A DNA stretch of 64,000 nucleotides from Plumapathes pennacea (taxonomy: Eukaryota > Cnidaria > Anthozoa > Antipatharia > Myriopathidae), in NCBI GenBank assembly GCA_964036295.1, contig OZ038468.1, positions 1,177,501 to 1,241,500 of the forward strand, read 5' to 3'. The position numbers and the translations under genes are program-made. A model generated the notes under the pieces. The model ran no database searches, was not told the DNA's origin, and was given only the letters and a program-made list of their open reading frames with translations. Every line of letters starts with the position of its first letter. Position 1 is the first letter of the stretch. Below, in pieces: positions 1 through 64,000 of this stretch.

Positions 1-928
1 TAGCACACACCAGTGTGTGCAAACGAAACGTGTCAGTTCAATCTATTTCTTAAATAGGGTTCCCCGAGCAACGTTATCCTCAGCTCCGAAGATTGGGTCG
101 TAAGCCGTCGGGAAGAATCGTAGACACTCGTGCAAGATCGTACGCGCTCGTGGCAGCTCGGGAGGTGTCGTACCGCCGTCGTTAGGCCGTCGGCAGTGAC
201 AATCGCTTGGTGTCATACTACTCGTACGCGCTCGGCGTGGCAGCTCGGGAGGTGTCGTACCGCGGTCGTGATGCCGTCGCCAGTGACAAATTGCTCGGTA
301 TCATAACATCACAATGTGCAACTGTCTATGTTAAAATCCAAAGACCACTTGAAAACTCTGACTTGGGAGTCCCTGCCTGATTTAATTCGGTTTGCGATCC
401 TTGGCAAACAAGGTACCTTCCTCATTTCTTGTGTATCTTCACACCACATTTGTTTGTTTGTTTGTTTGTTTTCTCACACCAGTGCTTTAATAAAGACAGG
501 ATAGTGTTGTGTCTACTCCCGCACACCTTTCAATATTTTAATAGTTTATACGTTGCCTTGCGTTGCGTCAAATTGTTCCGGGGATGTAGCCATACGCCAT
601 TAAACTTGATAACACGACGTATAATACCCACAACAACACAAGCACAGCAAACGTTAAGTATTTGTTTAACGTTGGACCTCCAAGTTCTCCTTTGAGGAAC
701 TATAAAAAATAAAGTCCACAAATATCAAAAGTTAATTCCTGCCAGCCTAACCAGTGAAGTACACTGTTCAACGTTGTAAAAGGCAGTTTGTTTAAGCCAC
801 GTTTTATGTCGAAATTGAACTTGTAGTAGAATTATTTAAAAAGTGCCAAAGATGAATTCTACGTAGAAAATGTCGAACTTGTAAACTGTCAAATGAGACC
901 TAAAGGTGTGACCAACAAATCGACTTAC
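1..928. other. No coding exon recognised; short direct repeats
   Basis: Bases 139-215 and 222-302 are two copies of a GC-rich segment containing ggcagctcgggaggtgtcgt. A TTGT microsatellite lies near 449-472. I searched the minus strand here for the last NCX exon and saw no candidate TM coding sequence. Confidence 0.5.
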
Positions 929-1104
929 AAATCGCCGGAGAACAAGAAGAGCCAGACAGCACCCCCCACAGGAGGTGAAGACGATGACGGAGAAGGACAA
1001 ATTTCCGCTCTGCACGCGGTACCTCGTGTTCATGGCTGCGTGGTAAATTGTACTAATCACCCAGGGAAGCCCCAAACCCAGGAACACGTTTACGCTGTTG
1101 CTGC
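929..1104 (-). CDS. NCX exon: TM helices after alpha-2; last exon seen
   Basis: Encodes [20 protein letters not shown], then [19 protein letters not shown] and a helix ending LLVLRRF, followed by the strong donor gtaagtcg. Family members have one or two further helices, so a terminal exon is expected to the left. I found none in 1-928. Confidence 0.92.
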
Positions 1105-4100
1105 CTGAGAAACACCAATCAAGGACATCAGGGTGACGTGACAACAAACTCGTTACCAGGGTTTTTCCATTTTGGTGGCTACCAAAAAGGAGAAGCCCTG
1201 GGAACGAGGTTGTGCAAAGATGACACTGTAAACTGCATTTAGGCATTGGGTTTTGAGGGGGCTTACAACCAGGAAATTATAGTACTCCCGGATGAGATTA
1301 TAATCGGGATAAAGGGTTCTCAAACAAGGAGCCAATTCAATAAAGTATTTACAAGTGTATTTTACAAGTCGGACCACTAATTTTATTATACACTAGTATT
1401 CTTGCGGTCTTGTTTGTGTTTAAAAGAAGTGTGCGCTTTTTTAATCTTCGGGCATTGCGATAATGAACCGTTATTGTTTGATTTCACGGGATTTTCCAAT
1501 CAATTTTTCAGACAAATTTACGCATGCGTATACCTGTGATGTTTCCGATGGCCGCGTCCGCACCCGTGTCGTGTAATGCCGCTGTCCGGCTTGCAAACGT
1601 GTCTGGCAGGCTCGTACCGATGGCGATTATTGTGATTCCTGTGACGCTGTTTTTTAGTCCGACCACGCAACCAAGGAGCTTACCAACCTGAAAAAAAAAA
1701 ACATTTAGTTTAGAACTGAGAAACACAGTTAAAGCTCCCGGATGCAGACACCCTTGAGAAGCAGAAAAAGTGTCCGTAACTGGAACTGTCCTCTTATGAG
1801 AATGTGTAACATGTAGAGTTTGACCGAACTAGAGTTTAAATGGTGTTTCGTACAGGCGTTCGTAGAGTTGTCCGCTCACGAGTGTCCGCTCAGGGAGCTT
1901 TGCCTGTACTTTGTCTAAATACATGCACGGCTGTATGTCACTGTCTTATGTAGCCTGAATGTCCCCCTCTTCTTTTGTGTCTGTCTGTCACCATGTATAT
2001 GTCCGTTTCTCTAATCCCTCTATAAACTTTTACTGTGTTTTTATTTTTTGCAGCAGCAGCAGCAGCGTGGTACATCTAAAGGCTTGGCAAAACGAGGAAA
2101 CACTGTGGCGGCAACATTGCTGTCGTGCGCATGTTTCCCAAATGTTGCTCCGTTTTTCCACGCGCGAAACATTTGTTGCGGCCACAAATTTGTGTCCTGT
2201 ACACAAAAAATATTTCTAAAAAACTTCAGAAACAGCGCAACACACGTTTTGCCATCCTGGAAACATCGAAGGAAACAATGTTGCCGCCACAATGTGTCCT
2301 CGTTTTGCCAGGCCATAAGGCTTTAGGCTCCAGAACTTGATCGGATACCGTGTACATACCTGTTCAACAACCGCTGTTAACGCGGCAATAAACAGTAACG
2401 ATAAGAAAAAAGCAGGCCAGCCTCCCCGATAATTCCTGAAAAGAAAAAAAAAAGATGCCATATTAGTTTTAAAAGGTTACTCACGTCGCATTTACAAAAA
2501 ATTGGTTGACAAGGCCCTTAAATAATACAATTTCAACTTCTCCACGTCATAACCAACTTTCTGCCCAGGGTCCCTTGCGAGCGTGTGTTGTTTTTTACCT
2601 TGGAGGAATGAAAGCAAAGAGGACTTTCCAGAAAAACGTCAGAAAATGCAGGATGAAGTCTATCAAAGTAAGAGGCTGAGTTGTTCCATCCTCGAGCTCC
2701 TCGCCTTGAAGAACGAACGCCCTGAAATCATACAAAATGAAACGTTACGGCTATTTGTTGGCTACCTAGATGAAACGTTATTGCTGCCTTATCAAGAACT
2801 ATTCACGAATGGAATTCTCTTCCTGGACAGACTGTAACCTCGACCTCACTTGATACTTTTAAGGCTAATTGATCCATTTATTTTTATTTGTATAGTTTAC
2901 TAACTTTTATTCTTAATAGTTGTAGTTGGCACGATAAATGTGCATTTTTAATAATTGATTCGCTTTAGGCGTAGATGCTTGAGCCTATGAACTTACTGTA
3001 CTGCGATGTTGACCAGAGCATTACGTCCATTGTTGAAACTGTTAATAAAAGTTGCCCGGGAACCCGCGTCACCAGGCTCCCCCCCCCCCCCCCCCCCCTC
3101 CCTCCCCCCTCCCTCCCTCCCCCTCCCCCCCGAGTCATTTGGGTGTGCTAATTATTCATACACGTCTTTAGAGCGGGGTTTCGTAGAGACGTCTGTAAGA
3201 GTTGTCACTGTATTTTACTTTCTGTTAATAGCGTGTTTTCTACTCACTCTTCAAACTGCGTTCTCCATGACTTGCTCAGTCCCTCCTCGTCCTCTGCCGT
3301 GATTATGTTTGCCACGCGATCAACTATGTCATCAACATCTGACAAGTAAACAAACAAACAAACAAACAAACAAACAAATAAAAACTTATGTAATATCATA
3401 TAAGTCCATCAATTCTTCTCCTCGACCCTTCCCTCTGTAAGGGTTGGAACACGCGACTCAACATTTCTCACATGCAATTGTTGAACGCAATGGAGTGTGT
3501 ACGCGGTACAAGTGTCACGCGCAATATGTTGCTTAGTAGAAGTTTCTTCCGCAGCATTGCGTTTGTTTGTGATGTGAGTTGTCAGATCCAGGTGTTGGCT
3601 GGTCAAGCGGGTTTGGTCTCTTTTCCCTGACTTTACCTACCGTTGGAGATATGTACCACTGTGGCGCTCTTTTGTCCAATTTTTGCTCCGGGACTTGGGT
3701 CGTGTAGGAGAACAATGAAGTTCTTGTTCTGGAAAGTAACCATTGCTGTTGTTATCACCATCACCATCACCATCACCATCACCATCATCATAATCATTAT
3801 CATCCTAATCACTATCATCATCAGCATTATCATCATCATCATCATCATCATCGTCATCATCATCGTCATCGTTGTCAACAACACCGTAACAACAACACCA
3901 GCACTATTAAAGGGATTTGTTTCCTTGAGTTGGTTCTTCTTTTCATCAATGGCTAAAAGCCAGAGAGTAGGTTATTTTCGCGCGGGAATTTGATAAACTC
4001 TAATTAACTTCCGCGGTCACATGCATTTACTAACCTGGCAGTCCGGATCAATGTGAAGGTTGATCTGTTTACAGGTCTCCCCGTGTTGAAACACCAATCT

Positions 4101-7100
4101 CCCATCCGTTACCTCTTCATAGTCACATTTCTTGTTCTGCAGGTCTTCGCTGTTGCCTCCGACCGCTGTCCCGTTCCTAAGCAACAAAAAAGAGATCAGA
4201 AACGCCTGCACACAGTCCAGCGGTTTCTACTAGAAAAACAAAAATTTTAATGGCGGAATGGAAAGCGGGTGTTTACATTACCAACAATGTTATGTGGGTT
4301 TTGTACTCTTTTACGTGACAATGAAGGCTATCAAAGTAAACACGATGTCATCCTCAGTGGGAGACGAAAGCTGGCAAAGCGAAAAGCACATTGTTAATCT
4401 GTATTGCCAGATTTTTGCCGACATCACGCGCGAGCAAACGACCTTTCAAGCATTTGACGTTTTGCATGGCGAGGAAAAAGACAACTGGACGTCGAAGGCA
4501 TTCAGGCAGGAGCTTATACTCAGCAGCAGATGTCATGGTATTAATTTTAACTGTTTTTAGATTTTTAAAACAATGCCCTCTACTGGCTGTCATGAAATTT
4601 CTATAGCTGCGATATGTTTTATGTTTATTACATAATTGCCATGTGTTAGGAACCAATAAATGTCCGGACGAAACATCGCGAAACATGCGAACTAACTTAT
4701 CAGTGCCAAAACACCCACTGGGCATAAATCAGTAGAGTTAATTATTAATTTGTATTGTTTATGTTAAAATCATAACTGGGTTTTGAGAAATCAGAATAAT
4801 CTTGAGGTTATAGGACAAGGGAGGAGAAAGCAATACAGAAACCCATGGATTAAATGAGCTCTTGAAACAGCAAATGTGATCTAGAACTGTGGGAAAAGTG
4901 ATGTGCATACAGGTGGCCAAGTAGTTGGCAAATTGTTTATTTCACCAATGCCTCAGGTTCGATTCTCAGTGTTCCTGTCCAGCTTCCCTCTGTCCTTGCT
5001 TTTACATACATATATACATGAACTTTATTAAAGTATCAAAATCTTCTAGCAGATCACATGTGATATACTAATCGGGGACACTTAAAGCTGTTGGTCTAAT
5101 CTCTCAACCTTTGATCCCCAACACAACATGACAAACTTAAAGACTTAAACTCACACACTTCTCAAAAAGAGTTGGGGAATCTCCCTGGTTCTGTGATAGC
5201 AGTACTTCACCAGATATTATGATTTCACTAATCAGAAGTCAAACATTAACACAAGCCCCAAATTGAACATCTCGGCAAGATCATGTAAGATCTTGCAAGA
5301 TCCTCTAAGATATCACAATTTATTTCTTGCTGAGATCTTAGAGGATCTTAGAGGATCTATCAAGATCTTAGCTAAGATTCTCAACCTGGATGCCTTCAGT
5401 ATGATTTCATGAATGCTGATATTGTACTTAGAAAGCACATTTGAAGGGTCACCCACTTTTGTTCTAAGGGCATGGCTGCTGCTTCAAATCTCAGTTTATC
5501 TCCACCAAAAGTGATCAACTTCAATTTTCTCCTTTAGGCTCTCAACAGAGACATATCACAAAATAAGGAGAACTTGGCTTTTGATAGCTTGCTCAGATGA
5601 AGGCTGATCAAACTATCAATTCTCATTACATCACTCACACATATTCTTCTTAAAAGGTTGGGAGAATCTGTATTCTAGAGCTGATTTATGTTCAGTGAGA
5701 CTCACATGCTATTGTATTGAATTGTGGCAGTTCCATCACAGCCTTTTTTGCGTACTACGTTACACATGACGTCACCAGTGACGACATTAGTGTGGTAGCT
5801 GGCCTGCTCGAAGGAGAATTCTCCGGGTTCTGAAGGAAAGAACAGCAGGAAATTGGCAGTGTTGTGTTTGGTTGTTTTAAACACACGATTGGAAGTTTGA
5901 GTTGATATTTTGAGCAATAGCCATTCGTCGGATCTGGACGCCGTTCAACGGTCTAAACGTCAGCTTAAACTTCTTAACAGAGTCCAGTTTTTACAGACCG
6001 ACCTCTGCTCGATTCATCGTATGTCCTTGACTTGTGAGTCAGTTTGACGAGGGTTTAAGGCTTTAAGCGTGGGCTCAAGTCTACACAGGTTCATTTATCG
6101 TATGTCCTTGACTTGTGAGTCAGTTTGACCAGGGCTTAAGGCTTTAAGCGTGGGCTCAAGTCTACACAGGTTCATTTATCTTATGTCCTTGACTTGTGAG
6201 TCAGTTTGACGAGGGTTTAAGGCTTTAAGCGTGGGCTCAAGTCTACACAGGTTCATTTATCGTATGTCCTTGACTTGTGAGTCAGTTTGACCAGGGCTTA
6301 AGGCTTTAAGCGTGGGCTCAAGTCTACAGAGGTTCATTTATCGTATGTCCTTGACTTGTGAGTCAGTTTGACCAGGGATTAAGGCTTTAAGCGTGGGCTC
6401 AAGTCTACACAGGTTTATTTATCGTATGTCCTTGACTTGTGAGTCAGTTTGACCAGGTGTACACGGATGAAGTGCGTGATTTTTTCTGTACTTACGGTCG
6501 TCATCTATTATCGTGATCCTTGCAATGTTTGGCTCTCCCAGCTCGGTCTCTCGGGCGGGATTTTTTAGTATGACGTAGAAATCCCTGTCTTTGGCGTAAC
6601 TCTCATTTGGAATGACAGGGATTGTAATTCTTTGCTTGGTTTCTCCGTGTTTGAATGTCTGTAAATCACAGAGAACAGTTTATACTTCCTCTTCACTAGC
6701 CGGGCCTCCACAACGGCCACTCCCTTCTACAACGACCAGGGCCCGGTTTTTCAAAGCACGATTAGGCTAATCCTGGATTAGGTGTAAACTTTCTTGTCAT
6801 TTATAAGCCTGAAAATGTGAAGATTTTGTCCTGCAACGATTTCCTTGATACGTATTCAGCTAAAACAAGCTTTTTAATCCATATTTGAACAAACCCCTGC
6901 ATTTCATCGGCAGAGAGATCGTCAGAAAGAATTTGGTTAATCCTGGATTAGCTTAATCGGCTTTCGAAAAACCGGGCCCAGGGGTTTTCGTACCGGCCGC
7001 CGGTCCACACATTTACTTTAAATTGAAGCATCCCGAAAACGGTCACCGCTCGGCAACGGCAACGTCCAGTATAAAACGGGTCTCGACCCCTCTCTACAAC

Positions 7101-10100
7101 GGCACAGAATCAGCAATAGACCTTTACCACGGTAGTTACGCCTGATATAAAGCTTGGCCAAAGACAATAATGACCGCCTCTCGCGTTTGAGAAAAGTTCC
7201 CGAAATTCAATACAGGTTTATGCGTGCGTGGTGTCATATTACACCCCCTGCAGTAAACTCTGTCTTAAACCACTTTTACGGTGTTAAAATCAACTTCAAT
7301 TTTCTCCTTTCAGTCTCCCACCAGAAATATATAATATAGCAAGGAGAATTAAGCATTGGATACCTGCTCAAATGACAGCAGATTAAAACATAAATTCTCT
7401 TTTCATCACTCATACATTTTCTTATTTTATGGTTTGGAGAATTTGTATTTTGAGCTTGGGAGTTGAAGGGTCAACCTTAGCTTGTACGTTATGTATCTAT
7501 CTGTCTTGCGCCTTACCAGGGTCCCCTGAGTAGACTTGTAGTCCCTGGAGTACTTTGCCACTCCATCCCTGGTCTCGTAATCGACAGTGAATACTGATTC
7601 TACTTGTACGTCATTGTTGTCGTCATCAGCCAGCACGCTGTGTTCACTGTTTGTTTCTGACTTGTCAATATACAGATCCTCCTTACGGGGTGAGATCCTT
7701 TGTATCGTGTCGAAAGCCAGACCTCCATTGCTTTCATGCTGGTGAGGAAAGAAACAAATACCATTCAGAACTTGGACCGACTCATGAGGTGTTCAAGCTG
7801 ATGAAACGAGCGTGAGGTAGGTGGATATTATTTTAAGTCCGCTAAATGTCTACAACCAAGTTCGAAAGTAGCTAAGACACTTATTCTATTTACGCAGTTT
7901 CCACAACTTTGGACCCGCCTGCTTGTTTTCTCACCTTTCCCCTATTTCAGTGTTGGTTGAACCCCAAATTACAGGATCAACATTGAAAAAGGAGGAGAGG
8001 ATAAAATTGACGAGCTTAAACACAATTTTACTGTTAGCGACCGGAAAATGCGAATAATAGCTTCTTTTTAACGAGTGTTTCAGCTATTTTGCACTTGGCT
8101 GTAGGTCCGGTTGTTTAATGCTACGATTGAGTTAATGCAGGATCATCCGAATTGCTTCTTTCGATCTCTTAATGAATTAAATACGGCGCGGGGAGGATTT
8201 CTTTGATCTGCATCGAGTGCGCACGCAATGCATCGTGGGATTTTCTATCTTCGATACCCACAAGTCAACAATATTCGAACTTCCGGTCACGTTGTTGGTA
8301 CAGGAAACATGACGACTTCCGATATTTTCTTTATGAAGTCTTGATAAGCCTTTTTATACTCCGGTAAAAAGAGTCTGGGAACCACGGCGATTAGGGAGAA
8401 TAGCCTGGGAACGAGGTTGTGTACTTACGTGGGAGTGCGCAGGCGTCATAACTGGCCACTGATTGGCTGGCACGATTGGCGTCAAGGGGTCGTACGGTGC
8501 TGGCAAAATAATTTTCCTTTGCACCGGAGGAGACCTAAAAAAAAAAAAATAGTAATAATAAAAATAACTTTCCTCTGCACCGGAGGTGACCTAAACGAAT
8601 ATCAGCAAGCCAGAAAAAATTAATAATAATAATAATAATAACAAAAATAAGATCGAACATCAGTTGTACAAATGCGTCCCGCACTAACGTCCCTGTAATA
8701 AATAAGCCAGGGGAATCAGGACATTTGCATCATTTGAAGTGCAAACAGCGCTTGTCACCAGAAATATGTGTTAGCAAGTTGCTACCAAACATTGAAGAAG
8801 CCGTCGTATTGCTCTCGATGCTGAGTCATTATCGACTAAACTTCCTAGTGCGACCGGGCCCTAAGTTACCTAGCTAATGAATGACTGAATGCGCGTGTAA
8901 ATTGGTAAGTGAATGAGGGAATAACTGAATAAATGAGTGAGTGAGTTTGTGAATTAATGGATGCGTAAGTGAGTGAGGTGGTTAGTTGGTGAATGAATAA
9001 GTGAGTTAGTCATTGTGTGGAAAAGTAAAAGAGTGAGTGTGGAATAATGCAAATATAGCAATTTTCAAGTATAGGTGAATAACTCGGTGTTTCAATCGCT
9101 CGTCAAAGCGTGTAAGTTGGGCCGTTTTTGTTGTTTACACGTTCACTCTTATTTACTGCCCTCCTCGGAGACTCATGGGGCGGCGGACAAAAAGCAGCAG
9201 AGTGAGAGGGGGAGACAAGGGGCCGTTTGCTCTCCCTTCCCCTCCCCCCTCGTCCTTACCTTATGACCTTGTCACCAAAGTGCACCTCAATTGCCAGGAA
9301 CCGGACACTTTTCAGAACTGAATAAGACGCAGAACTAAAGTGGAAACATCTCCGTGAATCATCTGCTGAACAAAATGTCACAAAATCAAAGGCTCGCCCG
9401 CAAAATTTGGGACCCACTAAGCACGCAAAGTATCATGGGGGAACAAGCTGTAAAATCGTAAGGCTTGTGGGATGTGGCTTAATTTACATAATAAGAATAC
9501 TGCACAATGTGCTGGTAAGCTGAAGCCACAGAATAGGGCTCAGCTTGTTACCTCAATGTGGGAACCCGAGCCCAAGTATAGCTATGCCATGCTGACGAGG
9601 CCTAATAAGGCCGAAACAGCTGTCCATGGCTGCTATTACTTGGGCTCACAATTTTTTTTTGGTAGATCAAGGGGTAATGCCCGCTACCACCGTGGCCTTT
9701 GTGCCCTATTCTGTGGCTTCAGCTTACCAGCACATTGTGCAGTATTCCTATCATGGGGGAAGTCCCGGATACGCCATCTTATCAACTGATGACGTCATGG
9801 GGTTGCCCGGAAGCTGATTAGCCTATCAATTCACTCATACATTTTCTTCTTGAATAGTTGGGAGAATTTGTATTCTGAGCTCACCTCTCTCTCGTCCAAA
9901 GTTTCTAGACTCGTAGAGCGACTTGGCGATGACGTCAAGCTGTTGTCCATCATTGTGTGACTCTTGTACGGGCTGCAAGGTTTTCTTCCGTGTGATAGAG
10001 CTGAGGGCCGCGTGACGAAACCTGACGATAATAAAGGAAATATTGCGTTACTTATCCTTTCACACGAACTTGACTTAGCCTAGCTAACTTCCAATTGTTT

Positions 10101-13100
10101 CTGACATGCTGAGCCAAAGCAGCCAAACTTGTTTAGGCCAATTACAAAGCGTACCAAACCAAAGTAATCCACGATTATAGAGCGCTTTTTGGATGACTTT
10201 CGGAAAGTAAAACCAAAGCAATCACAGAGCCAATCAGTAAGGCGATCAAAAATACGTACGACCAATTAGAAGTATGAGCAAAACCAAAACCAAAACCAAG
10301 TAATTGCAATTGGTATTACTAACAAATCAGCAGCGCGAGAAAACTGTGCCCGCTTTCATGCGTGAGATATATCACAACCAAGCTTTGCTTTTGCTCTTAA
10401 TTGGCCAAGAATGTTGCAAAAATTTGTTAGGACTAATCCAAAAGCGTAGAAAACGCAAAACGATTAATTTCGACAGTCGTCCGAAAACGGCCTTTTCACG
10501 ACCAGGCTTTGCTTTTGCTCTTGAATGGCCAAGAATGTTGCAAAAATTTGTTAGGACCAATCTAAAAGCGTAGCAAACGCAAAATCAAAGCAATCACACG
10601 ATTAATTTCGATATTCGTCCGAAAACGGCCTTTTCACGACCAGGCTTTGCTTCTGCTCTTGAATGGCCAAGAATGCTGCAAAAACTTTCGAAGTTTATGC
10701 GAAAACAGTTCTTTTCGACGGTCATCGGAAAATGTTCTGTAACGCATTGACGTCATACGCACCTTGCTCGGACCGCCGCAGTGCTTTGTGGCTGGGCATT
10801 CACTTGTTTGATTTTCTGTAGAGCGGTCGCCACATTCTCCGCTGTCTGATTGGCATTCTCATCCGGGTTCTGTCCTTTCCACAGATTAATAATACCTCTG
10901 TGTTGGACGAGATTACAGATTATTTAAGACCAGAGCTTCTAAATAGTTTTGATAGGTTTAAGAGTTTTCAAAATGCAGAGGAATTTTGCACAAAAAAACG
11001 TAACACTCCTTAAGAAGATTCTGTCGGATTGCGATGTGAAATTGTAGATCCTTGAAGTCCTTGAAGCTTGTAAGCAAGCACGCAACGAATCATAGTTGTC
11101 ACTTTCTTGCCAAATTATTCCTCTAGCACAGAAATTATTGATCTTTTGTCAAAGGCCACTTTTCTCACGACATTCCGTGTTAAATCTAAACATGACTTTC
11201 AGTGTGTAGCCTTTTTTATGTTGGATAAGTGTTACCAAATGACAAGTTCCCAATGCAAACAAGAACAAGCGCGCAAAGCATTGTGGCTGGTAGGGATGGC
11301 TTCTTCAGACTTTCGAATGCAGCTGAATTTTTTACCTCAACTTGTCTTTACTCTTGGTTATGTCCTTGATGTCGTGATCACTGACGCTAAAATGAAGCAA
11401 CGTGAAAACATGAACAAGAATAAAAGAGAAACAAAATGAACTAGACCGTCAGCCACATGAATACGTTGAGAACCATCTCTGCTTCTCTTTCTCTGTATCC
11501 GACTTCAAACCAATGATCGTTTTTACAAGTCGTGAAACAGGTTTTAAAAAGCTATAGTGGTTAAACAGGATGTGAACAGGTTACAACACACTATAAACTG
11601 GTTTAAACAGGTTATAGGTAGGTTTAAACAAGCTTCAAACAGGTTGTAGAAAAGCTGTAAAACAGGTTTGAACAAACTGGAATCCGGCCAAAACAAGCTG
11701 TAAACTGTAAATCGTTAGAATGGCTAACGATTATAACATTGGTGAATTGTGATTTTGAAAATCTTGATGACAAAACAGCTTTTCTCCTGGTAAGTCAAAG
11801 CCAGTAATTCTAAACCAACCTCACTCTCTGTTGTTCCAACGCACTCAGCTCCATCGACCGGTGTAATATCATTGATGGCCTCGGGCTGTCACTAAGACCC
11901 AGGACTCGAACCTGCCTCGCAACACGAGGATGACGCGTGAGAATGGGACTTACTGTATGTAACTGTGACTTTATAAAGTACGACTATAATTTATGAATAA
12001 TCATTTATGATAATTTATTACCATGGCTACTGAATATAATTTGTGAATAATTATCATAATTTATAACTTTAGCTGTGACCGGTGACTATAATTTATTGCT
12101 TTGGTTATAATGTATGATTAATGACTATATAATTTATTACTAGTGACTTAATCACATCAACGCAATGATTAACGAGTGAATATAAGACAACCGGAAGTTC
12201 TATAACACTTTATGATGGTGAAAAATGGCGAGAAAGCTAACCAAACACTGAATATTTCTAACTCATGGTGACTCATGACATCAGAATTCATAGCGTATCT
12301 CTAACAATTGCACTGGTACAAAGACTTTAATCCCTTAAAAGCTAGCGAGGATAAAAGAGAGGTACATAGACAAGCTAAATGTACATGAAATCCCTTTAGT
12401 CGAGGTAGCTTACCAAGCTTTCAATTTTCCAACTTCACTCTGACAGTTTGCGCGATATTTTGGAAGATTTTGAAGCATAAATAGTTTGGTTCAATTTCTT
12501 ATCATTTGGACGAGGCAACATTTGTGCGAATACCGTATTGCAAGTACTGAAAGTACAAAAGGAATTGTTGTGAGCAGTCGCGCAACCAATGTCATTTTTT
12601 AATCGATTTTAGTCTAATTGTCAACTGTTTTTCTCCCGTGAATGTAGGCTTGGTAACTGACTTCCTAATATTTCTCACCGAGCTAATGCACTTTACTAAA
12701 CAATCAGTTTTTCTGGTTGTTGTTGTTCTAGGCCGTGTTAACTGTATTCAATGCGGTATTTGTTTTAACAACAAACCTGAGTGACCTAATAAAGCGAAAA
12801 GTCATTAAAAGTCACATTGATAATAGACTGTGGGCAAAGAAGTAAAAAACTCTGTGAATGCATTTTACCACTGAAGTTGAAAAACACACTGAATTATAAT
12901 CTGGATTCCTTCTTGAGCCCCGATCAGCTGTGAACAAGCAGTTACGTACTATTAAGACTGTGTGGAGACCTTTGGCTCAGTTTATTGAACGTTATACATA
13001 CGTACGTCCCTATATATCGTTCAATCACAAAATCCGACTCTATCAGCGACCTCTTCGCCTAATTCGGCGCGTTTCGGTCCTTGCGGTTTTGATTTCATAT

Positions 13101-14370
13101 TCTCAGCCTGTTTTGTTTAAACACGTTGTTATATAAAATGGCCAAACAATGATCCGATTTTACTCCAATGTTTACAAATGAGAGACGTTGTATTTCGGTT
13201 GTTTTTACCATAACTTCCTGAAATCCTATACCCCGGGTAGAAAGTATAATGGTGCGAGATAGAAACAAACAACAAAACATATCCCTAGGAAGATTACTAT
13301 GCTCTCGATAACAAAGCAAACTTTGTTCTTCTCGGCGCAATGTTTGCACATGAAACAGTCGAAAAACGAAAACTCCTTTACTCTTCGAACCGTGGATAAA
13401 TCACCAAGTCAAACCTGTTAATTAATTGCATTTAATGGCTTGCGCTAACTGCATGCGACTATCCAGAGACTGTCCCAAAATTGGATACAACCCACTGAGC
13501 TTGGAGAGGACTTACCTGCGGGGGCTCAATGCTTACAGTCCTAGCTCGTTTGTACCACCAGCCATGTTCCTGACACCACGCAGTTATAACAAGCAGAGGA
13601 AAAAACGCCAGAGTTATGAGAGCTTCCCAAAGCTCCACTATGTCTGGAGAGCTCCATTTTAACACCACCAGCAGCCACACGTACGCAAACATTGACCATA
13701 GTGCTGTCAACAGAAACACGCCGAACTCACGAATGGACTTGACTGTGTTTTGGGGGACGCTAATAACACAAATGGCCGTGATTAGCAACAGATTAAACGA
13801 TGCTGAACCGATTATAGTGAAGGTTCCCAAGTCGTCTTGATCTCTTCGCGAGCTGTTTTCGTCTCCTAGCGTTTGTACCGTCTCGACTACCGCCAGTAAA
13901 ATCTCCGGTGCGGAAGACCCTAGCGCCATTAAAGTGAGGTTAGCGACTGTCTCGTTCCAAACGAAGACTTCGATCTCAACGCTTTCTTGTTTCTCCGGGT
14001 CGAACTTCGTAACTTTGCGTTTTTTGCTTGTGATTACTTCAATTGTACTCATGAATATATCAGCAACTATGGCGATACCAAGGAAAAGATAGAGCAAAGC
14101 CATAATATACAGGAAACCAAGCGCTCCATCACCCCACAGAGTCTGGCCTGGCAACAACAGCCAGCTATCGAAACAGCGCTCCTTGAACTCCACGATATAC
14201 CCATCCGAAAAGTTAGTGCGGTATACCATTTTGAAGTCGGCCACTTGCGAGGAAACGGTGTCACTTTGTATGACCTTTCTCGACTCTTCAGCGTTGACAA
14301 ACAACTCACATGAAACCGAGTCGGCTACTTCGACATTGCGGGATAGAACGCGATCTGTGCTGATCAAACA
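929..14370 (-). CDS. Na+/Ca2+ exchanger (NCX, SLC8 family), 14 exons seen, both ends missing
   Basis: A plasma-membrane antiporter that exports Ca2+ in exchange for Na+. Exons, 5' to 3' on the minus strand: 14370-13516, 10869-10763, 10021-9885, 9362-9260, 7730-7517, 6658-6496, 5829-5706, 4176-4035, 3728-3641, 3338-3248, 2721-2599, 2435-2360, 1687-1534, 1104-929. They total 2553 bp (851 codons) with every splice phase matching. In order they encode an extracellular N-terminal part, TM helices with alpha-1 repeat ([15 protein letters not shown]), a cytosolic loop with two Calx-beta domains (the first ends IIDDD, the second ISNDVDD), the [10 protein letters not shown] membrane-entry segment, and alpha-2 repeat ([10 protein letters not shown]). 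The first exon is preceded by an in-frame stop that forms part of an acceptor-like TAG, so a signal-peptide exon should lie upstream. The last exon ends at a strong donor, so the final TM exon lies left of the window or was missed. Family assignment is near certain; paralogue number cannot be assigned. Confidence 0.95.
1534..1687 (-). CDS. NCX exon: alpha-2 repeat
   Basis: Encodes [34 protein letters not shown] and [17 protein letters not shown] is the alpha-2 signature that lines the ion pathway. The acceptor has a long A/T tract (tttttcag on the coding strand) and the donor is gtatac. Confidence 0.95.
1725..1908. mobile_element. MITE-like element (family A), copy 1
   Basis: About 184 bp ending in inverted copies of an acagt...agctccc / gggagct...ctgta end. 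Two more copies of the same family lie at 28497-28686 and 33904-34094 and share the inner text. It sits in an NCX intron. Confidence 0.65.
2082..2314. mobile_element. MITE-like element with ~38-bp terminal inverted repeats
   Basis: The left arm reads gcttggcaaaacgaggaaac and continues to about 2120. The right arm, 2276-2314, is its reverse complement with few mismatches. There is no internal coding capacity, so it is a non-autonomous element. It lies in an NCX intron next to the 2360 donor. Confidence 0.75.
2360..2435 (-). CDS. NCX exon: TM helix before alpha-2
   Basis: Encodes [19 protein letters not shown], then TAVVEQ. The acceptor is cttttcag and the donor gtatgt. An inverted-repeat element ends only about 46 bp past the donor. 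Confidence 0.93.
2599..2721 (-). CDS. NCX exon: [11 protein letters not shown] membrane entry
   Basis: Encodes [19 protein letters not shown], then [19 protein letters not shown] plus PP. It is strongly similar to the family signature before the second TM bundle. The acceptor is gatttcag and the donor gtaaaa. Confidence 0.95.
3079..3130. repeat. Poly-C / C-rich low-complexity tract
   Basis: A run of about 18 Cs followed by ccctccct-type repeats, in the intron between NCX exons 3248-3338 and 2599-2721. Length is likely variable and could be mis-assembled. Confidence 0.85.
3248..3338 (-). CDS. NCX exon: linker before membrane re-entry
   Basis: Encodes [19 protein letters not shown], then [15 protein letters not shown] is a conserved NCX landmark just before the second membrane half. 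The acceptor is cttgtcag and the donor gtgagt. Confidence 0.92.
3343..3380. repeat. CAAA microsatellite
   Basis: About eight aaac units directly before (coding sense) the acceptor of the 3248-3338 exon. On the coding strand this is a T-rich GTTT tract that may serve as the polypyrimidine region. Confidence 0.85.
3641..3728 (-). CDS. NCX exon: Calx-beta 2 end
   Basis: Encodes [18 protein letters not shown] and then ATVVHISN, the F.V.L..P..GA.LG....A.V.I motif that closes a Calx-beta domain. The donor is gtaggt. A long ATC microsatellite starts about 30 bp inside the upstream intron. Confidence 0.92.
3755..3880. repeat. ATC/ATT trinucleotide microsatellite
   Basis: Imperfect atc and cat repeats over about 125 bp in an NCX intron. 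Apparent open frames across it on both strands are repeat artefacts. Confidence 0.9.
4035..4176 (-). CDS. NCX exon: Calx-beta 2 centre
   Basis: Encodes [20 protein letters not shown], then [18 protein letters not shown]. This is the NGTA...DYE...L.F..GE block. The acceptor is ttgcttag and the donor gttagt. Confidence 0.92.
4911..5050 (+). repeat. Possible tRNA-derived SINE head
   Basis: A box-like tggccaagtagttgg is followed about 37 bp later by B box-like ggttcgattctcag, the spacing of an internal RNA polymerase III promoter. The remainder is not tRNA-like. There is no clear poly-A or repeat tail, so this is tentative. Confidence 0.4.
5513..5690 (+). repeat. Dispersed repeat family B, copy 1
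   Basis: About 180 bp starting gatcaacttcaattttctcc and ending near ttgggagaatctgtattct. Related copies occur at 7288-7470, 9811-9884 (partial), 21726-21909, 22667-22806 and 27345-27440 (partial). All lie in introns or intergenic DNA. No terminal repeats or coding capacity are evident; SINE- or MITE-like. Confidence 0.75.
5706..5829 (-). CDS. NCX exon: Calx-beta 2 start
   Basis: Encodes [20 protein letters not shown], then a stretch ending GTATIQYNS. The acceptor is ttccttcag and the donor gtgagt. The phase joins AT|G to the next exon. Confidence 0.92.
6005..6460. repeat. 81-bp tandem repeat, about 5.5 copies
   Basis: The phrase atgtccttgacttgtgagtc recurs at 6021, 6102, 6183, 6264, 6345 and 6426, an exact 81-bp period. 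Each unit contains TGAGTCA, the AP-1 core. It lies in the NCX intron between the two Calx-beta domains and ends about 35 bp from the 6496 donor. Confidence 0.95.
6496..6658 (-). CDS. NCX exon: Calx-beta 1 C-terminal half
   Basis: Begins [15 protein letters not shown] and ends ARITIIDDD. The terminal Asp triplet is the Ca2+-binding end of the first regulatory domain in the family. The acceptor is tttacag and the donor gtaagt. Confidence 0.92.
6739..6980. mobile_element. MITE-like element with gggcccggttttt ends
   Basis: The ends gggcccggtttttcaaagc and gctttcgaaaaaccgggccc are inverted copies, and subterminal taatcctggatta occurs on both sides. It is 242 bp with no coding capacity and sits in an NCX intron. 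Confidence 0.8.
7288..7470 (+). repeat. Dispersed repeat family B, copy 2
   Basis: Same start (atcaacttcaattttctcc) and end (ttggagaatttgtattttga) as the copy at 5513. It ends about 45 bp from the 7517 donor. Confidence 0.7.
7517..7730 (-). CDS. NCX exon: Calx-beta 1 centre with acidic insert
   Basis: Contains [19 protein letters not shown], an acidic run [13 protein letters not shown], then [20 protein letters not shown], the typical DGTA...DY...GTL block of Calx-beta. The phase from the previous exon requires the acceptor at AAAG|C (start 7730), although a better-looking ccag acceptor lies 8 bp upstream at 7738. Using that one would shift the frame. Confidence 0.8.
8870..9050. repeat. Degenerate (gtgaatga)n minisatellite
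   Basis: Repeats of gtgaatga/gtgagtga over about 180 bp in an NCX intron. Nothing else is seen in 7740-9250 except A-rich tracts and an ataata microsatellite near 8622-8642. Confidence 0.7.
9260..9362 (-). CDS. NCX exon: first strands of Calx-beta 1
   Basis: Encodes [14 protein letters not shown], then [11 protein letters not shown], which fits the opening beta strands of a Calx-beta domain. The acceptor ttgttcagcag and donor gtaagg are good. It enters in phase 1 and leaves in phase 2, as needed. Confidence 0.8.
9490..9752. mobile_element. MITE-like element with ~47-bp inverted repeats
   Basis: The left arm (9495-9540, beginning gaatactgcacaatgtgctg) is matched in reverse complement at 9702-9747. 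The loop contains a second small inverted pair around cgagcccaagta / tacttgggctc. It lies in an NCX intron. Confidence 0.8.
9811..9884 (+). repeat. Dispersed repeat family B, truncated copy at a donor
   Basis: Only the right third of the family is present. It runs straight into the 5' splice site of the NCX exon ending at 9885, so repeat-derived bases make up the start of the intron. Confidence 0.6.
9885..10021 (-). CDS. NCX exon: loop helix before Calx-beta 1
   Basis: Encodes [17 protein letters not shown] and a following hydrophilic stretch, matching the conserved FYRIQATRLMTG region of vertebrate exchangers in position. The acceptor is cgtcag and the donor gtgagc. A dispersed repeat begins directly at the donor site. 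Confidence 0.85.
10085..10740. repeat. Composite inverted/direct repeats with tccgaaaacgg ends
   Basis: Two direct copies, about 10395-10510 and 10510-10680, share ttgctcttgaatggccaaga-type text and tcgtccgaaaacggcctttt. The flanks show the same end sequence seen on the MITE at 49218-49534, so this is probably a nested or decayed cluster of that family. Confidence 0.55.
10763..10869 (-). CDS. NCX exon: start of cytosolic loop
   Basis: Encodes [20 protein letters not shown] and then a stretch ending VRAR. It corresponds to the helical linker before Calx-beta domain 1. The donor is gtgcgt. The phase (0 in, 2 out) fits both neighbours. The acceptor ggacag is short on pyrimidines, so the left border could shift a few bases. 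Confidence 0.8.
11530..12150. repeat. Degenerate aaacaggtt and AT-rich taatttatga repeats
   Basis: 11530-11720 is a run of diverged aaacaggtt(t/g)-type units. 11975-12150 repeats taatttatga with spacers. Both are intronic. Apart from these, I see no exon between 10870 and 13515. Confidence 0.6.
13516..14370 (-). CDS. NCX exon: N-terminal TM bundle and alpha-1 repeat
   Basis: Large exon of 285 codons. It holds an extracellular segment with two cysteines, a TM helix reading [13 protein letters not shown], then [10 protein letters not shown] and [19 protein letters not shown], and further helices ending at [19 protein letters not shown]. The alpha-1 motif carries the ion-coordinating Asn, Ser and Glu known in the family. 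The exon ends CAG followed by gtaagtcc. Its left end is set by a TAG after a pyrimidine-rich stretch. There is no ATG until residue 47, well inside the conserved region, so translation must begin in an upstream exon. Confidence 0.93.
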
Positions 14371-15764
14371 CTACCCGACCACATCACGGTGAAAATAGAA
14401 GTGTTTGGCACATCACGGTCACCGATCTGTCACTGAAGTCTTCCTAATATTAAACAGCTCGCGCCAAGCTGTGTTACCTTCCCGCCAGTTTGCCTTAGGT
14501 CACAAGTGTCACCTTCTTGGCCGTCCCTGTATCGAAGAATCCCAAATAAACGTTTTAACATACAATAACACTTGCTTTTTACTAGACCAGACATAAAAGC
14601 ACCTGACCTCAGCTGTGCAGAGATTGGCCCTTAGCAGCCGGTTGTCAAGGCAACATCAGAAACATAGAATAGATTCTCATTAAAACGAGTTTTCGATGTT
14701 CGTTCTGTAAAACATCTGTAGGACTTGCAAATGAAGGCTTAGTTGATTTTGTTTACTTTGCACATCCGATATTGTCAATACACCTAATTGAAATTCGGTT
14801 TGTGGCCATTGCGCCGGCTCAGAATCACCAATTTATAGTTTCTGATACAAAAACAAGAATGCTTATCATTTGAAAGAGCGCAGACAATCTTTTATTCTAT
14901 CAGATATAAAATAACAAAAACAGAAAGCTATCTCTACATTATCAGAGTGATCAAAACAATTAGTTTTCGGAGTGATTGTCCATTTGAGTTTTCGCGCAGC
15001 AATACACGACGGACCTTTCGACAAAACGAGACTTATACGCTAAATGGTTTGGCTTTAATTTACGTTTAGCTTTCTAGTTGTAATTACGTTTAACAAACAT
15101 GGACTTTTTGCATAATCGTAGCCTCGAAAACGACAAAGAAAAACGCACACAAAACAAAACACAAGTTTGCTCGTCTTGCCGTCTACCAAATTCTCTTTCT
15201 GCTTTTGGACTGTTTTAGACAAAGTTTTAGCGTATGCGCTGAAAGGTATTCTTTAAACGAAAGCAACGACCTTCACGGAGAGAAATAATAACGCGAGGAG
15301 ACTCTCTAGGGATTTGTCTCTTTAAAGCACATCACTGATCCAGAATGGTCTTTTGGAGTTGCTGTTGAATGCAAATTAAGTTTGTCGGGTGCAGAGAAAA
15401 GAACACAAAGAAAATGATTATGAGTCCAGTTCTAAATGAAATCAAATTCTATGTGAACTTTTCCTTTCCATTGTCGCGACAACGAAGGTGAAGAAGCTTG
15501 TTATTCGGCTATCTAGTAGCTTTGCCATATCTACACACTTCACGCGAGTGGTGCCCGAGCAAAGCCCTGTGGGGTTTAACTGACACAGGCACCGTCGTCA
15601 CAAGCCGCCGAGCAATCATCAGTAGCGCTTCGACCGTGTTCGGCAAATACATTTTGTGCTCTGATCTTTGCGTTTGACGATTTTCACCATGCATTTGACG
15701 ATTATTGACTATCTCAGGTAGTAGATATACCAGCGCTAACAGCAGCAACTGGTAGTGACTAAAA

Positions 15765-16120
15765 AGAGGTTATTACACGGGAAGGAGTGTAATACGGCGG
15801 AATATTTTTACGAGTCGGTTTTATTTTTTCGAGCCTGCTTCAGGCGAGAAAAAATAAAACTGACGAGTAAAAACACAGCCGTATTGCACGAATTTTCGTG
15901 TAATAAATTGTTTATTATACGACAAACGAAGTACGGCAAATGTTCTTGCCGCGCGCAAAATGGAACAAAAAAATGACGCGTTCGTAAACTTTGCTTGCGA
16001 AAATTGATCACGTAAGCTATTAAACCAGTTGATCTGGTTCCTGACGAGTGCAATACGCTCCCATCTTTGCACTCGTTTTGGCCCGTATTTGCACTCGAAA
16101 ATGTGAAGTCGTGTAATAAA
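15765..16120 (+). mobile_element. MITE-like element (family C), copy 1
   Basis: About 356 bp with ends agaggttattacacgg and cgtgtaataaa, plus many internal short palindromes around gtgcaatac and cgagtgcaa. A second copy in the opposite orientation lies at 46116-46472. Open frames here are shadows of the repeat. Confidence 0.8.
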
Positions 16121-16383
16121 TAGCAGTAATAGTTGTAGTAGTAGTAGTAGTACGCACATAGTACACGCGCTCTGATTGGTCAATTACCAGTCCCAGTGCG
16201 CACTCGGTTAACAAAATGCATACTATCAATAGTAGTAGTAGTAGTAGTAGTAATAGTGGTAGTCTAGTAGTTAAGTATTGGTTGTGGTGTAATAGTGGTT
16301 GTTGTTTTTGTTGCATTTGTTCCTGCAGTTGTAGCAAATGCGATTGCGTAAGAATACGATGAAAGGGCAGCTAGCTAATACTT

Positions 16384-16460
16384 TCGCTCTGACGAACACT
16401 CGAATCGTCAGCTACTGTTACTCTTACAACGTTCCAGTACTTCAATCAACTTTCAGTTGA
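16384..16460 (-). repeat. Dispersed repeat family D, copy 1
   Basis: Contains cgctctgacgaacactcgaa and cagctactgttac. It is the reverse complement of the segment at about 43443-43548 containing gtagctgacgtttcgagtgt. Confidence 0.6.
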
Positions 16461-19103
16461 TACACTAGCTAATACATAGACTGTGTGAGTTCGTCATGAA
16501 AGCCTGCTAAATCATCGCTTAGTAGATTGTTCACTAGTCGGAGATAAATTTCTTATCTTTCCTTTTGTGCTTAATATTTTTGCCAAGCTGTGCGTCCATT
16601 TTGACATTGATCCTATTTTACGACGTTTAACGAACCTGTCTTTGACCATATTATTTAAACTACATAGAGTTCCTTCCGTTTATCCCATGGTACTGATAAA
16701 CTCGGTTTTTGTTTGGCCACTCCGTGCGGAAGTGGAAGATCCAGCCGACAATTTCCGGAAAGCTTTTAATCGAATCGTGTCGTCTTCACTGAAGGCGGAA
16801 TAAGTTCTGCAGCGATCCGACAGCCACTAAGATTTATAGTCTTAACAAGCATATTAATGGTAAGCCCATCTCAAACACAACACTATTATAGCCTATAATT
16901 ACGTAAAACAAGTTGCTAGCAGCTATAATATTTGTCTGCCATGCGGACGTTCGGTTATTTCTTTAAACTCTAATTCGTCGGTACAGACGACGCAAGCATA
17001 AGAAAAAGGAAAAAATGATCTGAGTTTGGGTCGCGCCTTGGTTTACTGTGAAATAAGGATTCTCGTGCTTGCGTTGACCGTGAAAACGAGGCTTTAAACT
17101 TCACCTTTTTCCCAGTCATTCTTACAGAACGTGCTGACACGGTGTCGTGCGGTCCGCATTAGCTTCTTCTGAACACAGCTTCAGTTGGAGGTTCGACGGA
17201 GAAGATATGCGTTGATGATGTGCATTAACTCGGTATTCATCGGTTAATCTAGCCTTATGTGTTGTCCTCGACACTGCAGAATATGTTTTGATGCATCTAT
17301 CGTTTGACACCACACGGAAGAATAAGTTAAATATTTAGATTTAACCATCTGCGCGCGAAAATATGTCTCTTGGCAACGAACAACAACATTGCAACTAACA
17401 GTTTTTCTCGTGCACAAAAAATATATATCCAGCTGCTTGCGGAGTATATACTAGTTTTATATAAACGTTCTATAATATCATCCTGAAATATGAACAACAT
17501 GATCAATCTACATTGTCAAAAACGGGAGCTTAAATCGGCAACTTTATGAATTTGTGATAGCTTGTATAAACCATTGCAGCTTAGGGGCTGTAAAGCATTT
17601 CTAAATATTGCTTCGTATGTTTCAGTTGATGTTGCTTTTTGCAGAACCAGACTCTAAAACAAAACATGCAGTCGAAAAAACCTGGCTTGAAAAAGGGAAC
17701 TTTCTCGTTTCGTTTTACTTGCTGGCTGAATAGATAATATCCTAACAGGTGCAAGTTTGAATTTCAAATGTAAATGTATTTAGTATTTCACAGGATGTAG
17801 TAGCAATTCATATAAACTCTCTCTAACACTGGCAGGGAATTCTCCAGGTTTGATAAGAATGCTTGCTTTAGCAGGTTTTTGAGGCTGTATTCCATGTATA
17901 CAAGTAAGAACTATGTTTTCTATTTATCAAGTATGTGAGAGCGAACTTAAGGTGGCTGATAGAACATGGGCCTTCTCAACTTGAGAACGATTTGAGCTTC
18001 TTAATACACTTATAGCTACGCGTTTCCGATATATATCCAGAATATTTCATTCAAATAATTCTTCTAACAGACTGCATTGCAGCAACATGGATGTACCTAT
18101 AACGGTATTGCTAAGGAAGTGCTTGTTTGTTTTTTTGTTTAGAATTAAGAAACTACATCTAAAAGTCTTGATGAAAGAAAAACACAGCTTATCGCGGAAC
18201 AGAGTAACTTAATCATTTATCTATGAAGCATTTTACCCCCAAATTTCCCAACACAATTTACGAAGAAGAGTTTTTCGATTTTTCAGAGCGAGACTTTGAA
18301 ATATCACAACAGCAACGAAAGCAAGACTGGAGGAAGTTTCAATAAGCGCACCTTAATTCGGAAGCTCCCAAACCTTTCGTTGTTGTCTCAACTTATGTTT
18401 TGCGTAATAGTTTGAGCTAACTTCTCAAAGATTCAACCGTACCTCGAACAGTGAATCTACAGAATGAATGACTTATGCATATTTCCTGTATTTGTTATGC
18501 GAACAATGAGTGATTTTAATTAACCGATTCGAGAAGTCGTGGTTGTTCCCATCGATAAGGTATCATCTAGACAAAACAACCATTCAAACAACCCTCGTAA
18601 TTCCAAAAACAAAATTCAAACTTTACCTCTAAAGCCGCAATCCACCCTAAAACCAATAAACGGATTTTCGTGTTTGTTATTAATTTTCCGAGTGAAATAA
18701 ACATAGTAAATAATTAAAGACCTGAAATTTTCGTCGTGTTACCAGTTTCAACGTGTCTCTATTGCTTCGGTATAATATTTATTTGCGAAGTGGACGCTCA
18801 GTATTTATTACGCTCAGTTCCCTATTGGTCAGTGTATGTTTTTACAAAATTTTAGTTTCTCGAGAATTCTGTTTTCCACGTCTTTATGATCTCTAACTCG
18901 GTTCCCTAATTCTGAGGCGTCGTCAGTTTCAGTATTTTCCACGTCCTTAATTCACGAGGCTGACTGCACGCATTATTTTGTCTTCAGTGGCTTCAATTTT
19001 TGAAGTTTGTATAAGAAGATGATAGCTTTTTGCTATACATTTTACTCAAATTCTCAACAATCCAGCTCTAAAACCCTAGTAAAATGAATATATATATTTA
19101 TAT

Positions 19104-19374
19104 ACAGTCATTCCCGAAAAGGTTGTCCAGTCTAAATACAGAAATATACAAATATATCTGTCACGTGACGACCTAAAACTATCGTGTTTTAAACTGGAAA
19201 TACTCCAAATGCTATTGGTTTTACCATTCTAATGACTAGTAACCATAAAATTTTATAATCATGCCGACTTAATGTATTTCTTTGTCGGTATACGGTGTTT
19301 CTTAGTGGTCACGTGATAGATATAATTGCCTAAATATATATTTCAACTGGACAACCTTTTCGGGATTGACTGTG
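19104..19374. mobile_element. MITE-like element flanked by TA repeats
   Basis: The ends cagtcattcccgaaaaggtt and aaccttttcgggattgactg are inverted copies that continue into ccag/ctgg. About 270 bp, inserted in a tatata tract, which fits a TA target. The downstream (TA)n reaches about 19405. Confidence 0.8.
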
Positions 19375-19654
19375 TATATATAATATATATAATATATATA
19401 TATATAACTATGATTTCTGTTTCTTGTACAAATTCTTGCTTAAACTACACGAATATCGCGCTAAGAATTGATACTTGTATCATATCAGCTATGTTATCAG
19501 TCTCTCTGTATCTATCGCACACACACAAAAAAAAACGAGTAGAAATTATGTATCACGCAATCTGTAGAGGGTAAGGTGACCCTCGGGCCAGAGACACCTT
19601 GCTTCGATTTATAAAGAAATGTATGAACATGTGGCGTGTCCATGGTAACTCGAG

Positions 19655-19770
19655 AAGGAGCCTGGCGACTCGGAGAGGAGTCGGGTGACTCGGAAAGGAG
19701 TCGGTGGTGACTCGGAAAGGAGTCGGGTGACTCGGAAAGGAGTCGTTGGTGACTTGGAGAGGAGTCGGGG
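19655..19770. repeat. Tandem actcggaaaggagtcgg repeat
   Basis: About five to six units of 17-20 bp. A related phrase, gggaggagggtgtctc, plus a following accc/cccggg stretch at 19764-19815 recurs at 20961-21035. Confidence 0.8.
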
Positions 19771-20039
19771 AGGAGGGTGTCTCGGGTCCCCGGGACAACT
19801 TTGGGCCAAAGTTCACATCAAATAACTTTTACTTTGGAATGTCACTTGAAGGAACTTCTACGCAGTCTATTTATTTGGTTTTTCAGAATCAAAAACACAT
19901 TTATCAGAGGCACTTTAAATCTTTTGATAATCAAATAAACACTAAAATTACTTTAATTAATAAATGGGTCTAGACAAGGATACATCATAATATAAATAGC
20001 AAAATATCACCTGATTGGCTGGTGATGAAGATGAACAGT

Positions 20040-20365
20040 GGAAATGAACAATGCTATTAGAATGTACTCATTGAGAGCTTTCATTTGAGTGGTCACACCT
20101 TTAGGTTTCATTTGACAGTTCAGGAGTCAGAAGTGAACACTGCTGTTAGAATGTACTCATTGAGAGCTTTCATTTGAGTGGTCACACCTTTAGGTTTCAT
20201 TTGACAGTTCAGGAGTCAGAAGTGAACACTGCTGTTAGACTGTACTAATATTGAGAGCTTTCATTTGAGTGGTCACACCTTTTAGGTTTCATTTGACAGT
20301 TTAGGAGTCGGAAGTGAACAATGCTATTAGAATGTACTCATTGAGAGCTTTCATTTGAGTAATGT
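20040..20365. repeat. ~90-bp tandem repeat, about 3.5 copies
   Basis: ttgagagctttcatttgagt recurs at 20071, 20160, 20251 and 20341 (periods 89-91). It lies just downstream of the 3' end of the DUF885 gene. Confidence 0.9.
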
Positions 20366-20490
20366 CATATTTTAACAGTGAAAGAGTTAAAAATGCAAGA
20401 CACATGAGCATCAATCAAAAACAACGTAAACATTACACCTTTAGCTTTCATCTAACAGTTTGGCAAATGGTCTAACTAGCGCGTCCTATC

Positions 20491-20928
20491 TTAAAAGTAG
20501 AACATAACAGCTTCGTTATTGGTGTGTTGCTCGGCTTCGCTGCCGGCAGAGGATTTTACCAGTGGATTCAACAATTCATCACACCCCTCCTTGTTCTTAT
20601 CCTTTGCACATTTTATATACTCATCAATGATATCTTCTAGATAACTCAGTGGCGCCGAACCTTGGTGCAACAACTGAAGATGAAACTCCTTCAAATTAAA
20701 CGCCTTCCCGAGCTCCTTTTCGACCCGCTGTCTGAGCTTTAAAATCTGCAACTGACCAATCATGTAAGAGGTCGCTTGGCCGGGCACGCTTTGGTAGCGA
20801 GTCACTTCTTTCCGTACGACATCACCGTCGTCCCAAAGTCTGTCTTTGAACAGCTGAATGGCGTCGGCTCGAGTGAGGTTCCTCGCGTGTAGTCCCGTGT
20901 CGATAATCATTCGGAGGGCGCGCCAAAC
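20491..20928 (-). CDS. DUF885 gene exon 7: C-terminal domain and stop
   Basis: Encodes VWRALRMIIDTGLHARNLTR, then VTRYQSVPGQATSYMIGQLQ, the FNLKEFHLQLLHQGSAPLSY block, and a low-conservation tail to TAA at 20491-20493. The acceptor is ttcgttag. Confidence 0.94.
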   Translation of the reverse strand, partial: VWRALRMIIDTGLHARNLTRADAIQLFKDRLWDDGDVVRKEVTRYQSVPGQATSYMIGQLQILKLRQRVEKELGKAFNLKEFHLQLLHQGSAPLSYLEDIIDEYIKCAKDKNKEGCDELLNPLVKSSAGSEAEQHTNNEAVMFYF

Positions 20929-23900
20929 CTAACGAACAACAAAGCGATGATTAAATTAACTCGGGGAGGAGGGTGTCTCAGGTACCCGGGACAACTTTGA
21001 ACCCTATAAAACGGGGCCCAAAGTTCACATCGAATAGTCTTTGATCGAAAGTCTACAGTTTGTAGGTCAAAATTACGAGAGAAAAAAAAGGTTTATAACC
21101 CTGGGTTTGAGCTTGAAACAACCGAGCCCGCAGAGGAAATTCAGGGGCGAATTCAGTCAAGCAGTTGCAAGCGTAGTTTACAAGTTGAATCAATATTTTA
21201 CAAACATTAGAACACACTTTAATCCAATACCATGGCCTCATACTGTTGCAGCGATGCATTCGACACATTTATCTGTGAAAGTTTGCTGAATTTTGTCAGA
21301 CTATATTCGTTTAGTGGTGTTTGAGTAATGGTTCAACTTGTAAACTACACTTGTAATTAATGCGTATTGAATTGTCCACAGCAGGCAAATTTCTTTACTG
21401 GCATTACTTTGGTGAGAAAATGAAAATGGAACATCGAAGTTGGTGGTACTAGCCTGCGACTTCAACATTCCATATTTGTACAGCGGTTTCCCCTTGTAAA
21501 TGTCCGTATCGTACGCGATGAGTGGATTCTCTGCGTATAGTGCCCAGCCCTCCCCGAACGCCGTATAGAAAGTGCTGCTGGACAGCCAGCCAATCACACC
21601 GCCACATGTGTCCTGAAAATGCTCCGTCAATCCTTGTACCTATAACAAACACAAAGATGTCCGTTTAGTCACTTTGCTCTGACAAAGGGATAATGCTTAA
21701 ACCACCCTTACTTCCAAGAGTGCATGATCAACTTCAATTTTCTCCTTCAGTTTCTCATCAGAAATATACCATGCAGTAAGGAGAATTTGGCTTCGACTGC
21801 GTGCTCAAATGAAAGCAGATTAAACTATCAATTCTCACTCCATCACTCATACATTTTCTTCTTAAAAAGTTGGGAAAATCTGTATTTTGAGCTGGGAGTG
21901 AAAGGGTTAAGCAAATCCACATCAGCCTTAGGTCGACACGTGCAGAAGAAGGCGTTGGTGTGAGAGCAGTCTTCAGAAATACTTCGGAAAAACTTTCCGG
22001 ATCTTTCTGAACGTTTCAAATCCCTTAGCTTCCCACCGAGGGTGGGAGGGACTATGGGAATTAGGGTACTCGTTCGTACTCGTCCACATCAGCCTAGGTC
22101 GACACGTGCAGTAGAAGGCGTTGGTGTGAGAGCAGTCTTCAGAAATACTTGGAAAAACTTTCCGGACCTTTCTGAACGTTTCAATCCCTTAGGCCTCCGA
22201 CCGAGGGTGAGAGGGACTATCGGAACCAGGGTACTCGTTCATAGGGAACGTAAAGAAGCGCTAGCTACTGTGCATGGTTGTGAAAGTGGCTAATTTTCTG
22301 TTTGTTTGTTATTCTTTCAGACATAAAATGCCCTTGAACGAGTGGGAACTGGACCCAAGCCCTACCGCTGACCTGTGTGTGGTGCCCGGGCACCCCTTCG
22401 TGCGCGTTCGTACTCCACTGCATGTACCTGGGACCGGGTTTCTCCAGGAAGAACGGAATGAAGTAATTGGCATTTCTAGTGCAGTCCTTGTTGCTCCCCC
22501 GGTAGCTTGGGACCCCCATGTTGGGATTGAAGTTGATGGCGAGTTCCAGTGGGCAGTTGGGAGTCGTTTGCTTCGCGCCAGTGAAGTAAAACATGTCGAC
22601 TGTTTTGGGCGACATCAAGCTCATCACCTGAAATGACGTCACAGCCAGGTGAGTTTTGGGTTGAGTGATCAACTTCAATTTTCTCCTTCAGTCTCCTTAG
22701 ATATATTGTATATACAGTGAGGAGAACCTGGTGTTCGATAACTCGTTTAGCTCTCAATTCTCACTACATCACTCATACATTTTCTTCTTAGGTGGTTTAG
22801 AAGAACTGCGATATATCTGGTCGATAGGTCAGGGTCCAATGTTCTTTCGCGGCCAAAACTAATCAGGCGTCATATTTCTTGTTTTTAGTTTCTCTAGAGT
22901 GGTCCCCCCGGAACTCTTCATTGTGGCTAGTAATTCAAGGAGGGAGTGCTATTATCTGTGAGGGAGGACTCGTACATGTGGTATGTAAGGAAGGGGGATT
23001 CTACAATCATAAGCCCTTCTTTAGGCCCTCTATCCCACAGTCCTTTGCGCGCCCAACTTCTTAGATTCGCCATTTTATTGCTAATCCATTTCCATCCAAC
23101 TTTTTTGAGAAGAAGACTGATTAGATTTGTTTGATCTAAAATTACTACAGTCGAACCCCGCTATTTCAAACTCTCAAGTGAAGCGAGAAATAGTTCGAGA
23201 TAGCGGTTTTTTACCAAGGGGGAAATTCTATCAAGTTCACTTCACTGAAAGTCGATTTCTGTTCGAGATAGCGGGTAGTTCGAGATAACCGAGTTCGAAA
23301 TAGCGGGGTTTTATTGTATTCTACTTATCATGTTTTTTCGTGGTGGGGGCTAAACCGGCCTTGAATTTCTTTTTTGCACATTCCTAGATGAAAGCAAAAA
23401 CATTGGGTTGGCCGAGATGCCCTTTAAACAGTGAATACCTTTCGCGTTTCTGAGAACCATTGTTCCATTGCCAGCATTCTTTGGGGGCAGTTCTTCAGGG
23501 CGTTTTCTGGAGTACTGCAGTTTGCATGAGCGTTTGCATCAGACTCGTTGCCAGGAATCGGCCCATTGTTGAAGTATTGGTCCGGGGTATTGATCTTTTT
23601 GATGAACTCCTGGATAGCTGTGTCATTGTCTGCTTTGCCTGTAACGTTTTTCGCCACTGCGACAGCCTGTGACGTGATAAAACAAAGTAAAACAAGAAAA
23701 ACCAGGACAGCTGAAGACTAGAGTGGAAATCAATAGTTCTCGACAAATTTACCAAGGATATAATGAATTGACATAAATTAAAGTCGACCGGTATAAATCA
23801 GCATAAATTAACCCGATACAGTTGTGTGCAGTGACCGCTGACTCAAAACTATTTGTATTGTTGCCGCACGGCTGAAAAACGTGACGTCATAGGAAAGGCT

Positions 23901-26846
23901 TGAAAGACGAAGTTCGTGTGTGAAACCATTAAAGTATTAAAAGTGTTGTCTTCTTTACCTCAGGGAATAATTTGCCCAACATTTCTTCGCCAAGTTTGTA
24001 AACTTCATCCGGGGTATCATCAGTCGTTGTGAAGAAAGACAACATTTTCAGGTAGGCCCGCGTTCCGTTCAGCGGTTCCCCCGTGGGGAGCTTTTTGGTG
24101 GTCGTTTTATTCAGGTCAGCGGTGCCGTTTATGTAAACGTGAGAGAGCGGTAACGTCGATAGACCGCTGGACACATTACTGGGGACGCAGTGCTGCATTT
24201 GCTCTATTTCCAGAAACCTGAGAAAGAGAAATCCCACAATACTTTGAGCCCTTGTGTAAAGACCAACGAAAGGCGTAGAATACAAATTCTCCCAACCCTT
24301 TATGGAGAAAATGTGTCAGTAATGTAGTGAGAAGTGAACGTTTGATCAGCTATCATCAAAGCAAGGTGTCCAAGGCCAATCTATTTTTACTGTGTGATAT
24401 ATATCTCTGAATAGGAATGGGGCGGCTACGTTTAAATCTTACCGGTTAGGAATTTGGGCCGTTACGAAAATCTATCTGGTATAGCGCAAGCACAAATCAC
24501 AATCATTCAGTGCGATCGGAACGTCCTGAAAACGTATCCGATATGGGACGAACTTCTTTCAAAAAAGCAGCGAAGTAACAGCGCTCCTTTCGAAAATTGC
24601 TCCAAAAATAGCGTAACTCTACCAAAAACGCACGGCATTCTTCATTTATCGGACTTGGATTTCTCTCACCTGATGAAATCGTGGATTGGTTTCCCGACAT
24701 GCTGTACAGCATATTTGCGGATGGAGTCGCGTTGAGCCGCCGTGATGTTGGACAAAAATTCAGTACTGAGAATGGTCTTCATGTAAGACTCGTCTAACAC
24801 ACCTATAAATGCAAACTCCGGTTAATATCTTTTAATGTCACAATCCCATCCCCTCCCCCGTAGATATTCTACCCTACCCCTCCCCCGTAGATAGTCCTCC
24901 CCACCCCTTCCCTCATAGATACCTCATCCTATCCCCACCCATGTAGATAGCCCTCTACGTCTTCTCCCTCGTGACTAATCTCATTTCTCTCTCGTTTTCT
25001 CGTATCGCTAGGCTAATGGTGCATTTTTGTTGTTTCCTTGTGTTTCTAGTCCGATGCTATAGGCGCGATATTTAATTACTAAATGTATTGAAAACGACAT
25101 CAAACCATTGAACTGGACGCAAATATTTTCTCGCTTAATTAATGAACTTGATTGACTGTCATTAACTTTTCACTTATTGCAATTGCACGTCATTTGTGGT
25201 TAGCAACGGTCAACTTCGCTTTCGTCTTAAAATCAAAATTAGGGACACTTCAATCACTAACTTAGAGCACTGCCATAAAAAATAATAACTTGTACTTGTA
25301 CGAATTTGGAAGTTTTATGACTTATTAAAAATTTCGGATCGTTGGGCCTCGCGCGGTCTAGAGCATCAGGTTTTGCAGTTTGAAACCTTTTAGTTTACTT
25401 GAATCGTAAACAGTTGTCCTGACAGCGTCGGGTTATTCATCGTTATGCTCGGTTGCTTGATCTTATTAGCGGAATATTTGTGCAGTCCTTTTTGTGGGGT
25501 GCTTTCAAGCCATAGATGGGAAGTTACCAGCACTCATTTTAGTCATAAATTTGAAGTTTAAGGAAGAAGTCTCTGAATCTCTACGCCGTCGAGAAGTTTT
25601 TGGCTGTTTGCGTGAAAGTTTGTGATGTGTTTGAACTCCAAAAGAATGCGAAAATACATTTAATCTAACTTACTTAAGTAAACAAAAGCCCACTCTCTGT
25701 ATTAACTTCTTGAGAATGTTTTCCGGGTGTATAAAAAAAGAAGTTACACAAATTGTTCTAATAAAACTTGGAAAGATTTGCGTAGCAACAAACTGTCGTC
25801 ACTCCGTCACTCAACTGTGCTGTAACTTGTAAAGTTTGTTTTCTTATGAGTAATTACAGCGGATTTATTACTGACAAACAACAAAGTCTAAGTGAGCAAT
25901 TTATATGCGGATATTTTTTTAAATTCCTGCGGTGCTACCGTTGACTGATGACTTGCGCTGTCAGCCCCCATACTGGGTCAAGACGGCATTTGCCAGCTGA
26001 CGTACACACGAATTACATTTTTCAAGGTCATGTTTAAAAGTATTGTGATTTCTTGTTTGTGGGAGCTTTTCAGGGATCATGAGTAAACACATTACCTCTT
26101 GCGCCTTCTTGTGACACCTTGGGGTAGGATCCTTTGATGGCGTGAAGCCCGGCAACGCACTCCTCCACAGAACGTACCATTCCCGCTTTAAACCCGTACC
26201 GCAGATTATCCATATATCTGCTGAATGTCAAATTGACCTGAGCAAGTTTTTCCTTCAAAACAGCGACATCTCCCAGATTAAATGGCTTAAAGGACTTCAA
26301 ATTGTTCCCCAGCGCCCGTCCAACCCCACAAATTGCCTGATAGCAGAAATTATTTGGCCCGAGGAGATAGTCGCCCGCATAGTAATCACCGTCGAATGGA
26401 GTTGCAAAGTTATGCTTCAGATAATGCTTAACCTGAGCTAAAGCCTTCCTTTCCCGTGGCTTCAGGTCTGCCGCGGTGAAATCCAAATCTGAGACTTCTT
26501 TATAGAGTTTACTCGCTTCATCCGTGACGTGTTTCAGATTTGCAGGGGACGGGTCGTATGACTTGTATTTCTGCCGTATCTCTTGCGGTTTAACACCAGG
26601 CTTCGAGGCAATGTCGTAAGGATGCAGCTCAAAATATTTGTTTTGTACTTTTTGGATAAATGCCTCGATCCCGACGCGTTGAGCCTCTCGTGAGTAACTG
26701 CATCTCTCCGCGGCTTTATGCTCCGAAGTGCTTGTCTCACAACTGGGCGTCTTTGTGATCAGTATTATTCCAGCAATCAGGCATGCCAAACCAGCAACCA
26801 GCAACACACAGCCAATAACCAAAATCGTCCGAGATAAGTTCTTCAT
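20491..26846 (-). CDS. DUF885-family protein, predicted membrane-anchored metallohydrolase (7 exons, 749 aa)
   Basis: Exons on the minus strand: 26846-26096, 24802-24670, 24217-23959, 23666-23439, 22627-22373, 21639-21454, 20928-20491. They total 2250 bp with all phases consistent and end in TAA. Start: ATG at 26846 in cttcaccATG; nearer upstream in-frame codons are not ATG. Residues about 6-33 form one TM helix near the N terminus with few charges before it, suggesting a type II anchored protein with a lumenal or extracellular catalytic part. Catalytic landmarks: HEGVPGHH at about 533-540, the DUF885 (PF05960) signature thought to bind metal, and EGWALYAE at 572-579. VWRALRMIIDTGLH and EVTRYQSVPGQATSYMIGQ follow in the last exon. 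DUF885 is distantly related to zinc metallopeptidases; the substrate is unknown. The open frame and intact motifs suggest a working gene. Confidence 0.94.
21454..21639 (-). CDS. DUF885 gene exon 6: EGWALYAE, ends at a GC donor
   Basis: Encodes VQGLTEHFQDTCGGVIGWL, then FYTAFGEGWALYAE and KYGMLKSQ. The only border that keeps the conserved KYGMLK-Q-(V/I)WRALR continuity puts a gctagt donor after CAG, making this a GC-AG intron. Confidence 0.9.
21726..21909 (+). repeat. Dispersed repeat family B, copy 4
   Basis: Full-length member inside a DUF885 intron. Same start and end phrases as the copy at 5513. Confidence 0.75.
21915..22250. repeat. Two direct copies of a ~165-bp unit
   Basis: aggtcgacacgtgcag and gagagcagtcttcagaaata recur about 165 bp apart (near 21930 and 22095). 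It lies inside the same DUF885 intron as the family B repeat at 21726. Confidence 0.8.
22373..22627 (-). CDS. DUF885 gene exon 5: HEGVPGHH metal motif
   Basis: Encodes VMSLMSPKTVDMFYFTGAK through YFIPFFLEKPGPRYMQWSTN, then AHEGVPGHHTQ. The donor gtcagc follows CAG. The His-Glu and His-His residues are the expected metal and catalytic site of the family. Confidence 0.95.
22667..22806 (+). repeat. Dispersed repeat family B, copy 5
   Basis: Begins gatcaacttcaattttctcc and has a shortened middle. It starts 40 bp from the acceptor of DUF885 exon 5. Confidence 0.7.
23146..23318. mobile_element. MITE-like element, cgaaccccgctat ends
   Basis: acagtcgaaccccgctattt at the left pairs with aatagcggggttttattgta at the right. 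Inner gttcgagatagcgg is repeated. About 173 bp in a DUF885 intron. Confidence 0.75.
23439..23666 (-). CDS. DUF885 gene exon 4
   Basis: Encodes AVAVAKNVTGKADNDTAIQE, then FIKKINTPDQYFNNG and a two-cysteine segment. The acceptor is cgtcacag and the donor gtattc. Phase 0 at both ends. Confidence 0.9.
23959..24217 (-). CDS. DUF885 gene exon 3
   Basis: Encodes FLEIEQMQHCVPSNVSSGL, then LPLSHVYINGTADL and a stretch ending EEMLGKLFPE. It contains several N-x-S/T sites, which fits a lumenal or extracellular domain. The acceptor is ctttctcag and the donor gtaaag. Confidence 0.92.
24670..24802 (-). CDS. DUF885 gene exon 2
   Basis: Encodes VLDESYMKTILSTEFLSNIT, then AAQRDSIRKYAVQHVGKPI. The acceptor is ttatag and the donor gtgaga. 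Confidence 0.9.
24835..24960. repeat. C-rich tandem repeat with gtagata
   Basis: About four to five diverged units of roughly 25-30 bp, each with a ccctcccc-type part and tagata. It lies in DUF885 intron 1. I see nothing else in 24960-26090. Confidence 0.7.
26096..26846 (-). CDS. DUF885 gene exon 1: start, TM anchor, N-terminal domain
   Basis: Encodes MKNLSRTILVIGCVLLVAGL and the rest of a TM helix, then a cysteine-containing stem and a helical domain ending in KVSQEGAR. The donor is gtaatg in phase 1. Confidence 0.93.
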
Positions 26847-27035
26847 GGTGAAGCAGAGCCGTGGTTCCCTTCCGATACTCACTAAACTCCGCGCTCGTCA
26901 ATCGATTGTGATCAGACCAAAACCTCGCGCATATTTCTATCCGCGTTTCGTAATCAGATCCAGGCCTCCTCTGTAACCTGACAAAATCTTATCTAAGAGG
27001 GGGATAGTGGGTAAAAGTTTGCATTATCTCGTAGT

Positions 27036-27306
27036 TAAGGCCTGTGCAAACGAACGCAACACAGCATCGCCCAAGATTGTTGGGTAAATGTTGTGCGATG
27101 TTGGGCAATGTTGTGTGTACAGTGACACCTAGGATATTTGCGAAACCGTACAGTGTCATTGTCGTCCGTCTGGTTATGCAGCTCGTGCTGCTCTTATATA
27201 CTGCTCTTTTTCCCGTCGCATATTAAAGCATTCAGGGCACATCATGCAACATTGCCCAACATGATGGGCAAACGAATGCAACATGTTGTCATTTCTGCTT
27301 GCCCGG
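27036..27306. mobile_element. MITE-like element with cgcaaca / ttgggcaatgttg motifs
   Basis: Inverted ends around gcaaacgaacgcaacac and the cgaatgcaacatgttg part near 27275, with internal repeats of ttgggcaatgttg in both orientations. It lies upstream of the DUF885 start. A fragment of similar sequence is at 37560-37610. Confidence 0.55.
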
Positions 27307-27344
27307 GGTCGATACAGTTTCACAGTATGAAGAGGTTGCCACTT

Positions 27345-27440
27345 CATTAGCTTGCTCATGTGAAAGCTGATTAAACTATCAATTCTCATTACATCACTCA
27401 TATACATTTTCTCTCTGAGAAGTTGGGAGAATATGCGTAA
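27345..27440 (+). repeat. Dispersed repeat family B, partial copy
   Basis: Right half of the family only (tgaaagctgattaaactatc to gttgggagaatatg). Confidence 0.6.
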
Positions 27441-28496
27441 ATGTCGTTCTTGAATTTTTCTCTTGATTCTCAATCAATCACAGTAGGGGAAATGTTAGCA
27501 TTTGATAGCTCGTTTGGATGAAAGCTAGTGGATTGATCATTTCTCACGGCTTCGTCTCTCACATATCCAATATACTCTAATTGAGTCCGACGGGCAAGTA
27601 AAAATTTGACTGTCAGTTAACAATTTGGGGGCCCGTATGGACACTTGTAAGTGAGTTGCTTTGTTCTAAAACGAATTTCCGATGGACGTCAGTTTTTCTA
27701 GACTGTATCAATCTCTCCACTTCTGGCCAAAGATCGTATGTGTGAGTGAAAAATAAACGCCTTTCCTACAGACCTCTAATTCTCAAACTCATTCATTTTT
27801 CACTCGCGGGCACGATCTTTGGCCAGAAAAGAAGGGACTGGAACAGTCTACGGGTTGTCCATCGGGCACCGCTGGTTAGCACTTTGAAGGCCTGTAGGCA
27901 CGACACTTGAAACAGTTTCACTCACTATATCTCCGTCCATTTCCTCTGTGTATCGGACCGCTATCTGACTCCCTATACTTGTCTATCGGGCTCAGATGGG
28001 GTGTATTAGACAACGCTCTCGTCTCTCACGCACACATTATTTCATAAATAGTTCAATGGGGCTCGGGATATGAGCGGTTCATTTGTCTGACGCAGCGCTG
28101 TCGAGTTATCATTGAATCAGTTTTAGCGAACAGTAAAATTATATTCCGGGCTTTCCCTGCAACTGCTTTTAAATGTTGCTTTATAACTCAGCGAGGGTCA
28201 CTTTCACTGTCATTTAATAAAAATGTTGTTTCGAAATTGTTACGGGGCAGATTTTTGTCGAACTTGTCTGGCGGGAAACTCACTTCCAAGAATTGCGGCC
28301 GAGGCACTTGAAATCCTAGGAAACCTAGAAACACGTCAAAGTATTTCGTGGATTTTAATCAACCACACCTAACAGTGTTCTCCTTGTATGTACTAAAGGT
28401 AGTACAAGTCAAACCGGTATTAGGCAGACACCCTTTGGAAATTGTGGAGTGTCTGCTTAATACAGGGTGTCCGCTTAATCAAAGTAGAGTTTACAG

Positions 28497-28686
28497 TACA
28501 GTTGGAGCTCCCATAAGCTGGCACCCTTGGGAATCAGAAAAAGTGCCCGTAACTGGAACTATCCGCCTTCGAGAATGTGTAAATCCAGAGTTTGACTGAG
28601 CTAGAATTTAAACGGGGTTTCGTAGAGGCGTTCGTAAGTAGATCTGTCCGCTTACGAGAGTGTCCGCCAAGAGAGCTTTGACTGTA
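28497..28686. mobile_element. MITE-like element family A, copy 2 (in duplication I)
   Basis: tacagttggagctccc to agagctttgactgta. It shares its interior with the copies at 1725 and 33904. Flanking gtctgcttaatacagg and gtccgcttaatacagg phrases suggest it is nested in a slightly larger element. Confidence 0.65.
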
Positions 28687-29328
28687 TCTTACTGGGGAGC
28701 AGATTTTCGGGCCTTGGACAACTGTCCGCTTAATACAGGCTTAATACGGGCCGCTTAATGCAGGATTTACTGTATCTTCATGCCCCTTGACAATGGAAAG
28801 TCCCTTGTCACTACAACGTGCTGTTTCAACAATGCCTCGGAACATTTTCAATGCCTCTTTAACAAGATGTGTTTCTTCACTTCAGGTCAAGTTAAGACTA
28901 CTTGATACTACAAGACACAGTTCCAGACCACGAAAGGACAAGAGATCAACCTTACTTCTTTCTGATATACGTATGTACTCGTTTATTTGTTTGCTATCGC
29001 ACACACTCTATTCCTTGTCTCATACTCACTCAAAGTTATTAGCTGGATAGCTGACTACCCGTAACACTGTTCACCCCCTCGTCCTCTCTGTTGAGTTCCA
29101 CTCCCGCCCCTCTTGAGAACTGGAGCCATTATGATCTCCCCGCTATCTCCTGCGCTAAGGCCACAGGTGCTGAACATTTTGCGAGCTTCCTATCCTATCC
29201 GGTGCAGAAAAGCAAACAGACTGTCCACTGTGGTTCTTCCAACGTCTCTAAGGCCAGTGTTTCATTATAGAGATTCCTCTGGCATTTTCATTTTTTTCAC
29301 AGTTACAGATTTCTCGGTGGGCCGTGAG

Positions 29329-29343
29329 CCACTTCTGACACCA
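29329..29343 (-). other. tRNA-like primer-binding-site motif
   Basis: The minus strand reads tggtgtcagaagtgg, like the retrotransposon primer site complementary to a tRNA 3' end. The base just before it ends in ca. No reverse transcriptase or long internal frame is present, so at best it is a relic. A twin is at 34737-34751. Confidence 0.25.
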
Positions 29344-29473
29344 TGTTGCGATTTCAGTTAGTGATAGGATGAAACGACACGACTTGTGTGATGATTGAAA
29401 TCCGATAATAATCAATACAACAGCGTGGGCATTCGCACTGGGTGACTAAATAAGTCACGAGATTTACGCGATC

Positions 29474-29686
29474 ATGCGATGCAACTGGGCGTTTCTCATT
29501 TGCATTTACTACTGCTTCGAATACTCAGTTCTCGCTAAAGAGTTTTATTCGACATTAGTCCTCGGAAAGGTAACATTTTGCTCATTTGAGAGACAAGGAG
29601 TAACGGCACCCAGAGGTGAGTTACCAAATTGTTCAATAACAAATGAAATATTCTCATCTCATATTACACGAGCTTTCCGTATATGA
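29474..29686 (+). other. Short open frame with signal-peptide-like start (doubtful gene)
   Basis: ATG codes for MRCNWAFLICIYYCFEYSVL followed by a hydrophilic stretch, 70 codons. The twin at 34882-35094 is also intact but differs mostly by amino-acid-changing substitutions. I would not call it a gene without RNA evidence. Confidence 0.2.
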
Positions 29687-31674
29687 TGCATCTACTTTAT
29701 CAAAGTTATGCTTTCAGCAGAATCTACTTCTAGTTTGTACCGTTTGAAAACAACGTTGAAGTCTTCGCAGTGAAAAGTGAACGGCATATAGTTAGTTGTA
29801 CCTTTTAGCTTTGAGATATTTTCGGAGCGATTGCGGGTGTAGAGAAGCCGTGGGCGAGTTGATATTTCGTTAAGATTAAGGTTTTGGAATTGGTACACTT
29901 TCTTGTGTCACAAGCTACACTCTGTCGGGTATTATACGTTTCGGGATTTATTGTACAGCGACGTCTATTTCACGCGCGCGTGAGGACGATGGCAGCTACC
30001 TTCTAATTTTGTTCGCCATGCTGTGAAGTGCCCAAAACAGTCGCCAAAAATGTGTGGTTGAGTACTGTAAGCGGTAAGAGCGTGCAATTTCACTCCTTTG
30101 GTGCCACGAACACGTAGTACTCAGCCCTCGATCCTCAATCTCGTTAAGAACAGAGACGACTGCAGCGAAGTTTGAGATATTTTTGTCTCTTAATGGTCGA
30201 TTCGGTGGTGTGCATAATTACTTTCTGACGATTCTCATAGGCGACACCACAAGACGGAACACCGCTCAAAAAGATTTTACATCCACCCAGAAGTGTATTA
30301 ATACGTACGGTATAGTTCGTGTTGGGGCTTTGAAAAAGAATACAAATATAGTTAGGGGATAGTTTTTGTTTTGATCTTATACATGAGAAATGGCTATGTC
30401 CTACAATCTTCTGTTAAATCAATAGAACAACGTGAGCATGCGCACAGTCACGAGAATCAGGCGATCACGCGATACAAAGTGTCGCGTTCCTGGTGCTACA
30501 GACACGGGGTGTTGTGCTCCAGAGTCGCCAGGTTAACCACATTTCAGTACAAGACGGACAACAAGATTTAAACTCGTTTATTTAGAATCAGGCTGAGCCG
30601 ACCATACAAAACATGCGGTGAAAACTATAAACGAATATAGAATTACCGAAGTTAAAGGATGGTCAGAAGTACAAATCTAAAACTATAAAATAGACAAAAT
30701 CGAAGACTAGAAATATACAGGCGTAAATTATGTCTGATCTTGACTCCAGGGCTTAGTTACATAGATGTTAACTCCAAGACTATAAAGAGCATGCTACTAA
30801 AACAAGAGTTGCATTCCTAACTTGTAAGAAAGATGCAGACTAAGGTGCAGCTTGCCATAATGAATGATTAGCTATTCAAAGAGGTCACGGCTGAATGCAA
30901 GAAACAATCAATTTTCAGTTCTAGTAACGTCACAGGAAGGCTTATTTGCATTTACTAAGCCATTGCTTCGAATAGTTGAAGCGTTTCATTTGGACTTTGA
31001 TTCCTCGAAAAGGTAAAATTTTCCTCCCAATGGTGAGATACCAAATCAGTTCAATCACAAATTATATACTTTAATATATTACACGAGTTTTCCGTGTATG
31101 ATGCATCTGATTTATCAAAGTTATGCTTTCAGTAGAATCTAGTTCTAGTTTGTACCGTTCGAAAACAACGTTGAAGTCTTCGCAGTGAAGAGTGCGGAAC
31201 GGCATATAGCTAGTTGTACTATTTAGCTTTGAGATATTTTCGGCGAGCGGTTCAACCAGCGGCTGGTGTAGAGAAGTGGTCGAATTGATATTTCGCTAAG
31301 ACTAAGGTTTTTGAATTGGTGCTCTTTCTTCTGTCACAAGCTACACTCTGTCGGGTATTACGTTTCGGGATTCTTTACACAGCGTGAGGAGGATGGAAGC
31401 CACCTTCTGATTTGGTTCGCCATGACGTCAATGTTCGCCTCAATCTCGTTAGAAACAGAGACGACTGCAGCGAAGTTTGAGATATTTTTGTCTCTTAATG
31501 GTCGACTCGGTGGTGTGCATAATTACTTTCTGACGTTTCTCATAGGCGACACCACAAGACGAAACACCGCTCAAAAAGATTTTGTATCCACCCAGAAGTG
31601 TTGGACACGACAAGGAACAAGGTAAAATCAAGTATTTCATTTACTAAACTCCAAGTGATTCAAGGCAGTGCTGG

Positions 31675-33234
31675 ATTGATTTTGAGAAGAAATGCTGCGG
31701 CTTTCGCTTGCTTGAGTTCCCAGTACAGTACAGTACCTATCACGTATATATCTCAGGTTTGAAATAACTAGAAATACGATAATCGCAGATACCTTCTCGC
31801 TTTGCTATTGATTGGACTTTTACTTTGGTACTGCTCAACAAGAGCTAGCACAAGAACAGGCTTTGTTTTACCGAAATGTTGATGCAATCTTTTTTTCGAA
31901 GTCAAGTGCTACACGCAAAAGAAGGAGAAAAAGAATGGTTTGTGTTATACTTTTGCGTTGAAAAAGGCGTCGATTGCGTGACGCCGTACGTATTTCCCAC
32001 GGTCAGCACGCCAAATTAATTCATACAGTCTGCCAAGCACGTTCTCAAAATTTAATACTTAAATTTTGAAGTTAGTCGGCCGCCGTAGTACGGGAAAAAG
32101 AAGAACACTGATTTTCCAATTTTGAATTCATAGGCAACACATCAATTAAATAGGCTTCCTGTGCGATTTTTTTTTACTCTGGACTGCATGCACACTTGAC
32201 TCAGGCATGCATATCTAATGAGCTTGAATTGTTTTGTATGTGAACCTGCTCAAAACAGCACGATATCTCCCAGAATCAAAGAACGGTTTACTTCAAATTG
32301 TACACGGGCTTCTGACCTAGTCATACTTCAAAGGGCTTGTGAACGATTCTCGCTGTAATCATAAATATTACAATTTCCTCTAATGTGATTGGTTCATAAA
32401 CTCCCCGATTAATCATTAATTGGACACTTATTGTTCTGTAATCGGATACTTCTTTGTTCTGTAATCGGACTGTTGGCTTAACCAATCATAAGCAAGAGTG
32501 AAATTTAAATGCACCAGTCAGCGCCACACTGATTTTCAGTGGAGAAAAAAGAAAACCGGTGTGAGTTTGTGGCATCTCGAAAGGCGGCTTTTGTTAATTC
32601 TTGCGCAATTTAACATGGAAGGAACAGTTTGTGGTCAGTCGAAGAACGTGAATAGTCACCATTGAACAAAAGAAGACTGGGAATTCTTGCCAATCGGACG
32701 TATTTGTTGAGTTCACGACGTCGCCAGCTGCTAGCTGTGCTACAGACACTGCAAGTTATGGTTCAATGAATGAACGACGTCAATTCATTTAAAAACTCAT
32801 GGAAGACTTTTATGTTTGTTTTGATGGACCGTGATGGACGAACATTCCTTGAGAATAAAGTTGTCAAGAAATTGGTAAGTTTGGATTGCTTTGCCGAAGG
32901 TACAAATTTTTTCAGTCTTGAATATTTCCTTTGAATGCCTTGTAAACTTCTTCGAAAATATAAACTAGTATTCTGAATTTCAAAGCACCGTTTATGTTCA
33001 AAAATGCAAACCTGAAAAGTCGAAAGAAACTGTCTTTCAATTTGTGAGTTCGTGATGGGTTTACTGATTTTTTATGAGTGTACAGAACTTACACATTTTC
33101 GACTTTTACTCCAAAAATCCGCATTCAACTCAAATCATTGGGTAAATTAGCTTCTTGTTTCTCTCAAGTATTTAAAGTTGATAAAACTGAGAGCTACATG
33201 ACTACGAACAGGCGGTTAACGTTGTGTTTACAAA
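31675..33234. other. Spacer between the duplications; no protein recognised
   Basis: 31755-32364 is similar to 40588-41157. Downstream, a strong donor (attg followed by gtaagt at 32875) could end a non-coding 5' exon of the plus-strand gene at 37.7 kb, but that is a guess. Confidence 0.4.
31755..32364 (+). repeat. Repeat X, uninterrupted copy
   Basis: Matches 39624-39649 joined to 40588-41157. The continuous text here (gaaatacgataatcgcagat) shows the empty site of the foldback element inserted in the other copy. Confidence 0.8.
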
Positions 33235-33903
33235 CGATCTTTGGCCAGAAAAGAAGGGACTGGAACAGTCTACGGGTTGTCCATCGGGCACCGCTGGTCA
33301 GCACTTTGAAGGCCTGTAGGCACGACACTTGAAACAGTGTCACTCACTATATCTCCATCTATTTCCTCTGTCTATCGGACCGCTATCTGACTCCCTATAC
33401 TTGTCTATCGGGCTCAGATGGGGTGTATTAGATAACGCTCTCGTCTCTCACGCATACATTATTTCATAAATAGTTCAATGGGGCTCGGGATATGAGCGGT
33501 TCGTTTGTCTGACGCAGCACTGTCGAGTTATCATTGAGTAAAATTATATTCCGGGCTATCCTTGCAACTGCTTTTAAAAGTTGCTTTGTAACTCAGCGAG
33601 GGTCACTTTCACTGTCATTTAATAAAAATGTTGTTTCGAAATTGTTACGGGGCAGATTTTTGTCGAACTTGTCCGGCGGGAAACTCGCTTCCAAGAATTG
33701 CAGCCGGGACACTTAAAATCCTATAGGAAATCCTAGAAACACGTCAAAGTATTTCGTGGATTTTAATCAACCACACCTAACAGTGTTCTCCTTGTAAATA
33801 CTAAAGGTAGTACAAGTCAAACCTGTATTAGGCAGACACCCATTGGAAATTGTGATGTGTTTGCTTAATACATGGTGTCCGTTTAATCAAAGTAGAGTTT
33901 ACA

Positions 33904-34094
33904 GTACAGTTGGAGCTCCCGTAAGCTGGCACCCTTGGGAATCAGAAAAAGTGCCCGTAACTGGAACTATCCGCCTTCGAGAATGTGTAAATCCAGAGTT
34001 TGACTGAGCTAGAATTTAAACGGGGTTTCGTAGAGGCGTTCGTAAGTAGAGCTGTCCGCTTACGAGAGTGTCCGCCCAGAGAGCTTTGACTGTA
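33904..34094. mobile_element. MITE-like element family A, copy 3 (in duplication II)
   Basis: Same ends and interior as the copy at 28497, carried along by the segmental duplication. Confidence 0.65.
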
Positions 34095-34881
34095 TCTTAT
34101 TGGGGAGTAGATTTTCGGGACTTGGACAACTGTCCGCTTAATACAGGCTTAATACGGGCCGCTTAATGCAGGATTTACTGTATCTTCATGCCCCTTGATA
34201 ATGGAAAGTCCCTTGTCACTACAACGTGCTGTTTCAACAATGCCTCGGAACATTTTCAATGCCTCTTTAACAAGATGTGTTTCTTTACTTTAGGTCAAGT
34301 TAAGACTACTTGATACTACAAGACACAGTTCCAGACCACGAAAGGATAAGATATCAACCTTACTTCTTTCTGATATACGTATGTACTCGTTTATTTGTTT
34401 GCTATCTTACACACTTTATTTCTTGTCTCATACTCACTCAAAGTTATTAGCTGGATAGCTGACTACCCGTAACACTGTTCACCCCCTCGTCCTCTCTGTT
34501 GAGTTCCACTCCCGCCCCTCTTGAGAACTGGAGCCATTATGATCTCCCCGCTATCTCCTGCGCTAAGGCCACAGGTGCTGAACATTTTGCGAGCTTCCTA
34601 TCCTATCCGGTGCAGAAAAGCAAACAGACTGTCCACTGTGGTTCTTCCAACGTCTCTAAGGCCAGTGTTTCATTATAGAGATTCCGCGGGCATTTTCATT
34701 TTTTTCACAGTTACAGATTTCTCGGTGGGTCGTGAGCCACTTCTGACACCATGTCGCGATTTCAGTTAGTGATAGGATGAAACGACACGACTTGTGTGAT
34801 GATTGAAATCCGATAATAATCAATACAACAGCGTGGGCATTCGCACTGGGTGACTAAATAAGTCACGAGATTTACGCGATC

Positions 34882-35094
34882 ATGCGATACAACTGGGAGT
34901 TTCTCATTTGCATTTACCACTGCTTCGAATACTCAGTTCTCGCTAAAGAGTTTTATTCGACATTAGTCTTTGGAAAGGTAACATTTTGCTCATTTGAGAG
35001 ACAAGGGGTAACGGCACCCAGAGGTGAGTTACCAAATTGTTCAATAACAAATGAAATATTCTCATCTCATATTACACGAGCTTTCCGTATATGA
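34882..35094 (+). other. Second copy of the short signal-peptide-like frame (doubtful gene)
   Basis: Starts MRYNWEFLICIYHCFEYSVL and runs 70 codons like its twin at 29474. Further decayed copies lie near 30940-31080 and 36420-36590, which argues against a conserved protein. Confidence 0.2.
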
Positions 35095-37379
35095 TGCATC
35101 TGCTTTATCAAAGTTATGCTTTCAGCAGAATCTACTTCTAGTTTGTACCGTTTGAAAACAACGTTGAAGTCTTCGCAGTGAAAAGTGAACGGCATATAGT
35201 TAGTTGTACCTTTTAGCTTTGAGATGTTTTCGGAGCGATTGCGGGTGTAGAGAAGCCGTGGGCGAGTTGATATTTCGTTAAGATTAAGGTTTTGGAATTG
35301 GTACACTTTCTTGTGTCACAAGCTACACTCTGTCGGGTATTATACGTTTCGGGATTTATTGTACAGCGACGTCTATTTCACGCGCGCGTGAGGACGATGG
35401 CAGCTACACCTTCTAATTTTGTTCGCCATGCTGTCAAGTGCCCAAAACAGTCGCCAAAAAATGTGTGGTTGAGTACTGTAAGCGGTAAGAGCGTGCAATT
35501 TCACTCCTTTGGTGCCGCGAACACGTAGTACTCAGCCCTCGATCTTCAATCTCGTTAGAAACAGAGACGACTGCAGCGAAGTTAGAGATATTTTTGTCTC
35601 TTAATGGTCGACTCGGTGGTGTGCATAATTACTTTCTGACGATTCTCGTAGGCGACACCACAAGACGAAACACCGCTCAAAAAGATTTCACATCCACCCA
35701 GAAGTGTCAGACACAACTAGGCAAGACAAAATCATTAATACGTACGGTATAGTTCGTGTTGGGGCTTTGAAAAAGAATACAAATATAGTTAGGGGATAGT
35801 TTTTGTTTTGATCTTATACATGAGAAATGGCTATGTCCTACAATCTTCTGTTAAATCAATAGAACAATGTGAGCATGCGCACAGTCACGAGAATCAGGCG
35901 ATCACGCGATACAAAGTGTCGCGTTCCTGGTGCTACAGACACGGGGTGTTGTGCTCCAGAGTCGCCAGGTTAACCACATTTCAGTACAAGACGGACAGCA
36001 AGATTTGAACTCGTTTATTTAGAATCAGGCTGAGCCGACCATACAACACATGCGGTGAAAACTACAAACGAATATAGAATTACCGAAGTTAAAGGATGGT
36101 CAGAAGTACAAATCTAGAGCTTTAAAATAGACAAAATCGAAGACTAGAAATACACAGGCGTAACTTATGTCTGATCTTGACTCCAGGGCTTACAAAAATA
36201 CTCCGAGATACTCCTTCACTCCTTGAAGACTCCAGACTCCTTTACATAGATGTTAACTCCAAGACTATAAAGAGCATGCTACTAAAACAAGAGCTACATT
36301 CCTAACTTACAAGAAAGGTGCAGCTTGCCACAATGAACGATTAGCTATTCAAAGAGGTCACGGCTGAATGCAACAAACAATCAATTTTTAGTTCTAGTAA
36401 CGACACAGGAAGGCTTATTTGCATTTAGTAAACTACTACTTCGAATAGTCAGTTCTCGTTGAAGCGTTTCATTTGGACTTTGAGTTCTCGGAAAGGTAAC
36501 GTTTTGCTCAGTTGAGAGACAAGTAACGGCACCCACAGGTGAGATACTAAATTGTTCACTGATTATAAATGAAATATTTTAGTATATCACACGAGTTTTC
36601 CGTGTATGATGTATCTGCTTTATCAAAGTTATGCTTTTAGTAGAATCTAGTTCTAGTTTGTACCGTTCGAAAACAACGTTGAGGTCTTCGCAGTGAAGAG
36701 TGAGCGGCATATAGCTAGTTGTACTATTTAGCTTTGAGATATTTTCGGCGAGCGGTTCAACCAGCGGTTGGTGTAGAGAAGTGGTCGAATTGATATTTCG
36801 CCCTAAGACTAAGGTTTTTGAATTGGTGCTCTTTCTTCTGTCACAAGCTACACTCTGTCGGGTATTACGTTTCGGGATTCTTTATACAGCGTGAGGAGGA
36901 TGGAAGCCACCTTCTGATTTGGTTCGCCATGACGTCAATGTTCGCCTCAATCTCGTTAAGAACAGAGACGACTGCAGCGAAGTTTGAGATATTTTTGTCT
37001 CTTAATGGTTGACTCGGTGGTGTGCATAATTACTTTCTGACGTTTGTCGTAGGCGACATCACAAGACGAAACACCGCTCAAAAAGATTTTGTATCCACCC
37101 AGAAGTGTTGGACACGACAAGGAACAAGGTAAAATCAAGTATTTCATTTACTAAACTCCATTTACTAAAGTGATTCAAGGCAGTGCTGGTGTCGTTGGCA
37201 ACTGCACAGGGGTTTTCAACATGCGGCAGTCAATCATGGGCGATACGCGTGTTTAATGGATTCACAGTGCGAATTCAAATTGCTCTCGAATTAAAGTAAA
37301 ATTGACAGAAAATACTTTAAAGTACACAAACTTTGCCTAGCTAGCCTCAGCGCCGCTCAGAGCGGTCTTCTTACCGTTG

Positions 37380-37540
37380 ATTCCCGATCGGTTGGGTGAC
37401 TATAAAACTAATACCTAATACCCAAGACCTACAAAACTAAGACCTAAGAGCTAGCGCCTAATAACTAAGACCTATAAAGCAAAGACAAAAGAGCTAGCAC
37501 CTAATACGTAAGACCTTTTAAAAAAAAGACCTAAGAACTC
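37380..37540. repeat. Degenerate taagacctaagagctagc tandem repeat
   Basis: Two to three diverged units of about 55-60 bp containing aagacctataaa and gagctagc(g/a)cctaat. It lies upstream of the plus-strand gene. Confidence 0.6.
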
Positions 37541-37700
37541 TTACCGTCGCATGAAGCATTCAGTGTACAATGTTGGGCGATGTTGTGCCAACATGTTGCG
37601 TTATGGTTGTGATTATTAATGTTAAACTTTTAATTATTGCATGTGTAATTTTGGTTGATACTTGCTCTCCGGTCTTATTCTAGGAAGTTACTCTAGGAAG

Positions 37701-38397
37701 ATGGGTTCAGCACTATCACAGCTAAAACCGGATGGTTTCCACGCTGCTAGCTATGTTCCTCTGTACATCATTTGCACTTTGGGATTTTTTTTTGGTGGAA
37801 CATTACTTGTTTATAGTTTATACAAAGGTGAACGACAGGACGTCACGTGCACAATAGCAGGAGAGCCAACAGTTGAAGTTAAAGATGTGTCAAGTTGCTG
37901 CTACGAAGAACACTGTGGGAAACACTTTTCCTTGATGGCTATTGCACTCGTGTTGGCATTTCTGTTGTACATTAAGTCATTGTTGTATTATGTCTATGTC
38001 AAAGAAAGAGTAGCAAAGTGCAACCCAGACCTTGGACAGTATTGGTTTACAGTGTTTCAATCATACATGGCTCAGCTCTTAGCAAGGATTGTGATGTTGG
38101 TTATTACACCTTTTTTTCAACTTGCAAAATTCCGGCCTACAGAATTCAGATGTGCTAGCTGTACTCCTCAGTCCAAAGGAAATACTACATCGGGGCCTTT
38201 GCAGGAGTATGACTGCAAAATACCTGATTTATTCCCGTCCAAAGTCACAGCTGGATGGTTCTTGTTCTTTGTAAATCTTGGGGTCCTTGTTGTTTCTGGT
38301 TTGGAGACATGTTACCTCCTGTACAGAAATGACAAGTACCGTAATGATGAGTACTTCTTTCATGATCATCTCCATATCAAAGTAAAAGAAAGTGAAG
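37701..38397 (+). CDS. Exon: four-helix connexin-like membrane module
   Basis: The ATG at 37701 lies 17 bp after an acceptor (cttattctag), so a non-coding 5' exon precedes. It begins MGSALSQLKPDGFHAASYVP. Predicted TMs are at about 20-41, 76-99, 117-140 and 185-208. A short N-terminal segment, three to four cysteines in each loop, a cytosolic loop of only about 15 residues and FFHDHL after TM4 complete it. Connexins have C-x6-C-x3-C in loop 1; here the spacing is C-x15-CC-x4-C, so homology is suggested by loop 2 and TM4 rather than proven. The donor is gtatgt in phase 1. Confidence 0.88.
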
Positions 38398-41300
38398 GTA
38401 TGTAATATTATACTTTTACATGGACTTGTATAGCGTAAAAAATGCTCTCATTCGGGTGGCGGAAAGGGGGGTGGGAAAGCAAAGTTCCAGTGGTGAAATG
38501 ATTAAGTAGAAAACTCCCCCCTCCCCCACCAACATGTAATAATGGTTGCCGTGGATACCAAATATGGACGCGGCGATTCTTACGAAATATGCTTAGCACT
38601 GATTATACAAAAAGTGTTAGTTACTAACTATACCAAATCGTCAGTCATTACAATTATGTCGAACTGAATTGTTCTGCCACCTGGCTTGATAAATGTATAT
38701 TATTCAAAGTTCGCTGCTGTTTCTTTCCATAGGCCTGAGAGCTCCACTACTGGGGGAGGACGAAGCGCAACCGTGTGCACCAGGTAAATGAACATTCATA
38801 CTATGAGTGAGGGAAGTCTCCCAGCCTACTTAGTGTTATGTTAGTGTTATGTGTTTGGTAAAGGACGAAACTTTTAGAGAATAAGAACTTACTGCGCCAA
38901 CTCTGTATCAATGCACTGCCAAACTCGACCGCAGGGTTACTTTCGAGGTAAGAAATGTATCTATACATATGCAAGGCGATTCTTACGAAATATACTTAGT
39001 ACTGATTACAAAACGCGTTAGTTACTAACTATACCAAATCGTCGGCTATTACAATATGTCGAGCAGAATTGTCCTGCAACCTGATTTGATAGATGTTTAT
39101 TATTCAAAGTTCGCTGATGGTTCGTTTGTTTTCTATTAGCTGGTGAAAGTATTACCATCAATATCGACGGGCACAGTGCAATTCCGGTGGATGGAACAAA
39201 TCTGCCAGCACCGTCTGTCGACAAGGTCACGAGAGGCACTGCTGAAAACGTTAATAGGTTCAAAGAGTACCTGACAAGCATGCAACTGCCCATTACCGAT
39301 GTAAGTGTATCAAGCCTGCATATAACAGTGATGTGCACGAGTCTGGAGATACTGGAAGACTTGTGGCAGAATTATACCAGCGGGGCGTTAAACGACGCTG
39401 CCCAAAGATGCCTTGTTACAGATGAAGTCCTGAAGAAGTACAACCTCAAACAATTCAAGCTTGTGACGACTATAGATGAAGAAGAGTACATCAGTTGTAA
39501 ATCACAGTTTATTGAAAAGCAAGGTAGGCCTCATTAGAAATGACGTTACGAGTTAAACATTTAATCCAAGATAGGCAACAGAACGCCATGACACACTCCG
39601 AAACATAAGTTATGTCCTAAATTTAATGTATACTAGAAATACGATAATTAACAATTATCCTACGAGGGCGCGCCGAATATGGATTGATAAATAACCAACG
39701 AGACGCCGCGCCGAGTTGGTTATTATCAATCCATATTCGGCAAGCCCGAGTAGGATAATTGTTTTATTAAAGACTGGACCACAAAATACTCTCCAAAATG
39801 ATTTTATTTGACGCAAAAAAGACCGGAATACGACTCAACTTCCGCTCCAAAAATACAATGATCACATAATTACCGCAACTATGACAACGTCTTTGCGAAC
39901 GGGCTAATAGCTGAATGAATGAAAATCGAGTGGAGAACACATTACCATGGATTTACACCGCACAAACACTCTTAGAAGGAGTTTTCAAAAATATCTTAAG
40001 GTGATGTACCAAAATTATTGAAAACTTGGACGTTGGTACAGTTTGTAAACATCGCATTACGGAGGGAATCGCTTTCTTTGCTCGCCATGTGCGACGTTTG
40101 TGATGCTGCTTGAAACTGAAAACTGGCTGTGCTAAACGAGAATGAGAACTGAAGCTGGAGATGCTTGAACATCAGCAAGGAATATTGAAGAAGAAAACTA
40201 TATTTGCTTCTGTGAGGGCAGAGTCGATGGTGATGGAAAACTGTTTACATCGCGGAGGCGAACCGAAGTAAGCGATCGATCAATGGCTGCTCGTATCGAC
40301 TTGAGCGAAGGTGCCGTCTTGTTCCCTTTGCTGTTGTGTAAAAACACTTGAGGCACGCATTTTTTCCTCTTTGCCCATTCTTTAATTAGTGTTGTAAATT
40401 TGTCACACCCGGGACTTGCAAGCTACTCTGAAAAGGTTGTAAAATCTGAAAAAACTTTCTCAACATTACTTCGTCGCTCACGCGTTCATTGACCATATTT
40501 GTCCACCTATTGGATATGAGCTGATAACCCATGTCCAAGGAACCAATCAAAAGCCTAGAAATCCAATATCTAATGGTCCAGTTTTTAATAATCGCAGATA
40601 CCCCCTCGCTCTGCCATTCATTGGAATTTTACGTTGGTACTGCTCAACAAGAGCAGCCTTTGTTTTACCGAAATGTTGACGCAATCTTTTCTTCGAAGTC
40701 AAGTGCTACACGCAAGCAAAGGAAGGAGAAAAAGAATGGTGTGTGTTATACTTTTGCGTTGTGTCGATTGCGTGACGCCGTACGTATTTCCCACGGTCGG
40801 CACGTCAAATTAATTCATACAGTCTGCCAAGCACGTCTCAAAATTTAATACTTAAATTTTGAAGTTAGTCGGCCGCCGTAGTACGGGAAAAAAGGAACAC
40901 TGGTTTTCCAATTTTGAATTCATAGGCAGTACAATTAAATAGGCTTCCTTTGCGATTTTATTTTTATTCTGGAATTCATCCACAAGACTGAGGCATGCAT
41001 ATTTAATAGCTCTAATCGTTTTGTATGTGAACCCGCTCAAAACAGCATGATTTCTGCCAGAATCAAAGCAAAACTTAAACGGTTTACTTCAAATTATACA
41101 CGGGCTTCAGACCTAGTCATACTTCAAAGGGCTGTGAACGATTCTCGCTGCAATCACCGCATGTCAAATTACAGCATTTGTTATAGTTTTTGTCTTGAAA
41201 GAAAAAAAATAAGACATCTAAATAAATCATTCAAGACTCTAAGTTCCGATTGCTCTGAGCGAATACGGTAGCCGAAACTGGCGACAGAAGCGTATTAAAA

Positions 41301-44300
41301 CAATACTTCGGGGGAAAATGATCAGCATGCAGATTTTAATACATTCTTGAAGTGATCGAGTTACAAGATACGGGATAGAATATACTGTATTTGTCACGGT
41401 GATTGTTCGACTTCCACTGACTGACCTTTCTTGCTTGTCCTTTCTGAATAAGTGCCGACCGGGAGTTTGTTGTCCTCAGATGCCTCAAAGAACCGCTTAC
41501 GATACTGATTCCGATCCGCTTTCATGCGCTGTTGTCTTTGCGAAGTTCAGTTGTCTGCTGTGTCCGCTTTTCCTTCTAATACTCTCTGTCATATCATCCT
41601 TTTGTGGCAGCAATTTCTGGTCCCTGCTTTTGTTTTTGAAAGCTTTGTACTTTGCGTCTTTGCTCAAGACAGATTTTCTGCTCTTCGATTGTTTCACGCT
41701 TGCCTTGCTCTGTCATACCCTCTTCGTTTTCGAAGACGAGCTTCATTCAGTTTTTCAGCTTCCAAATTCATTTTCTTTAACGCAGAACGAGTCAATGATC
41801 CTTTCGATGTTTGACATTCCTTCAAAGTTTAGTTCAAATCTGTCAAATTTGATCCGACGCACGCATCCTTTTATATAAGGAACGAACTGCCTTATAAGGA
41901 GTAGAATAGTTTTCCGTTAGTCTTTACATGAAGTGTTGTCTGCCCCTTGACTGACTGACTGACAGACGAACATTAATTTTGAGATGGCGACCCGCTTGGA
42001 CTCTCAAAATAGCGAGATACTGCACCGTTAGCGTCGTGATTACTACCCTCGCTTACGCTCGGGGAAATGTATTTCATTACCCTTCTAATTCAAAAAACGG
42101 GCAAAGCGCAGGTTATTGGGGCAGCAGAGCAGTAAAGACAAGTATAAATCTAGCTGCTAGTTTAAATACGTTACTTAGTTTTGATTTCTAAAGGGTCTTA
42201 CAATCTGTTGAAAACACAATTGCTGTGGACTGAAGTGTCGTTCAGTATGGTTTCATATACAGCTTCATATATCAGGAGAAGTGATGACACACCACTGAAT
42301 AATAACACGAGCGACAGACTGTGAAAACACAGCTAGATATATATTGAAATCGGATCTTGTTAACCAAGCAATTTATGAATGGCAGCAAATATGTAGAATA
42401 TCGGCAGTACAAAAAAAAAAAAGGACTAGAAACTTACCGTGATGTGACTAAGCGACACGTTCTATACAGCTTCATATATCAGGAGAAGTGAAGACACGCC
42501 ATTGAGTAACACGAGCGACAGGCTGCGAAACACCGCTCTCATGTTTTCGCGCCAAATGCTGTCGTTGACGTCATGCACCCCGCAGATCGCTGTATGACAT
42601 TTGGAACTACGCTGTGCCATTCGATACTATGCTAGACCATTTCAACGATTTTCATGCCATTTGGTGTTACGCTGGGCCATTTGATATTATGACAAGCTGT
42701 TTCATGCAATTCCATTCCATTTGATGTTATGGAAGATCGTTTGCTGTACCAATTGGTATTATGCTGTGCTATTTCACGCAGCGCTATCACATTTGATGTC
42801 GCGCTGGATCATTTAAAAATAGACTGTGTTGCTTCAGCATTGACAGCTAATCCATACTTTGTTTACCTCGACCATTTCTTTTCAATCTGTCCCGTAGTCA
42901 CATTTAGACTTGTCTATTTCACAATTTCATGTTCCAATCCGTCATCGACAGTTATGCACCAGTCAATTGTAACCCCCGCCCCCCCCTCGGGGAATGGTGG
43001 GGACATGGATTTTCTTTGTTGCAATAATCGACTATTCCCCCACCCTATGGGACATAATGTGCTGACAAATCCCCCACATTGTGGGGCCAAAAATTTGACA
43101 AAATTTTACAAAAGAGGCTTTGCACAGAAAACTTCTCTCACGAACGAACCGCGTGGTCGAACTGGACGAGGCCGCATTGCATCATATTTTTGGTCAAATC
43201 TCCCACCTTGAGCCCCACCTCCGCAGCTGGTCGGGAATCATGAAGAGAAAATCCCCCACCCCTTCGAGCTTAAACACCAATGCCCCACATTGCCCCACCA
43301 TTCCCCGAAGTGGGGGGGAGGGGGGTTGGGGGTTACAATTGACTGGTGCATTAGACCGTTTATTGTTTGGCCAGACTATTTATTTATAATGTGATACCAG
43401 CTCTTAATAAGAGAACTAGATTAACTGCGTCGGAGTGGTGATAAAAACGCTGGTATATCGACTGAAAGTTGATAAATAGCTACTGAAACGCCGTAAGGGT
43501 AACAGTAGCTGACGTTTCGAGTGTTAGCCCTTCGTCAGAGCGAATGAGAGATTATGGCATACATGAGATGTTTGACATATTCGCTGTAGACGAGAGGCTT
43601 ATTGGAGAGGGGGAATTGTTAGAAACGGGTTTATTAGAGCATTTACAGTATGCAGTTTATTTTACGTGTAGATCTCTCAACAAAATATTGCCGTTTATAT
43701 TTGCGATTTCACTATACTTTTAAAAGTTTCGCCAGCAAAAACGGCAAACCGTGACTACTGCAAGCCATACCGTTTAAATAACTTACCAGGGACAACATTG
43801 CAGCTTCAGTTTCGACTTTCCTTAGCAGTCAAACACTTCCAAGTTACCAATATTCTGAGTTTCCCACTCGAATTAGAGCTCAGGCGGTGAGCAGAAACAT
43901 AGGATTATCGTTTTGTTTGGAGGGACGAATTTTCGGCGGCTTTGCTGCCTCTTCCATTGGTTACCTGGTCAGGTTTCTTCTACAAAAGCGATGAATTTGC
44001 GTTTAGGCTAGAACAGAAAGGCGTTGTAATTTCCTTCATATATCACAGTTTTTCTTTTCTCTGGCCATAACTTGAAGTACACGCACAATTATGTAGTTAT
44101 TCCAAACCGTACATTTATTGTATGTAACCTTCACATACAACACTTAAAAATACTAATGCAAGTTAATCTCTCTGGACAGCTTTAAGAAATGTTTCTGAAT
44201 TAACCGGAGATGTGTGGCAATTACTGGGTCGGCGTCTCGGTTTGGATGAAGAGATACTACGAGAGATTGCGGTTGACCGTGGAAGCTCCGAAGAAAAGGC

Positions 44301-47300
44301 CTTTGCAATGCTGATGGCTTGGAAAAAGAGGAGAACTGCAACAAATTTGTTGCCGCTGATGAGGGCTCTGCGTGAGATAGGTCGCGAAGATTTGGCAGAA
44401 GATTTAGAGGTAAGTCAAGAGATAAAAAGTTATTTTGTAGAGAGTCATGAAACATCGACACTACCGATGTTCTGCCTTATGCAGTGATTGCAAACCTGCC
44501 TTATGTCATTCTTTCATTCAATTTGCTTCTCTTTCTTTCCACGCCGTCTCTCAATGTTACCGACTTTGTTTTATGCGACTCACAAGGAGGAGCTCAGTCA
44601 TACATTCTTGTTAAGTCCTATGAAATGTTATTTGCTTACCTACTTTAATCTACATTGTGACTCGATAAAATTGTACTTACTCAACATATTGTAATTCAAC
44701 AGGAATTTGGAGAAATTCACGAAGGTAAAAAAAAATTGATTACGTTTTTTGCTGTCTTTTCGATTGATCCATAAGAACACAGTGTAAAAAGGGTGATCGT
44801 ATTTTAATCAGCAATCTGTTGATGGGGGATTATTTATAAATTGACCTTGCTTATTGCAGAGACAGGGTTGGAGCTTATTTTAAATTATGAGATAACAGCA
44901 AGAGGTACTGTGTTCTTGGTCAATATAATACTAAATGAAGTTATATGTGGGAAACGTAAAGTTCAAAAATATATCACCAAGCATCTAATGCGTGTCATTT
45001 AGTCATGTTTATATGCGATAAATTCTGGTGCTCAAAGTCGACAGAATAAAAATGGGGAAAGGGGAGAGGGGGGGGGGGGGGGGTTATTAGAGACGGGGAG
45101 CTTATTTCAAAATTTGATCTTGTAGGCGGGGGGGGGGGGCTTATTCGAGCATTTACAGTATGCAGTTTATTTTACGTGTAGGTCTCTGAACAAAATATTG
45201 CCGTTTATATTTTCGATTTCACTACACTTTTAAATTTTTCGCCAGCAAAAAGAACAAACCGTGACTACTGCAAGTCGTGTCTAACTAACTTACCAGGGAC
45301 AATATTGCAGCTCCAGTCTCAACTTTCTTGAGCAGTCAGATATTCCCAAATACTAATGCAAGTTAATCTCTCTGGACAGCTTTAAGAAATGTTTCTAAAT
45401 CGATCCGGGATAAGTGGCAATTAGTGGGTGAGCTTCTCGATTTGGATGATGAGATACTACGAGAGATTGAGGTTGACCGTGGAAGCTCCGAAGAAAAGGC
45501 CTTTGCAATGCTGATGGCTTGGAAATCAAGAAGACCTGAAATAGATTTGTTGCCGCTGATGAGGGCTCTGCGTGAGATAGGTCGCAAAGATGTGGCCGAC
45601 AATTTAGAGGTAAGTCAAGAGATGAAAAGTTATTTTGTAGAGTCATGAAACATCGACACTATTCGATGTTCTGCCTTATGCAGTGATTGCAAACCTGTCT
45701 TATGTCATTCTTTCATTCAATTTGCTTCTCTTTCTTTGCACGCCGTCTCTCAATGTTACCGACTTTGTTTTATGCAGCTCACAAGGAGGAGCTCAGTCAT
45801 ACATTCTTGTTAAGTCTTCTGAAATGTTATTTGCTTACCTACTTTAATCTACATTGTGACTCGATAAAATTGTACTTACTCAACATATTGTAATTCAACA
45901 GGAACATACAGAAACTCAAGAAGGTAAAAAAAATAATTGATTACGTTTTTTGCTGTCTTTTCGATCGATCCATAAGAACACAGTGTAAAAAGTGTGATCG
46001 GTATTTTAATCAGCAATCTGTTGATGGGGGATTATTTATAAATTGACAGGGTTGGAGCTTACTTTAAATTATGAGATAACAACAAGAGGTACTGTGTTCT
46101 TGGTCAATATAATACTTTATTACACGACTTCACATTTTCGAGTGCAAATACGGGCCAAAACGAGTGCAAAGATGGGCGCGTATTGCACTCGTCAGGAACC
46201 AGACCAACTGGTTTATTAGCTTACGTGATCAGTTTTCGCAAGCAAAGTTTACGAACGCGTCATTTTTTGTTCCATTTTGCGCGCGGCAAGAATGTTTGCC
46301 CTGCTTCGTTTGTCGTGTAATAAACAATTTATTACACGAAAAGTCGTGCAATACGGTTGTATTTTTACTCGTCAGTTTTATTTTTTCTCGCCTGAAGCAG
46401 GCTCGAAAAAATAAAACCGACTCGTAAAAATACTCCGCCGTATTGCACTCCTTCCCGTGTAATAACCTCTTTATATGAAGTTAGATGTGGGAAACGTAAA
46501 GTTCAAAAATATATCACCAAGCATCTAATGCGTGTCATTTAGTCATGTTTATATCCGATAAATTCTGGTGCTCAAAGTCGACAGAATAAAAATGAGGAGG
46601 GGGGGGGGGGGGGGGGGGGGGCTTATTAGAGACGGGGAGCTTATTTGAAAACTTGACCTTTGTAGGCGGGGGGCTTATTCAAGCATAATTTACGGTATGC
46701 AGTTAATTTTACCTGTAGGTCTCTGAACAAAATATTGCCGTTTATATTTTTGATTTCTATACACTTTTAAATTTTTCGCCAGCAAAAACAACAAACCGTG
46801 ACTACTGCAAGTCGTGTCTAACTAACTTACCAGGGACAATATTGCAGCTCCAGTTTCAAATTTCTTGAGCAGTCAGATATTCTCAAGTTACCAATATTCT
46901 ATTTTCCCACTCGAATTAGAGCTCAGGCGGTGAGCAGAAACATAAGATTATCGTTTTGTTTGGAGGGACGAATTTTCGGCGGCTTTGCTGCCTCTTGCAC
47001 TTGTTACCTGGTCAGGTTTCTTCTACAAAAGCGATGAATTTGCGTTTAGGCTAGAACAGAAAGGCGTTGTAATTTCCTTCATATATCACAGTTTTTTTCC
47101 TCTGGCCATAACTTGAAGTACACGCACAATTATGTAGTTATTCCAAACCGTACATTATTGTATGTAACCTTCACATACAACACTTAAAAATACTAATGCA
47201 AGTTAATCTCTCTGGACAGCTTTAAGAAAAGTTTCTAAATCGATCCGGGATGAGTGGCAATTAGTGGGTCGGCGTCTCGGTTTGGATGATAAGATACTAC

Positions 47301-50300
47301 GAGAGATTGCAGTTGAAAGTAGTAGCTCCAAAGAAAAGGCCTTTGCAATGCTGATGGCTTGGAAAAAGAGGAGAACTGCAACAGATTTGTTGCCGCTGAT
47401 GAGGGCTCTGCGTGAGATAGGTCGCGAAGATTTGGCCGACAATTTAGAGGTAAGTCAAGAGATGAAAAGTTATTTTGTAGAGTCATGAAACATCGACACT
47501 ATTCGATGTTCTGCCTTATGCAGTGATTGCAAACCTGCCTCACGTCATTCTTTCATTCAATTTGCTTCTCTTTCTTTCCACGCCGTCTCTCAATGTTACC
47601 GACTTTGTTTTATGCGACTCACAAGGAGGAGCTCAGTCATACATTCTTGTTAAGTCTTCTGAAATGTTATTTGCTTACCTACTTTAATCTACATTGTGAC
47701 TCGATAAAATTGTACTTACTCAACATATTGTAATTCAACAGGAATTTGGAGAAACTCGCGAAGGTAAAAAAAAAATTGATTACGTTTTTTGCTGTCTTTT
47801 CGATCGATCCATAAGAACACAGTGTAAAAAGTGTGATCGGTATTTTAATCAGCAATCTGTTGATGGGGGATTATTTATAAATTGACCTTGCTTATTGGAG
47901 AAACAGGGTTGGAGCTTATTTTAAAATATGACATAATAGCAAGAGGTACTGTGTTCTTGGTCAATATAATACTATATGAAGTTAGATATGGGAAACGTAA
48001 AGTTCAAAAATATATCACCAAGCATCTAATGCATGTCATTTAGTCATGTTTATATGCGATAAATTCTGGTGCTCAAAGTCGACAGAATAAAAATGGGGAA
48101 AGGGGAGGGGGGGGGGGGTTATTAGAGGCGGGGAGCTTATTTCAAAATTTGACTTTGTAGGCGGGGGGGGGGGGGCTTATTCGAGCATTTACAGTATGCA
48201 GTTTATTTTACGTGTAGGTCTCTGAACAAAATATTGCCGTTTATATTTTCGATTTCACTACACTTTTAAATTTTTCGCCAGCAAAAAGAACAAACCGTGA
48301 CTACTGCAAGTCGTGTCTAACTAACTTACCAGGGACAATATTGCAGCTCCAGTCTCAACTTTCTTGAGCAGTCAGATATTCCCAAGTTACCAATATTCTA
48401 TTTTCCCTCTCGAATTAGAGCTCAGGCGGTGAGCAGAAACATAGGATTATCGTTTTGTTTGGAGGGACGAATTTTCGGCGGCTTTGCTGCCTCTTGCACT
48501 TGTTACCTGGTCAGGTTTCTTCTACAAAAGCGATGAATTTGCGTTTAGGCTAGAACAGAAGGGCGTTGTAATTTCCTTCATATATCACAGTTTTTTTCCT
48601 CTGGCCATAACTTGAAGTACATGCACAATTATGTAGTTATTCCAAACCGTACATTTATTGTATGTAACCTTCACATACAACACTTAAAAATACTAATGCA
48701 AGTTAATCTCTCTGGACAGCTTTAAGAAATGTTTCTAAATCGATCCAACATGAGTGGCAATTAGTGGGTAAGCTTCTCGATTTGGATAATGAGATACTAC
48801 AAAAGATTGCGGTTAAAAGTAGTAGCTCCAAAGAAAAGGCCTTTGCAATGCTGATGGCTTGGAAAAAGAGGAGAACTGTAGCAGATTTGTTGCCGCTGAT
48901 GAGGGTTCTGCGTAAAATAGGTCGCGAAGATGTGGCCCACAATTTAGAGGTAAGTCAGAGATGAAAAGTTGTAGAGTCATGAAACATCGACACTATTCGA
49001 TGTTCTGCCTTATGCAGTGATTGCAAACCTGTCTTATGTCATTCTTTCATTCAATCTGCTTCTCTTTTATTCCACGCCGTCTCTCAATGTTACCGGCTTT
49101 GTTTTAATCGATTGACGACGAGGAGCTCAGTCATACATTCTTGTTAAGTCTTCTGAAATGTTATTTGCTTACCTACTTTAACCCACATTGTGACTCGATA
49201 AAATTGTACTTACTCAATAGAGCGGTTTTTGGATGACTGTCGAAAGTAATCGTGTGATTGCTTTGGTTTTGCGTTTGCTTCGCTTTGCGATTGGTCCACA
49301 CAAGTTTGGCAGCCTTCTTAACCAATCAGGAACAAAATCAAAACCAAAACCAAACACTTCTCACGCAAGCGATGGCGTGTATTCATTGCTGATTGGAAAG
49401 TAAAACCAAACGCAAGACCAAAGGTGAATTACTTTGGCTTCTGATTGGCTGAACAGTTTTCTCTCAGTCTCTGTGATTGGCCTGTGTGATTACTTTGGTT
49501 TTGGTTTTCGACACTCATCCGAAAACGGCTCTATAATTATTGTAATTCAACAGGAACATCTAGAAACTCGCAAAGGTAAAAAAATAATTGCTTACGTATT
49601 TTGTTGTCTTTTCGATCGATGGATAAGAACACAGTGTAAAAACTGTGATCGGTATTTTATCAGCAATATGTTGACAGTGAATTATTTAAACATTGACCTT
49701 GCTTATTATAGAGAGGAAGTTAATTGTTAAAGATGAGATAACAAGCAAAAGTACTGTGTTTTTGGTCAACAAAATACTTTGTAAAGTTAAATGTGGGAAA
49801 TGTAAAGTTAAAGAATATATCACCAGGTATCTAATATAAATCATTTGTTTCGTTTTTGTACTAACTTTAGTTCTCAAAGTCGACAGAATGAAAATAGGGG
49901 GAAGGGGAGGGGGAGGGGGTATTAGAGACTGGGGGTTTATTTTAAAATTTGACCTTGTAGACGGGGGCTTATTGGAGAGGGATGCTTATTAGAGCATTTA
50001 CGGTATGCAGTTTAGTTTACGCGTAGATCTCTAAACAAGATTCTGCCGTTTAAATTTTCAATTTCAAAAACGGCAAACCGTGACTACTGGAAGCCATATC
50101 TAACTAACTTACCAGGGACAGTAATGCAGCTTCACTTTCGACTTTCTATAGCAGTCAGATATTCCCAAGTTACCAATATTCTATTTCCCCACTCGAATTA
50201 GAGCTCAGGCGGTGAGCAGAAACATAGCCGGATTATCGTTTTGTTTGGAGGGACAAATTTCGGCGGCTTTCCTGCATCTTTCACTGGTTACCTGGTCAAG

Positions 50301-50842
50301 TTTCCACAAAAGCGATCAACTTGCATTTAGGAGGAACCCAGTTGGGGAAGGCAGTTCTAATACGAAAACACCTGGGAGGGAGTTGAAATGCTATGCAATT
50401 TCGTAAGAGTATTTTTATGTTCTTTCAGGATCTGATGTTTAAATACATGCGTTGAATAGGGATTCAGGTATGACTTTTTTAATTTGCGCAAACCAATTTG
50501 GATCTGGCTATCAGTTCGAAAATTTTAACAGAAAAAAGATGCCATCTAATTGTGAGGAGCGCTTGTGCTCATATGGAAAACGCGCGTCAGCCTAAAGTGT
50601 AGACTATAGCGTTTTAACATGCAGTATATTTTATGTGTAGGTCTCTGAACAAAATACTATCTTTTAATTTGCGAGTTCAGTGGCGCCTGAGCTGAATTGT
50701 GCGCACGTGGCTTAGTTTGAGAGCTTCAACTTTCATAATTGTTTCAGGTTTGTTTGCGGAATGTTTGGTTGAGAAAAACGCGTGGCACTTGGTACTAAGT
50801 AGCCTCCTGACAGAAGACCACGAGCGGCTTATGTCAAAGTAA
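37701..50842 (+). CDS. Connexin-like 4-TM / TRADD-N / four death-domain protein (12 coding exons, 744 aa)
   Basis: Exons: 37701-38397, 38733-38783, 39140-39523, then four cassettes (44180-44409+44703-44724; 45380-45609+45902-45923; 47220-47449+47742-47763; 48720-48949+49554-49575) and terminal 50748-50842. They total 2235 bp, all phases agree, and the stop is TAA. Domains: 1-232 four predicted TM helices; 233-249 linker; 250-377 TRADD-N-like domain; 378-713 four death-domain cassettes of 84 aa; 714-744 tail. The membrane part has cysteines at 50, 66, 67 and 72 in loop 1 and 151, 154 and 172 in loop 2, and its YDC...P..K..F helix-4 entry resembles connexins. Innexin-, CALHM- or LRRC8-like folds are alternatives. 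A role in death-domain signalling at a membrane pore or contact is inference. Which cassettes are co-spliced is unknown. Confidence 0.82.
38733..38783 (+). CDS. Exon: 17-aa linker
   Basis: Encodes GLRAPLLGEDEAQPCAP. The acceptor is ttccatag and the donor gtaaat, phase 1 to 1. A decayed copy of this exon with its upstream intron lies at about 52856-52902. Confidence 0.75.
39140..39523 (+). CDS. Exon: TRADD-N-like domain
   Basis: Contains SSLHITVMCTSLEILEDLWQ, YTSGALNDAAQRCLVTDEVL and TTIDEEEYISCKSQF. This pattern (hITV.C.tLe.Le.LW..Y.SG.L...a...L.td.......l....L.t.I.Eee Y..Ck) is what I know from cnidarian TRADD-like N-terminal domains, recalled from the family and not searched. The acceptor is ttctattag and the donor gtaggc, phase 1 to 1. 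Confidence 0.82.
39636..40588. mobile_element. Foldback element inserted into repeat X
   Basis: Repeat X at 31755 reads continuously where this copy is interrupted, so the insertion is about 0.94 kb with a short taat-type target duplication. Its left end is a long hairpin: about 39651-39762 has arms containing caattatcctac and gtaggataattg around a gaatatggattgataa / ttatcaatccatattc inner pair. No coding capacity was seen. Confidence 0.75.
40588..41157 (+). repeat. Repeat X, interrupted copy
   Basis: Co-linear with 31770-32364, from cgcagatacc to a phrase ending cgattctcgctg. Confidence 0.8.
41390..41890 (-). pseudogene. Decayed charged open frame, possible transposon relic
   Basis: On the minus strand a hydrophilic frame reads LNEARLRKRRGYDRARQ-like text and continues as KSRKSVLSKDAKYKAF and GHSRQLNFAKTTAHESG, broken by stops. 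The Arg/Glu-rich style resembles fragments of Helitron-type proteins in invertebrates, but no diagnostic motif is present. Confidence 0.25.
42570..42960. repeat. Degenerate ccatttgatnttatg minisatellite
   Basis: Repeats of tgccatttgatgttatgctg-type text with diverged spacers. Open frames across it are artefacts. Confidence 0.6.
42954..43355. mobile_element. MITE-like element, ~400 bp, long inverted ends
   Basis: The left end gcaccagtcaattgtaaccc pairs with the right end gggttacaattgactggtgc. The arms continue through C-rich/G-rich tracts to ggggaatggtgggg and its complement. It lies in the intron before the death-domain cassettes. Confidence 0.85.
43443..43548 (+). repeat. Dispersed repeat family D, copy 2
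   Basis: Contains gaaagttgataaatagctac, cagtagctgacgtttcgagt and cccttcgtcagagcg. Reverse-orientation relative of 16384-16460. Confidence 0.65.
44180..44409 (+). CDS. Death-domain exon 1
   Basis: Encodes LRNVSELTGDVWQLLGRRLG, LDEEILREIAVDRGSSEEKA, FAMLMAWKKRRTATNLLPLM and RALREIGREDLAEDLE. It shows the W..Lg..Lg....I..I......e.A..mL..W......L...L..iGr.dla..L pattern of the Death domain. The acceptor is ctggacag and the donor gtaagt, phase 1 to 0. Confidence 0.9.
44703..44724 (+). CDS. 22-bp mini-exon 1
   Basis: Encodes EFGEIHE plus one base. The acceptor is attcaacag and the donor gtaaaaaa. It restores phase 1, so the pair with the preceding exon forms a symmetrical cassette. Confidence 0.75.
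45380..45609 (+). CDS. Death-domain exon 2
   Basis: Encodes LRNVSKSIRDKWQLVGELLD, LDDEILREIEVDRGSSEEKA, FAMLMAWKSRRPEIDLLPLM and RALREIGRKDVADNLE. It is the most acidic version in helix 2 (GELLDLDDE). Splice sites are as in exon 1. Confidence 0.9.
45902..45923 (+). CDS. 22-bp mini-exon 2
   Basis: Encodes EHTETQE plus one base. Same acceptor and donor as the other mini-exons. Confidence 0.75.
46116..46472 (-). mobile_element. MITE-like family C, copy 2, inserted in cassette unit 2
   Basis: Reverse orientation of 15765-16120. Units 1, 3 and 4 read straight through the same point (between aatac and tatgaag), so this is a clean insertion after the unit duplicated. Confidence 0.9.
47220..47449 (+). 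CDS. Death-domain exon 3
   Basis: Encodes LRKVSKSIRDEWQLVGRRLG, LDDKILREIAVESSSSKEKA, FAMLMAWKKRRTATDLLPLM and RALREIGREDLADNLE. Phase 1 to 0. Confidence 0.9.
47742..47763 (+). CDS. 22-bp mini-exon 3
   Basis: Encodes EFGETRE plus one base. Same borders as mini-exon 1. Confidence 0.75.
48720..48949 (+). CDS. Death-domain exon 4
   Basis: Encodes LRNVSKSIQHEWQLVGKLLD, LDNEILQKIAVKSSSSKEKA, FAMLMAWKKRRTVADLLPLM and RVLRKIGREDVAHNLE. It is the most basic version. Phase 1 to 0. Confidence 0.88.
49218..49534. mobile_element. MITE-like family E, inserted in cassette unit 4
   Basis: The ends tagagcggtttttggatgac and gaaaacggctctata are inverted copies, and agtaatcgtgtgattgcttt pairs with the right subterminal part. 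Units 1-3 lack it at the same place in the intron before the mini-exon. A TA target duplication is likely. Confidence 0.88.
49554..49575 (+). CDS. 22-bp mini-exon 4
   Basis: Encodes EHLETRK plus one base. The acceptor attcaacag survives only 19 bp after the inserted MITE. Confidence 0.7.
50748..50842 (+). CDS. Terminal exon with stop
   Basis: After acceptor attgtttcag the frame that fits phase 1 reads GLFAECLVEKNAWHLVLSSL, then LTEDHERLMSK and TAA. It is the only segment after the cassettes that both fits the phase and closes the frame. It has no recognised domain; it might pack as a short helix. Confidence 0.6.
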
Positions 50843-51052
50843 AACGGAAGCCGTTTGTGGGTCTGCTGTCAAAAGGCTATAGGTACTAAGCTGTAGGAAA
50901 AGAGAATACAAAGTAACTGCTTCTTGTGCCTTCTGAAATCTCTTGCTTTCCTACTTTAGCCTATACATTATAACTCGATAACATTATACTTGCTAAATCT
51001 ATATTATAATTTGAAGACAGAGAGCTGGAAATTATAAAGTTCAGATATGTGC

Positions 51053-51066
51053 AGGAACTCGCTAAG
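51053..51066 (+). pseudogene. Remnant of a fifth mini-exon
   Basis: caggaactcgctaag followed by ttaaaa matches the mini-exon and its intron flank, but the donor GT is lost. The following text (ttacgtttttttgctgtctt) confirms cassette origin. It lies downstream of the stop codon. Confidence 0.6.
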
Positions 51067-51199
51067 TTAAAAAAAAAAGAATCTTACGTTTTTTTGCTGT
51101 CTTTTTGATTGATTCATAAGAACACACTTTAAAAACTGTGATCGGTATTTTATCGGCAATATGTTGATGTGGTTTCTCAGCAATTTTGATAAATCAGTC

Positions 51200-53135
51200 A
51201 ACTTTTTCTACCTTTTCACCGGAAACACCTTACTTTTAAAGCTGTTCGAGGATGCGTTCACTATATTTTAAACGTTTTCGCCAGCACTGATTACGGCGCT
51301 GAATCATGAAATAGGGAAATTCATTGTAGGACTTTTTTATAATTTACGCACGCCATTTTAGACAACCAATTCGGATCCAGCCAATTTGAAAAGAAGTTTA
51401 ATTGTGCTTCAAAGAACAGCTCGGATTGCTGTGGTGTTTTCATAGTTTCAATGACTATAACCTTCTGCCCTCAGGTCGATCGCACGAGGAACTATAGGGC
51501 ATATTTAATTAGACTGGTGGATCGCACTGAATTCCCTAACCATTATGGGGCAGACTTTTTCGTGAGTAACGGTTACTTCAATATGTATTGAGAGACGTTA
51601 CTGGTGATGTATTTCTGTCAGTGCATCAGCATCTATCACTTTCTAGTTGGCATGTTTTACATGTCGTGTTTGTTACTTTGTGCGCAGAGTTGAGGAATCA
51701 CAGCGGCCGTTGGACGGCAGTGATCAAAATGCAGCACAGGAAGCTGTAACGTTTGCATCCTCGTTTCCAGGCTCTCTTCCCTAGGAACGAGGATAGAACG
51801 TTTGCCCCATAATTATCAGAAAATCAATGGAATCGACCAGTCTAATTAAGTATGCGTGGAGGGAGATTTTGGTGTACAAGCGGGGGTTTGAATCCATTCG
51901 TATCTCGCGGTGAAGTTTTCCTCCAAGTTTTTTTTTTTTTTTTTTTTTTTCTGCGCGCCCAAAGGGGGCAACACATTATTTCTCCCATCTGTCAAGTTTA
52001 TTTCTGCGCTGAATTGAATCACGGATCGCACACGATATATAAACGACAGATACTGCGCGCGCGAGTACAGCGGTCCTTGGCACGCAGTGATCGTCATTTT
52101 AAACACCACAACAATCGAGACACGTTACTGGAACTTGTATTTAGCTGTTCCAGTTGGGAAAGTGTGAGGTCGGTCAAAAACCAAGGCAACTGGAAAAATT
52201 GGCGCGCGATTTAAAAAGTAGGCCAACACACTGAAGCTGTTGTTCTGCCCATTGCTGACAAACACAACACTAAAACGCAGAAACGGCGACTTGTAGACTT
52301 AAATATTACTGTGTAAAGCGTTAATTTAGCGTACATATCTGTTCGCGCCGACAGAAGAGGTTTCTTGTTTTCTTTATTCCGCCATTTTGTTCAAAAATCA
52401 GTTCTCCGTGGAGCCCTCAATTATGTTTACTAACAAGTCTTCGTTTTTTCCTTCATGTAGCACCGTCCTCTGAAAACCTCAAGAATCTGGACTTTTAGCA
52501 AATAACACAGGGAGATAATAGTGGCTACGTCAAACATGTGCTGTAGTAATGTTCTTGTACGTGATTCAATGACTCAAACAGAGTAGCTACCATTGGTAGA
52601 GCGAATAGAAGAATGGGAAAAGGAAAGGAAGCAAAGCTCCAGTGGTGAAACGATTCAGTAGAAAACTGTAATAATGGTTGCCGTTCATACCAAATATGGG
52701 AAGTTATTCTTACGAAATATACTTAACAGCGATTAAACGTGTTAGTTACTAACTATGTCAAATCGTCGGTTATAACAGTGTGTCGATCTGAACTGTCCTT
52801 CCACCTGGCTTGATAGATGTTTATTATTCAGAGTTTATTGCTGTTTCTTTTTACTGAATCGAGAACTCCACTACTGATTGAGCACGGAGTGCAACCGCAA
52901 AGTAAGAAATGGATACAGATTGTGCCTTGAGCCGTATATAAAAAGCTGCTTTCAGTCCGCATTCCTAACCGTATGTCACTATTATTCAAAGTTCGGCGCC
53001 TTTTTCAGGATTAAGGAAAAGAAGATCATTTGGGTTGGATAAGTCATCTGAAGATCATTATGATAAATAACCGTGAACACCACACGTATTTAGTAAAAGA
53101 CGAAACTTTTAATGGCTAAAAACTGCGCCGACTCT
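51200..53135. other. No gene recognised
   Basis: Apart from a poly-T tract near 51930-51950 and the duplicated intron/linker-exon segment at 52610-52925, I see no coding sequence or known repeat. Open frames near 51846-52214 depend on the poly-T tract. Confidence 0.5.
52610..52925 (+). pseudogene. Displaced decayed copy of the linker-exon region
   Basis: Matches about 38450-38790: aaactgtaataatggttgcc, ttagttactaactat and tgatagatgtttattattca recur in the same order. The exon-like part (52856-52902) would read SRTPLLIEHGVQPQ, but the AG acceptor and GT donor are both lost. Confidence 0.75.
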
Positions 53136-53140
53136 TTAAT

Positions 53141-54066
53141 TATTGACAAAAAAAACCCTGTGCTATAGCCTTAGTATTTCGTCAAAATCCGATCATTTTT
53201 CAAACAATCTTCGAATCGCATGAAACTTTCAGGAAATATTCCTGGGACTATGCCGACAGTTGTTATATAGCTTTTGTGAACTTTTAGCCCCCGCGTCGTG
53301 AGAAATTAGAGCAAATTAGAGCAACTCATGCACTAATTAAAAACATTGCACCTTTTGAGCAAAGGAGCCAAATTCAAGCTGCTATATCTCGCCAACGGAT
53401 GAAGATAAATAAAGCAAATGTATTGTAAAAAGTGAGCTTATAGTCTCAGGAAGGTTTCCTAAAAGTTTCAAGAGTTTTCAATTATTGGCCAAAATCGACA
53501 AAACACCCTGTGCTATAGCTTTAGTATTTTCTCAAAATCCGGTCATTTTTCGACCATCTCAGAATCGCATGAAACTATCAAGAAATGTTCCTGGGACTAT
53601 GCGGACCGTTTTGCATAGTTTTTGTAAACTTTAAGCCCGCGCGTCGTGAGATATTAGAGCAAATCATCAACAAATTAAAACATCACAGCTTTAAAAGATT
53701 TAAGCGGTTTTGCTGATATATCTCGCCAACGGATGCAGATAATAAAGGAAATGTATTACAAAAAGTCTTCTCACAGTCTCAGGAAGGTTTCCTAAAACTT
53801 TCAAGAGTTTTTAGATTTTGGCCAAAATCAGCAAAAAAACCCTGTGCTATAGCCTCAGTATTTTCTCGAATCCGGTCATTTTTCGACCATCTCAGAATCG
53901 CAAGAAACTTTCAGGAAATGTTTCTCAGACTGCCGACCGTTTTTACATAGTTTCGGTAAACTTTTACCCACGCGTGGTGAGAAATTAGAGCAAATCATGC
54001 ACTAATTAAAACACCTCACCTTTCGGGCAAAGAAGCCAAATTCAAGCTGCTATATCTCGCAACGGA
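53141..54066 (-). repeat. Satellite, diverged left arm (inverted, ~2.6 units)
   Basis: ccctgtgctatag recurs at about 53154, 53502 and 53838 (periods 348 and 336). The units lie in the opposite orientation to the central array and are much more diverged. Confidence 0.92.
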
Positions 54067-57000
54067 AATTGAAAACTCTAGAAACTTTCAGGAAACCTTC
54101 CTTGGACTATAAGAAGACTTTTTGCAATAAATTTGCTTTATCTATCTTCATCCGTTGGCGAGATATAGCAGTTTGACCTGGTTCCTTTCCCCGAAAGGTG
54201 TGATGAATTAATTAGTGCAATATTTGCTCTAAATTGCTCCAATTTCTTCCGACGCGCGCGCTAAAAGTTTACAAAAACTATGCAAACTCTGTCGGCATAG
54301 TCCCAGGAACGTTTCCTGAAAGTTTCATGCGATTCTGAGATGGTCGAAAAATGTTGCAATTTTGACAAAATACTAAGGCTATAGCACAGGGTTTTTTGCC
54401 GATTTTGGCCAAAAATTGAAAACTCTTGAAACTTTCAGGAAACCTTCCTTGGACTATAAGAAGACATTTTGCAATACATTTGCTTTATCTATCTTCATCC
54501 GTTGGCGAGATATAGCAGTTTGACTTGGCTCCTTTTCCCGAAAGGTGTGATGAATTAATTAGTGCAAAATTTGTTCTAATTTGCTGCAATTTTTCCCAGC
54601 GCGCGTACTAAAAGTTTACAAAAACTATGCAAACTCTGTCGGCATAGTCCCAGGAACGTTTCCTGAAAGTTTCATGCGATTCTGAGATGGTCGGAAAATG
54701 TTGGAATTTTGACAAAATACTAAGGCTATAGCACAGGGTTTTTTGCCGATTTTGGCCAAAAATTGAAAACTCTTGAAACTTTCAGGAAACCTTCCTTGGA
54801 CTATAAGAAGACATTTTGCAATACATTTGCTTTATCTATCTTTATCCGTTGGCGAGATATAGCAGTTTGACTTGGCTCCTTTCCCCGAAAGGTGTGATGA
54901 ATTAATTAGTGCAATATTTGTTCTAATTTGCTCCAATTTCTCCCTACGCGCGCGCTAAAAGTTTACAAAAACTATGCACACTTTGTCGGCATAGTCCCAG
55001 GAACGTTTCCTGAAAGTTTCATGCGATTCTGAGATGGTCGAAAAATGTTGGAATTTTGACAAAATACTAAGGCTATAGCACAGGGTTTTTTGCCGATTTT
55101 GGCCAAAAATTGAAAACTCTTGAAACTTTCAGGAAACCTTCCTTGGACTATAAGAAGACTTTTTGCAATACATTTCCATCATCTATCTTTATCCGTTGGC
55201 GAGATATAGCAGTTTGACTTGGCTCCTTTCCCCGAAAGGTGTGATGAATTAATTAGTGCAATATTTGCTCTAATTTGCTCCAATTTCTCCCGACGCGCGC
55301 GCTAAAAGTTTACAAAAACTATGCAAACTCTGTCGGCATAGTCTCAGGAACGTTTCCTGAAAGTTTCATGCGATTCCGAGATGGTCGAAAAATGTTGGTA
55401 TTTTGACAAAATACTAAGGCTATAGCACAGGGTTTTTTGCCGATTTTGGCCAAAAATTGAAAACTCTTGAAACTTTCAGGAAACCTTCCTTGGACTATAA
55501 GAAGACATTTTGCAATACATTTGCTTTATCTATCTTTATCCGTTGGCGAGATATAGCAGTTTGACTTGGCTCCTTTCCCCGAAAGGTGTGATGAATTAAT
55601 TAGTGCAATATTTGTTCTAATTTGCTCCAATTTCTCCCTACGCGCGCGCTAAAAGTTTACAAAAACTATGCACACTCTGTCGGCATAGTCCCAGGAACGT
55701 TTCCTGAAAGTTTCATGCGATTCTGAGATGGTCGAAAAATGTTGGAATTTTGACAAAATACTAAGGCTATAGCACAGGGTTTTTTGCCGATTTTGGCCAA
55801 AAATTGAAAACTCTTGAAACTTTCAGGAAACCTTCCTTGGACTATAAGAAGACTTTTTGCAATACATTTCCATCATCTATCTTTATCCGTTGGCGAGATA
55901 TAGCAGTTTGACTTGGCTCCTTTCCCCGAAAGGTGTGATGAATTAATTAGTGCAATATTTGCTCTAATTTGCTCCAATTTCTCCCGACGCGCGCGCTAAA
56001 AGTTTACAAAGACTATGCAAACTCTGTCGGCATAGTCTCAGGAACGTTTCCTGAAAGTTTCATGCGATTCTGAGATGGTCGAAAAATGTTGGTATTTTGA
56101 CAAAATACTAAGGCTATAGCACAGGGTTTTTTGCCGATTTTGGCCAAAAATTGAAAACTCTTGAAACTTTCAGGAAACCTTCCTTGGACTATAAGAAGAC
56201 TTTTTGCAATACATTTCCATCATCTATCTTTATCCGTTGGCGAGATATAGCAGTTTGACTTGTTTCCTTTCCCCGAAAGGTGTGATGAATTAATTAGTGC
56301 AATATTTGCTCTAAATTGCTCCAATTTCTTCCGACGCGCGCGCTAAAAGTTTACAAAAACTATGCAAACTCTGTCGGCATAGTCCCAGGAACGTTTCCTG
56401 AAAGTTTCATGCGATTCTGAGATGGTCGAAAAATGTTGCAATTTTGACAAAATACTAAGGCTATAGCACAGGGTTTTTTGCCGATTTTGGCCAAAAATTG
56501 AAAACTCTTGAAACTTTCAGGAAACCTTCCTTGGACTATAAGAAGACATTTTGCAATACATTTGCTTTATCTATCTTCATCCGTTGGCGAGATATAGCAG
56601 TTTGACTTGGCTCCTTTTCCCGAAAGGTGTGATGAATTAATTAGTGCAAAATTTGTTCTAATTTGCTGCAATTTTTCCCAGCGCGCGTACTAAAAGTTTA
56701 CAAAGACTATGCAAACTCTGTCGGCATAGTCCCAGGAACGTTTCCTGAAAGTTTCATGCGATTCTGAGATGGTCGAAAAATGTTGGTATTTTGACAAAAT
56801 ACTAAGGCTATAGCACAGGGTTTTTTGCCGATTTTGGCCAAAAATTGAAAACTCTTGAAACTTTCAGGAAACCTTCCTTGGACTATAAGAAGACTTTTTG
56901 CAATACATTTCCATCATCTATCTTTATCCGTTGGCGAGATATAGCAGTTTGACTTGGCTCCTTTCCCCGAAAGGTGTGATGAATTAATTAGTGCAATATT

Positions 57001-60000
57001 TGCTCTAATTTCCTCCAATTTCTCCCTACGCGCGCGCTAAAAGTTTACAAAAACTATGCAAACTCTGTCGGCATAGTCCCAGGAACGTTTCCTGAAAGTT
57101 TCATGCGATTCTGAGATGGTCGAAAAATGTTGGAATATTGACAAAATACTAAGGCTATAGCACAGGGTTTTTTGCCGATTTTGGCCAAAAATTGAAAACT
57201 CTTGAAACTTTCAGGAAACCTTCCTTGGACTATAAGAAGATTTTTTGCAATACATTTCCATCATCTATCTTTATCCGTTGGCGAGATATAGCAGTTTGAC
57301 TTGGCTCCTTTCCCCGAAAGGTGTGATGAATTAATTAGTGCAATATTTGCTCTAATTTGCTCCAATTTCTCCCGACGCGCGCGCAAAAAGTTTACAAAAA
57401 CTATGCAAACTCTGTCGGCATAGTCCCAGGAACGTTTCCTGAAAGTTTCATGCGATTCTGAGATGGTCGAAAAATGTTGCAATTTTGACAAAATACTAAG
57501 GCTATAGCACAGGGTTTTTTTGCCGATTTTGGCCAAAAATTGAAAACTCTTGAAACTTTCAGGAAACCTTCCTTGGACTATAAGAAGACATTTTGCAATA
57601 CATTTGCTTTATCTATCTTCATCCGTTGGCGAGATATAGCAGTTTGACTTGGCTCCTTTCCCCGAAAGGTGTGATGAATTAATTAGTGCAAAATTTGTTC
57701 TAATTTGCTGCAATTTTTCCCAGCGCGCGCGCTAAAAGTTTACAAAAACTATGCAAACTCTGTCGGCATAGTCCCAGGAACGTTTCCTGAAAGTTTCATG
57801 CGATTCTGAGATGGTCGAAAAATGTTGCAATTTTGACAAAATACTAAGGCTATAGCACAGGGTTTTTTGCCGATTTTGGCCAAAAATTGAAAACTTCTGA
57901 AACTTTCAGGAAACCTTCCTTGGACTATAAGAAGACATTTTGCAATACATTTGCTTTATCTATCTTCATCCGTTGGCGAGATATAGCAGTTTGACTTGGC
58001 TCCTTTTCCCGAAAGGTGTGATGAATTAATTAGTGCAAAATTTGTTCTAATTTGCTGCAATTTTTCCCAGCGCGCGTACTAAAAGTTTACAAAAACTATG
58101 CAAACTCTGTCGGCATAGTCCCAGGAACGTTTCCTGAAAGTTTCATGCGATTCTGAGATGGTCGGAAAATGTTGGAATTTTGACAAAATACTAAGGCTAT
58201 AGCACAGGGTTTTTTGCCGATTTTGGCCAAAAATTGAAAACTCTTGAAACTTTCAGGAAACCTTCCTTGGACTATAAGAAGACTATTTGCAATACATTTG
58301 CTTTATCAATCTTTATCCGTTGGCGAGATATAGCAGTTTGACTTGGCTCCTTTCCCCGAAAGGTGTGATGAATTAATTAGTGCAATATTTGTTCTAATTT
58401 GCTCCAATTTCTCCCTACGCGCGCGCTAAAAGTTTACAAAAACTATGCACACTCTGTCGGCATAGTCCCAGGAACGTTTCCTGAAAGTTTCATGCGATTC
58501 TGAGATGGTCGAAAAATGTTGGAATTTTGACAAAATACTAAGGCTATAGCACAGGGTTTTTTGCCGATTTTGGCCAAAAATTGAAAACTCTTGAAACTTT
58601 CAGGAAACCTTCCTTGGACTATAAGAAGACTTTTTGCAATACATTTCCATCATCTATCTTTATCCGTTGGCGAGATATAGCAGTTTGACTTGGCTCCTTT
58701 CCCCGAAAGGTGTGATGAATTAATTAGTGCAATATTTGTTCTAATTTGCTCCAATTTCTCCCGACGCGCGCGCTAAAAGTTTACAAAGACTATGCAAACT
58801 CTGTCGGCATAGTCTCAGGAACGTTTCCTGAAAGTTTCATGCGATTCTGAGATGGTCGAAAAATGTTGGTATTTTGACAAAATACTAAGGCTATAGCACA
58901 GGGTTTTTTGCCGATTTTGGCCAAAAATTGAAAACTCTTGAAACTTTCAGGAAACCTTCCTTGGACTATAAGAAGACATTTTGCAATACATTTGCTTTAT
59001 CTATCTTTATCCGTTGGCGAGATATAGCAGTTTGACTTGGCTCCTTTCCCCGAAAGGTGTGATGAATTAATTAGTGCAATATTTGTTCTAATTTGCTCCA
59101 ATTTCTCCCTACGCGCGCGCTAAAAGTTTACAAAAACTATGCACACTCTGTCGGCATAGTCCCAGGAACGTTTCCTGAAAGTTTCATGCGATTCTGAGAT
59201 GGTCGAAAAATGTTGGAATTTTGACAAAATACTAAGGCTATAGCACAGGGTTTTTTGCCGATTTTGGCCAAAAATTGAAAACTCTTGAAACTTTCAGGAA
59301 ACCTTCCTTGGACTATAAGAAGACTTTTTGCAATACATTTCCATCATCTATCTTTATCCGTTGGCGAGATATAGCAGTTTGACTTGGCTCCTTTCCCCGA
59401 AAGGTGTGATGAATTAATTAGTGCAATATTTGCTCTAATTTGCTCCAATTTCTCCCGACGCGCGCGCTAAAAGTTTACAAAGACTATGCAAACTCTGTCG
59501 GCATAGTCTCAGGAACGTTTCCTGAAAGTTTCATGCGATTCTGAGATGGTCGAAAAATGTTGGTATTTTGACAAAATACTAAGGCTATAGCACAGGGTTT
59601 TTTGCCGATTTTGGCCAAAAATTGAAAACTCTTGAAACTTTCAGGAAACCTTCCTTGGACTATAAGAAGACTTTTTGCAATACATTTCCATCATCTATCT
59701 TTATCCGTTGGCGAGATATAGCAGTTTGACTTGGCTCCTTTTCCCGAAAGGTGTGATGAATTAATTAGTGCAAAATTTGTTCTAATTTGCTGCAATTTTT
59801 CCCAGCGCGCGTACTAAAAGTTTACAAAAACTATGCAAACTCTGTCGGCATAGTCCCAGGAACGTTTCCTGAAAGTTTCATGCGATTCTGAGATGGTCGG
59901 AAAATGTTGGAATTTTGACAAAATACTAAGGCTATAGCACAGGGTTTTTTGCCGATTTTGGCCAAAAATTGAAAACTCTTGAAACTTTCAGGAAACCTTC

Positions 60001-62357
60001 CTTGGACTATAAGAAGACTATTTGCAATACATTTGCTTTATCTATCTTTATCCGTTGGCGAGATATAGCAGTTTGACTTGGCTCCTTTCCCCGAAAGGTG
60101 TGATGAATTAATTAGTGCAATATTTGTTCTAATTTGCTCCAATTTCTCCCTACGCGCGCGCTAAAAGTTTACAAAAACTATGCACACTCTGTCGGCATAG
60201 TCCCAGGAACGTTTCCTGAAAGTTTCATGCGATTCTGAGATGGTCGAAAAATGTTGGAATTTTGACAAAATACTAAGGCTATAGCACAGGGTTTTTTGCC
60301 GATTTTGGCCAAAAATTGAAAACTCTTGAAACTTTCAGGAAACCTTCCTTGGACTATAAGAAGACTTTTTGCAATACATTTCCATCATCTATCTTTATCC
60401 GTTGGCGAGATATAGCAGTTTGACTTGGTTCCTTTCCCCGAAAGGTGTGATGAATTAATTAGTGCAATATTTGCTCTAATTTCCTCCAATTGCTCCCGAC
60501 GCGCGCGCTAAAAGTTTACAAAAACTATGCAAACTCTGTCGGCATAGTCCCAGGAACGTTTCCTGAAAGTTTCATGCGATTCTGAGATGGTCGAAAAATG
60601 TTGGAATTTTGACAAAATACTAAGGCTATAGCACAGGGTTTTTTGCCGATTTTGGCCAAAAATTGAAAACTCTTGAAACTTTCAGGAAACCTTCCTTGGA
60701 CTATAAGAAGACTTTTTGCAATACATTTCCATCATCTATCTTTATCCGTTGGCGAGATATAGCAGTTTGACTTGGCTCCTTTCCCCGAAAGGTGTGATGA
60801 ATTAATTAGTGTAATATTTGCTCTAATTTGCTCCAATTTCTCCCGGCGCGCGCGCAAAAAGTTTACAAAAACTATGCAAACTCTGTCGGCATAGTCCCAG
60901 GAACGTTTCCTGAAAGTTTCATGCGATTCTGAGATGGTCGAAAAATGTTGGAATTTTGACAAAATACTAAGGCTATAGCACAGGGTTTTTTGCCGATTTT
61001 GGCCAAAAATTGAAAACTCTTGAAACTTTCAGGAAACCTTCCTTGGACTATAAGAAGACTTTTTGCAATACATTTCCATCATCTATCTTTATCCGTTGGC
61101 GAGATATAGCAGTTTGACTTGGCTCCTTTCCCCGAAAGGTGTGATGAATTAATTAGTGCAATATTTGCTCTAATTTGCTCCAATTTCTCCCGACGCGCGC
61201 GCTAAAAGTTTACAAAAACTATGCAAACTCTATCGGCATAGTCCCAGGAACGTTTCCTGAAAGTTTCATGCGATTCTGAGATGGTCGAAGAATGTTGGAA
61301 TTTTGATAAAATACTAAGGCTATAGCACAGGGTTTTTTGCCGATTTTGGCCAAAAATTGAAAACTCTTGAAACTTTCAGGAAACCTTCCTTGGACTATAA
61401 GAAGACATTTTGCAATACATTTCCATCATCTATCTTTATCCGTTGGCGAGATATAGCAGTTTGACTTGGCTCCTTTCCCCGAAAGGTGTGATGAATTAAT
61501 TAGTGCAATATTTGCTCTAATTTGCTCCAATTTCTCCCGACGCGCGCGCTAAAAGTTTACAAAAAGTATGCAAACTCTGTCGGCATAGTCCCAGGAACGT
61601 TTCCTGAAAGTTTCATGCGATTCTGAGATGGTCGAAAAATGTTGGAATTTTGACAAAATACTAAGGCTATAGCACAGGGTTTTTTTGCCGATTTTGGCCA
61701 AAAATTGAAAACTCTTGAAACTTTCAGGAAACCTTCCTTGGACTATAAGAAGACTTTTTGCAATACATTTCCATCATCTATCTTTATCCGTTGGCAAGAT
61801 ATAGCAGTTTGACTTGGCTCCTTTCCCCGAAAGGTGTGATGAATTAATTAGTGCAATATTTGCTCTAATTTGCTCCAATTTCTCCCGACGCGCGCGCTAA
61901 AAGTTTACAAAAACTATGCAAACTCTGTCGGCATAGTTCCAGGAACGTTTCCTGAAAGTTTCATGCGATTCTGAGATGGTCGAAAAATGTTGGAATTTTG
62001 ACAAAATACTAAGGCTATAGCACAGGGTTTTTTGCCGATTTTGGCCAAAAATTGAAAACTCTTGAAACTTTCAGGAAACCTTCCTTGGACTATAAGAAGA
62101 CATTTTGCAATACATTTGCTTTATCTATCTTCATCCGTTGGCGAGATATAGCAGTTTGACTTGGCTCCTTTCCCCGAAAGGTGTGATGAATTAATTAGTG
62201 CAATATTTGCTCTAATTTGCTCCAATTTCTCCCGACGCGCGCGCTAAAAGTTTACAAAAAGTATGCAAACTCTGTCGGCATAGTCCCAGGAACGTTTCCC
62301 GAAAGTTTCATGCGATTCTGAGATGGTCGAAAAATGTTGGAATTTTGTCAAAATACT
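54067..62357 (+). repeat. Satellite, central array of about 24 units of 347-348 bp
   Basis: cacagggttttttgccg recurs every 347-348 bp (54384, 54732, 55079 and so on). Units are nearly identical and carry a few linked variants (for example cagcgcgcgtac near 54597, 56680, 58070 and 59805, spacings of 6, 4 and 5 units). Each unit holds inverted arms of gaaactttcaggaaac about 230 bp apart. No coding function is supported; open frames are artefacts. Confidence 0.97.
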
Positions 62358-63615
62358 AGCCGTAGTATTTTTTCAAAATTCGAACATTTTTCGACCATCT
62401 CAGAATCGCATGAAACCTTCAGGAAACGATCTCTGAACTATGCCGACAGAGTTTGCATAGTTTTTGTAACTTTTTGCCCTCGCGTCGTGAGAAATTAGAG
62501 CAAATTAAAGCAACTCATGCACTAATTAAAACATCACACCTTTCGGGGAAAGGAGCCAAACTTAAGCTGCTATATCTCGCTAACGGATGAAGATAATAAA
62601 GGAAATCTATTGCAAAAAGTGTTCTTACAGTCTCAGGAAGGTTTCCTAAAAGTTTCAAGAGTTTTTAATTTTTGGCCAAAATCGGCAAAAATCGCTGTGC
62701 TATAGTCTTAGTATTTTGTCAAAATCCGGTCACTTTTCGACCATCTCAGAATCGCATGAAACTTTCAGGAAATGTTGCTGGGACTATGCTGACGGTTTTT
62801 GCATAGTTTTTGTAAACTTTTAACCCGGGCGTCGTGATAAATTAAGGCAATTTAGAGCAAATCAAGCACTAATTAATTCATTACACCTTTTGAGGAAAGG
62901 AGCCTAGTTTTAGCTGCTATATCTCGCCAACGGATGAAGATAGATAAAGCAAATGTATTGCAAAAAGTCTTCTTATAGTCCCAGGAAAGTTTCCTGAAAG
63001 TTTCAAGAGTTTTCAATTTTTGGTCAAGCTCGGCTAAAAACCCTGTTCTATAGGCTTAGTATTTTGTCAAAATCCGGTCATTTTTCGACCATCTCAGAAT
63101 CGCATGAAACTTTCAGGAAATGTTTCTGAGACTATGCCGACGGTTTTTGCATAGTTTTTGGAAACCTTTAGGCCTCGCGGCGTGAGAAATTAGAACAAAT
63201 TTATAGGAAATCATGCACTAATTAAAACATCACACCTTTCGGGGAAAGGAGCTAAATTCAAGCTGCAAAATCTTGCCAACGGATGAAGATAAATAAAGCA
63301 AATGTATAGCAGAAAGTGTGCGTATAGTCTCTGGAAGGTTTCCTAAAAGTTTCAAAAGTTTTCAATTTTTGGCCAAAATCGGGAAAAAACCCTGTGTCTA
63401 TAGCCCTTGTATTTTGTCAAAATTCCAACATTTTTCGACCATCTCAGAATTGCATGAAACTTTCAGAAAATGTTCCTGGCATTATGCCGACTGTTTTTGC
63501 ATGGTTTTTATAAACTTTTAGGCCTCGCGTCGTGAGAAATTAGAGCAAATTAGAGCAAATCATGCAATACTTAAAACATCAGACCTTTCAAGCAAAGGAG
63601 CGAAATTTAAGCTGT
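62358..63615 (-). repeat. Satellite, diverged right arm (inverted, ~3.6 units)
   Basis: Orientation flips at a palindromic junction (caaaatactag / tagtattttttcaaaat). Unit landmarks lie near 62690, 63041 and 63390 (period about 350) and are diverged from the centre. Confidence 0.93.
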
Positions 63616-64000
63616 CTATTAATTCCCATACAATGTCCGCCTGTGTTGAATAGATGCCGCTCTCTCATGGCTCGACGTCCGCATTGATATTGTTCTTGCA
63701 GGAGTTCCGTGCAGTAATTCATGGTTTGGAGTGCTCTTTATAACCGTCGAAAACTGCCGTCGGTTTTCCAGTTAGCGCCGGTTTAACTCTGCGGCAAAGC
63801 AGGGCGTTTCCTTGACAACAAGAACCGATTAATCCTTCAAGCAACCACGTATGTTGTACTAAACATCCGTCCGAGGAAGACTTCCGTTTCATCTTCAAAC
63901 CAAGGCTTGTCGTTGCCTTTTTGCTCTCTTAGGCTGATCAGAGGGCTGCCTGGCTTTGCGCAGCACCTTGGAGGACTTCGTAAGTGGTGAGAGCCACTCG
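63616..64000. other. Nothing recognised
   Basis: Sequence past the satellite has ordinary composition. I see no splice-bounded exon, repeat match or RNA gene in it. Confidence 0.5.

Follow-up and report, generated by a model that had tools for sequence, protein, structure and literature searches.

Does the locus at positions 37701–50842 of the window encode a single protein in which a connexin-like membrane module is joined to a TRADD-N domain and four death domains, or do separate genes lie side by side here? The window is the whole stretch of DNA analysed, 64,000 nucleotides of contig OZ038468.1 (C7) in the 290-Mb, 24-contig genome assembly of the anthozoan Plumapathes pennacea. The first-pass annotation had proposed one in-phase model of 744 codons for this locus, with a cysteine-looped four-helix membrane module at its start. 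Our predicted model agrees with that proposal: it comprises 12 exons totalling 2235 nt on the forward strand (744 amino acids plus stop), and each of its 11 introns has GT-AG ends and keeps the phase. In the same assembly, the mitochondrial contig C24 has a COX1 that makes sense at conserved positions when AGA/AGG is read as arginine, ATA as isoleucine and TGA as tryptophan (table 4), and that is split by about 0.85 kb containing a further open frame. Bilaterians do not use this code, and a COX1 intron of this kind is typical of hexacorals, in keeping with a hexacorallian anthozoan.

Exon 1 (37701–38397), identified by its open frame, its paralogs in the genome and its splice phase, encodes the four-transmembrane (TM) module. 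Its 232 codons contain no stop and specify four predicted helices, with cysteines in each of the two loops; the exon ends in phase 1. Exon 2 (38733–38783), a 51-nt linker of phase 1-1 placed by GT-AG signals and phase, is the least secure part of the model. An intron segment of about 155 bp is present twice with 86% identity, before exon 2 (38572–38726) and before exon 3 (38975–39126), and this duplication may be the origin of exon 2. Exon 3 (39140–39523), also of phase 1-1, encodes the TRADD-like N-terminal domain (PF20694, E 3.7e-5), scoring 23.9 bits and so narrowly above the Pfam cut-off of 23.7. There follow four repeats of a 230-nt death-domain exon and a 22-nt microexon, together 252 nt and of phase 1-1, lying at 44180–44409 and 44703–44724, 45380–45609 and 45902–45923, 47220–47449 and 47742–47763, and 48720–48949 and 49554–49575. 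All four larger exons match the Pfam Death family (PF00531; E 2.7e-11, 4.4e-10, 1.8e-11 and 1.6e-10, respectively) and fit by splice phase, as do the microexons. The last coding exon, with the stop (50748–50842), was placed by phase and splice signals. Since the modules are of phase 1-1, their gain, loss or skipping is possible with the frame kept. Provided that the exon model is right, TRADD-N is thus followed by death domains in one chain, as in an adaptor; by Pfam, the exons of the window model contain no NACHT and no LRR, the pair of domains that marks an NLR. Elsewhere in the window, the minus strand carries exons belonging to two neighbouring genes, a sodium/calcium exchanger at 13459–14370 (PF01699, E 1.2e-20) and a DUF885 gene at 20491–26897 (PF05960, best E 2.1e-37).

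Both N-terminal exons recur in the genome, which places the observation beyond chance. The TM exon of the window has 12 further matches at E ≤ 10 (best E 1.6e-13), and two other loci carry relatives of the TRADD-N exon and the intron 5′ of it, with 80.6% DNA identity over 468 bp at L048 and 81.1% over 551 bp at L049. At these two loci the upstream exon encodes HEPN_DZIP3 (E 7.9e-41 and 6.6e-38) in a frame that meets GTGAGT in phase 1. A HEPN query against the window gave a best E of 8.6. Thus, the connexin-related exon occupies in the window gene the place that HEPN holds at L048 and L049. Fusion of cnidarian TRADD-N to an N-terminal HEPN, as at these loci, is described in PMC8195603. The nearest TM paralogs of the window copy (L002, L003 and L006, with 26–29% identity) each have a same-phase GT just after the matching C-terminal stretch; these are possible phase-1 donors, that of L006 (GTATGA) being weak. 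The possible donors in paralogs, the apparent exchange with HEPN and the lack of an ATG ahead of the TRADD-N domain are three indirect lines in favour of the TM exon belonging to the same gene as TRADD-N. The fusion claimed at first pass is supported by splice phase, by these donors and by the exchange, on the basis of sequence and not of RNA.

We also inspected what lies behind the related exons elsewhere. On comparing the genome match lists we saw no second locus pairing the TM module with TRADD-N, and tblastn with TRADD-N and death domain 1 gave no match in 30-kb stretches behind the three nearest TM paralogs. Among 99 plus-strand frames of at least 75 codons in those stretches (a set taken apart from the three TM frames, two L021 frames and one L022 frame on C11, and shorter and minus-strand frames) there was no TRADD-N or Death and one NACHT. 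This NACHT frame, which has a phase-1 acceptor, is located approximately 5.4 kb downstream of the C11 copy (L006). By eye, no death domain was seen in frames of at least 60 codons in the 3.5 kb that follow L049.

Could the exons instead belong to two adjacent genes, a stand-alone connexin-like membrane protein and a TRADD-N/death-domain adaptor whose own first exon has been missed? The TRADD-N exon has no ATG ahead of its domain, its sister exons are preceded at this very place by an exon for another N-terminal domain, likewise ending in phase 1, and the possible donors at the end of the paralogous TM exons point the same way. We thus consider two genes unlikely, even though exon 1 read unspliced reaches a stop at 38405, 8 nt beyond the donor, and would so yield a four-TM protein complete in itself, stops also come soon after TM4 in paralogs such as L005 and L008, and TRADD-N with death domains alone makes a usual adaptor. 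Our preferred reading, to which we assign a probability of roughly 0.55, is one gene that arose by phase-1 exon shuffling and whose exons would be co-transcribed, encoding a membrane-anchored death-domain adaptor or receptor with a connexin-related N-terminal third.

A decaying or chimaeric locus, in which the TM exon survives as a diverged remnant next to a functional TRADD-N gene and the two have no joint function, seems to us quite improbable. In the tree the window copy groups with L002, L003 and L006 (support 99/99) on a branch of 2.03, the most diverged of 17 copies and with its exact place unsure, and a cluster of copies on contig C3 includes broken ones, as might be expected of decay. 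Yet the window copy has kept its 232 codons free of stops, the full set of four conserved cysteines in the loops, the glycosylation sequon of the second loop (E2), and a donor that is intact and in frame.

Is the membrane module of a single gene, as we read the locus, related to connexins? Alone, the window copy matched 0 Pfam families, falling short of the curated cut-off of the connexin family (PF00029), and in the PDB it matched antibody chains only. Its four-member subfamily by itself likewise found nothing. Larger samples of the family behave differently. Using the paralog L040 as query, 34 genome matches were obtained at E ≤ 0.001, and a hand count, with pieces joined and the window and two C1 copies added, gives 33 places of the module in the genome, some of them broken by stops. 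A 12-member profile matched 17 PDB sequences at E ≤ 10 (best E 1.2e-5) and a 17-member profile 34 (best E 1.1e-12, over positions 15–218 of 241), all of them connexins. An 11-member profile built without the window's subfamily also matched 17, again all connexins (best E 1.5e-7). The Pfam Connexin family was matched by 10 of 12 members (best E 4.1e-11), any other family by at most 2 of 12; searched against the genome, it gave 16 matches at E ≤ 10, with five loci, none of them the window copy, above the curated cut-off. A comparison of profiles in turn connects the window's subfamily to the rest of the family (probability 99.9, E 2.2e-34), as does the tree mentioned above. The family also has the connexin fold, and its relation to connexins in sequence and fold is significant. 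The connexin-like character first ascribed to the module hence holds for the family, whereas the window copy reaches connexins only via its paralogs.

That the module belongs instead with the large-pore families LRRC8, pannexin/innexin or CALHM is very unlikely, since sequence searches yield connexins only, the innexin (PF00876), LRRC8 (PF12534, Pannexin_like) and CALHM (PF14798) families are absent from the 22 families matched by 12 members, and the 13 CALHM matches and one weak Pannexin_like match in the genome all lie away from the connexin-like loci, although in fold LRRC8 and connexins tie as relatives of the module. The CALHM matches, all above cut-off, are at C5:4259628–4285522, C5:3145271, C9:15858655–15865376 and C11:14292231. 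The sole innexin match in the genome search, at L039:1204–2331 (C4:927216), is weak, its 23.3 bits falling short of the cut-off of 25. A further array seen in the genome, at L034 and C4:5.72–5.77 Mb, consists of near-identical frames of 180–243 codons that are GFP-like (best PDB match eqFP611, E 1.8e-15; below the Pfam cut-off).

Connexins have three cysteines in each extracellular loop at fixed spacing, and their disulfides pair the first cysteine of either loop with the third cysteine of the opposite loop, and the two middle cysteines with one another. In the family described here two cysteines per loop are conserved, all four being present in 16 of 17 aligned rows (L043 diverges before the last). 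By eye in HMMER alignments, their counterparts in each Cx43 loop are cysteines one and three, with a spacing of 10–16 in the first loop (E1) and 10–65 in E2; the window copy has extra cysteines beside them. As the middle cysteines are not conserved, one of the three disulfides would be missing. The pattern fits a real relation to connexins, but given the classical six-cysteine definition we call the module connexin-related and not a connexin. An N-glycosylation sequon is found in the E2 region of 16 of the 17 rows, including the window copy (none in L042). N-glycosylation is argued in PMC8769644 to prevent gap-junction formation by the innexin homologs of chordates. By that argument the E2 sequons make a hemichannel or scaffold more likely than a gap junction and speak against a contact protein, the second option offered at first pass.

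Some of the paralogs are joined to a different signalling module. The single open frame of L040, 1200 amino acids long, combines a Connexin match (37.8 bits, cut-off 31.3) with NACHT (E 4e-28), a NOD2_WH domain and LRRs, and a connexin match and NACHT also share one frame at L042 (33.2 bits), L044 (20.1), L011 (26.4) and L004 (22.2), these five loci being on contigs C5, C1 and C3. LRRs were seen in L044 as well, so that L040 and L044 combine NACHT with LRRs as NLRs do; the pieces read of L042, L011 and L004 end before such a region. L041 (32.4 bits) and L043 (32.8) have the Connexin match and no NACHT within the stretch read. A dense 70-kb cluster on C3 (L023–L029; C3:3463000–3532999) holds many copies, some broken, with or without NACHT behind. 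In the TM module dN/dS is 0.45–0.78 in 6 of 6 paralog pairs; for the recent pair L002/L003 it is 1.95. PMC5094078 describes actiniarian NLRs with 3–5 N-terminal TM segments, 15 of them in one clade, and cites other transmembrane NLRs in Nematostella and Acropora digitifera. The NACHT-bearing paralogs probably belong to these published anthozoan transmembrane NLRs. Connexin is not mentioned in the main text of PMC5094078 or in that of PMC8260672. The connexin relation may identify the N-terminal membrane region of such receptors.

The death-domain cassettes of the window gene are closely similar to one another: death domain 2 agrees with the other three at 75–82% and with its next relative in the genome at 39%. 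In the death-domain exons (window 44180–49575) dN/dS exceeds 1 in 6 of 6 pairs (1.10–2.30), with just 3.5–5 synonymous changes per pair, and the exons diverge more than the downstream intron (Fisher p < 0.003 in three of six pairs; 0.051, 0.15 and 0.33 in the others). These values hint at diversifying selection on the tandem cassettes.

How might such a protein work? Both termini of connexins are cytosolic, and TRADD-N and the death domains are accordingly expected on that side of the membrane; the charges of the loops give no clear signal for or against this topology. The module would most likely assemble into a connexin-type ring without a docking partner on an adjacent cell (a hemichannel or scaffold), and would gather many death domains beneath the membrane. 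Assembly or opening of the ring would then seed a death-domain complex or, alternatively, death-domain assembly would gate the pore, and the output may be a signal for cell death or NF-κB. The pore of the NACHT-LRR relatives could similarly be driven by oligomerisation of NACHT.

Compared with connexins (PF00029; Cx43, Cx26, Cx31.3), which it resembles in profile, fold and the first and third loop cysteines, the family differs in the unconserved middle cysteine, the E2 sequon, the fusion to TRADD-N/death domains or NACHT, and the anthozoan host. TRADD, which is soluble and has one death domain, likewise combines TRADD-N with a death domain, whereas the window gene has four and a membrane module. 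The HEPN-TRADD-N proteins of L048 and L049 share the TRADD-N exon (80–81% DNA identity) and the phase-1 junction, with HEPN in the place of the connexin-related exon. LRRC8 volume-regulated anion channels show no sequence match, and have LRRs where NACHT or death domains here lie directly behind the pore module. Five of the paralogs (L040, L042, L044, L011 and L004) join the TM module to NACHT, as the anthozoan NLRs with N-terminal TM segments (PMC5094078) probably do, whereas the window gene model contains neither NACHT nor LRR. From PMC5094078 and PMC8195603, transmembrane NLRs and an exchangeable TRADD-N chassis are therefore already known. Neither the connexin relation nor the joining of the module to TRADD-N and four death domains turned up in the literature searched: we found no cnidarian connexin-like module or connexin-NACHT/death-domain fusion in the articles of one open-access library, and annotations of this kind may exist in supplements, preprints, InterPro or UniProt. 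A BLAST survey (PMC8769644) and a PF00029 search (PMC6391747) report connexins only in chordates, the former noting one sea-urchin transcript that its authors could not confirm and holding that connexins arose de novo in chordates.

We tentatively raise the possibility, which we regard as somewhat doubtful, that connexin-type pores were present in the cnidarian lineage or earlier as innate-immune membrane modules (connexin-NACHT-LRR and connexin-TRADD-N-death-domain) that could open the membrane and nucleate death-domain signalling, chordate connexins being later relatives. If true, animals would have immune proteins that incorporate a large pore, and some cnidarian immune proteins are predicted to carry their own. 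Such proteins would be an animal counterpart of plant resistosome channels. There is a real chance that the finding bears on the origin of connexins: an anthozoan family related to them reopens that question and supplies concrete sequences with which it can be tested.
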